Part shown: positions 1 to 64,000 of the stretch, piece by piece
Numbering within the stretch: position 1 is the stretch's first letter
Layout: every line of letters starts with the position of its first letter
From: Hanleya hanleyi
Taxonomy: Eukaryota; Mollusca; Polyplacophora; Lepidopleurida; Hanleyidae
NCBI GenBank assembly: GCA_036873755.1
Contig: JAVTVY010016129.1
Coordinates: 1-64,000, forward strand
Direction of reading: 5' to 3'
Length of the DNA: 64,000 nt
Program-made: the position numbers and the translations under genes
Notes under the pieces: generated by a model
Databases searched by the model: none
Told to the model about the DNA's origin: nothing
Seen by the model: only the letters and a program-made list of their open reading frames with translations

Positions 1-59
1 CGAATATTCTCTAATGGACGACGGCTGGATTATGAATGACGGACTAGACGCTTGTAATA
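1..59. repeat. Dispersed 59-bp segment joined to a truncated BEL/Pao element
   Basis: Positions 4-59 recur almost exactly at about 36413-36468 and 36631-36686 inside the second Polinton-type element. Here the segment abuts the reverse transcriptase coding sequence of a BEL/Pao element on its right and supplies a stop a few codons past the break. The join therefore marks a rearrangement or insertion boundary. What the segment belongs to is unknown. Confidence 0.6.
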
Positions 60-2996
60 GATTGATCCAATAGTTGAGAGGACTCCACGTCTCGTTAAAG
101 GCTGGTCCTTCGGAGTTATCTGGAACTGGAAGGCATCCGAATCGACGAACCATTGTACTCCAAGCGCTCGTTCAATCGGAAGTTGACCTTCTAGCAAATC
201 AAGGTCCTTTATGCCTTTCGCTCGATCTTCTTGTGGGATGGTTGAAATAACATCCTTAGAGTTGGACAGGAACTTGTGTAAGCGAAGGCCTCCATTGGCA
301 CATATACTCTTACTCTTAGTGACGAAGTCTGTGGTCTGTTCAACAGTTGGTAAGGATTTGAGGCCATCATCTACGTAGAAGTCATGGCGTATGAATTCTG
401 CGGCATCCTTCCCGTACACATGCTCGTTGTCGTCAGCTATCTGCTTTAGGCCATAGTTCGCACAGCCAGGCGACGAAGCCGCTCCAAAGAGATGGACATT
501 CATCCGAAATTCCACAGGATCTGTTTGAAGGTTTCCATTTTCCCACCATAGGAACCGCAGGTAATCTCGATGTTCCATGTTGACGCCGAACTGAAAGAAC
601 ATCTGTTCTATGTCGCAGAGAAGTGCCACAGGTTCTCTGCGAAATCTGCACAAAACACCAACTAGATTATTAGTGAGGTCGGGGCCTTGTAAGAGATGAT
701 CGTTCAAAGAATGTCCTTGAAATCTGGCACTGCAGTCAAAGACTATGCGAATTTTCCCAGGTTTACGAGGGTGATATACACCATGGTGCGGTATATACCA
801 GGTTCCTGAGTCACTCTCCAATTCAGATGTCGGCACCCTTTTCGCATAGCCGTTCTGAATGATGTTTTCCATAAATTCTGTGTAGTCAATGAGATATCTC
901 TGATCAGCTGTTAGCCGTTTCCTTAAGTGGTTCAACTGTGGATCAGGATTTCGGAAAGGCAATGGCATCTCGTAATGATTATCCTCACGCATGTGGATAC
1001 CATCTTTCATCATAGCCAGAAACCCCTGGTCTTCTTGTGATAAGGATGTGCCGTTTGATCTGTGGTCATTGAAGTCAAGTTCCATCATCCTGGTTACTTC
1101 CAGTGGCGTTATGACCTCCTTAACCTTAGTTCTCAGTGAGAAGTGAACAGTCGTCTGATGGCTGTGGTTGGGAATGATAGATTCTTCTGGGATTTCGCAT
1201 GACAACACTCGATGACTATATTCAATCGGATCTGTGTCGGTTTCGTCTCCAGTAGGCCCTACTTTTCCAACTATGCCCCAGCCCAAATCTGTTCGTTGTG
1301 TGTAAAGGTTCATCGTTGGTAGGCGGGATAACCTCTCTTGGTGCCAGTGCCCTCGAGCAGTGCTGTCGTCGAAAGGCATTATCTTGTCTGATATCTTCTC
1401 AAGATGTGGCCACAGTTTTGCCATCTCGGGCGTCGGTATGTGGCCTCGATTCGCAGGCATAATGTCTCTGGTATAAGTTGCAGGAAGTGTGATCTTCAGT
1501 GAGGTGTTGTAACCACGCACCATGAGGCCACTGATTTTGCGACTCACTACCATCTGATCTGAAGCATACATCGTTGACAGCAACAGTTTCACTTTTGGTC
1601 CAGTTACGCCAAGTTCACGTAAGCTTTCGTCCAAGACAAAGGTAGTGTCCGATTGGGTATCTAATAAGGCGTAGACCAATTTCTCTGAATCAGGTTGATC
1701 GCTGTGTGACATCCACACTGGAACAATCATGGAGCATTTGTTCCCGTGGTTCGCATTATTCAGATGACTGACCGATGTGCGTTCAGCATGTTTATTGTGG
1801 TTGATGTTATTTCGATCCCTGTAATCACCATGTAGGGATGTTGGGTGCTTCTTGGAGCATATTTTACAGGTCAATCGTTTCTTGCACCCCCTTGATCTGT
1901 GCCCCTTTTCCAAACAGGCAAAGCAAAGACCTTTGGACTTGGCAAAATCCTTCCTTTCTGTCAGGGGCTTGGCTAGAAAGGTTTTACAGTTATCAACATC
2001 ATGTTTCCCTTGACATAGCATGCAGGACTGGTTGGCATCCTTGCAGCTGGTTTCATTAGTCGCAGTCGAAAATGAGCTGGACCCAGAGTCTCTCTTTGGT
2101 CCTTGTCTGAAAGGTTTGGAGAACCTCTCGGAGTCTGGTTGCTTAACATTCTTGAATGACTGGAGTGAAGTGATGGGGTCGCATGCGATATCAGATTCCT
2201 TCACCAAGAAACTGACGAACTCAGAAAATGGAGGAAATTTACGCTGATTTGTCTTCCAGTAGGCGACAATTCTTCCCCAGCGCGTGATAAGCCATTCAGG
2301 GATTTTCGACAGCAGTTTCTTGTTCTCATGATCATCATTTAGAACACTGAGACTTGGGATGGTTTCCTGAGCAGTGTTGCATTGTCGTAGAAAGTCTGCA
2401 AACTTGCGAAGAGCAAGTCCATCACGAGAAGCAATCTTTGGCCAATTGTCGAGTTTATGGCGGAATGCATTGGCCACAACAAATGAATCTCCATAGCGTT
2501 GTTCCAATAACTGTTTTGCTTCTTCAAACGCATTTTCTGTTGGGATCAGGAAATACCCTTCTACAGCGGCCTCGGCATCTCCTCCAAGGTACTTCTGTAG
2601 GTAGTGTATCCTCTCCATGGGCGGAATTCCCTTTGTTTCAATCAAGGCTTGAAATCCACTTTTCCAGCTTGGGTAGGTAAGTGGGTCACCACAGAAGATA
2701 GTTGGTTCTGGTGGTGGTAGACGACTCAACGTGATGTGTTGTGCGAAGGATTTAGCAACATCCTGAAGTTGGAAATTTGTGCTGCTATCATCGATATGAG
2801 GCGTTACACTTGACTGATTCTGTCCGATTGTGTCTTGAATTGGTGCTGACGTGATGGGAACAGACACCCCTGCCTGTGTATTCTGTTGCACAAACTCCTC
2901 CACAGATACGTTCATCCCTTGTCGAGGAAGTGCCGGATTCTGGAGAACGAAGTCGGCGACTAACACATCCCTGTCTATGGAAGGCCAAATGTCCAA
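30..2996 (-). CDS. BEL/Pao LTR retrotransposon gag-pol, 3'-truncated
   Basis: A 988-codon open frame fuses Gag and the first part of Pol. Residues about 90-290 look like the BEL/Pao gag core region (DUF1759-type). Two or more CCHC-type zinc knuckles lie near residues 325-390 (CFACLEKGHRSRGC and neighbours). An aspartic protease motif (LLDTQSDTTFV) follows near 445-455. The reverse transcriptase then shows the catalytic YVDD in DFYVDDGL. The frame breaks just after the GSIY motif that normally precedes the connection/RNase H region, so RNase H and integrase are missing. The last eight residues come from unrelated DNA. The frame is otherwise free of stops, which suggests a fairly recent copy. 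The assignment to BEL/Pao follows from the fused gag-pol, the protease motif and the RT motif. Confidence 0.9.
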   Translation of the reverse strand: MDIWPSIDRDVLVADFVLQNPALPRQGMNVSVEEFVQQNTQAGVSVPITSAPIQDTIGQNQSSVTPHIDDSSTNFQLQDVAKSFAQHITLSRLPPPEPTIFCGDPLTYPSWKSGFQALIETKGIPPMERIHYLQKYLGGDAEAAVEGYFLIPTENAFEEAKQLLEQRYGDSFVVANAFRHKLDNWPKIASRDGLALRKFADFLRQCNTAQETIPSLSVLNDDHENKKLLSKIPEWLITRWGRIVAYWKTNQRKFPPFSEFVSFLVKESDIACDPITSLQSFKNVKQPDSERFSKPFRQGPKRDSGSSSFSTATNETSCKDANQSCMLCQGKHDVDNCKTFLAKPLTERKDFAKSKGLCFACLEKGHRSRGCKKRLTCKICSKKHPTSLHGDYRDRNNINHNKHAERTSVSHLNNANHGNKCSMIVPVWMSHSDQPDSEKLVYALLDTQSDTTFVLDESLRELGVTGPKVKLLLSTMYASDQMVVSRKISGLMVRGYNTSLKITLPATYTRDIMPANRGHIPTPEMAKLWPHLEKISDKIMPFDDSTARGHWHQERLSRLPTMNLYTQRTDLGWGIVGKVGPTGDETDTDPIEYSHRVLSCEIPEESIIPNHSHQTTVHFSLRTKVKEVITPLEVTRMMELDFNDHRSNGTSLSQEDQGFLAMMKDGIHMREDNHYEMPLPFRNPDPQLNHLRKRLTADQRYLIDYTEFMENIIQNGYAKRVPTSELESDSGTWYIPHHGVYHPRKPGKIRIVFDCSARFQGHSLNDHLLQGPDLTNNLVGVLCRFRREPVALLCDIEQMFFQFGVNMEHRDYLRFLWWENGNLQTDPVEFRMNVHLFGAASSPGCANYGLKQIADDNEHVYGKDAAEFIRHDFYVDDGLKSLPTVEQTTDFVTKSKSICANGGLRLHKFLSNSKDVISTIPQEDRAKGIKDLDLLEGQLPIERALGVQWFVDSDAFQFQITPKDQPLTRRGVLSTIGSIYYKRLVRHS

Positions 2997-2999
2997 ATA

Positions 3000-3360
3000 A
3001 TCAGAAACTCACAGTTATTGAATCGAAAACCTAAGTTTTCAAACAGAAAACTTAAGTTATCAAACAGAAAACCATGGTTTTCGAATCGAAAACTTAGGTT
3101 TACGGTCGAAAACCTAGGTTATCTACAACACAACCCCGAGTTTCTCTTTCCTCAACTTCGAGTTTCTATTTCTCAACACCGAAAATCACAGTTGTGATTA
3201 GAAAACTTAAGTTATCGAACCGAAAACCTAGGTTTTCGAATTGATAACTTAAGTTTACGGTCGAAAACCTAAGTTATCTAGCAGACAACCCCGAGTTTCT
3301 CTTTTATTGGACACATTCTAATCGATAACCTAGGACTAAGGTTTTCGAATTGATGGTTGC
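3000..3360. repeat. AT-rich minisatellite upstream of BEL/Pao gag
   Basis: Short units alternate between GAAAACTTAAGTTATCGAA-like and GAAAACCTAGGTTTTCGAA-like sequences of about 18 bp. Many contain the palindromes CTTAAG or CCTAGG. The block lies directly upstream (antisense) of the BEL/Pao start codon and could be part of that element's leader. I could not identify an LTR or primer-binding site. Confidence 0.6.
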
Positions 3361-3959
3361 CGTGAAGTGAAACTCGACTTTCCAACTTAGAGTTTCGATA
3401 TCCGGGTACTTTGGGTTTGGCGCCTTTCATGGGACGCGCAGTCTCGCAGGACAATTTCCCTCGCACAGTATAAAGGACTCCGTGAAACTACAATACAAAA
3501 CACAAGCAGAGTCTGTAGATCACGCGCATTACAATATTAGGTAACAGTTAAATCGTTAACTTGCAAACATGGAAATTAACGGAAACTGGGCCATTCATGC
3601 CCTATTAACTATAAAGGCTTCCAAGAAATTGAATCGTCAAATTCAGTGAATTTACACTTAATCATTATCTAAGACTGTTTGCATAGGATGCATTAATGAT
3701 TTATCTTTACAAAACAAACAATACTGACCACCATGGATCCTCATAACCGCTATAACACTTGCAAAAACGTTCGGGGTGGTCTACAGTTTCCCAACAAACC
3801 GCATGGTACTCGCCACAACAATCGGTGTTAAAACAAAAGAGTTCAATCTGTCTAATCTAAGCAGTTACATGGCATACATCACAATGGAGTATGAACCAAT
3901 GAATCGGGAGCATATTGGTTCTAATGTTCCATGATGTAAAGGTCATCGTTCTTTTATGT
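3361..3959. other. No gene seen
   Basis: No ORF of interest and no recognisable RNA gene. The stretch might include leader or LTR sequence of the antisense BEL/Pao element, but no second LTR copy is visible for comparison. Confidence 0.5.
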
Positions 3960-4530
3960 GTGTGTTTTTATATGTTAAATATAACTAGAAAGTTGAATGG
4001 ATTCAGGCATGGAGTATGATTTTTTTCAATATCGATTCGTGCTTTAAATGCGAAACAAACGTGAAAATAGAACCATAAATCTGCATACGTTATGTTCGAA
4101 TTTATTTCCGGGAAAACGCTTAGAACGCATCTTCGGAGATCTGGCACTTCGGAGCTTCCGGGCCTAGGCGGCCCCTGGACCCTCGCCTGTTTGGCTGTGA
4201 GGATTTCCTGCTTGTATCTTTGTATGAATGAATCGTATCGGTAGGCATATTGGTTTCCCTTCCAAGAACTAAAAGTCATCGTTTTGTATGTTTTAAATAT
4301 AATTAAAAGTCAAATTGATGCAGGCATGAAGAGCGAAGTTTTCAATATCGATGCATGCTTATAATTGCGAAAAAATCGTGAAAATAGAACCATAAATTTG
4401 AATGCAGTATGATCAGTTTTATTGCCGGGAAAACGCTCAGAACGCATCTCCGGCGATCTAGGACCCCGGAGCTTCCGAGGCCTAGGCGGTCCCTGGACCC
4501 TCACCTGTTGGGCTGTGATAGTCGACCGGG
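3960..4530 (+). repeat. Dispersed repeat family A, tandem dimer
   Basis: Two roughly 280-bp units in the same orientation. Each runs from an AT-rich part (TTAAATATAACTAGAAAGTC) through TTCAATATCGATGC and AATAGAACCATAAA to a GC-rich end containing GGGGCCTAGGCGGCCCCTGG-like palindromic sequence and ACCCTCGCCTGT. Related units occur at 6620-7130 and 8525-8915. No coding capacity or target duplication was identified, and the family is unknown to me. Confidence 0.7.
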
Positions 4531-5234
4531 CCCCCACACTTTCAATTACGTTCCGACGCCACTGAAGTTAATCAACTAATTAATTAATTAAGTTGTGGGT
4601 GCCTTTGGTGTATATATGTTTATATATAGAAGAATGTTTGAATTAGTGAAAACCGGCAGAAATGAGGTAAAATATGTGCTATATCCCTATTCTGTTGAAG
4701 AGAGTGTTAATGTGCTCACCTTGATAAACATAGCAACTTGTAGTTGGAAATAGTTGAAAGTGAGGACAAAACTGTCTGCGCGAACCCAGTCAAATCTAAT
4801 CTCGCCTAGCTGAGTCTGCAGGTACACCATATACTGTGGGCAGTAACGGCATTTCTTCGGGGTTGTCTGAATCCGAATGTCGATATCAGAGCATATTTCG
4901 CCAAAAGTTAGCTAGCTAGATGTTTATTTCTCGCCTACCGATTTAAATTGTCATGCTCTGTAGATTTGTGACTGTAGGAATTCAATCGGCAGGGAGCCGA
5001 TGTAAATGGCCACTGCTGATTGGCTGAATTGATGACTGGGATACAAGCGCCGCACTTGCAATACGCATTAAATGGGTCTGGGCATCCATCAGATTATCAA
5101 TACTAGGGCTTGTGCGGATGTGGCAAAGCAGCATCTTCACAAGTCCAGGTAATTCCTCAATCTTCCTAACGTATCGTTTGATACACTGGCTCGCAAGGAT
5201 GGCAAACCAGATGGACATTTATATTTCAGAGTCG

Positions 5235-5500
5235 AGCATGCATATATAAAAACTATATTAGCACTAATATAACGTAACGTATTATCAGCTGTTAGCAGCC
5301 CGATGGTGATTATCGCAATTCTTGATAGCTTACGCCTACACCAAATTAGGCCTTCTTTGCAAGTATATCGGAAATTAGAGAAGCTGAAGTGTTAGATTAG
5401 CACCTGAACTGTTCGGGAGCCACGTGCTCATTAGGCTCTCCACTGGTTAAATCGAATTCTCTCTCTGAGTATTGGTGTTAATTGATCTGTTCTCTGTTCC
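5235..5500 (+). pseudogene. Duplicated 5' flank of the GPCR gene
   Basis: This stretch aligns by eye with 43125-43380, just upstream of the receptor start codon. Shared blocks include ATATTAGCAC(T/C)AATATAAC, TAGCAGCCCGATGG(T/C)GATTATC and GAGTATTGGTGTTAATTGAT, in the same order and spacing. With the coding fragment at 9393-9985 it shows that the 5' part of the receptor gene was once duplicated here and later split by about 4 kb of insertions. It is non-functional as it stands. Confidence 0.7.
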
Positions 5501-5578
5501 ACCAAGTTATAATTTTGCGTTCCTCGTTTTGTGAGATTCGTTATTTACGCTCCCGTTCACACCGTCACTCTCGAATAC

Positions 5579-5998
5579 CATTCGCAACTTCTCGGGGATC
5601 TCCGGTTTGAGATGTCCCTCGAAGGCCATTGACGCCATATTGGACTAGAGCGTGGTCACGTGTGTTTCGGTCTGTCAGGAACTGTCAGTGACGTCACGGG
5701 AATTATATCTTGCCAATACGTGGCGTGTGTACCATTTAAACTGATGGTTTTCTATTGAAACGTGCTTCGAATGAAAAGAATAAACAGTTTTTAGAATATC
5801 TGACGTAAATCAGAGACTCGCAGGGAAATATTTGCTGGTCGGGGATTAAGGCTTCCGCGAGAGTGATTGGGCTTCGGAGCCATGCGTATTAAACCGTTCC
5901 GGCGCGTCACATCTGGAGATTCATAGGAAATTCATGTTGTCGTCCCCCGAGTGTAGAATCAGTCCCCTTCGTAGATTTCCGCTCGGGAGTTCCGAATG
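5579..5998 (+). mobile_element. MITE, 420 bp, copy 1 (10-bp TSD)
   Basis: The ends are imperfect inverted repeats: CATTCGCAACTTCTCGGG at the left and the complement of CATTCGGAACTCCCGAGC at the right. The flanks are TCTCGAATAC (5569-5578) and TCTCGTATGC (5999-6008), a 10-bp duplication with two differences. A nearly identical copy at 12024-12444 sits inside a Polinton TIR with a perfect 10-bp duplication. Noncoding. The duplication length would fit a Mutator-like source, but this is inference. Confidence 0.85.
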
Positions 5999-6619
5999 TC
6001 TCGTATGCTTGTCTGCAAGAGGGGACGCAACTCTAGCGGATTCAGCTCTTCTGTGTGCGTCGAAACAACCCTGTTGTGGAGAATGACGTGATTATGAGTG
6101 CAACAACTACTTTCTTCTTTCGTTGGTTGGCTCGTTTATGACACGTGCTAAAGAAATCCCCACAAATCCTCTTCTTCGATTCCGTGGTCCAATTTTGAAA
6201 TTCCAATGGCGACATAGGCCTACAATTTTTTTTATAAATCCACATCCGAAAACCGTCCTTAAATATCACTCAAGTTACTTATATGGGTTATTTTGTTTAC
6301 AGTTTTGGAGCAAGGGCGGATCTACGGGGGGTGGGGGTTCCGGACCCTTTCCCCCTCCCATGAAACCTCCAAAAAAAATATTTGTTTTGGAGGGATCAGC
6401 GAACCCTGAGATTCCATGTAGAAATAATGTCTTGAAATGATATGTAAATTAACTGAATGTGGATTATGTAATTAGAGTATCTATAAGTGTATTAAACAGA
6501 CCATCATCTATTCATGTAGTTTGTGAGTGTACTATTTAAGTTGGAGTTTCAATATGTATCTAAAATCAGATATTATCGCCGCGAGCGCACCACGTGTAGT
6601 GGTGTGTTATAGGCCTGTT

Positions 6620-7130
6620 TTGTTTGTGTTAAACCACGAAGTCAAATGGTGTCAGGCATATTCTTCAATATCGATGCGTGTTTATGCGAAACAAATGTGA
6701 AAATAGAACAATAAATCTACCTACATTGTGTTCAGATTTATTTCCGGGAAAACGCGTAAAACGCATCTCCCGCGACCTGGAACCCCGGAGCTTCCGGGGC
6801 CTAGGCGGCCCCTGGACCCTCGCCTGTCAGGCTGTGAGGATCGCTTATTTTAGCTTTGTGTAAATAAATCGGTATCATATTGGTTCTAATGTTCCATGAT
6901 GTAAAAGTCATCGTTTTTTTTATCTGTTAAATATAACTAGAAAGTCAAATGGATTCAGGCATGAAGTATGTTTTTTTCAATATCGATGCGTGTTTATAAA
7001 TGAAAAACAAACGTGAAAATAGAACCATAAACCTGCATACATTATGTTCGAATTTATTTCCTGGAAAATGCTTAGAACGCATCTCCGGAGATCTAGGAAT
7101 TCGGAGCTTCCGGGGCCTAGCCATCTTCGC
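6620..7130 (+). repeat. Dispersed repeat family A, two further units
   Basis: Two units related to those at 3960-4530, at about 6625-6860 and 6895-7125, in the same orientation. Both contain the TTCAATATCGATGCGTG, AATAGAAC(C/A)ATAAA and GGAGCTTCCGGGGCCTAG blocks. The second is cut short after GGGGCCTAG. Noncoding. Confidence 0.7.
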
Positions 7131-7468
7131 TTACTCAAGTCTAACACTACACGTGTTGCCTTGGCTGAACGTAACACATTATCTCATCAGAATACAAGTC
7201 TGGTGATGTCATAGCGCTATAAATATTCCGTGGTCCATATTAGGGGAAGTGCAATGTATGACCTCTTTAAAATTCAAATTTGATTGGCTATTCCAAGGGA
7301 ATTAACATCAATACACCCACCACTTGCCATATTTGGAGATCACACGGGCAGACATCAAAGAAAATCCTAGCTGCACGATGTTGGCAAGCTCCTATCTTGA
7401 TTGGCTATATGACATCACGTGCGTTTCCCGGTTTGAACCGTTTTTTGGATAGCTATTCTATTCATTAA

Positions 7469-8485
7469 GGATAGCTATCCCCTTAGAGGCAGTTTTTGCA
7501 CCCCCATGACAATTTGTCGTCTGTGTCAATAAATATACAAGATAACCATAATAAACTATATATTTTATGAAAGCGTACATCGTAGGGATTCCAACTATAT
7601 GATTTGTATAACTGACGCTGCTACTGTGTAGAAAATAAATTTTGCCTGGTTTTGTTTTTATAACTATTTTACTAAAATAAATTGAAAAAAAATGTACTTT
7701 TTTACGGTCGTTTGTCTTAAAAGTTGGATAATTAAAAAACGAAGCCGAACTTACAAAAAGTGAGATAAGGCTTTCTAGATCACCTTATAAGTAACAAGCA
7801 TGCCAAATTTCAAAAGCGTAGCATGGATACTTTTCGAGAAATAAACGTTTGAATTTCGGATTTTGTACAAAAATGAAAGGCTAGAAATCGGGCAAAATGT
7901 GTCCAGCTATACATCTGATGAATTAATCCCTATTTTTTGCTTGGATTCTAATGTCAAATACATTTTTAATCTGTCTAATGGGACCTACTCGAATTCCTGT
8001 TTATTCTGGATAACTATTACACTAAGTTTTTTTCATCAAGTCGGTTTAAAGTCCAATTTAAACTTTAAAAACCTGCTAAACTTGTTCACACCTGTGTAGA
8101 TTACTTCACGGCGGGTGTCTGAGTGAAGTGTCACTGTCATAATTAGAAACAAAAATAAGGATGTTTGCATGGTTTTGATCAGAAGGGGGTACATTAATGT
8201 AAATAAGTAGGACTAATAGATAATTAGCTTACCATAATACTGCGGAAATGAGTTTTGGAAAGGGAAATTTAACAGACAAAAATAATAGTGGCCAAGCCCA
8301 AGCTAAGGCAATCTGTTTAATTGTTCCAGGGCCTCGGAAACTAAATTTTTAATCCTAATATTGAAGCACTTCTATTTACAATTTTTATTTCATTTTTTCA
8401 CCAAATGTTAGAGGAAATAGTGAATATTTGAATGAAAAAATAAAAAAAAAAGTCCAATTTTGACCCTCTAAGGGGATAGCTATCC
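7469..8485. mobile_element. TTAA-flanked MITE, 1017 bp
   Basis: The terminal inverted repeat GGATAGCTATCCCCTTAGAG is present at both ends. Both flanks carry the target tetranucleotide TTAA (7465-7468 and 8486-8489), as in piggyBac-type transposition. The interior is AT-rich and lacks a transposase. An internal block (about 7700-7960) recurs at about 60720-60970, showing a second related copy in the window. Confidence 0.85.
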
Positions 8486-8524
8486 TTAAGTCAAGGTAAA
8501 TGACGGAACGTTAGTGTAGTATTT

Positions 8525-8915
8525 AACTTGAAAATGTGAAGATGAGGCCTAGCCGGCCTATGTACCCTCGCCTGTTGGGCTATGAGGATTTCCTTGTTTT
8601 ATCTTTTTGTGAATTAACCGTATCGGTAGGCATCTTGGTTTCCCTTCCATGAACTAAATGCCATCGTTTTGTATGTTTTAAATATAACTAGAAAGTCGAA
8701 TGGATGCAGGCATGAGGTACGATTTTTTCAATATCGATGCCTGCTTATAATTGCGGGAAAATCGTGAAAATAGAACCATAAATCTGCATACATTATGATC
8801 AGTTTTATTTCCGGGAAAACGCTCAGAACGCATCTCCGGCGATGTAGGACCCCGGAGCTTACGGGGCCTAGGCGGCCCCTGGACCCTCGCCTGTTGGGCA
8901 GTGATAGTCGACCCC
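8525..8915 (+). repeat. Dispersed repeat family A, partial dimer
   Basis: A GC-rich end (ACCCTCGCCTGTTGGGCTAT) is followed by a full unit with TTCAATATCGATGC, AATAGAACCATAAA and CGGGGCCTAGGCGGCCCCTG. Same orientation as the copies at 3960-4530 and 6620-7130. A C-run of about eight bases follows at about 8913. Confidence 0.65.
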
Positions 8916-9189
8916 CCCCCTATGAATTTTGGCTGGATCCGCCCTTGTGGAGTATATAATGATATATGTTGTCAACTGTGGACAATTTCCAACGTTTTCG
9001 GATGTTTACTCCGCTGCATGTACTGACAACACTATTAAACAGCGTGGTAGCTAATAAAGACACACTTGAATTCTTCACGATTGTTTTTTCTTCGTTCTCC
9101 GTATTTGGATTATTTTTTTTCTGTTTTCTCCGTACTAGAGATAAAAAAAATTACGTTCACACGATCGCTTGCCCCCCCCCCCCCCCCTT

Positions 9190-9410
9190 CACCTCAGGTC
9201 ATGGTAAGAATGGGCCTCAGCTCCTCCGAGAGCTTGTCGTAAGAGGCGACTAACTGAGGCACCCGTGGGGTTCCCGGGTGTGAAAAGGAATAGGACCCCG
9301 CCTGTGTGGTTCCCGGGTGTGAAAAGGAATAGGACCCAACGTCGGATGTGACTGAAATATAGTTGAAAGCGACGTTAAATCATATTCACTCACTCACTCG
9401 CGAGAGAAGC
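9190..9410 (+). mobile_element. tRNA-like SINE with the GTTGAAAGCGACGTTAAAT tail
   Basis: The body contains GTAAGAGGCGACTAACTGAGG and a duplicated block GTTCCCGGGTGTGAAAAGGA. It ends with GTTGAAAGCGACGTTAAATC followed by (ACTC)n. The same tail ends the 5S-derived SINEs at 26475 and 42485, so the families share a 3' end, as expected if one LINE partner mobilises both. Preceded by a run of about 17 C residues at 9171-9187. I did not identify a clean A/B box pair, so the tRNA origin is tentative. Confidence 0.6.
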
Positions 9411-9985
9411 CGAAGACAGAAGATCGGTGAAATCGTGTATGTCCAAGTTACGAATGCACAATCTTATGGCAAGTCGTCTCAGTATTTAATCGATAAAAGT
9501 TTTGTACATTTGTACACAAGAATTCCACACATGTGTAAAAAACAGTTGTTAAACATATGTGCAAAAGATTTAGACATATGTTGAAAAGTTGCATATATGT
9601 GGAAAAGTTTTGCACTTATGTTAAATTAATTCACTATTTCACTTATGTATAGAAGAATTTTACATATGTATAAAACTTTTCCACATATGTCTAAAACTTT
9701 TCAACATAAATGTGCACTTCTGTGCATATGTGTAGTTCTTTTACACATGTTTACCGTTTTGTTATGTATATTTCTTTCTCCCTTGATTGTTGAGCATGCT
9801 AAGCGTTTTACTAAATACGTATACAGGGCCACGATGTAACTAGCTTTGCGCTAAATGTGTATATCCTCGGCTGGGTAAATCCATCTATCTCACGCCCAAC
9901 CAAACTGGGTTCCTTCTTCAAACGAATCCCTGCCTTTGATGGAGAGCGACAGGAATTTTATCGAAGCCATATTAAAGCGGATTTT
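9393..9985 (+). pseudogene. Fragment of a duplicated rhodopsin-type GPCR exon
   Basis: Two blocks match the start of the receptor exon at 43480. Positions 9393-9430 match the leader at about 43412-43446. Positions 9891-9980 match the N-terminal coding region and translate to HAQPNWVPSSNESLPLME and onward, against HPNWTVPASNQSLPLIE in the intact gene. They are separated by about 460 bp of inserted AT-rich DNA where the intact gene has about 55 bp. Similarity stops at about 9980, inside what would be transmembrane segment 1. It is a non-functional relic. Confidence 0.75.
9480..9790. repeat. Insert rich in ACATATGT-type palindromes
   Basis: Units such as ACATATGTG(C/G)AAAAG and their complements (CTTTTCCACATATGT) alternate, forming an imperfect inverted repeat centred near 9630. 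It lies within the DNA that splits the GPCR pseudogene. Noncoding; origin unknown. Confidence 0.5.
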
Positions 9986-10074
9986 AACTAAATTAATTTT
10001 TTAAATGAGCCTGATTTTTTAAAATGACTATTTTTACCCCTCAGCCCGATTGGGCTCAGGGGTATTGTTATTGC

Positions 10075-10140
10075 CCCGTCTGTCCGTCCGTCTGTCCATC
10101 TATCCGTCTGTCCGGCTGTCCGTCCGTCTGTCCGTCCGGG
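10075..10140. repeat. (GTCC/GTCT)n microsatellite
   Basis: An imperfect tetranucleotide run of GTCC, GTCT and ATCC units. A shorter run of the same kind lies at 11178-11240. The surrounding 10000-11880 region has no gene that I can support. Confidence 0.8.
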
Positions 10141-11886
10141 ACTCCATATCTTGAGAACTTCTGAAAGTAGGCCGGCGAAACTTCTGTCCAATATAGAATG
10201 TAATCTGTGGATGTGCCTTTTGTATGTTGCATCGGTCAGGCCCTCGTCTATCTGTCTGTTCGTCCACTTTTCTGTCCATCAGTAGCATGGTATAATTGCA
10301 ACATTATCTATTATGGGCCTTCTTGTGGTAAGTTTCTAAAATCTAGTGGTGGTCAGATCATTTACATAATAATTTCCCTGTATTCAGAAATGTTTTCTTT
10401 TTATTTTACTTCCAAAATATTGATGGAATGTTGCAAGCATTTTTCCTGATCTACATCAATCTACAAATTACAGCATTTTTTTCTACCTGCAGGGTAGTGA
10501 CCAAGGGAGATAACCACATAGAGGAATCTGCTGGAAAGTGTAGTACAAGTTTAAATCTACAGTTTAGATCTCCACAACCTTTTCTGCTCGTGAATTACCA
10601 TTTACCAGTTACTCAGTTGGATTTAATAATGCTTCAGTTTTGTTTTGTGAAATTTTCATGCCTTGGAAACACTTATAAATAGTAGATTGGTGTCCATTTG
10701 TGCCACTATCAGCAGAGCACCTTACGGATCTATGTTTATAGTACACAGAGGCTTTATTTTTGAATGATACACTGAATAAAGCCTATGCTAACTTGCTATA
10801 TGTTCTGAATAAATGTATGAAACAACTTTAAGATGTATTATGTGTGCATGAAATCAATCTAACCAACTTGAAAGCAACTGTTATTACAACAATGAATTGT
10901 ATTACAACAACAACAAATTGTGTCTTCGCCCCTCGATAAATGAAAGCTATACTATGAAAATCATGAACAATATGAGAAGAATACAGCATTCTTTTGGGGA
11001 TTTGCAAAAAAGCCTTAGTAAACAGATAAACCGTGGATAATGCCCCAATTGACAAAAGCAATTTAGTTTCAGGCCAGGGCAATAAGATAACAACTTTACA
11101 TGTTTTTCCCTACAGATATGTGGATACCTTGTCACTTTTCATACCACTTTACATAGTAGTGGGTATACTGGATTCCGATTGTCCGTCCGTCCGTGTGTCA
11201 GTGCATCCATCTGTAAGTCTGCCTGTCCGCCTGAAATTCGTTTCCGGGCAATAACTGGAGAACCGCTCGTCATGCCACCTCGTTTCCGGGCAATTTGAGG
11301 ATTTCTTGACGGATTCTTGTCAAATTTGCTATGCAGATACCATGCCATGAGTTGTGGCTTGGGTTTCCATTTCGCATGCCATAAATCTCAGCCGAGCATC
11401 CAAACTCCTACACCCATAAACACATCTTGGTCTGGACTGTTAAGGGACTGAGGGGTTGTAGCACCTCTGGTGCCTCATGTTAATATTCCACTTATTGTGA
11501 TCAGAGAAATTGGTTATAAAGTTTCCCCTACCCCCTTTTCAGCAGAATCTGCAAAATGTGTTTTTCTTTTTCCGCAGAGACGGCGATTTGGCTCCACCAT
11601 CTGACTCATCTTGGCAAACGACTTTGAGCACTGACCAACTTAACTACTTCTCGTGAGCTTCGTATTAATTTCATTGGTATATGTAATGCCACAAATTAAA
11701 ACAAAGGTTAGAATCGAAACATGGATTTAAAATCGTTTGACTTCTGAATAAACAAATTTGCAACGAAGTTACCAAAAGATTTCTTGCATAGCCCAACGGG
11801 AAGTGTGTTTTCACAACCGCATATTGCATCCAAAGATACAGTTTGTGTGGGTTTTTTCTGGTATTTGACACCCATGTGTATTTGTG
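10141..11886. other. No gene seen
   Basis: AT-rich noncoding sequence with low-complexity runs. Short open frames here lack recognisable domains. A phrase CGTTTCCGGGCAAT is repeated at 11249 and 11281. Confidence 0.5.
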
Positions 11887-11893
11887 AATTGTG

Positions 11894-11899
11894 CATATG
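11894..11899. other. Target-site duplication CATATG, left
   Basis: The six bases abut the AGTAGTATAT terminus of the first Polinton element and are repeated exactly at 24937-24942. A 6-bp duplication and 5'-AG...CT-3' ends are the known Polinton signature. The site is palindromic, so it also extends the apparent inverted repeat. Confidence 0.9.
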
Positions 11900-12023
11900 A
11901 GTAGTATATATAACGGATTTAAAGCCAGGTTTTCCAGGGAGGTAACTCTTGGTTCATTTTTTTCGCCAGGGGGCGCTCTTGCAGATATGACGTCACTTCC
12001 GGTCTGGGTGAATGGGGCGTGAC

Positions 12024-12444
12024 CATTCGCAACTTCTCGGGGATCTCCGGTTTGAGATGTCCCTCGAAGGCCATTGACGCCATATTGGACTAGAGCGTGG
12101 TCACGTGTGTTTCGGTCTGTCAGGGAACTGTCAGTGACGTCACGGGAATTATATCTTGCCAATACGTGGCGTGTGTACCATTTAAACTGATGGTTTTCTA
12201 TTGAAACGTGCTTCGAATGAAAAGAATAAACAGTTTTTAGAATATCTGACGTAAATCAGAGACTCGCAGGGAAATATTTGCTGGTCGGGGATTAAGGCTT
12301 CCGCGAGAGTGATTGGGCTTCAGAGCCATGCGTATTAAACCGTTCCGGCGCGTCACATCTGGTGATTCATAGGAAATTCATGTTGTCGTCCCCCGAGCGT
12401 AGAATCAGTCCCCTTCGTAGATTTCCGCTCGGGAGTTCCGAATG
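12024..12444 (+). mobile_element. MITE copy 2, nested in the left TIR
   Basis: Nearly identical to the 420-bp MITE at 5579-5998. The flanks are perfect 10-bp duplications GGGGCGTGAC (12014-12023 and 12445-12454). The other TIR has the empty site, so insertion happened after this Polinton integrated, or at least after its arms last became identical. Confidence 0.92.
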
Positions 12445-12734
12445 GGGGCGTGACCTGTGAACATGATAGGATATGCACTGACCTGTCTGTGAAGTTTTTC
12501 CACAATGTCGTTCACCTTCGTGTCTTTTCGGTGAGGTCCGATGGGTACCTCCGTGTCTTTTTGGTCAGGTTCGTGTCTTTTCGATTACCCCTACAATAGG
12601 GGTCTGTATTATACAATATACAGGCCTGTATGGGTATGGGGATGGTCATTTTTGAACATGATAGGACATGTACTGACCTGTCTCTGGGGGTTTTCCCGCC
12701 AGAATTTCGCTGACGTCTGCTTGGGCTGGGGATT

Positions 12735-13000
12735 GTCACGTGCCGAACACCTGGCTCCCCGAATTGCAACATTGTTGCACGTTCGCTACAATGTTGCGGC
12801 ATCGTGAACACCTGGTCTGGTGCATATGTTTCTGCGTGAGTGAGTTCACGTGCCGAACACCTGGCTCCCCGAATTGCAACAATGTTGCACGTTCGCTACA
12901 ATGTTGCGGCGAACGTGAACACCTGGTCTGGCGTCTGCGTGAGTGAGCTCACGTGCCGAACACCTGGCTCCCCGAGATCAAGTCATGTCCAGACTTGTTC
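12735..13000 (+). repeat. About 100-bp direct repeats in the left TIR
   Basis: Three units start at CACGTGCCGAACACCTGG (12737, 12848, 12951). Two contain the near-palindromic GCAACA(T/A)TGTTGCACG and ACAATGTTGCGGC. The mirror copy lies at 24290-24530. A further GCAACAATGTTGC palindrome is at 13752. Such clustered dyads could be protein-binding sites, which is inference. Confidence 0.75.
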
Positions 13001-13044
13001 TGGGTTGTACAGTTCTGCAATGCAGAGGACGGGTACTAGGAATG

Positions 13045-13500
13045 CATATTAAATCTATAGACAAAGTGTATGGAAATAGACGTTTTGGGGCCTAGGTGGG
13101 CCACTAATGGACCGATGGGGTCGAGTGAGGCATCAATGTGAATACTATGTGAGGGGGCATCCCACTGGGTGGATGTGGGGTCGGAATATCGTCATTCTGC
13201 GCATGCGCAATAGACAAAGGGTATGAAAATAGACGTTTTGGGATCTAGGTAAGCCACTAATGAGCCGATGGAGTTGAGTGAGGTATCCATGTGAAGCATA
13301 TGTGAGGGAGCAACCGCCTGGAGTAGTGTCTCGGCCGTTGTCCACATTCTGCGCATGCGCAGACAGGGAATTGTGGGAAACGGGTGTGGAAATAGACGTT
13401 TTTGGGGTCTAGGTGGGCCACTAATGGTCCGATGGAGTCGAGTGAGGTATCAAAGTGAAGCATTCGTGAAGGGGCATCCAGTCATGGATGGTGCATGTAA
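13045..13500 (+). repeat. About 150-bp units with the NRF1-like palindrome, left TIR
   Basis: About three units, each with AATAGACGTTTT, a GTGGGCCACTAATGG-type block, GAGTGAGG(T/C)AT and a GGGGGCATCC-type block. Two perfect TGCGCATGCGCA palindromes are at 13198-13209 and 13350-13361. This 12-mer matches the known consensus for the metazoan factor NRF1. The right arm holds about seven units. Confidence 0.8.
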
Positions 13501-13992
13501 AATTAGGAGTATGACGTCACTTCCGGTCCGTGTGAATGGGGTGTGACCTGGGAACATGATAGGAATGCATGTACTGACCTGTCTGTGGGATTTTTCCCGG
13601 CCCGGGCCGGCCCGCCCCGGCCGCAGCGCGCGAGCGCGGGCTATCCGGAAGTCCGCGGCATCACAGGAAGTGCGCGGATGAATGTCGGGTGAAAAGGCCA
13701 AAGGTCACACCCAGGTCAAAAGGTCAAAGGTCTCCCGTTCGGCAAGGTTCGGCAACAATGTTGCGGCATCGATATACAGAGTTTGAACCCAAAAAGGGGA
13801 TTGCAAATTAATCTGGGAAGGATGGGCAGTTCCATTTGCACCAATCAGCGGTCGAGAAAATGAGCCAATGAGTGATCGATAAAAGAACCAATGGACGGGT
13901 ACTAGAATTTCGCTCACGTCTGCGCCTACATCCGGGTACTAGGATGCTTTCGCCTACGCCCGCGCCTACATCCGGGTACTTCTATGTAGGTG

Positions 13993-13999
13993 TATAAAA
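13993..13999 (+). promoter_or_regulatory. TATA box at the inner edge of the left TIR
   Basis: TATAAAA in GTGTATAAAAGTGGG, 17 bp inside the end of TIR identity and upstream of the first gene. It is unique to the left side, as expected of the leftmost promoter for the rightward genes. The 400 bp between it and the first ORF hold TGCCTGAGCCT-type short repeats (14040-14130) and no protein I can support. Confidence 0.6.
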
Positions 14000-14301
14000 G
14001 TGGGAATTTTTAGGGCATTGCTGCATTCATTGGCCTGCTTGACCTGACCAGTCTGAGCCTGCCTGACCAGCCTGAGCCTATCTCTCGAGAGGAGCTACTT
14101 GCCTGAGCCTCACCAGCCTGAGCCTGCCTCACCGGAGCTATACGATGAAACGTGGAGAAGATTTTCCTGGGGATCCAGGAGCGGCTCCGGCGCTGTGATC
14201 TTTGTTGTTGTTGCTCTCTTTTTGCACTGACGCATCAGAATAGTACGTATCACGGACTACACCTGTAGAGCTACGTATAGGCGCGCATATGTGACATGGT
14301 C

Positions 14302-14308
14302 TATAAAA
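14302..14308 (+). promoter_or_regulatory. TATA box upstream of the first ORF
   Basis: TATAAAA lies about 140 bp upstream of the first ATG of the following ORF (14445). Spacing is wider than for the later genes in this element, so the transcription start is less certain. Confidence 0.5.
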
Positions 14309-14444
14309 CACGTCCCTCTGGATCCCGCACCTTCATTTCTACGGTTGCAGAGCCATAACGGAAATCCAGCCCTATGCGACTCGTATTTTACAGCATGCGA
14401 CCGTGGTTAATTCACTCACGGGTTACCGAGCAGTGGTTCGGTCC

Positions 14445-14681
14445 ATGTTTGCAGATGGCGACGACAACGAGGGGCGACGCCAGATCCTGAAAGAGTCCAC
14501 AGAAGCGATCCTCGACAGAGTGCACACGATGGAGAGGTGTGCTATCACCCACCACTACTGGACTATGACAGCCATCCTTGATGCCCGGATTATGGATCAC
14601 GAGCGCTCACGCCGGAACCAGCGAGGTCTCGTTGGCCTAGTAATGGTCTTTGCCCTATTGACCCTGACGCTGTGGCAATGA
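14445..14681 (+). CDS. Small tail-anchored protein, Polinton element 1
   Basis: The open frame is 78 codons from ATG 14445; the frame is open further upstream (14403), but only with a GTG. Residues 1-60 are charged and probably helical. The C-terminal 18 residues are a hydrophobic segment (VGLVMVFALLTLTLW) ending at the stop, the layout of a tail-anchored membrane protein. It is the first gene after the left TIR and lies 115 bp before the next ATG. I recognise no family. In Polinton-type viruses small membrane proteins of unknown role are common. It could be a virion or entry component, but nothing in the sequence proves this. Confidence 0.55.
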   Translation: MFADGDDNEGRRQILKESTEAILDRVHTMERCAITHHYWTMTAILDARIMDHERSRRNQRGLVGLVMVFALLTLTLWQ

Positions 14682-14740
14682 CAGCGACAGAAAAAGAACG
14701 GCTCTTCAGAGCCTCCACAGATGCGCGTATGTGCAACCGA

Positions 14741-14748
14741 TATATACG
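14741..14748 (+). promoter_or_regulatory. TATA-like box plus initiator motif
   Basis: TATATACGAGGGTCAGTCAG lies 56 bp before ATG 14797. The same arrangement, TATAAATACGAGAGACAGTC, precedes the paralogous gene at 15379. The shared TATA, ACGAG and CAGTC order suggests a duplicated promoter with an initiator about 15 bp downstream of the TATA. Confidence 0.6.
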
Positions 14749-14796
14749 AGGGTCAGTCAGAGTGTGTGTCATTCACCGTTCGTCATTGGGTCAAGC

Positions 14797-15336
14797 ATGT
14801 CACCAGTCCTACGAGCCATCCTTCCCCTTACACCCCGGGCGGAGCTACACGTCTATGAAGATAAAGTCACCCTCGTGGAAGACCGTGGAGATGTTTGCTG
14901 GTCGCCCGCTGAGACCGTATCTAATACGGTTACGCTACACCGTGACGGCTGGACCAAATTTAAACGGGTGTTGAACGGTGAGCTCGACGGAAACCTCATC
15001 CACATAGACAATGCCATCTACGTACACCGTGGACCCTTCTTCCCACGCCTGGGCCGTTACCAAGACCCTACGCGAGGCTTCAACCTAGACCCCGATTTGT
15101 GGACAGCCTTCGAGAAAGTGGTGCCTATTGTGGACCAGCTGTTTACACCGGACGAGCTGTCAGCTGTTCAGTTGGAGTGGGCTCGTGTCCTGAGTGAAGC
15201 GGCGGCAGAACCCAATGAGCAAATGTCTAGCAATGAAGCGAAGGCCGACGATGATGCCATTGATTATCCGGCTAGACTCAGTCAGCCCAGTGACATGACC
15301 ACCCGATCCTTTGATCTCACGGGGTTGTCCCTATAA
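14797..15336 (+). CDS. PC4-like tandem-fold protein, paralogue 1
   Basis: A 179-residue protein from ATG 14797; the frame is open upstream from a GTG at 14731 but the ATG fits the TATA spacing. It contains two copies of one pattern: a beta-like strand (LHVYEDKVTLVED; IHIDNAIYVHRGPFF), then VTLHRDGWTKFKRVL in the first half and FNLDPDLWTAFEKVV in the second. The strand plus L-x-x-D/E-x-W-x-x-F/L pattern resembles the PC4/Sub1 single-stranded-DNA-binding fold, and two copies would make an intramolecular dimer. The C-terminus is acidic. The PC4 link is by eye only. It lies beside a closely related gene and upstream of the integrase. A role in ssDNA or genome handling is inference. Confidence 0.55.
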   Translation: MSPVLRAILPLTPRAELHVYEDKVTLVEDRGDVCWSPAETVSNTVTLHRDGWTKFKRVLNGELDGNLIHIDNAIYVHRGPFFPRLGRYQDPTRGFNLDPDLWTAFEKVVPIVDQLFTPDELSAVQLEWARVLSEAAAEPNEQMSSNEAKADDDAIDYPARLSQPSDMTTRSFDLTGLSL

Positions 15337-15339
15337 ATA
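15332..15339 (+). promoter_or_regulatory. TATA box overlapping a stop codon
   Basis: TATAAATA in CCCTATAAATACGAGAG. The TAA at 15334-15336 is the stop codon of the preceding gene. ATG 15379 of the next gene is 47 bp downstream. The same embedding of a stop in a TATA box recurs at 16957 and 19363. Confidence 0.65.
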
Positions 15340-15378
15340 CGAGAGACAGTCAAATCTTGTACCATTCACGTACTGACC

Positions 15379-15861
15379 ATGACGGAGCATATGATACGAG
15401 CGTATCTCAGCTTGACCCTCGAGGTCTTCCTGCACGTTTATGCGGATACGGTCGATATCATGGAGGAGGTGGGAGACATCTGTGATGCGGACCCTACACA
15501 ACCGTGCCCGGCTCACATTCGTCTGTCCCGAGAGAGCTGGACCAAATTCAAACGGGTGTTGTCTGGTGAACTGGACGGCGACCTCATCCACTTGTGTCAC
15601 GATGTGTACATCCGACGCGGCCCCTTCTTTGCTCAATTGGCTCGGCTAGATGGGGGTACAGTCCATTTTACCCTTCACCCTGATCTATGGTCTGCATTGG
15701 AAGATGCCGTGGTAGATGTGGATCAAGTGCTTACGGAGGAAGATCGGTCATCAGACGAGTTGGACTGGTCATTTACCATGGACAATGTGCTGGCAGAACC
15801 CAACGAAGAAAATCAGAAAGAAACTCCGACCCAAGATATACCCGTTATAAATAAACGATAG
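15379..15861 (+). CDS. PC4-like tandem-fold protein, paralogue 2
   Basis: A 160-residue paralogue of the preceding protein. Shared signatures include SWTKFKRVLSGELDGDLIH (WTKFKRVLNGELDGNLIH in paralogue 1), RRGPFFAQL and LHPDLWSALEDAV. The same internal duplication is visible: IRLSRESWTKFKRVL against FTLHPDLWSALEDAV. The tail is acidic and proline/threonine-containing (AEPNEENQKETP; paralogue 1 has AEPNEQ). The duplication of the gene together with its promoter motif suggests tandem gene duplication followed by divergence. The ssDNA-binding role is inferred only from resemblance to PC4. Confidence 0.55.
   Translation: MTEHMIRAYLSLTLEVFLHVYADTVDIMEEVGDICDADPTQPCPAHIRLSRESWTKFKRVLSGELDGDLIHLCHDVYIRRGPFFAQLARLDGGTVHFTLHPDLWSALEDAVVDVDQVLTEEDRSSDELDWSFTMDNVLAEPNEENQKETPTQDIPVINKR
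15846..15853 (+). promoter_or_regulatory. TATA box of the integrase gene
   Basis: TATAAATA lies six bases before the stop of the preceding gene and 43 bp upstream of ATG 15889. It is encoded within the last codons of the upstream ORF, another case of overlapping promoter and coding sequence. Confidence 0.6.
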
Positions 15862-15888
15862 AGCAAGGGTCCATCATCATTTGTCACC

Positions 15889-16961
15889 ATGAAGAGCTGG
15901 GAGAAGGTGTTGGATAACTTATACTACAGTCCCGACAGTCCGGCGGCCTATAATGCATTGACGGCTCTCTATCGAGCGGCCAAACCCCAGGGGATACAAC
16001 GTGCTCAAGTCCGAGATTGGTTAAGAAAACAAGACACCTATACCTTACATCGAGCTGCCCGTCGCCATTTTCTACGGAACCGGGTCATCGTGGGAGGACT
16101 AGATGCCCAATGGCAAGCGGATTTGGTCGACATGATCGCCTTTGCCAAACACAACGATGGGAGTCGGTATATCTTGACGTGCATCGATATCCTGTCGAAG
16201 TATGCGTGGGTGGTACCCATCCGAACGAAAACGGGGGCAAATCTCATAGCGGCGTTCAAGGACATCTTCAAGACCGGGCGCAAACCCATGTATTTGCAAA
16301 CCGACGAAGGCACGGAATTCCTCAACAGACCGTTCCAACAGTTTCTGAAAGCCCAGAAGGTGTTTTTCTTCCATACGTACAACGAGACCAAGGCTTCCGT
16401 GGTGGAAAGGTTCAACAGGACATTCAAAGGCCGCATGTATAAATATTTCACCTATAAGAATACAAGGCGGTACATCGATGTTCTCCCGAAACTTGTGAGT
16501 GGTTACAATCGAGCCTATCATCGGAGTATAGAGAGAGCCCCCATTACCGTGACCCAACGCAATGAAGCCCAAGTCCGGCGTGTCTTGTACCCCAGGCAAT
16601 CGCAGCGAACGGCGAAGGAGGTGTACAAGGTCGGGGACCCTGTACGGATCAGTAAAGTCAAAGGTCAATTTGAGAAAAGTTACTTGCCCAACTGGAGCGA
16701 TGAGCACTTCCTGATTAAACGGCGCCTACCCCGACAGCAGCGAGTGTATGAACTGGAAGATCTTCAAGGGGAACCGTTGCTAGGGACGTTTACGAGACGG
16801 AATTACAACCTGTCGTAAAAACACAGCAAGACTACTACACGTTGGAGCAGATTTTGAAAACGGAACGTCGGCGTGGTAAACTGTTTCATTTCGTCAAATG
16901 GCAAGGCTGGCCCAGTTCCTTCAATTCCTGGGTGGCGGCTAACCAGGTGAAACGACTATAA
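15889..16961 (+). pseudogene. Polinton retroviral-like integrase, chromodomain frameshifted
   Basis: The intact part is 309 codons (15889-16818). The rve core has D78 in WQADLVDM, D139 in QTDEGTEF and E173 in VVERFNR, giving a DDE triad with 33 residues between the last two. The C-terminal part (VYKVGDPVRISK) is the SH3-like DNA-binding region. The frame then ends early. In the +2 frame, 16791-16961 encodes a chromodomain-like tail with YYTLEQILK, FHFVKWQGW and FNSWV, which carries the expected aromatic residues. This points to loss of one base in the T run at 16789-16791. The element integrase is expected to catalyse strand transfer at a 6-bp stagger; the chromodomain would guide chromatin targeting. 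A true mutation and a homopolymer sequencing error cannot be told apart here. Confidence 0.9.
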
Positions 16962-16963
16962 AG
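16957..16963 (+). promoter_or_regulatory. TATA box overlapping the integrase stop codon
   Basis: TATAAAG; the TAA at 16959-16961 is the stop of the chromodomain frame. ATG 17012 lies 55 bp downstream. The match supports 16961 as the ancestral end of the integrase gene. Confidence 0.55.
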
Positions 16964-17011
16964 CCCGACACCACTGCCGTCATCCTTCATTCCACGTTCG
17001 ACCACGGTGCT

Positions 17012-17464
17012 ATGGACAAGCAGCAGCTGCCTCTGAACACAGCGTCTCCCAAAACGCGCAAAGCGCAACTGGGCTTTGTGGTGATATTGCTAACCCTGCT
17101 GAGTGTGTTGTACGGAGGTGTGTTTTACGACGTAGCCTATGTCAGCACGCTACTTAACCAACTTAGAACTCCAGCTGTGATTGGCAGTGAAACCAGTCTA
17201 CAGATAGCACCAGTCACCTCCGTGATCGAAACGAGCCCAGTGATTACCACCACCACACCCCGTGTACAAGCCACACCGAGCTCCACACCGAGTATACAGT
17301 CAACACCTACACCAAGTACACCCACTACGTCTGAAAACCCACCGGATTTCATCCCTCACAGTGAACAGACAACGACGACCGACTCGTACCAAATTTACAA
17401 GAGCGGGTTACCACGACAGCGCATACAGCTCGAACCATGGACCCTCGGTGTCAGCATCCCTTGA
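17012..17464 (+). CDS. Type II membrane protein with a Thr/Ser/Pro-rich stalk
   Basis: A 150-residue protein. A basic cytoplasmic-type N-terminus (SPKTRKAQ) precedes a single hydrophobic span (LGFVVILLTLLSVLYGGVFY, residues about 20-39). The rest is rich in T, S and P (TTTTPRVQATPSSTPS and similar), a mucin-like region suited to O-glycosylation, followed by a polar C-terminus. The arrangement suggests a signal-anchor surface protein. Its last 28 bp overlap the start of the ATPase frame. I know no family assignment. A surface or envelope role in a virion is possible but unproven. Confidence 0.55.
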   Translation: MDKQQLPLNTASPKTRKAQLGFVVILLTLLSVLYGGVFYDVAYVSTLLNQLRTPAVIGSETSLQIAPVTSVIETSPVITTTTPRVQATPSSTPSIQSTPTPSTPTTSENPPDFIPHSEQTTTTDSYQIYKSGLPRQRIQLEPWTLGVSIP

Positions 17465-18043
17465 CTTGCGTCATCGCAGAACCGACGGGCTCCGGCAAAA
17501 CGCACTTCGTCAGGAAGCTCCTTCAACACGCCGACAGCATGATCACCCCACCCATTGCCCGAGTCGTGTGGTGTTACGGAGAATGGCAGGCAGCGTATGC
17601 AGAAATGCCCCACATCACGTTCGTGGACGGCCTACCCAACCTTGCCGATTTGGAACCCGACACCTTGGTGGTTCTGGATGATCTCATGGCGGAGACGGAT
17701 GCGCGGGTCACCCAACTCTTTACCAAAGGCAGCCATCATCGACGGCTCAGCATCATCGACCTTGTGCAGAATCTGTTCAGTAAAAACAAAGAACATAGGA
17801 ACATCAGCTTAAATGCCCACTACCTGGTGGTCTTCAAAAACCCGAGAGATACCACTCAACTGCTGCACTTGGCGAGACAGATGTATCCCGGGCACCCCGT
17901 TTGGGTTGGAAGCCTTCAAAGATGCGACAACCTCTCAGCACGGGTATATGCTCTTCGACCTCAAGCAAGCCACCCCCGACCACCTTCGACTACGGACCGG
18001 CATCTTTCCCGGAGAGACCCACCACGTGTACATGCAAAAATAA
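17437..18043 (+). pseudogene. FtsK/HerA-type genome-packaging ATPase, frameshifted
   Basis: This is the Polinton packaging ATPase (A32-like clade). Walker A is EPTGSGKT at residues 15-22; the usual leading glycine is replaced by glutamate. Walker B is TLVVLDDLM with D81-D82. A conserved block SIIDLVQNLF, then SLNAHYLVVFKNPRD, follows. After MYPGHP (about 17895) the reading frame runs into a non-homologous tail ending at 18048. The typical C-terminal residues (AFKDATTSQHGYMLFDL and on to THHVYMQK) continue in the next frame and stop at 18043. One extra base in the C run at 17894-17898 would explain the shift. The start codon overlaps the upstream membrane-protein gene. In the virion pathway this enzyme would drive DNA into the capsid. 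Confidence 0.88.
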
Positions 18044-18046
18044 TGT

Positions 18047-18087
18047 AAACACACCCACAGTGGCTCCCCCAGCTGGAGTGTGTGTTT
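18047..18087 (+). promoter_or_regulatory. 3' stem-loop with conserved GGCTCCCCCA loop
   Basis: Four bases after the ATPase stop, AAACACAC (18047-18054) pairs with GTGTGTTT (18080-18087). An inner CAGT/GCTG stem closes the 10-nt loop GGCTCCCCCA (18062-18071). Element 2 has an identical loop on different stem sequences at 37821-37853. In both elements TGGGGAWAATAAA follows within about 25 bp. This looks like an RNA 3'-end signal or terminator. It is not the histone-type hairpin, whose loop is shorter. Confidence 0.7.
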
Positions 18088-18099
18088 GATGATGGGGAT

Positions 18100-18105
18100 A
18101 ATAAA
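18100..18105 (+). terminator. Poly(A) signal AATAAA after the ATPase gene
   Basis: AATAAA in GGGGATAATAAAAAG, 57 bp after the ATPase stop and just downstream of the stem-loop. It suggests that a transcript ends here and that the following genes use their own promoter. Confidence 0.55.
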
Positions 18106-18154
18106 AAGAATTAATACCACAGCATGGTTGACTTTGTCTCTGTTCTCTGAGGTA

Positions 18155-18163
18155 GATAAAAAG
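18155..18163 (+). promoter_or_regulatory. TATA-like GATAAAAAG upstream of the small virion gene
   Basis: GATAAAAAG starts 41 bp before ATG 18196, the same spacing as the clearer TATA boxes in this element. The match to TATA is imperfect, so confidence is modest. Confidence 0.35.
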
Positions 18164-18195
18164 AGCAGGGTTGTGAGTTCTAGCATTAGTTGTAC

Positions 18196-18539
18196 ATGAT
18201 GTCTGCGCGAGTACGGAAGCACGCTCCGACGCTCCGTGTATTGAAGACGGCCCACCCGAGTTGGTCCGAACCATTGTACGCGGTGCGGACCCTGGCCGTG
18301 TACGCTGTCTGTGTGAGATCGGGTGCAACCTGTTAAAAGGCAACGTTCCACTGACTCCGGCTCAGAAGACCAAGTTGACCAAGCATAAGACAGGTCTCCG
18401 AACCCTAGTCCAGAAGTGAGTCTCTCAAACACAAAAGAAAAAGGTGTTACAGAAAGGCGGCTTTCTCGGGGCCATCTTAGCACCGTTGGCCGCTTCCGTG
18501 TTGGGTCCAGTATTGGGTGGACTCTTCGGGCGAAAATGA
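18196..18539 (+). pseudogene. Small conserved Polinton virion protein (GGFLG motif), disrupted
   Basis: The N-terminal part (KHAPTLRVLKTAHP) is in one frame from ATG 18196. The rest is in another frame from about 18246: an RCLCEIGCNLLKGNVPLTP block, a basic stretch, then an in-frame TGA at 18417, then LQKGGFLGAILAPLAASVLG and a stop at 18537-18539. The order (cysteine-containing helix, LKGN-PL, basic linker, GGFLGA-type hydrophobic C-terminus) matches a small protein commonly found beside Polinton ATPases and resembling adenovirus minor virion proteins. The shift lies in the CCCACCC run at 18251-18257. The stop overlaps the ATG of the next gene as ATGA. A membrane-active or capsid-cement role is plausible but unproven. 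Confidence 0.6.
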
Positions 18540-19368
18540 ACCACACGAAAAAAATGGTCCTCGTCGAACCACGGTTCCTTCAAAACCTCCAATCGCCCAA
18601 CCCTGTTCTACGGTGAAGACCATAAACACTCTCGATGAAGAGATGCAACAGATCTTACAGAGACCGGGGTTAAGCGACAGTGAGAAAGTACAACGGTACA
18701 ATGAGACGCTTCAACGGTACATGACGTTCATGGACCAATACAAAACCCTCTCTACCCCACCACCACCACCACCACCACCACGCGACACACCGCCGACCTC
18801 AGCACCGCTCCAACAGCCGCCATTACCAGGGGTATCACCCACAGCCCCACAGTGGGTGGAAGACGAAGTGCTGAAGAGTGTACCTGCATCGTTCAAGAAA
18901 CAAGCTGGCCTGGTATTACAACGGATGAAACAGAATCCTAACATGACTTGGAATGATAAAGGCGAACTCCTGGTACAGAATCAGGTGGTCCCCGGGACCC
19001 ACATGACGGATTTAGTGAATGACCTGATGCGTCAACGCAGGTCGCACACAGATCCTCGAGGATGTGAGGTCTTCGCTCAAGGCTTGAAAGACATGCATGT
19101 ACCTCAGGAATTGGTGGGGAATCCCCACCGCTGGGCCTTTATGCAGCGGACCCAGCAATCGCCGAGTGGCCCACTATCTTCTTGGGAAGCCGAATGGGAA
19201 CCGGAGTCACCCCCCAAAACACCACCACAACGGGCACCTTCTTTTCAGGCCTTTAAAAAACCATCCTTGATCAGGACACCCCACGTCTCCAGAGCCGTGA
19301 CACGTAGCAAGTCACCGCGACGAACACGACGCCGGACACAACCGCCCAAGGCCTGGAACACCTATTAA
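18536..19368 (+). pseudogene. Proline-rich virion-type protein, frameshifted near the start
   Basis: ATG 18536 overlaps the previous stop (ATGA) and starts MVLVEPRFLQNLQ-type residues. That frame ends at 18616, and the main body continues in another frame (TINTLDEEMQQIL onward) to 19368. A shift therefore lies at about 18590-18612. The body has a helical segment (SEKVQRYNETLQRYMTFMDQ), an eight-proline tract encoded by CCA repeats at 18759-18780, a middle domain of unknown fold (QWVEDEVLKSVPASFKKQA), and a strongly basic C-terminus (TRSKSPRRTRRR). In related elements a gene of this type sits between the ATPase and penton genes. Its function is not known. The basic tail suggests nucleic-acid binding or nuclear import. 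Confidence 0.55.
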
Positions 19369-19370
19369 AA
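19363..19370 (+). promoter_or_regulatory. TATA-like TATTAAAA overlapping a stop codon
   Basis: TATTAAAA contains the TAA stop (19366-19368) of the preceding gene and lies 39 bp before ATG 19402 of the penton-like gene. It is the third stop-in-TATA junction in the element. Confidence 0.45.
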
Positions 19371-19401
19371 CCAACAGCAGCAGCAGGACAGCTCAGTCGC
19401 C

Positions 19402-20190
19402 ATGTTTTACCTCACCCTACCCAGTAACAGTTCGCTGGATGTGTTTCCTGACAACACCTTGGCCAAGTACGTCACCCAGTTACCGCAACCGTTGCATTTG
19501 CCTGAACGATGGGAATGTGGCCTCGTGGATATCCAATATCCTTACTCGTGGTACAACGTGCGAGCCAATGAAGTGTGGTACGAGGTGACCTACGAAGGCA
19601 AAAACACCCGACTCACCCTCCCCGAAGGCCAATACGATACCCCCAAGGAGTTCATGCATTGGCTGACAAGACTGTTGCATTATAAGGCTCTACGGGAGGT
19701 CACCAATGTTTCAAAACCCATCAAATCCTTTCCCTTCAAGAATCACGTGGACTTCGATTACAACGCACACAACGACAAGGCACAGATCCTCCACACCGCC
19801 AACGTGAGTGTCGTACTGAGTCCTATCCTACAGCAAATGCTGGGTCTCGCTCACGCGACCTACACGGGTCCATCCGAGGATCATGGCCAGATCCCGATGG
19901 ATATGAAGTCGGGTATGTACGGACTCTACGTCTACTCGGACGTAGTCGACAACCACATCGTGGGCGATATCAACACACCTCTGTTACGGGTGGTCCCCAT
20001 TAGAAAGACGTATGGAGATCAAGTCACCTACAGTTTCACTCACATGCTCTACCTACCCGTACGACAAACCGACATCAACACTATCACGGTGGATATAAGA
20101 GATGACACGGGACGACCGGTGGCATTCGAACGAGAAAAAGCGGTGCTGACACTTCATTTTCGACAAGCACGTGCTCCCCACTTCGCATAA
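19402..20190 (+). CDS. Penton-like minor capsid protein
   Basis: An intact 262-residue protein. The N-terminus (MFYLTLPSNSSLDVFPDNTLAKYVTQLP is the region, residues 1-28) and the phrase ERWECGLVDIQYPYSW are typical of the Polinton minor capsid (penton) family, which has a single jelly-roll fold and forms the capsid vertices. Alternating hydrophobic strands run throughout (LHFRQA near the end). There is no signal peptide or membrane span. It lies between the proline-rich gene and the core-like gene. Its stop shares one base with the next start (TAATG), a compact junction. The frame is unbroken, unlike its upstream neighbours. Identification is by family resemblance and gene order. Confidence 0.85.
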   Translation: MFYLTLPSNSSLDVFPDNTLAKYVTQLPQPLHLPERWECGLVDIQYPYSWYNVRANEVWYEVTYEGKNTRLTLPEGQYDTPKEFMHWLTRLLHYKALREVTNVSKPIKSFPFKNHVDFDYNAHNDKAQILHTANVSVVLSPILQQMLGLAHATYTGPSEDHGQIPMDMKSGMYGLYVYSDVVDNHIVGDINTPLLRVVPIRKTYGDQVTYSFTHMLYLPVRQTDINTITVDIRDDTGRPVAFEREKAVLTLHFRQARAPHFA

Positions 20191-20594
20191 TGAAGGTCCC
20201 TTACGAGTGCGATGCACGCAGCTATATGGACTATTATGCCCAACAGGCCGGGGGTGGCCTTCCCGTCTTTAGTGGTGCACGCATGCAACCAGGACATGGG
20301 CTGGGGAACATACTCGGGAGCATCGTCAAAACGTTCCTGCCCTTGGTGACCCGTGGGGTGAAAGCAATCGGCAAACAAGCGGTACGCAGTGGACTGCAAG
20401 TGGCCGGTGATGTCTTGGGGGGTACGGCACCCAACGAAGCCTTGAAACGGCGGGCCAAAGAAGCGGGAGGCGTCTTGGTGGCCAAAGCACAACGCACCGT
20501 AGGGAATAAAAGACCTGCACCACCGAGGCCCCGCGCCAGTCGACGACCGACCCAGCGACGACGCACATCGAAGACCCAGGATATCTTTTCTTAA
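20190..20594 (+). CDS. Core-like basic virion protein
   Basis: A 134-residue protein with three parts. The N-terminus ends in a glycine-rich block (QQAGGGLPVFSGARMQPGHG). A central amphipathic helical region follows (LGNILGSIVKTFLPLVTRGV, then GKQAVRSGLQVAGDVLGG). The C-terminus is very basic (RPRASRRPTQRRRTSK) and ends QDIFS. The layout matches small DNA-binding or pVI/pX-like proteins of Polintons and adenovirus-type viruses, found directly upstream of the major capsid gene. It starts on the last base of the penton-like stop and ends two bases before the capsid ATG. Likely roles are DNA condensation or capsid-DNA bridging, by inference. Confidence 0.7.
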   Translation: MKVPYECDARSYMDYYAQQAGGGLPVFSGARMQPGHGLGNILGSIVKTFLPLVTRGVKAIGKQAVRSGLQVAGDVLGGTAPNEALKRRAKEAGGVLVAKAQRTVGNKRPAPPRPRASRRPTQRRRTSKTQDIFS

Positions 20595-20596
20595 AC

Positions 20597-22375
20597 ATGT
20601 CCTTGATCCACGCAGAGTCCTGCCCCTCCACCAACAGTGAATTTGATTTGTGGACCGTGCCGCCCACACAGACCAGTGCCGAACAAGGATTATGGGTGGA
20701 GCATCTCCCGCTCTCCAGCATCAACGAAACAGGGCCCATCGAGTTCACCATCAGTAATGCGGATACGGCCTATGTGGATTTAGCCCATACATACTTGTAT
20801 GTGAAGGCCAAGGTCGTCAATGGGGATGGCTCCAGAATTATCCAAGCTGCAACGGTGGGCCCGACGAATCTCTGGCTGCACTCGATGTTTCAACTGGTGG
20901 ATATTTTTCTCAGCGACAAATTCATCAGTGACTCGACCAACACGTACCCCTATCGAGCCTACATCGAGACGCTGTTGTCGTATGGACGAGAGGCTAAAAA
21001 ATCTCAGCTGACAGCCGCTTTATTCTACCAGGACACAGCCGAGCACATGAGCACGGTGGACAATGAAGGATATAACAAACGGAAGGCTTTCACCGCCAAT
21101 GGCGCCTCGGTGGATCTCATGGGTCGACTGCACGCAGACATTTTCATGCAAGACCGGTACCTCTTGAAGAAGATCCCCATCAAAATCCGACTGATACGGG
21201 CGCCTCCGACCTTCGCCTTGATGGCCACTGACGTAGACGGACAGGCAGCCGACTATAAGATTGCCATCCAAGACGCAGTCCTGCATGTCCGAAAAGTGAA
21301 ACCGAATCCAGCCGTTCAACTGGGACACATGAAAGCCTTGGAAACAAAACCAGCCCAGTACCCTAACCGACGTGTACAAACCAAAGTGTTCTCTGTGCCT
21401 GCTGGAAATATGAGCGCCAACAAAGAAAACCTGTTCCTGGGCGAACTACCCAAGCGATTGATCCTGGCCTGTGTGGAAAATACCAGTCTCAGCGGAGCCT
21501 ACCCAGAGAATCCGTTTGACTTTAAACATTTCGGCATCAATTTTGTGGCCCTGCATGTGGACGGACAACAGGTGCCAGCCACGGCCTTAACACCGAACTT
21601 TGGGCGCGCGAATTTCATTCGAGCTTATCAGAGCCTGTTTACAGCCACCGGTCAAATCGACCAGGACGAAGGGAATATGATCAGTCGGGAGGACTACGCG
21701 AACGGATACACGTTGTTCTGTTTCGATCTGACCCCCACCTTAGAGAACGACCATCAGCTGGCCCTGGCCAAGCAAGGCAATTTACGGTTGGAAATCCACT
21801 TTGCACGAGCCCTCGGGACCACCGTCAATGTGATCTGCTACGCCGAGTTTGACAACATCATTCAAGTGGACAAGGCGCGCAACGTCCTGTGTGACTTTCC
21901 ACCTAACATGGATACAGACCAGATAACCACCGTGCTGGAGAATGACCCAGGGACACGTATGGTCTTTCAAGGGGTGTTCGCCCGAGATGTGTTCCCATTA
22001 GACCGTGTGTATCCTGCTGCTTACGTTCTCAACACGGACCCGATGGATCGGCCGGGTGAACATTGGGTGGCCGTGTACTTGACAGAACAGCAGGGCGAAT
22101 GCTTTGACCCGTACGGCCTGCCACCCCTCCATCCCGATTTAACAGACTTCATGGATCAAGGCACAGAGACGTGGTGTTGGAACAGTCAAACGTTGCAAAG
22201 CCTGACCAGTAGCGTGTGCGGACAATATTGCTTGTTTTACCTGTACCATCGATGCCGGGGCAGAACCTTATCTACCATCGTACAGATGTTTGACGAGTAC
22301 CCCAAGGCCGAGGACCGCGATGTATATGACTGGGCCGCCCATCATTTCAACGTACAAGCCCCGTTCTTGGCTTAA
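20597..22375 (+). CDS. Major capsid protein fused to adenain-type protease
   Basis: One 592-codon frame holds two proteins that are normally separate. Residues 1-437 are the Polinton double-jelly-roll major capsid protein (the family often annotated as F54H12.2-like), with MSLIHAESCPSTNSEFDLW at the start and AEFDNIIQVDKARNVLCDF at the end. Residue 438 is a methionine (ATG 21908), and residues 438-592 form a C5-type cysteine protease. Its triad is H489 (in EHWVAVY), D504 (in CFDPYG) and C541 (in SSVCGQYC); Q534 could serve the oxyanion hole. The protease would mature capsid proteins. No stop separates the two, so either the element makes a fusion that self-cleaves, or the internal ATG is used, or an ancestral stop was lost. 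Confidence 0.92.
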   Translation: MSLIHAESCPSTNSEFDLWTVPPTQTSAEQGLWVEHLPLSSINETGPIEFTISNADTAYVDLAHTYLYVKAKVVNGDGSRIIQAATVGPTNLWLHSMFQLVDIFLSDKFISDSTNTYPYRAYIETLLSYGREAKKSQLTAALFYQDTAEHMSTVDNEGYNKRKAFTANGASVDLMGRLHADIFMQDRYLLKKIPIKIRLIRAPPTFALMATDVDGQAADYKIAIQDAVLHVRKVKPNPAVQLGHMKALETKPAQYPNRRVQTKVFSVPAGNMSANKENLFLGELPKRLILACVENTSLSGAYPENPFDFKHFGINFVALHVDGQQVPATALTPNFGRANFIRAYQSLFTATGQIDQDEGNMISREDYANGYTLFCFDLTPTLENDHQLALAKQGNLRLEIHFARALGTTVNVICYAEFDNIIQVDKARNVLCDFPPNMDTDQITTVLENDPGTRMVFQGVFARDVFPLDRVYPAAYVLNTDPMDRPGEHWVAVYLTEQQGECFDPYGLPPLHPDLTDFMDQGTETWCWNSQTLQSLTSSVCGQYCLFYLYHRCRGRTLSTIVQMFDEYPKAEDRDVYDWAAHHFNVQAPFLA

Positions 22376-22490
22376 GTTCTTTCAATGTACAAGCCCCCAT
22401 GTTCTGGGCTTAAGTTTACAAGCCCCTGTTCTGGGCTTCAGTTCTTTCAATGTACAAGCCCCCTGTTCTGGGCTTCGGTTGTCACGTGGT
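22340..22490 (+). repeat. Tandem copies of the protease gene 3' end with hairpins
   Basis: The last codons and stop (TTTCAACGTACAAGCCCC to GGCTTAAG) are repeated about three more times in the 3' flank: TTTCAATGTACAAGCCCCC followed by GTTCTGGGCTT. Each copy forms a short hairpin, AAGCCC pairing with GGGCTT. The first hairpin includes the stop codon region. A 3'-UTR role is possible. Confidence 0.7.
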
Positions 22491-22522
22491 TGTTCTCACG
22501 TTGTTGTTGTTAGTTATTGTTG

Positions 22523-22528
22523 AATAAA
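22523..22528 (+). terminator. Poly(A) signal of the capsid transcript
   Basis: AATAAA about 150 bp after the protease stop, following a TTG-rich run, and followed by an A9 tract at about 22549. It is the last such signal before the right TIR. Confidence 0.6.
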
Positions 22529-23149
22529 AAACAAAATGAGGTCTCACAAAAAAAAAACCCTGTCTTGTGTGTTTTCTATATGAGCATAATGCATGAAACT
22601 GGCTTTGAACACCGTATTAGCCAATCAGTGGCCTAAAATGGAGCCAAAGGTAACCCATCCATGTCCAGAAAACATTACCCGGGTGTACAAGAGCCCGGAT
22701 GTAGGCGCGGGCGTAGGCCAAAGCATCCTAGTTCCCGGATGTAGGCGCAGACGTGAGCGAAATTCTAGTACCCGTCCATTGGCTCATTTTCTCGACCGCT
22801 GATTGGTGCAAATGGAACTGCCCATCCTTCCCACGTTCATTTACAATCCCCTTTTTGGGTTCAAGCTCTGTATATCGATGCCGCAACATTGTTGCCGAAC
22901 CTTGCCGAAAGGGAGACCTTTGACCTTTTGACCTGGATGTGACCTTTGACCTTTTGACCCGACGTTCATCCGCGCACTTCCGGTGATGCCGCGCACTTCC
23001 GGATAACCCGCGCGCGCGCTGCGGTCGGGGCGGGCCGGCCCGGGCCGGGAAAAATCCCACAGACAGGTCAGTACATACATTCCTATCATGTTCCCAGGTC
23101 ACACCCCATTCACACAGACCGGAAGTGACGTCATACCCCTAATTTTACA

Positions 23150-24215
23150 TGCACCCATCCATGACTGGATGCCCCTTCACGAATGCTTCACTTTGATACC
23201 TCACTCGACTCCATCGGACTATTAGTGGCTCACCTAGAACGCAAAAACGTCTATTTCCACACCCGTTTCCCACAATTCCCTGTCTGCGCATGCGCAGAAT
23301 GTGGACAACGGCCGAGACACTACTCCAGGCGGTTGCTCCCTCACATATGCTTCACATGGATACCTCACTCGACTTCATCGGCTCATTAGTGGCTCGCCTA
23401 GGCCCCAGAACGTCTATTTCCATACACTTTCTCTACTGCGCATGCACAGAATGACGTCAGTTCCACGTCACACCCAGCCCGTTGGATACTCCCTCACGTA
23501 TGTTTTACATTGATACCTCACTCGATCCAATTGGCCCAATAGTGGCCCACCTAAACCCCAACACGTCTATTTCTATACTACGGCCAGACTGCGCATGCGC
23601 AGACTATTGACAACGAACGACACACTAGCCCAGGCGGATGCTTCCTCACGACAGCTTCCAAATAAGACCTCATACGACACCATAGGATCATTAGGCACTC
23701 ACCTAAACCCTAAAACGTCTATTTGCACACCCTTTTCCCAGAATTCCCTGTCTGCGCATGCGCAGAATGTTGACAACGGCCGAGACACTAGTCCAATCGG
23801 ATGCCCCCTCACATATGCTTCACATTGATACCTCACTCAACTCCATCGGCTCATTAGTGGCTCACCTAGATCCCAAAACGTCTATTTTCATACCCTTTGT
23901 CTATTGCGCATGCGCAGAATGACGATATTCCGACCCCACATCCATCCAGTGGGATGCCCCGTCACACAGGCTTCACATTGATGCCTCACTCGACCCCATC
24001 GGTCCATTAGTGGCCCACCTAGGCCCCAAAACGGCTATTTCCATACCCTTTGTTTACCGCGCATGCGCAGAATGACGATATTTCAACCCCACACCCAGCC
24101 CGTCGGATGCGCCTTCACGAATGCTTCACATTGATACCTCATACGACTCCATCGACCCACTAGTGGCCCACCTAGACCCCAAAACGTCTATTTCCATACA
24201 CTTTGTCTATAGATT
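23150..24215 (-). repeat. About 150-bp units with the NRF1-like palindrome, right TIR
   Basis: Roughly seven units of the same repeat as at 13045-13500. TGCGCATGCGCA occurs at 23285, 23590, 23753 and 23905, with close variants at about 23438 (GCGCATGCACAG) and 24058 (CGCGCATGCGCA). The array is about 600 bp longer than its left-arm partner. Confidence 0.8.
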
Positions 24216-24289
24216 TAATATGCATTCCTAGTACCCGTCCTCTGCATGGCAGAACTGTACAACCCAGAACAAGTATGGACATGCCTTGA

Positions 24290-24530
24290 TCTCGGGGAGC
24301 CAGGTGTTCGGCACATGAGCTCACTCACGCAGACGCCAGACCAGGTGTTCACGGTCGCCGCAACATTGTAGCGAACGTGCAACAATGTTGCAATTCGGGG
24401 AGCCAGGTGTTCGGCACGTGAACTCACTCACGCAGACACATATGCACCAGACCAGGTGTTCACGATGCCGCAACATTGTAGCGAACGTGCAACAATGTTG
24501 CAATTCGGGGAGCCAGGTGTTCGGCACGTG
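24290..24530 (-). repeat. About 100-bp direct repeats in the right TIR
   Basis: Mirror of the 12735-13000 array. CCAGGTGTTC(G/A)(G/C)-type blocks alternate with GCAACAATGTTGCAATTCGG. No gene is present. Confidence 0.75.
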
Positions 24531-24936
24531 ACAACCCCCAGCCCAAGCAGACGTCAGCGAAATTCTGGCGGGGAAACCCCCAGAGACAGGTCAGTACATG
24601 TCCTATCATGTTCAAAAATGACCATCCCCATACCCATACAGGCCTGTATATTGTATAATACAGACCCCTATTGTAGGGGTAATCGAAAAGACACGGACCT
24701 GACCGAAAAGACACGGAGGTACCCATCGGACAGCACCGATAAGACACGAAGGTGAACGGCATTGTGGAAAAACTCCACAGACAGGTCAGTACATATCCTA
24801 TCATGTTCACAGGTCACGCCCCATTCACCCAGACCGGAAGTGACGTCATACCTGCAAGAGCGCCCCCTGGCGGAAGAAAGGAACCAAGAGTTACCTCCCT
24901 GGAAAACCTGGCTTTAAATCCGTTATATATACTACT

Positions 24937-24942
24937 CATATG
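24937..24942. other. Target-site duplication CATATG, right
   Basis: Exact match to 11894-11899 immediately outside the ACTACT end of element 1. Confidence 0.9.
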
Positions 24943-25755
24943 CCTCTTGCTTCAGCGTTCAATTCTGTTGTCGATTTATTAAATAATCATTGGGTAAATC
25001 ATCTGGTATTTAAATTCAGCGATATCACCTTCACTTCACCTGATTGCTATCCACCACTACAAAATTTAACAGTTTGTTTTCAAATGAGTTCCGTTGACTA
25101 GGTTTTGTCTTACTGTACCGGAAAAGGCGATGATCTTGCTTTTCCATCACGCGGATGCACAAATTATGCAGGCGAGCATTTAAGATCATCGAGCATAAAC
25201 ACAGTTCATCAACACTACATCATAAAGTATCTACATAGAAACTTCATACATATTTGGGGTAAATTGATTGACAAATTCTCTTCCTGGCTTTTTCAAGGTC
25301 TGTTATCGAAAATAATCGACCCAAATCACCACGAGTAGCGAATAGTTTCTCTTTTCTGTGCATACGATAAACCAAATATTGTTCTATGGTATAAATTTTC
25401 GAGATAGAAAAGTTTATAGGAACAGCTTTTGTATCACATTTGTATTGCACATGAGAACATCACATAGATAATCTTGAACTCAAGTAGGTAACAAACGTCT
25501 TTCGGTAGAGGTGAAAATAACAATAGCAATAATAAGGCATAATATTCGCTAAAAATGTATTATACATAATACATATAAGCTACATTATTGCATTATACAC
25601 AGCTATCGTTGTCAATGAAATTCTGTAAACATATTAATGCTCTTACAGAAATTCTTTGATCAGAAATGATTTGATAACATTGATTTAGTTCGGGATGAAC
25701 ATACATCATAGAAATCATTATTAGGCCTATACGGAAACTGTTATAATATGGGTAC
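24943..25755. other. No gene seen
   Basis: AT-rich flanking DNA between element 1 and a split SINE. Only short open frames without recognisable domains. Confidence 0.5.
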
Positions 25756-25757
25756 GG

Positions 25758-26478
25758 CTTATAGCGTTGGACACACCGGTTCTCGTCAGATCACCGAAGT
25801 TAAAGGTGAAATGCAAAGGTTTTCCTATTTCCCTATTTATATTCTTCGCGGGCTAGTTTATGATGGAAATATCAGCCCAAATACTCTGTTTGGTTTTATC
25901 TGAAGTATTTTGTCTCCTGATAGCTTTTGAAAAGTGCTTCGAAGTTGGCATCTCAAGCCCGGCCGATTTCAGAAATGAAATCCGCATCGCTTATCTGCCC
26001 TTGTTTGACGTTCGTTTGTGACGTCACATCAGACCATCTGGCTGGGCGTCAATACTTGTAACGTTCAGTCTCCGGGCGGCTGGTCTGACGTGACGTCACA
26101 ACCAAGGAAAGATAAGCGATGACGTTTTGCAAATCTGAACTCAGCTGTGCTAGGGATAACAACTTTTAAAAAGATTCTAGCAGACAAGATAATTCAAATT
26201 ACACCAAGTGAAGTAGATAGACTGGTATTTCTATCATTATTCAACCTATATAAAATGCGAAAAGGAGAATCAAAAAACCTTTGCATTTCACCTTTAAGCA
26301 ACGTTACTCGGTCACTTGGATGGGTGACCGGGTGCTGTACTGGCTGAGCTGATCAGTGTCCAGGGTAATAGGAACTGTGAGCACTCTCGTGTTCTGGCAC
26401 ATGTAGGCACCGTCCTGATATGATTGAAACAAGGTTGAAAACGACGTTAAACCCTACTACTCACTCACTCACTGACTG
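25758..26478 (+). mobile_element. 5S-rRNA-derived SINE split by a MITE
   Basis: The 5' part (25758-25803) carries 5S rRNA sequence CCGGTTCTCGTCAGATCACC and GAAGTTAA. The rest (26294-26478) resumes with GCAACG...CTTGGATGGGTGACCGGGTG, the 5S internal promoter (box C) region, then a unique body and the tail GTTGAAAACGACGTTAAACC plus (ACTC)n. The intact arrangement is seen at 42265-42485. The 5S-like head classifies it as a SINE3-type element, transcribed by RNA polymerase III. Confidence 0.88.
25804..26293. mobile_element. TTAA-flanked MITE, 490 bp, inside the SINE
   Basis: The terminal inverted repeat AGGTGAAATGCAAAGGTTTT is present at both ends, with TTAA at 25800-25803 and 26294-26297. The TTAA is part of the 5S sequence GAAGTTAAGC, so the empty site is readable from the other SINE copy. 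No transposase. The TIR differs from that of the MITE at 7469-8485, so the two are separate families that use TTAA. Confidence 0.92.
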
Positions 26479-26479
26479 T

Positions 26480-27417
26480 ATTATAATATGGAGACGTCAC
26501 TTTATAGGACAGGTTTATAAAAAAAACTACTTCTGCAAAACAGAAACGAAAAGTGTAGGACTATATTATTACAATTTACAACAAACAGTGGGAATTGAGA
26601 TTGCGTAAACCACATCACACTGAATCTGGTGATCAACATCTCCAACATATAGTTTTCTCGGTGTGTATATCCTTTGTTGTGAAAATACTCTTGTAGTTGA
26701 CTTTATGTTCATTTGTCAAATTCAGCAGTGGACATAAGTAAGAAAAGGCTTTACTAAAATAGCGACTAATACATGGTTTCCAACATTGCGGACAGCTAGT
26801 TTTAAGGGAACGGCTTGCCCGGTCTGCCGCGGTTGTTACCACGTGACAGCCGGTAGACTCAACCTGTTGAGAAATTTCAATGAATTTTTTTGAAGTTGTT
26901 TCGGGCTTGCGTCGTCACTTAATGGGTTCTAATTCACATGATCAATAAACGACAGGTATAAGCGACATTTCACAGGTACGATCTAGTGTCACTCTAGAAT
27001 AATCAGAAGCGGAAAAATCAGATGATGAAGTCGAGATAGATTGTTATGCAATCACACCAAGTTCTAATGGAACAGGAATATCACAAACAATACACTTGGT
27101 AGCTGTGGGTCAACCCTCAGTTCAAGAAAATGAATATCAAACTTCTTGGAGACAAAGAACGTATATAAGTCTTTACGTTAAAATGTTAAGTCAACATGAT
27201 ATATGACTTCTGAGACAAGATTGTCTCAGGAGACCAAGACGTTAAAAGTCTGGAGAGAACCCTCCATCGAGTACCTTTCTCGAGTATTGACATTTAATAG
27301 ACTGGCACTCTGGATATGAGTAATTAAACAGACCAATTACAACTTAATAGGGAGAGATAAAATCTTTTCCTAAACAATCTATTCACATTTACCAGGGCCA
27401 ACAAAATAGGATTGGTA
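26480..27417. other. No gene supported
   Basis: Mostly AT-rich. A stretch open for about 68 codons at 27001-27208 (SDDEVEIDCYAITPSS) has no ATG near its start and no recognisable domain, so it is not called. Confidence 0.45.
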
Positions 27418-27423
27418 CATGCC
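27418..27423. other. Target-site duplication CATGCC, left
   Basis: Abuts AGTAGTAGGGA at 27424 and is repeated exactly at 40473-40478. It is the 6-bp duplication of the second Polinton-type element. Confidence 0.9.
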
Positions 27424-27590
27424 AGTAGTAGGGAAAGGCTATTTAAACTCAGGTTTTCCAGGGAGGTAACTCTTGGTTCCTTTTTTCCGCCAGGGGGCGC
27501 CACCAGCTCAAGAGACCAAAAACTACCTCCAACACACAAGAGTTCCAATCTAGGGGGAGGTAACTCCAAGTCACTATAGTTCCGGCAAAG
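27424..27590. repeat. Left TIR of element 2
   Basis: Reverse complement of 40306-40472. Identity stops near CTATAGTTCCGGCAAAGG. Beyond it, the segment CCGGAAAGATCTCCACGATG...GCTGCTTG (27655-27715) recurs at 34085-34145. Confidence 0.9.
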
Positions 27591-27975
27591 GCAACAGTAC
27601 TGGCCAGCCTACATTCACGAGCAGGCACGTTCACCAGCAGGACCGTATTCACCAGCAGGGCCGGAAAGATCTCCACGATGTATGGACGATAACTCTGCTC
27701 AGCTGCTTGCGGCAGTATTAAGCAACAATGCATACTACTAGAATGTTCTTCGTCACAAAAGTAACCATAAAGAGTAAAAGTAAATATTTTTTCCGCCAGA
27801 TGTTTTTCTCTGGTGTAAAAAGATGTCCAGCCACCCTGAAATTACAGCTCTGTCGTCAGTCAGTTTCATTCGTAGCGCCGACAGTGCTTGTTTTTTATTT
27901 TTCTTGTTACCATTTGTCCTTTGGTGTTGAATATTTCGCCTGCTGCTGCTGGTCTTATTCTGGGGATCAATTAAT

Positions 27976-27999
27976 GAGGAGGGGGGGGGGGGGGGGGGG
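27976..27999. repeat. G homopolymer run
   Basis: About 20 consecutive G residues after GAGGA. A site where assembly length is likely unreliable. Confidence 0.8.
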
Positions 28000-28324
28000 T
28001 TGGCCTGGGTTATTAGCATAAATTTACTGGGAATGTTTAGGCCTATATTAGTTGTCCTTATATGGGAGAGCGTTGGGGGAGGGGACTGGGGGGGTATATA
28101 TATTTCTTTTCTTTTAGCATTCCGCAAATATATGAATTATGACCTCAATTATATGTGTTGTAATGTAAGGTGTTAGCTATTACATCTGTTGTTTATACAT
28201 AATTATTGCCATCCTAACATCCAGGCTACGTGGGCATTGTAAGGGCAGTATTGTAAAATCGTAGCCAGAACAACGAATGCCCAGTGGTTTTTTCCAGGGC
28301 TTGAACGGAAAAAAAGATTAAAAA

Positions 28325-28455
28325 AAAATCAAATTCCAGGACATTTTCAGTCTGCGGTTTTGTAGGTCCAATAAAGGAATTTCTGGTGTTTAAACAGCAT
28401 CGCCCGTCAGTTTAAGTAGGTTATACATCAGAGTGAATAAGCATATTATGAGATG
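28325..28455. repeat. Internal inverted repeat, left arm
   Basis: About 125 bp (CAGGACATTTTCAGTCTGCG to GCATATT) matched in reverse complement at 32388-32515. It encloses the foldback block and marks an older nested unit of about 4.2 kb inside element 2. Confidence 0.8.
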
Positions 28456-28488
28456 GAAGTTATATAGGGGAGAGCTATCCTTATTATA

Positions 28489-30505
28489 ACCATATATATT
28501 TTTCACTTGAGTATAAATAAAATGTATATGAAGGTCATTCAAAATGGTTATTAATCCACGAAAAAAAAGGTTGAATAGCGCGATCAGAATAGCACGATCA
28601 GGGACCTTTCTCTATCATTTCAATATACCTTCAAGGTAAACATTCACGAGGTGGACCCATCCCCTATCCCCTTAATATAAGATGAACATTCACCCCTATC
28701 CCCTCAATATACCTGCAAGGTGAACATTCACCAGGAAGACCCATCCCCTATGTCTTGAATATATCTATAGGATGAACATTCACCAGGAGGACCGTTATCC
28801 ATCACCTCGACTTACCTATAAGATGAACATTCACCAGGAGGACCGTTATCCATCACCTCAACTTACCTATAAGATGAACATTCACCAGGGGGGCCGTAAA
28901 GAGGAACATTCACCAGGAGGACCGTTATCTATCACCTCAGAATACCTATAAGATGAACATTCACCAGGGGGACCGTAAAGGTGAACATTCACCAGGGGGA
29001 CCGTTATCTATCACCTCAAAATACCTATAAGATGAACATTCACCAGGGGGACCGTAAAGGTGAACATTCATCAGGGGGACCGTTATCTATCGTCTCCATA
29101 TGCCTATAACGTGAACATTCACCAGGAGGACCGTTATCTATCACCTCAGTATATCTAAGAACGGTCCTCTTCGTGAATGTTCACGTTATAGGCATATCGT
29201 AGTTATAGAGAATGGTCCCCCTGGCGAATGCTCACTTCACAGGTATCTTGAGGTAATAGCTGAGAACAGGTATATCGAAGTGATAGGAACGGTCCTCCTG
29301 GTGAATGTTCACTTTATATGTTTATTGAAGTAATAGTGAACGGTCCCCCTGGTGAATGCTCATGCCTTTTTGGTATATTGAAGTGGTAGCGAACGGTCCC
29401 CCTGGTGAATGCTCATGCCTTATAGGTATACTGAAGTGGTAGCGAAAGGTCCTCCTTGTGAAAGTTCGCCTTATATGCACAATGAAGATAAAACCACACT
29501 CCTGGTGAATGTTCACTTTATATGTTTACTGAAGTAACAGTGAACGGTCCTCCTGTTCAATGTTCACATTATAGGTATATTGAAGTTAAAAGAGAACGGT
29601 CCTCCTGTTGAATGTTCACATTATAGGTATATTGACGTGATAGAGAATGGTCCCACTGGTGAATGTTCACTTTATAGGTATGTTGAGGTAATAGAGAACA
29701 GGTATATCGAAGTGAAAAGGAAGGGTTCTCCAGGTGAATATATATGTTTATTGAAGTAATAGTGAACGGTCCTCCTGTTGAATGTTCACCCCTGGGGAAT
29801 GTTATCAGTATGGTATATCGAAGTGATAGAGAACGGCCTCCTTCGTGAATGTTCACGTTAAAGGTATATCGAAGTAACGGAGAATGGTCCCCCTGGTGAA
29901 TGTTCAATGTATAGGTATCATGAGGTAATAAAGAACACGTATATCGAAGTGATATGACCGGTCCTCCTGGTGAATGTTCAATTTATAGGTATCTTGAGGT
30001 AATACAGAACAGGTCTGTCGAAGTGATATGACCGGTCCTCCTGGTGATTGTTCACTTTATATGATTAATTAAGTAATAGTGAACGGTCCTTCTGGTGAAT
30101 GTTCACTTTATATGATTATTGAAGTAATAGTGAACGGTCCTCCTGGTGAATGTTCACCTTATAGGTAAATTCAGGTGATGGATAACTGTCCGCCTGGTGA
30201 ATGTTCATCTTATAGGTATATTAAAGACATAGAGGATGGGTCTTTTGGTTGAATGTTCACCTTACAGGTATATTGAGGGGATAGGGGATGGGTCCCCTGG
30301 TGAATGTTTATCTTATATTGAGGGGATAGTGGATCCGCGTCCCCCTCGTGAATGTTTACAATTGAATTGTATATTGAAATGATAGAGAAAGGTCCCTGAT
30401 CGCGCTATTCTGATCGCGCTATTCAACCTTTTTTTCGTGGATTAATAACCATTTTGAATGACCTTCATATACATTTTATTTATACTTAAGTGAAAAATAT
30501 ATATA
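28489..30505. repeat. 2-kb foldback with opposed GGTGAATGTTCACC arrays
   Basis: The outer arms of about 130 bp are near-perfect inverted copies (ATATTTTTCACTTGAGTATA at the left, its complement at the right, and AATAGCGCGATCAGAATAGC). Between them about 30 units of 50-60 bp each carry a dyad GGTGAACATTCACC next to GGAGGACCGTTATC. Units point rightward before about 29155 and leftward after it, so the whole block can fold on itself. Noncoding. Confidence 0.85.
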
Positions 30506-32387
30506 CAGTATGGGTAGGATAATAATTTTTTTTCTTCAAATATATGACCGATAACAATGTCATATAATGTAGGAGGGTTTTTTTCATGTGATGAAACTTT
30601 ATTCACATATGTCGCATGCATCAAAATTTCAGATAAATTCAATTTGCATTCCAGTTCGTTGAAACATACGATAGGATTGAACTTCAGGAATCTCTTTTCA
30701 AAAATAGAAAAAGGATTGCGTATTTCAAAGGCTATGGGTACTGCAAAGTACTCGTACAATTCATTATTAAATGTCGGGTATGTTGTCAAAAAGCACACAG
30801 TTATATTAAACGACGATTGAAAAGTATATTTTGCAGTCAGTTTGTATTATAAAGTAAACGGAGTACGAGGAAAAGTATATATTATATCTAGTTCGAAATT
30901 TGGAAAAGGGTGTGAAACAGTTGTATGTACATTTTGTGCATATCTGTTACACAATGAATATACCCAGATTGCTCTTTAACGATAGTAGAACTGGCAAATG
31001 GCAAATATTTCCCCTACCCCTTGAGCTAGGAACTGAAACTTATCACACTATATACCCTTGGGTCAAGCTCTATCAGATATGTCAAAATATCCAAGATGGC
31101 CGATGTGATGACGTCACAGTGACGTCATTTTCAAAAAAGACATTTTTTGGTCGATTTTTCGGTCACATTTTTCGATTTATTTTATCTTTGCCATTTCTCG
31201 GCAAACGCTGCAAGATAAATTAGTAAGTAATAGTCTGATGTGAAATAAAATAGTTTTTGCCCACTTTTCCTCACAGAAAAGCAGAAATTTTGAACAAAAA
31301 TGACGAAAACATCACCTTCCTGTTACACCTCACACGGTCGCCATTTTGAATTTACCCATGATCCTCTGCTCGGAGGATCATGCAAATATAATCAAAATGA
31401 CCCCAATATGGTATGCTACAAAGTCATGGAATGTCAGCTCTCAAGTATTTGGCGTTACGGAAATAGGACAGAAAGTTTGGTAGGGGACTACATTGCCCCC
31501 CCCCCCCCACACCAACCAGCCTATACTCAACCATTTTTTTTTCCAATCCTCAATTTCGACTATTCTTATTATAACCATAATCTTACGACCAAGGGATATT
31601 ATTTAGCCTGTCATGCTTTGAAAAAATGTTGTTACTGATTTTTTAGAAATGTTCAAATATATCGAATTTAAAAAATAATGTCGGATGAAACTACACACGT
31701 TCAAGTCCGGCTGTTTTGGTGCTATTACTGTGCAATCAACATCTGAATCGCAATTTTCAAAACACGTCGTGAACATTGTCAATTCGCAGCATCTTACTTG
31801 TAACAAAACTTTGGACCAGAATTTTTTTTTTTCTCTCAAAATATCCAGGTAGATAGAAAGTTATTTCTCATTAAACTAGATATGAAATATGGTAAGATAT
31901 GATATGATCAATAAATTATTTGCAGAACTGGATAGCTGTAAACTATTTCAAACATGTGATTATGAAAGCCTTTGTGAACATCATTTAAGATTAGTTTTTG
32001 TCAAAATTGAAATTTGACAGAAATGTTTTCAACTGAATCTATAGCTCAACAATCTGAATAACACATGTATAATTTCAGAATATTTGTTTATTTCAAGACA
32101 TTTTTTACGTTAGAGAAACAATATGTTCCCGCTCCAGTCTCCCAAGTTTCTGTACGTTTCCCATTGAATGCTGATGACCAATGCAGACTTTTCTTCTTAT
32201 TTAAATAATTAATGGGTATTTATATTTTAAATTATGCTCAATTTTCCTAAATATAGCAAACTTTATGGTTAGAGTTGGGCTACTGTTGTCTGTACGATAT
32301 GGTCTACAAGATTAGCTTCCATCATTTGTGAAGTTATTTTCATCATTTGTGAGGTTATTTTTTAGTCTAAAATCAGTTATTTGTACC
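30506..32387. other. No gene seen
   Basis: AT-rich DNA with a C run at about 31498-31509 and no ORF with recognisable domains. It is the loop between the foldback and the right internal arm. Confidence 0.5.
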
Positions 32388-32515
32388 ATCCGATAATATG
32401 CTTAATCACTCTCATGTATAACCCACTTAAACTGACGGGCGATGCTGTTAAAACATCAGAAATTCCTTTACTGGACCTACCAAACCGCAGACTGAAAATG
32501 TCCTGGGATTTGGAT
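32388..32515. repeat. Internal inverted repeat, right arm
   Basis: Reverse complement of 28325-28455. Followed by AGCAGCTGGTCCATACTTCATG (32536), which recurs as a diverged direct repeat at 34136. Confidence 0.8.
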
Positions 32516-32624
32516 TAATACTGCCACAACTTGCACAAGCAGCTGGTCCATACTTCATGTAAGTAAGCACGAGAGAGATATCCTCTCCTTATTGGCGTTT
32601 ACGCCAATGGCATTCAACTTAAAT

Positions 32625-32655
32625 AGGGTGGGTGGGTGGGTGGGTGGTGGTGGTT
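32625..32655 (+). repeat. (GGGT)n tract
   Basis: GGGTGGGTGGGTGGGTGGGT followed by GGTGG repeats. It has enough G triplets to form a four-stranded structure. Confidence 0.75.
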
Positions 32656-32689
32656 GGAGCCGTGATACATGGATATTGAAACAGGAGTA

Positions 32690-33130
32690 TTTATGTGACC
32701 GGTAGAATGAAGCGACAGAATGGCCCTATGCTGTCTTTTTGGGGGAGACGGCAGAATGGCAGAATGAAAATCGTGGCCGTGTAGGCCTTCTCTTTTATTT
32801 TGGCGACGGCACTATGGCACAATGAAGCTCTCTCAATTTATCAAGTATTTACAAATAGGACTATTACTGTGGCCGGCAGAATGAAGCGGCAGAATGACCG
32901 TATTCTCCCTTATTTGGGGAGACGGCAGAATGGCACAATGAAAATTATGGCCTTGTACTTGTTTTTTTTTTATCACGACAGAATGTCTCAATTAAACTTT
33001 CTCAACTGATCAACTATTTCATTACATTCTTTTTTTTATCACGGCAGAATGCCCCAATTCAACTTTTCCAACTATTTAAAATATAAAAACTAGAAGAATT
33101 TCTCTTCTTTCTTTTTTTGGTGCACGGCAC
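32690..33130 (+). repeat. GGCAGAATG/GGCACAATG block, first part
   Basis: Paired short motifs, for example GGCAGAATGAAGCGGCAGAA and GACGGCAGAATGGCACAATG, spaced by variable AT-rich sequence. The same motif pair dominates 34200-36080. Confidence 0.75.
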
Positions 33131-33159
33131 AATGTCACTTTCCTCATTTTCTTGAAGTT

Positions 33160-33590
33160 GAGTTTCAAAGCACTGTTAGGAAGGAATATATCTGAAGTGC
33201 AGTGTCAAAGCGGTGTTAGGGAAAAATGTACGTGGAGTCGAATGTCAAAGCGGTGTTAGGGAGGAATGTACGTGAAGTCGAGTGTGGAAGCGGAGTTAGG
33301 GAGAAATGTACATGAAGTCGACTGTCAAAGCGTTGTTAGGGAGGAATGTACGTGAAGTCGAGTGTCAAAGCGGTGTTAGGGAGGAATGTATGTAAAGTGG
33401 AGTGTCAAAGCGGTGTTAGGGAGGAATGTATGTGAAGTCGAGTGTCAAAGCGGTGTTAGGGTGGAATGTATGTGAAGTCGACTGTCAAAGCGGTGTTAGG
33501 GAGGAATGTAAGTGAAGTTGATTGTCAAAGTGGTGTTCGGGAGGAATGTATGTGAAGTCCAGCGTCAAAGCGGGATTAGGACTTAGGGTT
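33160..33590 (+). repeat. 40-bp tandem repeat
   Basis: About ten units of GGAATGTA(C/T)GTGAAGTCG, AGTGTCAAAG and CGGTGTTAGGGA, with a 40-bp period visible from the exact recurrence of AGTGTCAAAG at 33361 and 33401. Noncoding. Confidence 0.9.
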
Positions 33591-34194
33591 AGGTATGCTT
33601 CATAACTATCAGGTTCAGGGTCATTTCAGCTATAGAAGTCTGATAATTTCTCCACCAAAGCGTAACTGGGGTAATGTCGAAGCTGGGTGTTCAGCATGAG
33701 TGTGCGTGAAGTTGCTCCATTACCATCCCTGCCACCAATAGCGGAAGTTGACCTTTACTACGTTGCTATGACGTAAAGGGGAAACCAACCAACGCACGGT
33801 TCAGTTTGAATCCGGCCGAACAACTCCTTTTGTGTTGCACATGAGCGAACTACTTTTCATATGCTCTGTCCAGATAAACAGGGAAAATTATCTCCAGATA
33901 ATTCTTTTTAACGCTAGGCCAACAGAGGTATCATGCAGACTTGAAAAGTAATCGAAATGTTCGGTAAACATCTATTTTACTATATATGATGTCACTTCCG
34001 GCGATGTGCGCGAAGGCCCCGAATCCGGTCCCAAAATCTGACTGGTGGCTGGGGTGTTATTAGACCCCCAGCGAGGTGGTTGCAGCAGGGCTGGAAACAT
34101 CTCCACGATGTAGGCCTATGGACGATAACTCTGCCCAGCTGCTTGGTGGATACTTCATGTAAGAAAGCACGAGAGAGAATGGTATGAAGGGGTA

Positions 34195-36135
34195 CATGTA
34201 ACCCTAATCCTGCAACGTCAGAATGAACACCGTCAGAATGAAGATTGTCTTTTCTTCAAACTGACGCTTACACCGTCACAATGAAACACAATCAATTTTT
34301 CTCTGTACGACAGAATGCAGCGTCACAATGGAAAATGAAAGACTTTCTCTCTGCCAGAATGGTAGGAAGGGGTATATGTAACCCTAATCCTGCAACGTCA
34401 CAATGAACACCGTCAGAATGAATATTGTCTTTCTTCAAACTGACGCCTTGTAACGTCACAATGAAACGCGTCAGAATGAACATGTCTTTCTTCAGAGCAT
34501 CACTTTGCAACGTCACAATCAAAGTCAATCCTGCTTACCAGCATCACAATATAACACAATCACTTTTTCCCTCTACGGCAGAATGGAACGGCACAATGGA
34601 AAACGAAAGACTCTCTCTCTTTCTGCCCGGGCACTTTGAACTGGCAGAATGGAAGGAAGGGTTGAGCCTAACCCTGTAACGTCACAATGAAGTCCGTCAG
34701 AATGAAGATGTCTTTCTTGAGAGCGACACTTTGCAACGTCACAATCAAAGCCAATCCTGCTTTCTAATTGGAGTTATACAAGGTACCTGTTTTGTCGGTG
34801 CGGCAGAATGGAACGACACAATGAAAAATTTAGGACCATATTTTTTCGAACCGACGCTGCAACGTCACAATGAAACACAGTCACTTTACCTCTTTACGGC
34901 AGAATGCAGCGGCACAATGGAAGATCAGATAATTTTCTTCTGCCGACACTTTGAACCGGCAGAATGGAAGGAAGGGTGAGCCTACATGTAACCCTGTAAC
35001 GTCACAATGAAGTGCGTCAGAATGAACATGTCTTTCTTCAGAGCGTCACTTTGCAACGTCACAATCAAAGTCAATCCTGCTTAGCAGGATCACAATATAA
35101 CACAATCACTTGTTCCCTCTACGGCAGAATGGAACGACACAATGGAAAATGGAAGACTTTCTTTCTGCCGGCACTTTGAAGCGACAGAATGGAAGGAAAT
35201 AAAGTGTGTAATTGATCATCAGAAACATTACTTTTTCTCGGTACGGCAGAATGGCACGTCACAATGAAAAATTTAAGACCATCTTTTTTCGAACTGACGC
35301 TGCGGCGTCACAATTAAACACAGTCACTTTAGTTCTTTACGGCAGAATGCAGCGGCACAATGGAAAATCAGAGACTTTTCTTCTGCCGGCACTTTGAACC
35401 GGCAGAATGGAAGGAACGGGTGAGCCTAACCCTGTAACGTCACAATGAAGTGTGTCAGAATGAAGATGTCTTTCTTGAGAGCGTCACTTTGCAACGTCAC
35501 AATCAAAGCCAATCCTGCTTTCTAATTAGAGATAGTTGCTAAATCATTAGCTATTACGCTATACAAGGTACCTGTTTTGTCGGTACGGCAGAATGGAACG
35601 ACACAATGAAAAATTTAAAACCATATTTTTTCGAACTGACGCTGCAACGTCACAATGAAACACAGTCACTTTACCTCTTTACGGCAGAATGCAGCGGCAC
35701 AATGGAAAATCAGAGAATTTTCTTCTGCCGAAACTTTGAACCGGCAGAATGGAAGGAAGGGTGAGCCTAACCCTGTAACGTCACAATGAAGTGCATCAGA
35801 ATGAACATGTCTTTCTTCAGAGCGTCACTTTGCAACGTCACAATCAAAGTCAATCCTGCTTAGCAGCAACACAATATAACAATCACTTCTTCCCTCTACG
35901 GCAGAATGCAACGGCACAATGGAAAATGAAAGACTTTCTTTCTGCCGGCACTTTGAAGCGACAGAATGGAAGAAAGGGTTGAGCCTAGCCCTGTAACGCC
36001 ACAATAAAGTCCGTCAGAATGAAGATGTCTTTCTTGAGAGCGTCACTTTGCAACATCACAATCAAAGCCAATCCTGCTTTCTAATTAGAGTTAGTTGCTA
36101 AATAATTAGCTATTACGCTATACAAGGTACCTGTT
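34195..36135 (+). repeat. Higher-order array of CACAATG/CAGAATG pairs
   Basis: Dozens of copies of (G/C)TCACAATGAA and (G/C)TCAGAATGAA, or GGCAGAATGGAA and GGCACAATGGAA, alternate in pairs. Larger units repeat: one starting CGTCACAATGAAGTCCGTCA (34680, 35436, 35994) and one with AACATGTCTTTCTTCAGAGC (34475, 35024, 35803). The motif N(C)A(C/G)AATG is kept while the spacers vary. No function is known to me. Confidence 0.85.
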
Positions 36136-36390
36136 TAGAAAGTTAGCGTTGACACATATTTGTTTCAAATGAAGCTTTCTCCACATTGTTACAGTGCAGA
36201 CCTTGCATTTTCAAAATCAGACCACGCTGATTGACAGGCCTGTTTACAGGTGATCACAGGGCTGATTTATTCTTAATTGGGCTAATTTCAATATAAAAGA
36301 TTATCCACAGTAAGCCTTTACCAGGCTGATGAATAGGCCCTGTGCCAAGTACTGACCGGGCCTATCACGGGGCCTCGCCTGATCAGAATA

Positions 36391-36468
36391 GGTCTTTGGA
36401 TTATGGACGCGGATATTCTCTAATGGACGACGGCTGGATTATGAATGACGGACTAGACGCTTGTAATC
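36391..36468. repeat. 78-bp segment also found at 36609 and at the window start
   Basis: GGTCTTTGGATTATGGACGC through GGACTAGACGCTTGTAAT. A second copy is at 36609-36686. The last 56 bp match positions 4-59. The two copies bracket 140 bp that begins with element 1 TIR-type sequence. Confidence 0.75.
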
Positions 36469-36560
36469 AAAGTGAAGCATTCGTGAAGGGGCATCCAGTC
36501 ATGGGTGGGTGCATGTAAAATTACGATTTTTTCCCGAAATTATAAAAAGCGGAATACGGA
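36469..36560. repeat. Element 1 TIR-derived segment, left partner
   Basis: CAAAGTGAAGCATTCGTGAA and GGGGCATCCAGTCATGG match 13450-13490 in the element 1 TIR. The reverse complement lies at 40085-40180 in this element, so the inner 3.7 kb is bounded by inverted copies of a Polinton TIR piece. Confidence 0.75.
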
Positions 36561-36686
36561 CTTGTCATTTTGAATTTGGTGCTAATACTGTTATATGGAA
36601 AATGGGATAGGTCTTTGGATTATGGACGCGGATATTCTCTAATGGACGACGGCTGGATTATGAATGACGGACTAGACGCTTGTAAT

Positions 36687-37400
36687 TTACCCCTAAAATA
36701 GGGGAAAACACCTATCAACCCTAGCCAAAAGGGCTAATATCGATCTCCGGGCTTATTGGGACCTGCCTATCAAGTCAATGGGGTGGGTGCATGTAAAATT
36801 AGGATTTTTTCCCGAAAATATAAAAAGCGGAACGCGGACTTTACCCCTAAAATAGGGGAAAACACTTATCAACCCTAGCCAAAAGGGCTAATATCGGTCC
36901 CCGGGCTTATCGGGACCTGCCTATCAAGTCAATGGGGTGGGTGCATGTAAAATTAGGATTTCCCCCCGAAAATATAAAAAGCGGAACACGGACTGTAATT
37001 TACCCCTAAAATAGGGGAAAACCCCTATCAACCCTAGCCAAAAGGGCTAATATCGGTCCCCGGGCTTATCGGAGCCTGCCTATCAAGTCAATGGGGTGGG
37101 TACATGTAAAATTAGGATTTTTCCCCGAAAATATAAAAAGCGGAACACGGACTTCACCCCTAAAATAGGGGAAAACTCCTATCAACTCTAGCCAAAAGGG
37201 CTAATATCGGTCCCCGGGCTTATCGGGGCCTGCCTATCAAGTCAATGGGGTGGGTGCATGTAAAATTAGGATTTTTTTCCGAAAATATAAAAAGCGGAAC
37301 ACGGACTTTACCCCTAAAATAGGGGGCAACCCCTATCACCTCTAGCCAAAAAGGCTAATATCGGTCCCCGGGCTTATCGGGGCCTGCCTATCCAGTCAAT
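36687..37400 (+). repeat. 157-bp tandem array, five units
   Basis: Units start TTACCCCTAAAATAGGGGAA at 36687, 36842, 37000, 37155 and 37310. Each contains three short dyads: CCCCTAAAATAGGGG, AGCCAAAAGGGCT and CCCCGGGCTTATCGGGG. The inverted partner array is at 39530-40085. Confidence 0.9.
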
Positions 37401-37449
37401 CGGGTGTTTTCACAGAAAATAAAAAATAAATGAATAGGCGTACACCCAA

Positions 37450-37683
37450 ATGCGCCCCCGCATTAGAAAAACAGCCATGGCGATCTATGAACAGTATACC
37501 TTACTACCGCTTGAAATGAAAGGCGACCCCACGCACAGGTCCATCATGAAGACCAAGCGTCACTTGGAAGAGGCTATGGGACTACCACCCACCGAGGCCC
37601 TGGAAAATGCGATCAGAATGCGCAAACAACTGTTTCAGGACATGCTGCCCGAAGAATATCCAGGCCTGTCCGACGACGCTTAG
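37450..37683 (+). CDS. 77-residue protein, the only ORF supported in element 2
   Basis: A short frame from ATG 37450 (MRPRIRKTAMAIYEQYTLLP at the start) to TAG at 37683. It is basic at the N-terminus, helical in the middle (EALENAIRMRKQLFQ) and acidic at the end (EEYPGLSDDA). Composition and balanced codon use look more like protein than the surrounding repeats, and it lies 138 bp upstream of the same type of stem-loop that follows the ATPase in element 1. I recognise no family. It has no counterpart among the element 1 genes. Confidence 0.5.
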   Translation: MRPRIRKTAMAIYEQYTLLPLEMKGDPTHRSIMKTKRHLEEAMGLPPTEALENAIRMRKQLFQDMLPEEYPGLSDDA

Positions 37684-37820
37684 GTCACACCGAGCAAAGA
37701 TGGAACTTTCTGAAATGGCGACAGACAAGAGCAGCCGAAAATACATCTAACGGACAAGAAGGAATATAACAGCGCCAAATGGCGGCCTCTGATTGGACAA
37801 GAGTTTTCTTGAGTTGTAAA

Positions 37821-37853
37821 CATACCCAACGCGGCTCCCCCAGCGTGGGTATG
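37821..37853 (+). promoter_or_regulatory. 3' stem-loop with conserved GGCTCCCCCA loop, element 2
   Basis: CATACCC (37821-37827) pairs with GGGTATG (37847-37853) and ACGC with GCGT, with one bulged A, closing the loop GGCTCCCCCA (37833-37842). The loop is identical to that at 18062-18071, while the stems differ but still pair. TTGGGGAAAATAAA follows at 37863. Confidence 0.7.
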
Positions 37854-37956
37854 ATGTAACATTGGGGAAAATAAACTATATGAAAAAAAACTTCTTCTTG
37901 TTGTTGTTCTCTCATGCGTCATCCTTGTTGTTGTTGTTCTCTCTCCGGTCTATATC

Positions 37957-38007
37957 ATGGCGTCAAGGCGTTATGTTAGAGCGTTAAGGCGTAACTACGA
38001 GCGTTGA
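37957..38007 (+). other. Possible 5' stub of a small basic gene
   Basis: MASRRYVRALRRNYER then a stop. It follows the stem-loop, an AATAAA and TATATC, the same order as in element 1, where a small basic-N-terminal protein starts 110 bp after the stem-loop. It may be the remnant of that gene. Too short to be sure. Confidence 0.25.
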
Positions 38008-38109
38008 CGGGCGTCACTGCATTTCGAAGAATTAGTGACAATTCTATGGAATATCTAGAAAATCAGAACTTCTGAGCTATTTCACCAGGGCTTTGAAGCG
38101 TTAAGCTTG

Positions 38110-38710
38110 GCGTTGGCGGGCGTTGCTACAAGATGACACCTCACACGACGCATTCGGACCAAGGATGGTCCCTCTCTACCCCAAATACCTTCCTTCACTG
38201 CCCCAAAATGTCCACTTTCGCTACTACTCGTACTGATGACGTCACAGGTGACGTGGACAGCCCTCAAATCGGGGTCTACACCCCGAGAGCTACAAAAGGA
38301 CACCCTGCACGACGCATTCGGACCAAGGATGGTCCATCTCGACACCAAAAACCTTCGTGCACTACCCCAAAATGGCCACTTTACTTACTACAACCAACTG
38401 CGCATGCACAGATTGACGCGACTTGCACTTAAAAACACGTCAATCTGACTCTACCCACACAAGCTTCACTTTGACACCTTCCACGACCCATTCGGACCCA
38501 TAGCGGTCCATCTCTACCCCAAACACACACCCACATACCCCCAAAATGCCTGCTTTCTATACTACGGCCAGACTGCGCATGCGCAGAATATTGAAAACGG
38601 ACGAACCATTAGTCCAGTCGGATGCTCCTCCACGACAGCTTCAAAGCAAGACCTCATATGACACCATAGGATCATTAGGGGCTCACCTAGACCCCAAAAC
38701 GTTCACCCAG
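38110..38710 (-). repeat. Degenerate copy of the element 1 right TIR array
   Basis: Blocks CGGCCAGACTGCGCATGCGC, GACACCATAGGATCATTAG and CCTAGACCCCAAAACGT match 23580-23720 in order and orientation. One perfect TGCGCATGCGCA is at 38574-38585. This ties element 2 to the element 1 lineage beyond the termini. Confidence 0.8.
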
Positions 38711-38774
38711 TACGGGCCTATACCCCCCTTGCCAGTATGGGCCTACCCCTATATGGGCCTACCCAGGCCCCGGT

Positions 38775-39450
38775 GAACTTTTTCCAAAAATTTCATCGTT
38801 TCGCTTCGAAACCCTTCCCATCGTGTTCTAAATGACGAGACGTGAAAAACAAGACCAAACAACCCATATCACAATGAACGTCTGTGAATTTCCCAGGTTG
38901 AACCTATACTCCCATATAGCCAGTATGGGACTATATGGGCTGTATGAACTTTTCAAAAATTTCACCGTTGCGCTCCGAGACCCTTCCTATCGTGTTCTAA
39001 ATGACGAGACGTGAAAAACAAATCCAAGCAACCCATATCACAATGAACGTGTGTGAATTTCCCAGGTTGGACCTATACCCCCCATGGCCAGCCTATGGGC
39101 CTATATACAGACCTCGGTGACTTTCCCAAAAATTTCACCGATTCGCTCCGGGACCCCTCCCATTGTATTTTTCTCGGCGAGACGAGAAAAACGAGACCCC
39201 ACAACCCATAGTAACACCCACAAAAAAAATTGACCACCCCTCCCCCCATATAGCCAGTATGAGCTTATATACAGACCTCGGTGACTTTTCCCAAAAATTT
39301 CACCGCTTCGCTCTGGGACCCCTCCCATTGTGTTTTTCTCCGCGAGACGAGAAAAACGAGACCCCACAACCCATAGTAACACCCACAAATTTTGTTGACC
39401 ACCCCTCCCCCCATATAGCCAGTATGGAGCTATACCCATACAGGCATTTC
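38775..39450 (+). repeat. 168-bp tandem repeat, four units
   Basis: Units recur at 38777, 38945, 39117 and 39281 with TTTTC(C)CAAAAATTTCACCG, GACGAGA(C)GTGAAAAAC and CCCATATAGCCAGTATG. Noncoding. Confidence 0.85.
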
Positions 39451-39529
39451 CCCGTATATTGTATATTGTACGAGACCTTGTTCCGTTTTTTATTCATTTA
39501 TTTTTTATTTTCTGTGAAAGCACCTGATT

Positions 39530-40085
39530 GACTGGATAGGCAGGCCCCGATAAGCCCGGGGACCGATATTAGCCCTTTTGGCTAGAGGTGATAGGGGTTT
39601 TCCCCTATTTTAGGGGTAAAGTCCGTGTTCCGCTTTTTATATTTTCGAAAAAAAATCCTAATTTTACATGCACCCACCCCATTGACTTGATAGGCAGGCC
39701 CCGATAAGCCCGGGACCGATATTAGCCCTTTTGGCTAGAGTTGATAGGAGTTTTCCCCTATTTTAGGGGTAAAGTCCGTGTTCCGCTTTTTATATTTTCG
39801 GGGGGAAATCCTAATTTTACATGCACCCACCCCATTGACTTGATAGACAGGTCCCGATAAGCCCGGGGACCGATATTAGCCCTTTTGGCTAGGGTTGATA
39901 GGTGTTTTCCCCTATTTTAGGGGTAAAGTCCGTGTTCCGCTTTTTATATTTTCGGAAAAATGCTAATTTTACATGCACCCACCCCATTGACTTGATAGGC
40001 AGGTCCCAATAAGCCCGGGGACCGATATTAGCCCTTTTGGCTAGGGTTGATAGGTGTTTTCCCTATTTTAGGGTAAAGTCCGTGT
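39530..40085 (-). repeat. 157-bp tandem array, inverted partner, four units
   Basis: Reverse complement of the 36687-37400 array (TTCCCCTATTTTAGGGGTAA recurs). The opposed arrays flank the 77-codon ORF, stem-loop and TIR-like array. Confidence 0.9.
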
Positions 40086-40180
40086 TCCGCTTTTTATAGT
40101 TTCGGGAAAAAATCGTAATTTTACATGCACCCACCCATGACTGGATGCCCCTTCACGAATGCTTCACTTTGATACCTCAC
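40085..40180. repeat. Element 1 TIR-derived segment, right partner
   Basis: CCATGACTGGATGCCCCTTC, then ACGAATGCTTCACTTTGATA; the inverted partner of 36469-36560 and a match to 23160-23200. Confidence 0.75.
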
Positions 40181-40305
40181 TCGACCCAATCGGGCCATGC
40201 AGCTTATTTGAAGTCTGAGGACTACTTTTTCTCCGCGGAAGCTTTTTCCCGCGACCGCATCACCGCCAGACCGCATCACCGCAGAAGAATACATACCCAG
40301 GGGCC

Positions 40306-40472
40306 CTTTGCCGGAACTATAGTGACCCGGAGTTACCTCCCCCTAGATTGGAACTCTTGTGTGTTGGAGGTAGTTTTTGGTCTCTTGAGCTGGTGGCGCC
40401 CCCTGGCGGAAAAAAGGAACCAAGAGTTGCCTCCCTGGAAAACCTGAGTTTAAATAGCCTGTCCCTACTACT
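40306..40472. repeat. Right TIR of element 2
   Basis: Reverse complement of 27424-27590, ending CCCTACTACT, followed by CATGCC (40473-40478). Confidence 0.9.
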
Positions 40473-40478
40473 CATGCC
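40473..40478. other. Target-site duplication CATGCC, right
   Basis: Exact match to 27418-27423. Confidence 0.9.
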
Positions 40479-42250
40479 TGCTTGACAAATTTAATATGGT
40501 CTATTAAAGTCCGGCACTGTTCCTGACCTAAATGAACTGATCATATCTCTCTCTTTACATTTAACGTGGATATAGCTCATAATATCAATTTCTTAAAATG
40601 ACATCGTTAACATACAAAAGCTACGAACTGATTATATTCATAGCGGGATTTTTAAAACAACGAGGCGTCTACAAACATTATACGACATAGACTACGAGGA
40701 AGCTGAGCACTCAGACAGACGATAAGATGCGAAAATGCTTATTCGTTAAGTTGATTGATAGCGTTAGTACCATGAACGACTATGAGGAAAGCAGTGAGTG
40801 TGAGGACTCGATTCCGAATAACGACCCCAGTAGAAATATTAGTAGATAAACATTGAATCGAAGACTAGATGCGGAAATGATAACCACAACAAAGGCGATG
40901 TATTCATATAAGCCGATGATACATTTCTCTCATTATCTGTAAAGCAATGCTATGAGAAGGTGAATACAGCGATTATTTTTAATCTTCGTATTGGTTTGTC
41001 TGCGTTTTATACTACTCATATAATTCCTCCTCCTCCCCCTCCCCCTCTATCCCAATACGTCAATGCTAGTTATATGAAGCGTGTTTAGACATGTCCGATC
41101 GTGTTGCGACATGTGCAGCTATCCAAATTAAATACAGAAAACAAAAACCATTAACGGGTATATACTGTCCATGTATGTGCAGAAGAACTAGATATCAGTA
41201 CACGTACGTTTAGTGCGAGACGAAGTATATATATAACACGTTCATCCCAGAGCCGTATATAGTCTGGTCACTGATAGTATCGATCGTTTCTGGTATACCT
41301 TGGGCTATGTACGTACATACACACATACATACATACAGTAAACGGTATATCAATTAATGAATTACCCGTAAGATCACAGGTAATACATCTTGTGTACAGC
41401 GTTGACATTCGCTAATAACATGATTGTAGCTTCGAGTCCCTTTTCAGCATTTCAAACTCTCTTTTCTCTATCCGATGGTGCGGGATTCAGTCTTCTAAAC
41501 CCTCATTTTTTGCGGATACGGAGACTGACAAAATCCGTCTCATTTAGATGATAACGTCCCTATGACGAAATCATGGCGAGCAAGTCATGCGCGTAGTCCG
41601 GGGTTATCCAACAGTCTAAGTTGCGGCTCTATGACCCCTCCCGTCCTAGAGATATAGAGGCTTTTTCCAAAATCCGTCTAATTCATCTTGTGACGTCACG
41701 TTATCATGGCGATCCAACGACGCGTCTCCCTCCTGAGTATCCAACGGCGTAAGATTCATCTCAGTAGCCTTTCCCGTTCAAGAGATATGGAGATTTTAAT
41801 GAATTTCAAAAATAATAACAAAATCGAAAGAAAAAAATTTGGTCAGAAACGAAATTTCTAGGCATTACGTATACAATTACATATTGTCTATTTCACGAGT
41901 ATATCTTAATGACGTTTTCGGGGGAAATAGAGGTCTTACCTTACTAAGCTTAATAGAATCATTCGTGCGAGACGAAGTATATATATAATAGGATCATACC
42001 GCCACAGCTGTCCTCGTGCTACAACACTCCATATTTAGATCGACCTAGAACTCCGCAGTGGGCTATAAGTAGGTCGACCGCAAATTGGGATCGATCGGTA
42101 GGCGCGATGGATCGCGGACGTGGTGACCCCTCGGGATATGGACGCGGTTCGGTGAACAGATAGACACCGCAACCTCTCGGGCTGAAGACGCGGTCCTATA
42201 AATAGACGATCTCGGCCCCGCGTTGACCTCGACCTACTTACGACGTCGTG
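40479..42250. other. No gene seen; one direct repeat pair
   Basis: Sparse, AT-rich DNA. GTGCGAGACGAAGTATATAT occurs at 41214 and again at 41967, bracketing 750 bp that includes two diverged copies of an AAATCCGTCT(C/A)ATT-type block. No TSD or ORF makes this a definable element. Confidence 0.5.
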
Positions 42251-42264
42251 CTGACCTACTGACC

Positions 42265-42490
42265 TAGCGTTGGACCCACCGGTTCTCGTCAGATCACCGA
42301 AGTTAAGCAAAGTTAAGCTCGGTCAATACTTGGATGGGTGACCGGGTGCTGTACTAACTGGGCTGATCGGTGTCCAGGGAAATAGGAACTGTGAGCACTC
42401 TCGTGTTCTGGCACATGTAGGCACCGTCGTGATATGACTGGAACAAGGTTGAAAACGACGTTAAACCCTACTACTCACTCCTTTGGAACA
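42265..42490 (+). mobile_element. Intact 5S-rRNA-derived SINE
   Basis: The head CCGGTTCTCGTCAGATCACC, GAAGTTAAGC and CTTGGATGGGTGACCGGGTG is 5S rRNA-like with the internal promoter. A short duplication (AAGTTAAGCAAAGTTAAGC) is present. The body AGCACTCTCGTGTTCTGGCA and tail GTTGAAAACGACGTTAAACC match the split copy at 25758-26478. It is not a functional 5S gene, because the remaining 5S sequence is missing. Confidence 0.88.
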
Positions 42491-43400
42491 CCTGTACCCC
42501 TGCCAGGACCCCCATTTCTTATCTACTATTATACCACCATGAATAATATGATATACACCTTGCTTAATACGATATAACTAACATACTGCAATCATTGCTC
42601 TTGTTTTATAAAGACATATATAATCATTGCTCTTATTTAATAAAAACATATTATAATCAAATAAGATGCAGGATTCAAACAATATTCAGCCCTGAATCTC
42701 AGACTGTGACCATCGGGCCATCTATATACGGTAAGACAGACATATGGACGGCGAAGTGTACCCAAATGCCGGTAAACGGACTATTTTGCGACCATACAAT
42801 TTCCTGATTATGTTAGGCCATTACCTCTGCAATACACAGCTGATCAACAGGTTAATCGCAATCACGATGACGCCATAATTCGTTTCATTTTCACACCTGT
42901 GTAAGTGTTCAAGACAGGGACCTCAGAAAAATATATTCAAACCTAAAATTACACTATTTGGATAATAGAAATTTCAAATTGATTTTTTCAGTAGAAAGAA
43001 GGTCTAACGTGAAATATTCCTAAACAAAATCCTAAAACGGGTTTGGGTATCTATATGATCAATATACTTGGATTAATGCGGAGGAGACAAGACAGCTGCA
43101 CATTCACATTTCAGTGTGCAGGTAAGAACTACATATTAGCACCAATATAACCGTGTATGGCAGATATCAGATTTTAGCAGCCCGATGGCGATTATCAGAA
43201 TTCTTGGTAGCTATTGAACAGTTACTCATGCAACTAGTTACTATATAGTATCTCGGGAATTACAGAAGCTGACGTATTAAATTATCAACTGAACCGTTGA
43301 CGACCGACGTGCCCATTTGGCCTTTCATCGGTTAATTAAATTCCTCTCATTGAGTATTGGTGTTAATTGATATTCTCTCATAAAGGTATGATTGCCTCGA
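42491..43400. promoter_or_regulatory. Receptor gene 5' flank
   Basis: No ORF. From about 43125 onward the sequence is shared with 5235-5500, so it was part of the duplicated receptor segment. The duplication makes it a candidate promoter or 5'-UTR region, but no core promoter motif is clear to me. Confidence 0.45.
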
Positions 43401-43479
43401 CGCAATTTCACTGCTAGAGAATCCAAAGACAGAAGGTCAGTGAAATCAGCACTGAAATCACGTAAAAATCCTCAAAGAG

Positions 43480-44429
43480 ATGGAAGAAAATGTTACTTAC
43501 GCCCATCCAAACTGGACTGTTCCTGCCTCAAATCAATCCCTGCCTTTGATCGAGAGCGACAGGAATGTTGTCGGGGCCATATTAACGCTCTGTCTAATCA
43601 TACAAGGTACTGTGGGAAGTTTACTTGTCGTCCAAGCTATTCTCAGTCGGCCCGAACTCAAACAAGAAAAGAATATGTTTGTAGCCTTCCTCACTATTCC
43701 CGATGTCCTTATGTTGAATGTTTTATATTCCGGTAACGTGTGCGCCTATTGGACCGGCAGATGGCAATGCGGGATCGTGGTGTGTTACCTTTGGCCCATA
43801 TTCGCCGCTCTATTCGTGGCAAGTTCCATGATATTACAGACAAGTATTGCCTTACAGAAATATGTCGTCTTCTACCATAAGAAGAAGGTATTCTATAGCA
43901 GAAGGTCTGTATGTTTGGCTGTGGTGGCGTCCTGGCTTATTCCCATACTTGCTTTCACGCCAGAAACTAAGACGGCCATTGAGCTTGCGCTTTCTAATGA
44001 TATCACTAGCGCCTTCACTGACGGCCGAATCATATCGTTTGAGTGTATTTACTATAACCTTATAAGCGACAATGTAAAGTGGATTGTAGCCATAGCTTTT
44101 GTGTTTGTACCTTGCTCTATCACGGTTTTCTGCTATGGCCGCATTGTTTGGAAGATCCGACATGTCCGAAATTCCAACCCAGGCGGACAACAAGAACTTC
44201 CAAGAAGTGAGTTCCTAAGAAGAGGTATGCAATCGGATTTCATGCTCGCCCGGATGCTTGCAACATCTTGGTTGGTTATGCTATTGGGGTACTGCCCTTT
44301 TACATTGCTACAAGTGTTCGACTCCGATAAGACAGCGCCTAGGATCTACTACACAATATTTGCAAGTCTCCACTGCTTCGCCACGGGAGCCAATGCTTGG
44401 GTGTACGGAATGATGCATAAAGATTTCAG
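43480..44429 (+). CDS. Rhodopsin-class GPCR, exon 1 (seven transmembrane segments)
   Basis: The exon encodes 316 full residues. Three N-glycosylation sequons (NVT 4, NWT 11, NQS 18) precede TM1 (about 32-55). TM2 has the conserved aspartate D75. C97 and C189 are placed for the usual extracellular disulfide. The DRY position reads QKY (126-128), TM6 has YCP instead of WxP (271-273), and TM7 has NAWVY for NPxxY (305-309). So it is a divergent class A receptor; the ligand is unknown. At 44430 the donor CAG/GTAGGT follows KDF. Reading through would give an immediate stop, whereas splicing to 63864 restores the helix-8 sequence in phase. Acts in the plasma membrane with G proteins, by family. Confidence 0.9.
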
Positions 44430-44589
44430 GTAGGTTTATTTATAGTCGTTGTCATTGTGGGGTATGTCAGTCAGAGAGGAACACTGTTGTCAGCGTCAAA
44501 TGAAGTATAACAGTTCGACACGTGCGGATGTCATTCTCCCATTGTAATAGTTTGTAACCTCTTATTGACGGTGTAACACCTGACAGTAG

Positions 44590-46610
44590 GAGGTATCTGA
44601 TGCCATGAGAATGGTGAATATAAGTCCTGCCGCAGTCTGCGATACTGATGCCATAAGAATGGCGGATGTAAGCCATGTCGCGGTCTGCAATGCTGATGCC
44701 AAAAGAATGGCGGATGTAAGCCATGTCGCGGTCTGCAATACTGATGCCATGAGAATGGCGGATGTAAGCCATACTGTGGTCTGCGATACTGATGCCATAC
44801 GAATGGCGGATGTGAGCCATGCCGCGGTCTGCAATACTGATGCCATGAGAATGGCGAATGTAAGCCATGCCGCAGTCTGCGATACTGATGCCAAAAGAAT
44901 GGCGGATGTAAGCCATGTCGCGGTCTGCAATGCTGATGCCATGAGAATGGCGGATGTAAGCCATACTGTGGTCTGCGATACTGATGCCATACGAATGGCG
45001 GATGTGAGCCATGCCGCGGTCTGCAATACTGATGCCATGAGAATGGCGAATGTAAGCCATGTCTCGGTCTGCAATAATTACATGACGGATGTAAGCCACG
45101 CCGCGGTCTGCAATACTGATACCACGAGAATGTCGGATGTAAGCCATACTGTGGTCTGCGGTACTGATGCCATAAGAATGGCGGATGTAAGCCATGCCGC
45201 GGTCTGCAATACTGATGCCATGAGAATGGCGAATGTAAGCCATGTCGCGGTCTGCAATGCTGATGCCATAAGAATGGCGGATGTAAGCCATACGGTCTGC
45301 AATAATTACATGACGGATGTAAGCCACGCGGCGGTCTGCAATACTGATGCCACGAGAATGGCGGATGTAAGCCATGTCGCGGTCTGCAATGCTGATGCCA
45401 TAAGAATGACGGATATAAGCCATACTGTGGTCTGTAATACTGATGCCATAAGAATGGCGGATGTAAGCCATGCCGCGGTCTGCAATACTGATACAATGAG
45501 AATGGCGAATGTAAGCCATGTCTAGGTCTGCAATAATTACATGACGGATGTAAGCCATGCTGTGGTCTGCAATACTGATACCACGAGAATGGCGGATGTA
45601 AGCCATGGCGCAGTCTGCAAAACTGATGCCACGAGAATGTCGGATGTAAGCCATGCTGTGGTCTGCAATACTGATGCCACGAGAATGTCGGATGTAAGCC
45701 ATGCGGCGGTCAGCAATATTGATGCCATGAGAATGCCGGATGTAAGCCATGTCGCGGTCTGCAATAATAATGCCATGAGAATATCGGATGTAAGCCATGT
45801 CGCGGCTTGCAATGCTGATGCCATGAGAATTGCGGATGTAAGACATATCGCGGTCTGCAACACTGATGCTATGAGAATTGCGAATGTAAGCCATGTCGCG
45901 GTCTCCAATACTGATGCCTTGAGAATAGAGGATGTAAGCCATGCCGCGGTCTCCAATACTGATGCCTTGAGAATCGAGGATGTAAGCCATGCCGCGGTCT
46001 CCAATACTGATGCCTTGAGAATAGAGGATGTAAGCGAAGCCGCGGTCTGCAACACTATGTCATGAGAATGGCGGATGTAAGCAAGGCGGCAGTCTGCAAT
46101 AATGATGCCATGAGAATAGCAGAAGTAAGCCATGCCGCGGTCTGCAATACTGATGCCATGATAATATCGGATGTAAGCCATGCCGCGGTCTGCAATACTG
46201 ATGCCATGAGAATAGCGGGTGTAAGACATATCGCGGTCTGCAATACTGATGCCATGAGAATGGCGGATGTAAGCCATGCCGCGGTCTGCAAAACTGATGC
46301 CATGAGAATATCGGATGTAAGCCGTGCCGCGGTCTGCAATACTGATGCCATGAGAATAGCGGATGTAAGACATATTGCGGTTTGCAATACTGATGCCACG
46401 AGAATGGCGGATGTAAGCCATGTCGCGGTCTGCAATGCTTATGCCATGAGAATTGCGGATGTGAGCCATGTCGCGGTCTGCAATGCTTATGCCATGAGAA
46501 TTGCGGATGTAAGACATATCGCGGTCTGCAACACTGATGCCACGAGAATTGCGAATGTAAGCCTTCAAAGCCTTCAAGGTCTTCAAAGGTAGATGTAAGC
46601 CATACATTCC
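44590..46610. repeat. 48-bp minisatellite, about 41 units, open in several frames
   Basis: Unit: GCGGTCTGCAATACTGATGC, then CATGAGAATGGCGGATGTAA, then GCCATGCC or a variant. Because 48 is a multiple of three, long frames arise on both strands: minus 44467-45990 (16-residue repeat MAYIRHSHGISIADRD) and plus 44605-45525 (MADVSHAAVCNTDAMR). The few length changes seen (9 bp near 45075 and 45305, 3 bp near 45290) keep the frame. It lies in the receptor intron. I treat it as a satellite, with coding not excluded. Confidence 0.75.
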
Positions 46611-47460
46611 AAATAACTGTAGGGGGTCTTTGGAATCGCCACACCGAGTCTAAACGGTGGCAAGTAAAGTAACGTCATCCATCTGGTACGCAAATCTTCC
46701 TCGAATCCTCATGTATGGTCTATATGATAACTAGCGTGCATTTAGGAGTTGGAGTTGGATTTCATGGATAAAAGCTTTTTTATTTGCTACAGAGCGGCGT
46801 TTATGGATCTTCTCGATTATAGAGCTTTACACAGTTTATGGCCAAAGAAAAAAATATGCGGAGTGGATTTTCTGCGAAGTATATATAATTTTAAAGAATG
46901 TCGTTTTCAGTTGAATTCATAAGAATTGAATGTCTTGGTTCAGGAAGATGGAGAAACGGTACGATACTGTAAAACGTATACACGCTTATGGCTGTCCAAC
47001 CAAGTGTATATGTGCATCTCGATTCTGGCGTCAGAATTCTGGATACGGTACATTATTTGATATAAACACGAGTATACCTGTCACATATAACATTCTATAT
47101 CACAATTCCCATGATGATCAAACAGGTTAAGCTGTTAATACCGGGGTTAGTATAGGACTATTGGGATATTATCAGTGTAGGCTGCTAATCAGATACATTG
47201 TACGTAGCACAGGTAGCAATCAATGGCGTTGTTATCATTGATCCATCAGTAATGAAGGCAATCAAACAAGTCGTCTGTGTGGAATTTTATAGATCTGTAT
47301 ATGACATGAAATACAGCTCAATGAAGGATAAAGCCGTTTGTGAGAAATGTGCGTGTGCATGCTTCTATGTGACCTTCGTATGTGGACATCTTCTTTGTTC
47401 AGCTTGGTTAGTAACGGTTGAATAGCGCAAGTAGGTCGGTCAAGAACACGAAATGTAAAT
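46611..47460. other. No gene seen
   Basis: Intronic DNA without recognisable elements. Confidence 0.5.
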
Positions 47461-48040
47461 TTTGATGGCATTGTTTGTTACAAATGGGTACCCATGCTAA
47501 ATTAGTTCTTTGTGTGTTAGGGTTCAAGGTGGGAGGTGATACCACACGGATTTTGGACATTAAAGGTCATTTCGGGGTCATTTTTTGGGTTAAATAAGGT
47601 CAAAATTGGTAAAAGCCGTTCCTAACTTAATTTCCATTGTGATGTTGGTTACCAATGGCTATCCACGCTAAATTGGTTTTATGTACTGTACGGCTTTAAC
47701 ACAGGTATGGCTAGCTCGTTAATTATTGAAACTGAGGTCATTTTAGGTCATTTACGGGTCACATGAGGTCAAAAATGAGGGAAAAGTCTGTTTTGTTTCA
47801 TATATTTTGTGCTGTTTGTTATTTTCTTTTGCATGCAGTATGGTTCAAGGTAGGGTGGATACTAAGACAACTTTGGCCATTTGAGGTCATTATCAGGTCA
47901 TTTCGAGGTCAAGTAACATCCAAAGACGGCCAAAAGATGGGCCTTCTTAATTTAATACATTTTTGTGTGAAATTCCTTGTAAAACAAATGGGTATCAGAT
48001 CTGAAGTAGTACTGCGAGTGAATTTTAAGATATTAGTTTA
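47460..48040 (-). repeat. Satellite B units, inverted relative to 50590
   Basis: About three diverged 170-bp units with GTTTGTTACAAATGGGTA(C)CC, GGTCATTT(C/T)GGGTCA and (A)AGGTCAAAA. The complementary orientation is seen at 50590-51020 and a single piece at 60230-60430. Confidence 0.65.
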
Positions 48041-48279
48041 GGGTAATTCAGTATTTTTTTGTTTCTGAATTTTGGCAACATTCTTTTTCTCATAGACTGG
48101 ACCTTCCCGGTCAAGGTAATTGTTGGTCCGAAATTTTCTTTCTAGAGTTTGAAGTAGTTAGTTCTTTCTGGCCTGGGTGATAGAGGGTTCGGAAATATAG
48201 TGGTCTTTTGAACATTCGCGGTATCACCAATGATTAAAAATCGAGAGCAAAGACTTTCCGTAGTTTTGGAATATTATAT

Positions 48280-50280
48280 TTGGCTAACTTTGAGCCTATT
48301 TCTGTAATTCTAGTGATTGACCATCATGCGTTAATTCAAAATGGCGCTCATGTGGGTTCATCCATCTGTCCTTTTTCAGATTATTCATAAAATAGGCATT
48401 ATTCTTATCCTACTGTGCGAATTAGTTGCCACAAAGGAATCTCCCATCAAATCCTAGCATCTTTCACCTATTTTGAATCTATTTGCTTAATTCTCAGCTT
48501 AAAATATGAAGTTTTAAATCAAAATGGCGGGCAGGTGGGGTAATCTGAAAATCGCATTTTTCATATGTATTTCAAGGCATTATTCTTACCTCTATGCGTA
48601 GCCTAACATTCTATTCCCATTTTGCATCTATTCACATATGCGAAAACTCAAGATTTGATGGTCAAATTCAAAATGGCGGCCATATGGGGTCATCAGAAAA
48701 TTACCCTTTTCGCCGTTGCCCGTATAGTTCAAGGCATTATTCTTAGCTCATTATGCAAATTTGTCAAAAATGAGGGATCTCTATGCATAGCTCAACAGTC
48801 TATTCCCATTTTGAATCTATTTACATTACCCAAAGATCAAGATTTGATGGTCAAATTCAAAATGGCGGTCATATGAGGTCATCTGAAAATCACACTTTTT
48901 CCTGTTGCTCTTGTAGTTCAAGGCATTATTCTTACCTCACTGGGCAATTTTTCAAAACCGAGGGATCTCTATGCATAGCCTAACATCTTATGCCCATTTG
49001 GAATCTATTTTCATATGCTAAATCAAGATTTAATGGTCGAATTCAAAATAGCGGCCATATGGGGTCAAATGAAAATCACAGTTTTGGTTGTTGCTCGTGT
49101 AGTTCAAGTCATTATTCTTAGCTCATTATACAATTCAAGGCATTATTCTTAGCTCATTATGCAAATTTAGCAAAACCAAGAGATCTATTAGCATAGCCCA
49201 ACATCCTATACCCATTTTGAATCTATATACATATCCCACAGATCAAGATTTGATGGTCAAATTCAAAATGGCGTCCATATGGGGTCATCTAAAAATCGCA
49301 CTTTTCTCTGTTGTTCATGTAGTTCAAGGCATTATTTTTGTCTCACTGAGCAAATCTATCAGAACTGAGGGATCTCTATGCATAGCCTAACATCCGATGT
49401 CCATTTTGCTTCTGTTTACATATCTCTAAGATCAAGATTTGATGGTCAAATTCCAAATGGCGGCCCTATGGGGCCATCCGAATATCATACTTTTGACCGT
49501 TGCTCGCATAGTTTATGACATTATTCTTATCTCATTATGTAAATTTATCAAAACTGTGGGATCTTCAATCATAGCCCAACAAACTTTGCTCTTTTTAAAT
49601 CCACTAACGTATCACTAAGATCAAGATTTGATTGTCAAATTCAAAATGGTGGCCATATGAGGTCATAAGAAAAGCATATTTTTTCATGTTGCCCGTTTAC
49701 TTCAAGGCATTATTATTCGCTCATTGTGCAAATTGATGAAAACAGAGGGATCTCTTAGCATAGCCTAACAACACGCCCATTTTGAATCTATTTGCATATC
49801 CCCTAGATCAAAATACGATGTTCGAATTCAATATGGCAGCTGTGTGGGGTTATCTGAATCTCCTGATTTTCCATGTTGCTCGTGTATATCAAGGCACTAT
49901 TCTTAGTTGATTGAGCAAATTTATCAAAACCGAAGGGTCTCACATCATAGCCAGATACCATTTGCCCATTTTGAATCTATTTGCTTAGTCGTCAGATTAA
50001 AAATGATAGTTAAATTCAAAATGGCGACCATAAGGAGTCATCCGGAAATTCTTCTTTTTTTCATGTTCATTCATTTTTCATTTTTATTCTAGGTACATCC
50101 TTGTTTAAACTGAGCAGAATATCGCCATAGCTTATTAAATTATGCCCATTTTTATTCTGTTAGCATGATCTTCAACTGAGAATACAATTATTAAGTTCAA
50201 AATGGTGACCATGTGGGTTCATCCGACACTCATATTCTCATTTTGCTCTTATAATTCAAAGCTCTGTGACGATCCATTGT
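48280..50280 (+). repeat. Satellite C, about 11 units with a YY1-like motif
   Basis: Units of about 180-210 bp contain AAGATCAAGATTTGATGGTC, AAATTCAAAATGGCGGCCAT, GTTCAAGGCATTATTCTTA and GGGATCTCTATGCATAGC. The motif AAAATGGCGGCCAT or a close variant is at about 48341, 48521, 48671, 48857, 49047, 49264, 49454, 49644, 49828, 50018 and 50198. Its core matches the known YY1/Pho site (AANATGGCGGC). Noncoding. Confidence 0.8.
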
Positions 50281-50339
50281 GATCAGTGTCTGTAGAGCCT
50301 AATTTTCAAAATTCGAAATTTATTTTTTTTGTAGTTTTG

Positions 50340-50450
50340 GTTAGGTTTTTCAGGGTTAAGGTTTTGCAAACGTATGTTTGTTTGTGTCACCGTCGCCGTG
50401 TGACCAATAAGGTTAGGTGTGACGTTAAACTTCAAACAACCAACCAAATT
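50340..50450 (+). mobile_element. SINE 3' end
   Basis: GTGTGACGTTAAACTTCAAA followed by CAACCAACC, a SINE/LINE-tail type ending related to, but different from, the other SINE tails in the window. Confidence 0.4.
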
Positions 50451-50589
50451 ATAATTCAAAGTATTTTGATTACATGCAGCAAGAAGTAGCAATTTCTCAA
50501 TTTCGATCCAACTATTTACGGGCCTAGTTTGACCCTATTCGTACAATCATCAGTAGAAAAATAATCATCGACAGACAATATAATACATA

Positions 50590-51030
50590 CAACTAATTCC
50601 GCCTGTCTACCCATTAGTATTGTGGATATTAATTTATAACCGATTTGTACCCATTTTTGACCTCATTTACCAAAAAGTTACCCTAAAATGATCTTAATTT
50701 GAATATTTAATTATCTATGACTGATTTAAACCTTACACTACATACTACTAATTCAGTTTGGATTCTCATTCGTAAAAATTAGTACTGTGAATATTAATTT
50801 ATAACCGATTTTCACCATTTTTTGACCTCATTTGACCTAAAAGTGACCCTAAAATGAACTTAATTCTAATAATTAACGTGTTATCGATGACTACATCCAA
50901 CCTTGCACAACATTCAACTGATTCAACTTGAACACCCAATCGTAACAATTAGTACTGTGCATATAACCGATTTTCACAAATTTTTGACCTCATTTGACCC
51001 AAAAGTAACTTTAATTCTTATAATAAACAT
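50590..51030 (+). repeat. Satellite B units
   Basis: About three units of 155-165 bp: TTAATTTATAACCGATTT, TTTTTGACCTCATTTGACC and AGTGACCCTAAAATGA. Opposite orientation to 47460-48040. Confidence 0.7.
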
Positions 51031-51280
51031 GTTATGTATGACTACCTTACACTCTACACTACTTACAACTAATACAATACAATACATGCTTGATACTTTT
51101 ATTTCACCCAGACCAGAATCTCTGATATAAGGGGGGAATGTACATACAATCAATGGTGAACAGAGTTTCAAGTTGTACACAGATGCTTTTCTAGAGTAAA
51201 CAATATAATAAAGTTTTCCCAGACAGACAAATAGTGTCGATTCATCAAGCTGATAATCAGTGAATATTACACATTACTTA

Positions 51281-53050
51281 TTATGTTTCGCCAAATTCAG
51301 TTGTCAAAGCAAGGGCTTGCTGGATAAACTTACTTAAACCGATTAATACCTTTGTTGATGGATTATTAAACAGATTTTTAGTCTTCGCTTCATTAGGATA
51401 TTTGCAGTAATATTTAGGTAAATATCGATTTCTTATCTCAGTTAGGCGAGTACAGTGGAATAAAATATGATATTCATCCCCAACCTCTGCTGAATCGCAT
51501 AATATACATAATCTGTTTTGACGTGCGGTCCCAGTCCAGCGGCCTGTTTCAATCGGAAGTCTATGATTGGAAGTTCTAAATTTGATCATGCTTTTTCTCA
51601 ACCGAGGCGGTAAGATAATAAGATAATTTTCAAATGCAGTATTTATTTTGACAATTTTATAAAATTCTGTTTTTGATAAAGTAGATATTCTTTCATGCCA
51701 GTTTTGAAGATGCTGGTCTGTTAATATTTGTCTTACTTTTGAAACAAGCCACTTCACACTGCAAAATTGCTGAGACTCCCATACATAACTCAATCCACAA
51801 TTATTTAATATTTCTGCTATCTTTTTCAACCACAAAGAGTCCTAACCACAAATTAACCTTAAGGCATGATAAACTAAATTTGTATACTTTTGACTTTTTC
51901 CTGTAATGATTTTAGCCCAAAAGGCAATCATACGTACCGAGATATCCACTGACATAGGAGTCCTACCTAACTCTCCATAGACTATAACACTTGGGGTACT
52001 CTTCTTAATTCCTAGTATATTTTTTAAAAATAACAAGTGTATCCTCTCAATATCATCGATATTTTCATATCCCCATATCTCGCTGGAGTATAACAAAATG
52101 GGTTTTATCATTTCATCAAACAATTTTACTTGACAATCAATTGGTAAATCAATATTTCTAATTCTTTTAAAAACTCCAAACATAGCCTTAGTGGCCTGGG
52201 TAACCAAGTGCTTTCGTGTCGTAAAGAATTTCCCATTTTTCCTAAAAGGTATACCTAAATAGTGATACACATCAGCTATCTCGAGAATATTGCCGTCAAA
52301 GTAAAACTTAGTTTTCGGCCTTCTACCTTTTCCAAATATTATTATTTTTGTTTTTGACCGGTTAACCGTTAGCTTCCAAGATTGACAAAATCTTGAAAAA
52401 ATATTCAACATTGTTTTCATTTCCCTAGGTGAATCTGCTAATAACACCGTGTCATCTGCATAAAGTAAAATAAATAGCTTCAAATAGATGTGTGCATTTC
52501 TCGTATCGACTTCAATACCATGGGCACCAGCATTTGCCAAAAACTCCTCAAGATCATTTAGATATATACTAAAGAGAAATGGAGACAAATTTTCCCCTTG
52601 TCGGACTCCGATACTGCTGGAAAAGAAATCTGACAATACCCCATCAGAGTCGATAACACAGGATTTGATACTACTATACATATTGTGAATAACCCTAAAA
52701 ATTCTTCCATTCACACCACTGTCATTTAATTTTCTCCATAATCCGGGTCTCCAAACCGTATCAAACGCCTTTTGAAAATCAATAAAAGTACAGTATAATT
52801 TTCTACCAGTGGAATTAAATATGTCAATAAGACTTTTTAACACAAACATATTGTCTGATGTGGAATATCCACTCCTAAATCCAGTCTGATTTTCTTTTAT
52901 CAAATCCACATGGTCTGCATATTGTTGTAATCTGGAATTTAGCACCGAAGTAAATACTTTTCCCAGACAGCTAAGCAGTGTTATTGGTCTGTAGTTCTGT
53001 GGTTCTGACTTATCTCCCTTACCCTTATAAATTGGTTTTATTATCCCATC
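51281..53050 (-). pseudogene. Non-LTR retrotransposon X, RT and C-terminal part
   Basis: The second half of an element interrupted at about 53055. The RT reads NYRPITLLSCLGKVF, FIDFQKAFDTVW, IGVRQGENLSPFLF and the catalytic YADD (LLYADDTVLLAD) on the minus strand, in frame from 53050 to 51842. A stop at about 51840 separates a C-terminal region (51281-51835) with a CILCDSAEVGDEYHILFHC-type zinc-binding end. With 55777-57495 it forms one element whose RT is split by an insertion on the opposite strand. The clade is not resolved. Confidence 0.85.
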
Positions 53051-53055
53051 CCAAT

Positions 53056-55799
53056 GACTTCATGCAAATGAACATTGGGAAACAACAATCCGACATTGAT
53101 CTTGCCACACATAAACTCACAGATACAATAATAGAAGCCGCAAAAAGATATATACCCCATCCACGGCCCAGAAAACTTAAAAAGAAGCTAAAAAATAAAC
53201 CCTTTTTTGACTCTGATTGTGCAGTACTGTGGAAAACTGTTCAGCAGCTGGGAAAAGCGTTATCAAAAACACCCTGGGACATGACAACAAGACAAAGATA
53301 TAATGAACGAAAGAAGGAATACAGACGACTTCTGAAATCAAAACACAAGGAACTAAAAAATATACTTCTGGCCAAACTTGAAAACACAGAGGACTCTAAT
53401 TCAAAGGAGATATGGTCCATCATAGATGCAATAGAGAACTCTGACAAAAATCATGAAACCAATAACCTCCAGTCTGAGGACACACTTTCTGCCTTGTACG
53501 ATCACTTCTCCTCCCTAAATACACATGAAAAAGCTGGACCCCATGATCACAATATTAAAACTGAATTAACAGATCTCATCAACAACAACAAACAACATAA
53601 CAGCCCTCTTAACTCTCATATAACCAGTAAAGAAATTCTAGCTGCAATCAAAGACGTAAAACTTAACAAATCATCTGGACCAGACCAAATTACAAATGAG
53701 ATGATTAAGTACGGAAAAGAAATATTGACTTCCCCAATCGCCAAACTTTTTAACAGTATACTTAATTCTGGCATCTTCCCAAAACAATGGTCATCTGGAT
53801 ATCTCAATCCAATCCATAAAAAGGGAAATAAAAAACAACCTGATAACTACAGAGGAATTGCATTGCTCAGCTGCCTCGGGAAATTATTCACCAAGATCCT
53901 CAATACCCGATTAGTTAACTATCTTGAAGAAAATGAATTGATAAAGGAAAATCAAGCTGGCTTCCGCAAAGACCACCGTACTACTGACCAGCTTTTTATC
54001 TTGAAATCCGCCATTGATAAATATGTTTATAAGAATAAAAAGAAGTTGTACCTCTGCTTCGTTGACTTCAAGAAGGCCTTTGACCTCGTTTGGCATGATG
54101 GCCTTCTCCTCAAACTCCAAAGAATGGGCATCAACGGCAAATTCTTCAACATAATACAAGACATGTACAGCTCCACCAACTTATCTCTAAAAACTGGCAA
54201 CTTCACTACTCCCTCCTTTCCTAGCAACACTGGAGTTCGACAAGGTGACAATCTCAGCCCCACATTATTCAACATATTTCTAAACGACCTATCCTTTGAC
54301 GACCCAAAATGTAGCCCCATTACACTGAACACCAAACAACTGACACATCTACTATATGCAGATGATCTACTTATTTTGTCTGAATCGAAAGAAGGATTAC
54401 AGCACAGCCTTGACTTACTAGGGGGGTACTGTAACATATGGCATCTCGAAGTTAACATCACAAAATCCCAGACTATGATAGTCCAAAAATATAAATCGAA
54501 GAAACAAATCCAACCCAAGTTCCACTACAACAACACCCCTCTCCAAAACGGTGACCAGTATCGCTACCTAGGGACAATCATAAATGAGAAAGGATCCTTC
54601 TCCCACTCAACCGTCGATCTTAAACAAAAAGCCCTTAAAGCCCTCTTTAAACTCCAGAAAACTACATCAAACTGCTCCTTCCCAACCCACCTGAAAACTA
54701 AACTTTTCCACGCACTAATAAAACCAATACTACTCTACAACTGTGAAGTCTGGGGACTCGACACTAAACTCACAGAAAATCACCCAACCTTACTCCAACT
54801 CAAACTTGAAAAAATCCTCAAAATGCCTTTCGAACAAGTCTTAACAAAATTCTGCAAATGGACTCTACATGTTCCAAGGCAATCCACCAACATTGCATGT
54901 CTAGCAGAACTAGGACAATTTCCGCTCTATTTAGACATAATCGCAAGGACACTAAAGTACAGAAACCGACTCTCTCTCACCACCAATTCCCTTCTTAAAG
55001 ACGCTTTTGGCACTTACTCCTCTTCCCCTACAGACGCTCCTGCTCACAACTGGGAAAATTCCTGCACCCACTTCTTGAAACTTCTGAACACTGATTTCCC
55101 CCTGCAATCCAGCAAATACTGCATAGATAAACAAACAAAACGGCTCATTTCCAGATTGCAAGAGGACTATAAATCCTCTTTCTTCCAAAAGCTAACAGTA
55201 ACTAGAGCAACAGAAGAGGGAAAACTTACCCTATTTACAAAAATATACAAAGAATATAACATCCAGAACTATTTGAAACACATCAAATCCACTACACACA
55301 AACAAACCATCAGTAAACTCCGCATCAGCGCCCACAAACTGCAGATTGAAACTGGGAGATACAAGAAAATACCACGACACCAAAGACTATGTACCGAATG
55401 CCACACAAACCAAATAGAAGACGAAAAACACTTCCTACTATATTGCCCAAAATATGACACCTCTCGCCTGTCATTGATTTCCCTGTTACCCAATCTTTTG
55501 GACAGAGGAATCTCTGACGACGAAAAATTGACAATCCTCCTCAACCCGAACAACCCCAAAGTCGCACTCTCCATCAATAACATGTACCAGCTGCGCATAA
55601 CACCAAAATAACTCCTCCAGCAGAGCACTTCCTGTTGTCCACTATGTAAATAGTGCTACTTTTACGTTATTATTGCGATTATGTTGTATCGCAATATATG
55701 CACTGTATATAATGTAAATATTTTCAACTACTTTGTCTCTTGCCATGCTTTGTATGTCTCAAAGTCGTGCAATAAACTATTGATTGATTGATTGATTAA
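53056..55799 (+). mobile_element. Non-LTR retrotransposon Y, 5'-truncated, inserted in element X
   Basis: One open frame to 55611 (its genuine part begins near 53058) encodes RT without the upstream endonuclease: NYRGIALLSCLGKLFTKIL, FVDFKKAFDLVWHD, GVRQGDNLSPTLF and YADD in LLYADDLLILS. A C-terminal CxxC/H zinc-binding-like block (CTECHTNQIEDEKHFLLYC) follows. After a 3'-UTR the element ends in (TTGA)n at 55781-55797. Truncation at the 5' end and a simple-repeat tail are typical of target-primed insertion. The frame is intact, so insertion was recent compared with element X. Confidence 0.88.
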
Positions 55800-57495
55800 G
55801 CCATGCATGGGGGACAACACCATGGTCAAGTACTAAATTGAAAAGTTTCAAATAAATCGGAAGCATATGTTCCATAGTGCTTTTTATTTGTTCATTTAGA
55901 ATTTTGTCGATTCCGCTGGCTTTACCGCTTTTAAGCCCATTAATTACTTTTCTAATTTCATGATCAGTTATCGAAGAGTTCAATAATTCGTTTTCAGCTT
56001 CGATGTTAAATCCAGAGTTATCCTCCAAACGGGGGTTATCATTTGTATCATTTGCCGTCTTAAAATAATCATAGAATTTCTCTAACGATATAACACTTTT
56101 CTCTGTCTTATCATGGTCCCTAAGAAGTTTCCAATACCTTTTGGGGTTACCCTTTTTCATATTACGTAATTTTACATGATTTCTATATTTATACTGTGCT
56201 TCTTGACAGCGTAATACTCTCTTGCACTCTTTACTCTTTTGATGCAAGTCCAATTTATTTTCCTCTGATGGAAACTTTTTATATCTATACTTAGCGGCAT
56301 AATAATTATTTCTCTTTTCAACACACTCTTTTCCAAACCATGGTCGTTTAATTTTACCTACCCTATGACGACTTGACCTAATTCGATCAAAACTTGTCAA
56401 AGATGCTAATTTGAATGACTTGCTAATATCACTACACACATCATTTATTCCATCAATTGGGCTATTACTCTTCTCAATAGAGTCGAGTGTTATGTGGATT
56501 TCATTTATAGCTTCCATATCAAGGTTACTAGCAAACAACAGGTTACCATCGGACCTCCAGTATCCAGTGTCGTCAGTTTCTTTTGAATAAATAGAATGAT
56601 CTGTATTTGGCTGGATATCTTTGCCTCGATTAATATCTAAGCTAATGGGGCAGTGTATATCTGAAAATAAATTATTAAACTCCAAAACTTCAAACCCTTT
56701 GACACAAGACAGAAAATCAGTTGATCCAATAGCATAATCCACAACACTAGCATTTTTGCTAGTTCGCTTTCCAATACCTTGATCAGCACCAATCCTCCCA
56801 TTTAATATAAACAATTCATTTCTTTTACATAATTCCATAAGTTTTTTCCCATAATTGTTTAGTCTTCCATCATCTTGAGAGACTCGTTCACAGGAAATTC
56901 CCATTTCTTGTAACTTTTTTTCACTATTTAAAGAAGCAATATCATAATCTGGTATATCACAAAGATCCAGTAGAAAATCGTCAACCTCTATATAATCTTT
57001 CATATGCCCCGTCCTGGCATTAAAATCTCCAATAAAACAAATTTTATTATTTTTCTGGATATGTTCTCTGATCTCCGAATGTAATTCATCAACCCAATCA
57101 TCAGAAGCAAACTTAGTGTACTCGGGGGGCACATATACCACAGAGATCAATAAGTCCTGTTCGTCTCCAATGAGTCTCTTTGATATCGTAAGAGAGAAAA
57201 CAAATTTAGATGTGATTTCATGAATTGTGATATGCTGCAATAGGGACTGTCTGACAGCTATTCCAATACCGCCTGATCTATAATCAGAGTAAGGCGTGCG
57301 GTTATTCATATAAAATTCAAAATTAGGGATTTTAATTACATCCAAATCATCAGTTTTTGTTTCGGCGAAACACAAAATATCGAATGAGTTAATTAGAGTT
57401 TCAAATTCAGGCAACCTTAACTTTGGTTTTATACCGCAAACATTTAGAAAGAGTACGTTAATTTCATCACTGATATCCAGAGCATCTCCGGACAC
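55777..57495 (-). CDS. Non-LTR retrotransposon X, endonuclease and RT start
   Basis: A 572-codon frame on the minus strand. An apurinic-type endonuclease spans residues about 10-300: LFLNVCGIKPKL, CFAETKTDD, YRSGGIGIAVR, FIGDFNARTGH, VVDYAIGS and FSDIHCPISLDI carry the expected catalytic N, E, D-N and D-H positions. A linker follows, then the RT N-terminus (VINGLKSGKASGIDKI, PIYLKLFNLVLDHGVVPHAW). The last codons run into the (TTGA)n tail of the inserted element. The RT continues at 53050. Antisense to the receptor. Confidence 0.88.
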   Translation of the reverse strand: MSGDALDISDEINVLFLNVCGIKPKLRLPEFETLINSFDILCFAETKTDDLDVIKIPNFEFYMNNRTPYSDYRSGGIGIAVRQSLLQHITIHEITSKFVFSLTISKRLIGDEQDLLISVVYVPPEYTKFASDDWVDELHSEIREHIQKNNKICFIGDFNARTGHMKDYIEVDDFLLDLCDIPDYDIASLNSEKKLQEMGISCERVSQDDGRLNNYGKKLMELCKRNELFILNGRIGADQGIGKRTSKNASVVDYAIGSTDFLSCVKGFEVLEFNNLFSDIHCPISLDINRGKDIQPNTDHSIYSKETDDTGYWRSDGNLLFASNLDMEAINEIHITLDSIEKSNSPIDGINDVCSDISKSFKLASLTSFDRIRSSRHRVGKIKRPWFGKECVEKRNNYYAAKYRYKKFPSEENKLDLHQKSKECKRVLRCQEAQYKYRNHVKLRNMKKGNPKRYWKLLRDHDKTEKSVISLEKFYDYFKTANDTNDNPRLEDNSGFNIEAENELLNSSITDHEIRKVINGLKSGKASGIDKILNEQIKSTMEHMLPIYLKLFNLVLDHGVVPHAWLNQSINQ

Positions 57496-57554
57496 ACAGT
57501 TTTCTTTCTCATTTAAATCCTCACTTAATCTGTTAAATACTCGCCCACCAGCGT

Positions 57555-57790
57555 AATCCTATGTCAGCTGGGCTGTAGTCGTATCCATCGGAGCAGCGCT
57601 GGCATGGCCTGGAGGAGCTGGGGCAGTTTCCCTTTCCGAGTTCCGTTGATCGACGGCCACCGTTCGGGCATCCGTGGCTCGGCTATCTCGTATTCCCGTT
57701 GATTCACTGGAACGGCTTCCATAGGTGTGTCTTTGAGGACTCCTGCGTGGGGGAGACCAGTCTCGTCGATCGTCCACTCCTGGTGCAAAC
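57555..57790 (-). other. GC-rich block upstream of element X
   Basis: A short open frame in two registers, basic and proline-rich (RRDWSPPRRSPQRHTYG), just upstream of the endonuclease. It may be leftover 5' sequence or an ORF1 end of element X. No zinc knuckle or other motif is visible. Confidence 0.3.
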
Positions 57791-58440
57791 TTTATTTAGT
57801 CTCGGTTTTGTTACAGAAAACAGTAGGTGTGAAGCTAATATCACCGAGAGGTGATTAAAATAACATGATGATTAAAACAATAATGATATATACAATGAGA
57901 TTAATTAAAATAACCGAGATCGCCAAGCAATTGAGGATGATATGTACAATGAGGTAGTAAGAGAGTCAGGCGAGTATAAAGAAAGATGACTAAACGATGA
58001 TTAAACAATACAAGTTATTTACAATGAGATAAGAAGTAAAATTTAATGACCGGGGCCGCCAGAATTAGAAATATAAATAAGGTAGATGAAAGCGCCAGGC
58101 GAGTGTACAACCAATTAATGTGAGGTCATAAAAGTAATTTTCCGTTTTGAAATAAGTATCACGAATTAAGATAAATAAAATGGTAAGGAGAATTAATAAA
58201 AATGTTAAATACAACAAAGAGATCAAAATTATTGTGAATACTACACCATTTACGTAAAAAAGGGCAAATTATATACTACTCAAAGTGAGAGATTTAAAAG
58301 TCCATGATAATACATTTAAAACAGAGACAAGGAAGAAGAAAAAAACAGAAAAACAACAACCAATAACATAATAAAGTGTTTGGTCAAATATCACAGACAT
58401 TGCATTTACACTTGGGACCATTCCATGTTTTTAAAAGTTT
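57791..58440. other. No gene seen
   Basis: AT-rich intronic DNA. Confidence 0.5.
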
Positions 58441-60222
58441 CTAAAAAGACATTAGGCTAGTAGCCCTTTTTTCATCGAGCGGTAACTGGTTCCAGATCTG
58501 AGCAGCAGAGTATGTAAAAGAGTTTAGTCCCCAAGTCGATGTCCTCACACGAGGTTGCTCAATTTGTACGCCTCTCCTCAACGAATAATGAACAGTCTTC
58601 GGCCGTACAAAGTCAGTCATAAAAGTGGGACTGTTTCCATCTAAAATCTTGTAGACTTCTAGGGCCATATATCGATATCTAGCTACTTCCAATGTAGGCA
58701 TGTTATAGCTTTAATAAGTAGCTGCTCATATGAGGAATCAAAGTCATTAAAAACAAAACGTAAGGCCCGCTTTTGTATTTTTTCAAGTTTCTTCGTGTTT
58801 ACTTTCCCACAGGAGTGCCAAACAATTGGGCAATAATTAAAATTACTGGTTATAAAAGACTTAAAAGTTTGGTTGGTATATTTAAAAACTTCCTTAGTCT
58901 ACATAAAACGTTTATTTGTCTTCCAGCCTTACGACAGATCTGCTTGATATGTTCGTTAAAATTCAATTTGTTGTCCAAGTTTACACCTAAGAGTTTCACT
59001 GAGTCTTCACCTGGGACAGTAGTGTTTCCTATGTTGATACTGAAGTCCTCAGCTGGTTCATTCGCATAGATGGCATGGAATTTTGATGGATTCGCCTCCA
59101 TATAGTTGTTTTCACACCATTTCACAACATTTTCCCCGTCATCCGAGAAGCGTTTTTTCACATTGTCTTTTGAGTCCGCACAAGCCAGTAAAGTATTGTC
59201 ATCCGCGTAATTATGAAGAGAGGTAGATTTGATGAAGGCGAAAATGTCATTTATGTTAAAAAGGGCAGACCCCAGGACCGAACCCTGTGGTACCCTTTCA
59301 TGATTCTTTCCCAGTCACTGACAGTTGCTGACACTTTCACTCGTTGCTTACGATCTGTAAGGTAACTGCAGAGGAGATTTGTCGCATTTTCTGTCATTCC
59401 GTAAGCCGTAAGTTTGGCGACAAGCAGGTGATGCGGTAAACAATCAAACGCTTTTGATAAATCTATCAACAGCGCACCAACCTTCTTACGATCTTCAAGG
59501 GCAGTTCTCCATTCTTCGATAAAGCGTAATAATACGTGTTGGCAACTGTACCCCGATCTGAATGCACACACAAATTTGTTCATCATTGTGCTTAAGGAGT
59601 CCGTCATTTGATCTAACATCAATATTTTATATACTTTGGATATTCCGGTAAGCACACTAACATGTCTGTAATTTTTCATTAACAAGGGATTCTCTTTTTT
59701 GAAAACAGGAGTAACATCCACTAGTTTTGCTGATTCCGGGAATAAGGAGCTGTCTACCATTTGGTTGAAGATAGTTTTAAGCGGCCTGCTTATAATGCTA
59801 GATGCGTCTTTAAGGGTTCTGGATGAGATGGCATCACAGCCAACAGCTTTCTTAGGGTCCAGTCCCTTCAAAGCTTTCTCCATATCAGCAACAGTGGTGT
59901 GTTCAAATTTGAAGTTCACATGTTGATCCCCGTTTGCTTTGATATTTACAATACTCGGGTGATCAGAGTGGTACGCTAGTGACGCTGCAACAAATTCCGA
60001 GTTAGAAGCAAAGTTTTCAATTTCTGGGGCGTCATTGTTTGCACCAATTTCTGCAGTACTTGTAACATAAAAATTATTCAGAGCAGCTGCAACTTCCATG
60101 GGTTTGGTTAAAATTTGTTCATTGCATTCGATCATGATATTTGTTCCATTTTTGCTACTCGTTGTCCCTAGGAGGGGCTTGATTGTACCCCAAAACTGCT
60201 TATTTTTTGGACCGCCGTCGCA
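58441..60222 (-). pseudogene. Decayed non-LTR retrotransposon Z (RT)
   Basis: A third retroelement on the minus strand. It opens near 60222 (KNKQFWGTIKPLLG) and carries the RT through LLIDLSKAFDCLPHHLLVAK. A frameshift near 59285 interrupts the VPQGSVLGSALFNI motif. The catalytic YADD follows (HNYADDNTLLACADS, about 59185-59225). The C-terminal part is spread over two further open stretches: 58850-59161 (VKLLGVNLDNKLNFNEHI) and 58441-58701 (YRYMALEVYKILDG, IWNQLPLDEK). The endonuclease is missing (5' truncation). The C-terminal phrases are typical of Jockey/CR1-group elements, but the clade is not certain. Confidence 0.82.
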
Positions 60223-60229
60223 TCGTTAA

Positions 60230-60435
60230 TTCAGCTTGGATACTCATTGGTAACAAACTATACAGTGGATGTTAATTTATAACCGACTTTTATCCATTTT
60301 TGACCTTATTTGACCCGAAGAGTGACCCCAAAATGACCTTAATTGACCAAAATCACGATCCCTACCACCCAAAGAAATAATTTAGCAGGGATACCCATTT
60401 TGTAACAAAAAATGCCATCGAAAGTTTTTAAACGC
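60230..60435 (+). repeat. Satellite B, single unit
   Basis: TTAATTTATAACCGACTTTT, TTTTTGACCTTATTTGACC and AGTGACCCCAAAATGACC match 50590-51030. It abuts the truncated 5' end of element Z, so element Z inserted into or next to this satellite. Confidence 0.65.
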
Positions 60436-60714
60436 GTTTTTGAGGTCCTTGGCCGGCCGACTAAGTCCGAACAGCGCATGTCATCTGTATGACTTGCATC
60501 TGGCTTCATGTTGTCGGTTTCGAGGGATGCATCTGGCGAGTCATGTTCATTTCAATTTCGAATTGGGATCTCTCGTGAACTCAAGATCTTCAGCACGACT
60601 TCACTGAAACTTTAACACAGGTCGTTTTCACTACCATTATAATACAAAGGATTAATTAGATATTTTGGATTTAAAATCCCTACATGCATAATTATGTTAG
60701 TAGTTGAATTTTTT

Positions 60715-61075
60715 TTTGTTGAAAAACGTACTCTATTACGGTCGTTTGTCTTAAAAATTGAATAATTAAAAAACTAAGCCGAACTTACAAAAAGTGAGAT
60801 AAAGTGTACTAGATCACCTTATAAGAACAAGCATGCCAAATTTCAAAAACGTAGCATCGATACTTTTCGAGAAACAAACGTTTAAATCTCGGATTTTGTA
60901 CAAAAATGAAAGGCTAGAAATCGGGCAAAATGTGTCCAGCTATACATCTGATGAATTAATCCTAATTTTTGGCTTGTATTCTATTGTCAAATACATTTTT
61001 ATTCTGTCTTATGCAACTATTTCAGATTTTTTTTTTCAAATTCGTTTCCTCCCTGTCAAGACTCCTTTTTGGTAA
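60715..61075. mobile_element. Partial copy of the 1017-bp TTAA MITE
   Basis: ACGGTCGTTTGTCTTAAAA, TAAAAAAC(T)AAGCCGAACTTAC and CGGGCAAAATGTGTCCAGC match 7700-7960 closely. The GGATAGCTATCC ends are not found here, so it is a fragment or an older relative. Confidence 0.75.
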
Positions 61076-61392
61076 TTAACTCCACAAAACACATGTACAT
61101 GTAAACCAGACATATGTATATCTACCATATTTTCATTTATTGATATTTAAGTCCTGTGGTATTATACATGTATGTTTAAATAGGCGAGCATGAGAGGTGA
61201 CCTGCTGAGTAAAGCATCGAATTTCTATGGGACAGAAAATGGGGATGAAGACCGAAGGATCAATTTATATAGATTTTTTAAACTTGGTTTATATCCCTGT
61301 ATCTGCAGCTTCTGCTGATTTAAGATAGTAGACAGTCTATTATCACAAACTACATATTTGTATATTATTATCATTTAGAAAGTGATCGTATA

Positions 61393-61745
61393 ACAGTATT
61401 TTCGTTATTTTGGGATAACACTATCTTAGAATAGCACAAATTCTAGCGCTGAAAAATTACACTTTCTAAATTATAATAATATATCTATTCAGCTGTGGGA
61501 GCTGTGTCATTACGATCATCAGAGGAGTACTGTATGTTCGCTTTCAAGACTACCGGTTCGCTACCTCCTATTTTGTGGGAGGCCCGTTGGCCTAGTGGTT
61601 TAAATCGCCGACATACAGTGCTGGCGATTAGGTGCCTGACTCTGGGGTCGCTGGTTCGAATCCCGCACGGGACTCGACCAATTTTTCAGCACTAGAATTT
61701 GTGCTATTCTAAGATAGTGTTATCCCAAAATAACGAAAATACTGT
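61393..61745. mobile_element. TA-flanked TIR element carrying a tRNA-like body
   Basis: Inverted repeats of about 70 bp (ACAGTATTTTCGTTATTTTG to AATTCTAG(C/T)GCTGAAAAATT) surround 61580-61680, with TA at 61391-61392 and 61746-61747 as for Tc1/mariner-type elements. The central part has a tRNA-type A box (TGGCCTAGTGG) and B box (GGTTCGAATCC) and ends GACTCGACCA. It is not a clean tRNA cloverleaf by eye. Confidence 0.75.
61588..61680 (+). ncRNA. tRNA-derived RNA polymerase III unit
   Basis: A box TGGCCTAGTGG at 61590-61600 and B box GGTTCGAATCC at 61653-61663 are correctly ordered, with a spacing of about 50 bp. A functional tRNA is unlikely because the arms do not pair well and the unit lies within inverted repeats. 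A SINE-like body is more likely. Confidence 0.5.
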
Positions 61746-61749
61746 TACA

Positions 61750-63515
61750 AATTTGTAGTTGACCATGTTACCAAGCTTAGCAGTAAGCACTAATTCTGTC
61801 AACAGACTACTGCATTAAGTAGATCGTTGTAAAGTCTCAAGTTGCTTATCACTGCATGTACGTACCATGTTTATAATCCTTCTGATCATATAGTGAACAA
61901 ATCATTGAACAAATATTGGATCCAGAACTGAATCTAGTACTTAAACTTGACAGTTGTATTTACATCTATAACCAATTAAATTGTATTTCCGTGTCTCTCT
62001 GCAAATGAAAAGAATAAGAAATATCCATTTGATATCACATACCATGTGTTAACATATTTCTTCGGGAAAAGCAGTATAGTTTATAGACATATTGTCTTGA
62101 ATTAAGCACACATTTCTAGAGCCGAATCTTTGCAGCACTGCTCGTGCAGTAGTTTATATGTTATGTAGTTTCTCTTACTGGATGCCCTTCATTTAGTTCA
62201 CCAAAACCAGTGAACTGTTCAAAATATCTAATTGAAATTGTTGCTCATTTACGTTGAACTTTAAAATGCCTCAATTGCAATTTCTATTACCCATGCTATA
62301 TACAATACTGTATTTTTGTTACACATTCATGCCGACTTACACGGCAATTCTTCTTTCTTTGGGCATGATTTGCATTTGCTGTGGTCACGTAATAGCGCCT
62401 AACCACTATTACAAGTAGGTTCACTGTATGTCATCCTCATAGAGTACATTATGCCATGTATTCTCCTGGGCTTCCTTTCTACATGTCCATGAGAGAAATA
62501 TCAGACTGGTATACATGTAGATCCAACACCACTGGGATGTGGCTGCTGTTGTACTCTCCTGCCATCAATCTTGAAACAAAATGTGTGTGTTTCTGGTGTA
62601 TTCTCGATTTTCTAACGTCTTTAATACAGAAATATGAACATTAAACTACTCACTATTAAAGGCTATTCAAAGAACTACATGTATTTCAGTTTCCAGAAAT
62701 CGAAATCTACATGTATAGCACATCAAAACTTGACAAAGTTGAAGAACATTTCAACATTATATTTAAAAAATATCAAAATATCACACAATAGCAGCCGCGT
62801 TAATATACATGCATATGGAAATATATACATATGACATTGTCGCTATCAGGCACTCAAATAATGCAAGGTGAATGCACTGCCTTTTCCGACCACTCATTGG
62901 CTGGCCAGACTGAATTGTCTGTGGTGGTGTTTTTTTCGATGTTTTTTGCGCCTAATCATATTTTGATGACCGCTGGTTGTGAGATGTGAATGCATTTAAC
63001 GTAAACCGTTTGTAATTGGCAACCCGATCGTCTAGATACTCCGCTCAAATTTCTTGCCAAGTACACTCAATTTTACACTATCTTATTTTTATGGTACTCC
63101 ATGAACACTCATCTACCATCGCATTTACTGAGATTGTCAGTAAGAAGACCCGCAAGAAAGCATATAGTTTCAGATCACTATTGAAGGTTAGTTTTGAGAT
63201 ATTGCCACCGTTTCATTACTGATACTATACCAGTTACAATAACAACATCCCAACATTGTCATTGGCATTGGCGATTAAAGTCTAAATGAGAATTCAAATC
63301 TGACATGCATGTATTTGTCAACAGTATACAATTCAGTAAGACATTTTATTCCCGTATCAATTTATGCACTACACATGTATTCGGGAACAACAATGCTCTG
63401 TCCATGTTTCACACGAGCTTTCATTATTTAACAAATATGTTTTAATACTTCGAAGTTACGTTGTTGATGTAGTGCATTCAAAGGGCAGACTTTTAACAAA
63501 TATAGGTCAGTGCCG
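61750..63515. other. No gene seen
   Basis: AT-rich intronic DNA. Confidence 0.5.
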
Positions 63516-63523
63516 AATAAAAC

Positions 63524-63810
63524 CACAGGGCTAAGTAGAACTGTTTTGTCAGAGATTTTTCTAAATTTAAAAAAAAAAAAAAAATTAATTTTAAAATTTT
63601 AATTTTTTTTCAAATTTTCAAATTTTATTTTTTTTGAACATCTTTGAAACACTAAATTATTATATAGCTTACTGTAATACTCATACATGGTCATATTTTA
63701 AAGCGCGAGCCCGTGTTTGCCAAGCATGGAAAATTACACAAAATAAGTATATACCCTAGATATAGATGTGTCAAAAAATCTCTGACAAAACAGTTCTACT
63801 TAGCCCCGTG
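63524..63810. mobile_element. hAT-type MITE, 287 bp
   Basis: The TIR CACAGGGCTAAGTAGAACTG with its inverted partner ending CTTAGCCCCGTG, flanked by the 8-bp duplication AATAAAAC (63516-63523 and 63811-63818). An 8-bp duplication is the hAT hallmark. The interior is A/T-rich (A15 run at 63570) and noncoding. Confidence 0.88.
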
Positions 63811-63863
63811 AATAAAACTAACCTTATTCCACAATATTCACTGAACACAATTCTTTTTCACAG

Positions 63864-64000
63864 GGAGGCATACAAAGACGTATGGAAGAAGTTGATCTGT
63901 CGGAGCGGAAGATCTCACGATACCGTCTTACAATCCTCCAATTCTTCCGCCATCTCTCAACTCTCCGTCCGTTCTGCCAATCTCGCCACCCCTCATTTGC
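63864..64000 (+). CDS. GPCR exon 2: helix 8 and cytoplasmic tail, partial
   Basis: After the acceptor TTCTTTTTCACAG the sequence stays open to the window end. Joined in phase 2 to exon 1 it gives KDFREAYKDVWKKLICRSG, a typical post-TM7 amphipathic helix 8 followed by a possible palmitoylated cysteine. A Ser/Thr-rich tail follows (SSNSSAISQLSVRSAN), suited to phosphorylation and arrestin binding. The exon continues beyond 64000. The match of phase, acceptor and expected content is the evidence; no transcript is available here. Confidence 0.78.

Follow-up and report, generated by a model that had tools for sequence, protein, structure and literature searches.

Two elements lie close together in the window, the 64,000-nucleotide stretch of Hanleya hanleyi DNA analyzed here. 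Element 1 (E1) occupies 13,037 bp of the plus strand at positions 11900-24936, and has its own target-site duplication (TSD), CATATG. Its plus-strand frames include an integrase (15862-16818; PF00665, E 6.8e-11), a packaging-type ATPase in which no zinc finger was seen (17365-18048), and a major capsid protein of 621 codons (20510-22375), of double-jelly-roll type, the predicted structure of which matches the capsid proteins of Sputnik, PBCV-1 and mavirus. No PolB was seen in this copy of E1, and a PHROGs search with nine of its frames gave two hits, both above E 0.02 and of unknown function.

The second element (E2), 13,049 bp at 27424-40472, begins and ends with AGTAGTA. It is bounded by 168-nt terminal inverted repeats (TIRs) that are 98% complementary (27424-27591 on the plus strand, with a 43-nt core at 27458-27500, and 40305-40472 on the minus strand), and by the 6-bp TSD CATGCC at 27418-27423 and 40473-40478. 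As originally predicted, these are the ends of a Polinton/Maverick, combining TIRs and a 6-bp TSD with the (AGT)2 end motif described for Polintons in part of PMC8097293. A copy of the host repeat found elsewhere (L055) runs continuously across the insertion point with a single target copy, CACGCC, so E2 arrived as a single piece; it is one insertion, for which a related empty site exists in a host repeat.

Comparison with 26 sibling loci left almost all of the 8.8 kb from the left TIR to 36.4 kb unmatched. Of this interior (27.6-36.4 kb), two stretches were searched genome-wide, and both are dispersed repeats. A nested unrelated repeat at 28330-32512 has 127-nt inverted ends, from which its outer borders are deduced; with 40 of 9121 candidates scored, 75 further matches to its part at 30440-32320 were counted, spread over 37 contigs, none of which is a contig with an E2-type TIR. 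A second nested dispersed repeat, at 34145-36386, has full-length matches at 94-96% with identical sharp borders. Native E2 consists of the left TIR and the sequence from 36.4 to 40.5 kb, which holds a 153-bp array both in the stub of an inverted left arm (36681-37436, minus strand) and in the right arm (39491-40146, plus strand), together with 165-170-bp subterminal arrays at 38774-39431 (plus strand). These arrays, taken in the original prediction to derive from the TIR, do belong to a family related to E1, but they are subterminal arrays and not copies of the TIR itself. The proposed kinship with E1 is confirmed by 60 bp of the outer TIR at 92-95% and by inner segments in common at 36466-36523, at 38463-38702 (plus strand; 70-84%, to the E1 subterminal arrays) and at 40113-40198 (plus strand; 93-96%). 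The stem-loop of the original prediction lies in sequence that was included in the comparison.

E2 was also thought to encode no recognizable viral gene; this no longer holds, as a 77-codon relic at 37450-37683 (plus strand) preserves the C-terminal end of ZB, a zinc-finger protein, and is 95% identical across residues 133-213 to the copy in locus L015. The 77-amino-acid frame found no relatives in the protein database, Pfam gave nothing above cut-off for six E2 frames, no long frame was found, and tblastn with E1 proteins left integrase and capsid unmatched in E2, in agreement with its predicted non-autonomous nature. An Rfam scan of the window found a single 5S rRNA, outside E2. Judged by its sequence, E2 is a decayed copy swollen by at least two dispersed repeats, which would be missing the greater part of its left arm, have neither gene intact any longer and have gained this unrelated DNA.

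On the original reading, E2 would be a large satellite that lacks genes, consists of tandem repeats and is packaged in that form, a view that draws on its ends, its TSD and a length near that of E1 (13,049 versus 13,037 bp). It is contradicted by the interior absent from sibling loci, the dispersed repeats found there and the gene relic; nested unrelated repeats make up most of the length, and relatives carry ATPase and zinc-finger genes, leaving this reading very improbable. Equally hard to credit is an assembly artefact joining the ends of two unrelated elements. The assembly has 52,793 contigs, repeats can break assemblies, and two contigs (C4315 and C19979) diverge after a common flank plus 2 kb; but the near-identical TIRs of E2, its identical duplication on both sides and the host-repeat copy spanning the site all speak against such a join.

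Elements with the E2-type TIR range from 427 bp to 16.6 kb, with inverted repeats abundant in most. Eleven have both ends, and the TSD is a perfect 6 bp in nine of these and matches at five of six bases in the other two. At least a trace of ZB or of a second protein, ZATP, is present in 10 of the 11; these two are the only recognizable coding of the family, whose layout, mostly in inverted arms, runs from TIR through 153-bp and 170-bp arrays, ZB and ZATP, and then back. The E1 integrase and capsid queries (tblastn) found no homologue in any of the 11, which the ATPase alone of the E1 frames matches. The 16.6-kb element (C13276) was considered as a full helper with an E2-type TIR and rejected, since both of its arms carry ZATP and ZB and no other E1 protein matches. 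The 427-bp copy is almost TIRs alone and yet has a TSD of five of six bases, so the TIR seems sufficient for movement.

ZATP (409 amino acids) combines a C2H2 finger, a packaging-type ATPase and a C-terminal helical domain, while ZB (213 amino acids) has a C2H2 finger and a C-terminal domain related to that of ZATP. The eight best PDB matches of the predicted ZATP structure are B204 DNA-packaging ATPases. Through ZATP the family possesses the packaging-type ATPase characteristic of Polintons/Mavericks, E2 itself retaining the ZB relic only. At least 102 copies of ZATP at 91% identity or more occur in the genome (the best-scoring of 40,754 candidates); 57 of these 102 listed copies are free of internal stops and 45 contain them. 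Decay of every copy from a gene-bearing element, named beforehand as grounds for abandoning a satellite, therefore applies to E2 but not to the family. ZATP matches the E1 ATPase at 43% over 156 amino acids and adds the finger and the C-terminal domain. The two are separate in a tree and, as each sits on a long branch, no more than this separation is drawn from it. E1 was rejected as the source of ZATP, its ATPase frame having no visible finger and standing apart in the tree; the family's packaging protein is distinct from that of its candidate helper. Finger-ATPases are found elsewhere, with 206 relatives, in 55 of the 120 listed of which the finger precedes the Walker motif, and an IMG/VR scan with the ZATP alignment returned one distant ATPase (L044).

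A genome-wide count of the ends, as the original prediction had proposed, found the 43-nt core of the TIR, with at most 3 mismatches allowed, 630 times (309 + 321) against none (0 + 0) for the reversed pattern, which excludes chance. The exact core is present in both E2-type and E1-type TIRs, and E1, adjoining E2, is a candidate for the helper lineage on these sequence grounds. None of the 92 ZATP contigs listed, and none of the 31 contigs with an E2-type TIR, is among the 79 PolB contigs drawn from the matches listed of 164, so that the PolB of an autonomous Polinton was not found with this TIR; since every one of these genome-wide comparisons covers the matches listed, a full Polinton with a more distant ZATP may exist. 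Among the matches listed, one contig has both ZATP and capsid, the genes lying about 38 kb apart, and E1-type capsid and exact TIR core are joined only in E1 itself and in C12210, where the core is 9.2 kb from the capsid gene. On C15952, a distance of 2 kb separates one ZATP copy from an E1-type TIR. C4315 has E1-type genes beside an E2-type TIR, but the match of its flank and 2 kb to C19979 before the divergence makes an assembly switch possible, and its status as an E1 element with E2 ends is ambiguous.

Sequence comparison gives weak evidence for selection on the two genes. Pooled dN/dS is 0.71 for ZATP and 0.62 for ZB, and silent changes are more frequent among variants common to at least two elements than among private variants (combined Fisher p 0.04; separate values 0.08 and 0.31). 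The neutral expectation for stop-free ZATP copies is 33% at 2.25% divergence and 60% at 1%.

We favor the reading that E2 is a decayed, repeat-inflated copy from a family of capsid-less Polinton satellites, with a probability of about 0.55; the satellite relation first suggested for E2 is well motivated for the family, E2 being a decayed member. Such satellites would be mobilized in trans and perhaps use their own ATPase for packaging. Integration, DNA synthesis and capsids would be supplied by Polintons that share the nucleus with the satellites: integrase and capsid probably come from the E1 lineage, which has the TIR core in common with them, and the polymerase from PolB-bearing Polintons. 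In the least certain step, the fingers of ZATP and ZB may bind the subterminal arrays and drive satellite DNA into helper capsids.

It is also quite conceivable that these elements are plain non-autonomous derivatives, generated by deletion and inverted duplication of a full Polinton with ZATP and ZB and then multiplied by trans-acting integrase and PolB. In that case the ATPase and ZB would hitch-hike without any packaging. The TSD of the 427-bp near-TIR-only copy, by which the TIR seems sufficient for movement, fits this account, as do the occurrence of finger-ATPases in many other sequences, the weak selection signal and the stops in nearly half of the listed ZATP copies. It accommodates less easily the retention of nearly full-length ZATP in more than 100 copies, set against the lack of capsid and integrase homologues in the 11 two-ended elements, and the leaning of shared variants toward silent changes. 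If packaging brought no benefit, it would be hard to see why a numerous family lacking capsid, integrase and polymerase homologues keeps a finger-bearing packaging motor.

Non-autonomous DNA transposons, including MITEs, are moved in trans via their ends. The family resembles them in this and in its TIR-only copy, but most of its two-ended copies retain at least parts of two genes, one of them a packaging-type ATPase. Virophages follow a satellite logic around double-jelly-roll capsids and encode their own capsid, whereas no capsid is recognized in this family. With Polintons/Mavericks, as portrayed in parts of PMC4028283 and PMC8097293, the family shares (AGT)2 ends, TIRs, a 6-bp TSD and a packaging-type ATPase, there one of the core genes; unlike them it is short, two-gene and inverted-repeat-rich, with no recognized polymerase, integrase or capsid homologue. 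A likeness is proposed to the SaPI/PICI phage satellites, which combine their own packaging-specificity protein with a helper capsid (PMC6893505, in part), although here the host is eukaryotic, the protein is a motor-type ATPase rather than TerS, and packaging is only proposed. Adenovirus IVa2, a packaging ATPase that recognizes repeats near the genome end (PMC5033970, in part), offers another proposed likeness to ZATP, which differs in its C2H2 finger and whose array binding is putative. No description of Polinton satellites, or of non-autonomous Polintons with a packaging ATPase, was found in the open-licence literature, including parts of PMC4028283, PMC6431247, PMC2871265, PMC5753468 and PMC8097293.

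More speculatively, and at odds we consider rather low, this animal genome may house a multipartite Polinton system made up of E1-type capsid/integrase elements, PolB-bearing Polintons and more than 100 inverted-repeat-rich, capsid-less satellites. With a zinc-finger packaging ATPase and ZB of their own, the satellites would direct the packaging of their DNA into capsids of the helper and so form a counterpart, in eukaryotes, to the packaging piracy of SaPI/PICI. Polinton particles have not been observed, and particle formation in animals is argued from genes alone, according to part of PMC8097293. The selection pattern of the satellites, and their presence or absence in particles, would provide a direct test of particle formation by animal Polintons and, if the proposal is true, packaging-type satellites would be extended from phages to animal virus-like elements.

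E2 (27424-40472) is an element of 13,049 bp with AGTAGTA ends, whose terminal inverted repeats (TIRs) of 168 nt are 98% complementary and which has CATGCC on either side as a 6-bp target site duplication (TSD); the ends and the duplication of the original prediction are thus both present. A dispersed host repeat holds its left flank: the 254-bp flank is matched at least 55 times, a count that includes E2 itself (40 of 221 candidates scored). When the E2 flanks were joined and aligned to three host-repeat copies chosen from these matches, all three aligned over the joined flanks; two (L053 and L054) have gaps at the E2 site, and the third, L055, spans it gap-free with one target copy, CACGCC. 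Because this copy runs through the site with a single target, E2 is a single insertion. Its ends and TSD are of the same kind as those of vertebrate Mavericks, which have an (AGT)2 motif and 6-bp TSDs (PMC8097293), and by this likeness E2 is Polinton-derived. The neighbouring Polinton-type element E1 (11900-24936) has its own TSD, CATATG, and resembles E2 at 92-95% over 60 bp of outer TIR, with three inner segments also in common. To the right of E2 lie a 5S rRNA match slightly over the Rfam cut-off (42257-42373; 42 versus 38 bits) and a rhodopsin-type GPCR frame (43456-44433) adjoining a tandem array at 44597-46563, in which a 48-bp unit is repeated about 42 times and both strands have long open frames.

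The interior of E2 differs from the large, gene-free element made of tandem repeats that had been predicted. Searching with the E2 TIR reached 30 other contigs, and 26 were compared with E2 in 250-bp bins: the left TIR was found in all 26 and parts of 36.4-40.5 kb in up to 25, while 27.6-36.4 kb has almost no counterpart there, the exceptions being short pieces in C4315 and C23138. Two pieces of this region, searched genome-wide, are nested, unrelated repeats. The first (30440-32320) sits inside a pair of inverted 127-nt ends, found at 28330 and 32512; with 40 of 9121 candidates scored, it recurs at least 75 times elsewhere, and the 37 contigs bearing these listed matches include no E2-TIR contig. 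The second (34145-36386) has at least 140 matches (40 of 2787 candidates scored), among them full-length ones at 94-96% with identical sharp borders. The native part comprises the left TIR, a right arm (in order, TIR, 153-bp array, 165-170-bp arrays, spacer and gene end) and the stub of an inverted arm (36681-37436). E2 had also been thought to lack any recognisable viral gene, but a 77-codon ATG frame at 37450-37683 is the end of the finger-protein gene ZB (95% over residues 133-213). The longest other frame, of 137 codons, is no longer than in shuffles (mean 139); frames of at least 100 codons number 12, more than in any of 60 shuffles (mean 5.5, maximum 11), an excess that repeats can cause.

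With 40 of 2017 candidates scored, the first E2-TIR search gave at least 41 matches, spread over 31 contigs. They include ten TIR pairs, to which C26237 was added after its other end had been detected separately, making eleven two-ended elements (E2 among them) that range from 427 to 16,606 bp in length. Two loci were left out: C19979 combines an E2-type with an E1-type end and lacks a matching TSD, and C36126 has several ends. Nine of the eleven have a perfect 6-bp TSD, C7128 and C32279 agree at five of six bases, and left and right TIRs are 92.9-98.2% identical. Inverted repeats occupy 0.57-1.00 of the length of nine measured elements (six at 0.89 or more) and 0.25 of E2; C13276 was read in three pieces, without such a fraction. 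At least a trace of ZB and/or the finger-ATPase gene ZATP occurs in ten of the eleven, and among the E1 frames the ATPase alone matches these elements, integrase and capsid homologues not being found in them. One copy, L011 (C7128:45163-45589; 427 bp), is almost nothing but two TIRs and is flanked by CGTGCC/CATGCC, which suggests that the TIR is sufficient for movement. Flank, TIR and 2 kb are common at 98% to C4315:16000-24100 (L027) and C19979:55200-63000 (L028), past which one enters E1-type capsid genes and the other a satellite, reflecting either recombinant alleles or an assembly switch. C23138 (L022) and C28026 (L009), alike at 97% over flank and one satellite end, are likely two haplotypes or an assembly duplication, and family counts may therefore include alleles.

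The 409-aa protein ZATP combines a C2H2 finger (CX2C-X12-HX4H, matched by Pfam finger models under their cut-offs) with an ATPase, 43% identical to that of E1 across 156 aa, and with a C-terminal domain related to that of ZB (213 aa), which also has a C2H2 finger. The eight best PDB matches of an AlphaFold2 model of ZATP (13 sequences, mean pLDDT 73.8) are B204 DNA-packaging ATPases of STIV/STIV2 (best E 4.9e-6), so that ZATP is classed as a packaging-type ATPase. Database relatives number 206 at E <= 0.01; 56 of the 120 listed have the C2H2 pattern, 55 of these upstream of the Walker motif. Finger-ATPases thus also exist outside this genome, and what is unusual here is the company of this one. 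The genome holds at least 102 ZATP matches (102 of 40,754 first-look candidates scored), nearly all full length and at least 91% identical, a lower bound from a list biased to good copies. An internal stop is absent from 57 of the 102, which alone is no proof of selection, since in a neutral simulation 33% of copies still had no stop at 2.25% divergence, and 60% at 1%. Between copies at different loci, excluding those spanning less than half of the gene and pairs under 100 codons, pooled dN/dS is 0.71 for ZATP (14 copies, 89 pairs) and 0.62 for ZB (23 copies, 247 pairs). Single-base variants found in one element have amino-acid-changing to silent ratios of 122:46 (ZATP) and 113:53 (ZB), compared with 5:6 and 11:9 for those in two or more elements (Fisher p 0.08 and 0.31; combined p 0.04).

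E1, the candidate helper, codes for an RVE integrase and has two further frames, one for an ATPase and one of 621 codons that is related to F54H12.2-like proteins of Pecten, Lytechinus and Apostichopus and to an unnamed Littorina protein; F54H12.2 we take to be the Maverick capsid protein. The model of this frame, with a mean pLDDT of only 61.9, has its best structural matches (best E 3.6e-15) among the capsid proteins of Sputnik, PBCV-1 and mavirus. Residues 487-621 of the frame (20510-22375) lie beyond the capsid part kept in relatives; they resemble frames located close to two PolB loci (42-44%) and have a weak match to the protease S273R (E 0.63). E1-type capsid genes have at least 71 matches, E1 counted (71 of 40,847 scored), the others at 86-95% and most with at least one stop within the frame. 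For PolB (PF03175) there are 164 matches, of which many fall in 1,100-1,480-codon frames, and those listed name 79 contigs; among the matches listed, none of these is shared with the 92 ZATP, 71 capsid or 31 E2-TIR contigs, and ZATP and capsid meet only on C34820, about 38 kb apart. This distribution points to, but does not prove, separate elements for ZATP, capsid and PolB. A Pfam scan of eleven E1 frames likewise detected no PolB, and the E1 lineage may itself depend on a polymerase in trans. A 43-nt TIR core common to E2-type and E1-type TIRs (27458-27500 in E2) occurs 309 + 321 times in the genome at up to 3 mismatches, the reversed pattern 0 + 0 times. Among the matches listed, the exact core is joined to an E1-type capsid gene only in E1 and C12210, at 8.6 and 9.2 kb; in C15952, an E1-type TIR and a ZATP copy are 2 kb apart.

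E2 differs from an autonomous Polinton: searches found neither integrase nor capsid, and among the matches listed no PolB was seen on E2-TIR contigs. The satellite family has common ends and 6-bp duplications, and has spread without integrase or capsid homologues while keeping an ATPase and a finger protein. Its elements would have been moved in trans by Polintons of the same nucleus, and their inverted arms may have arisen through duplication of one end. Least certain is whether ZATP and ZB might act on the subterminal arrays during packaging. The closest parallel to such a role is IVa2 of adenovirus, a packaging ATPase whose binding sites are repeats close to the left end of the genome (PMC5033970). 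The nearest satellite logic is that of SaPIs, which have their own TerS (PMC6893505). In function E2 is at minimum a non-autonomous Polinton-class transposon and plausibly a satellite.
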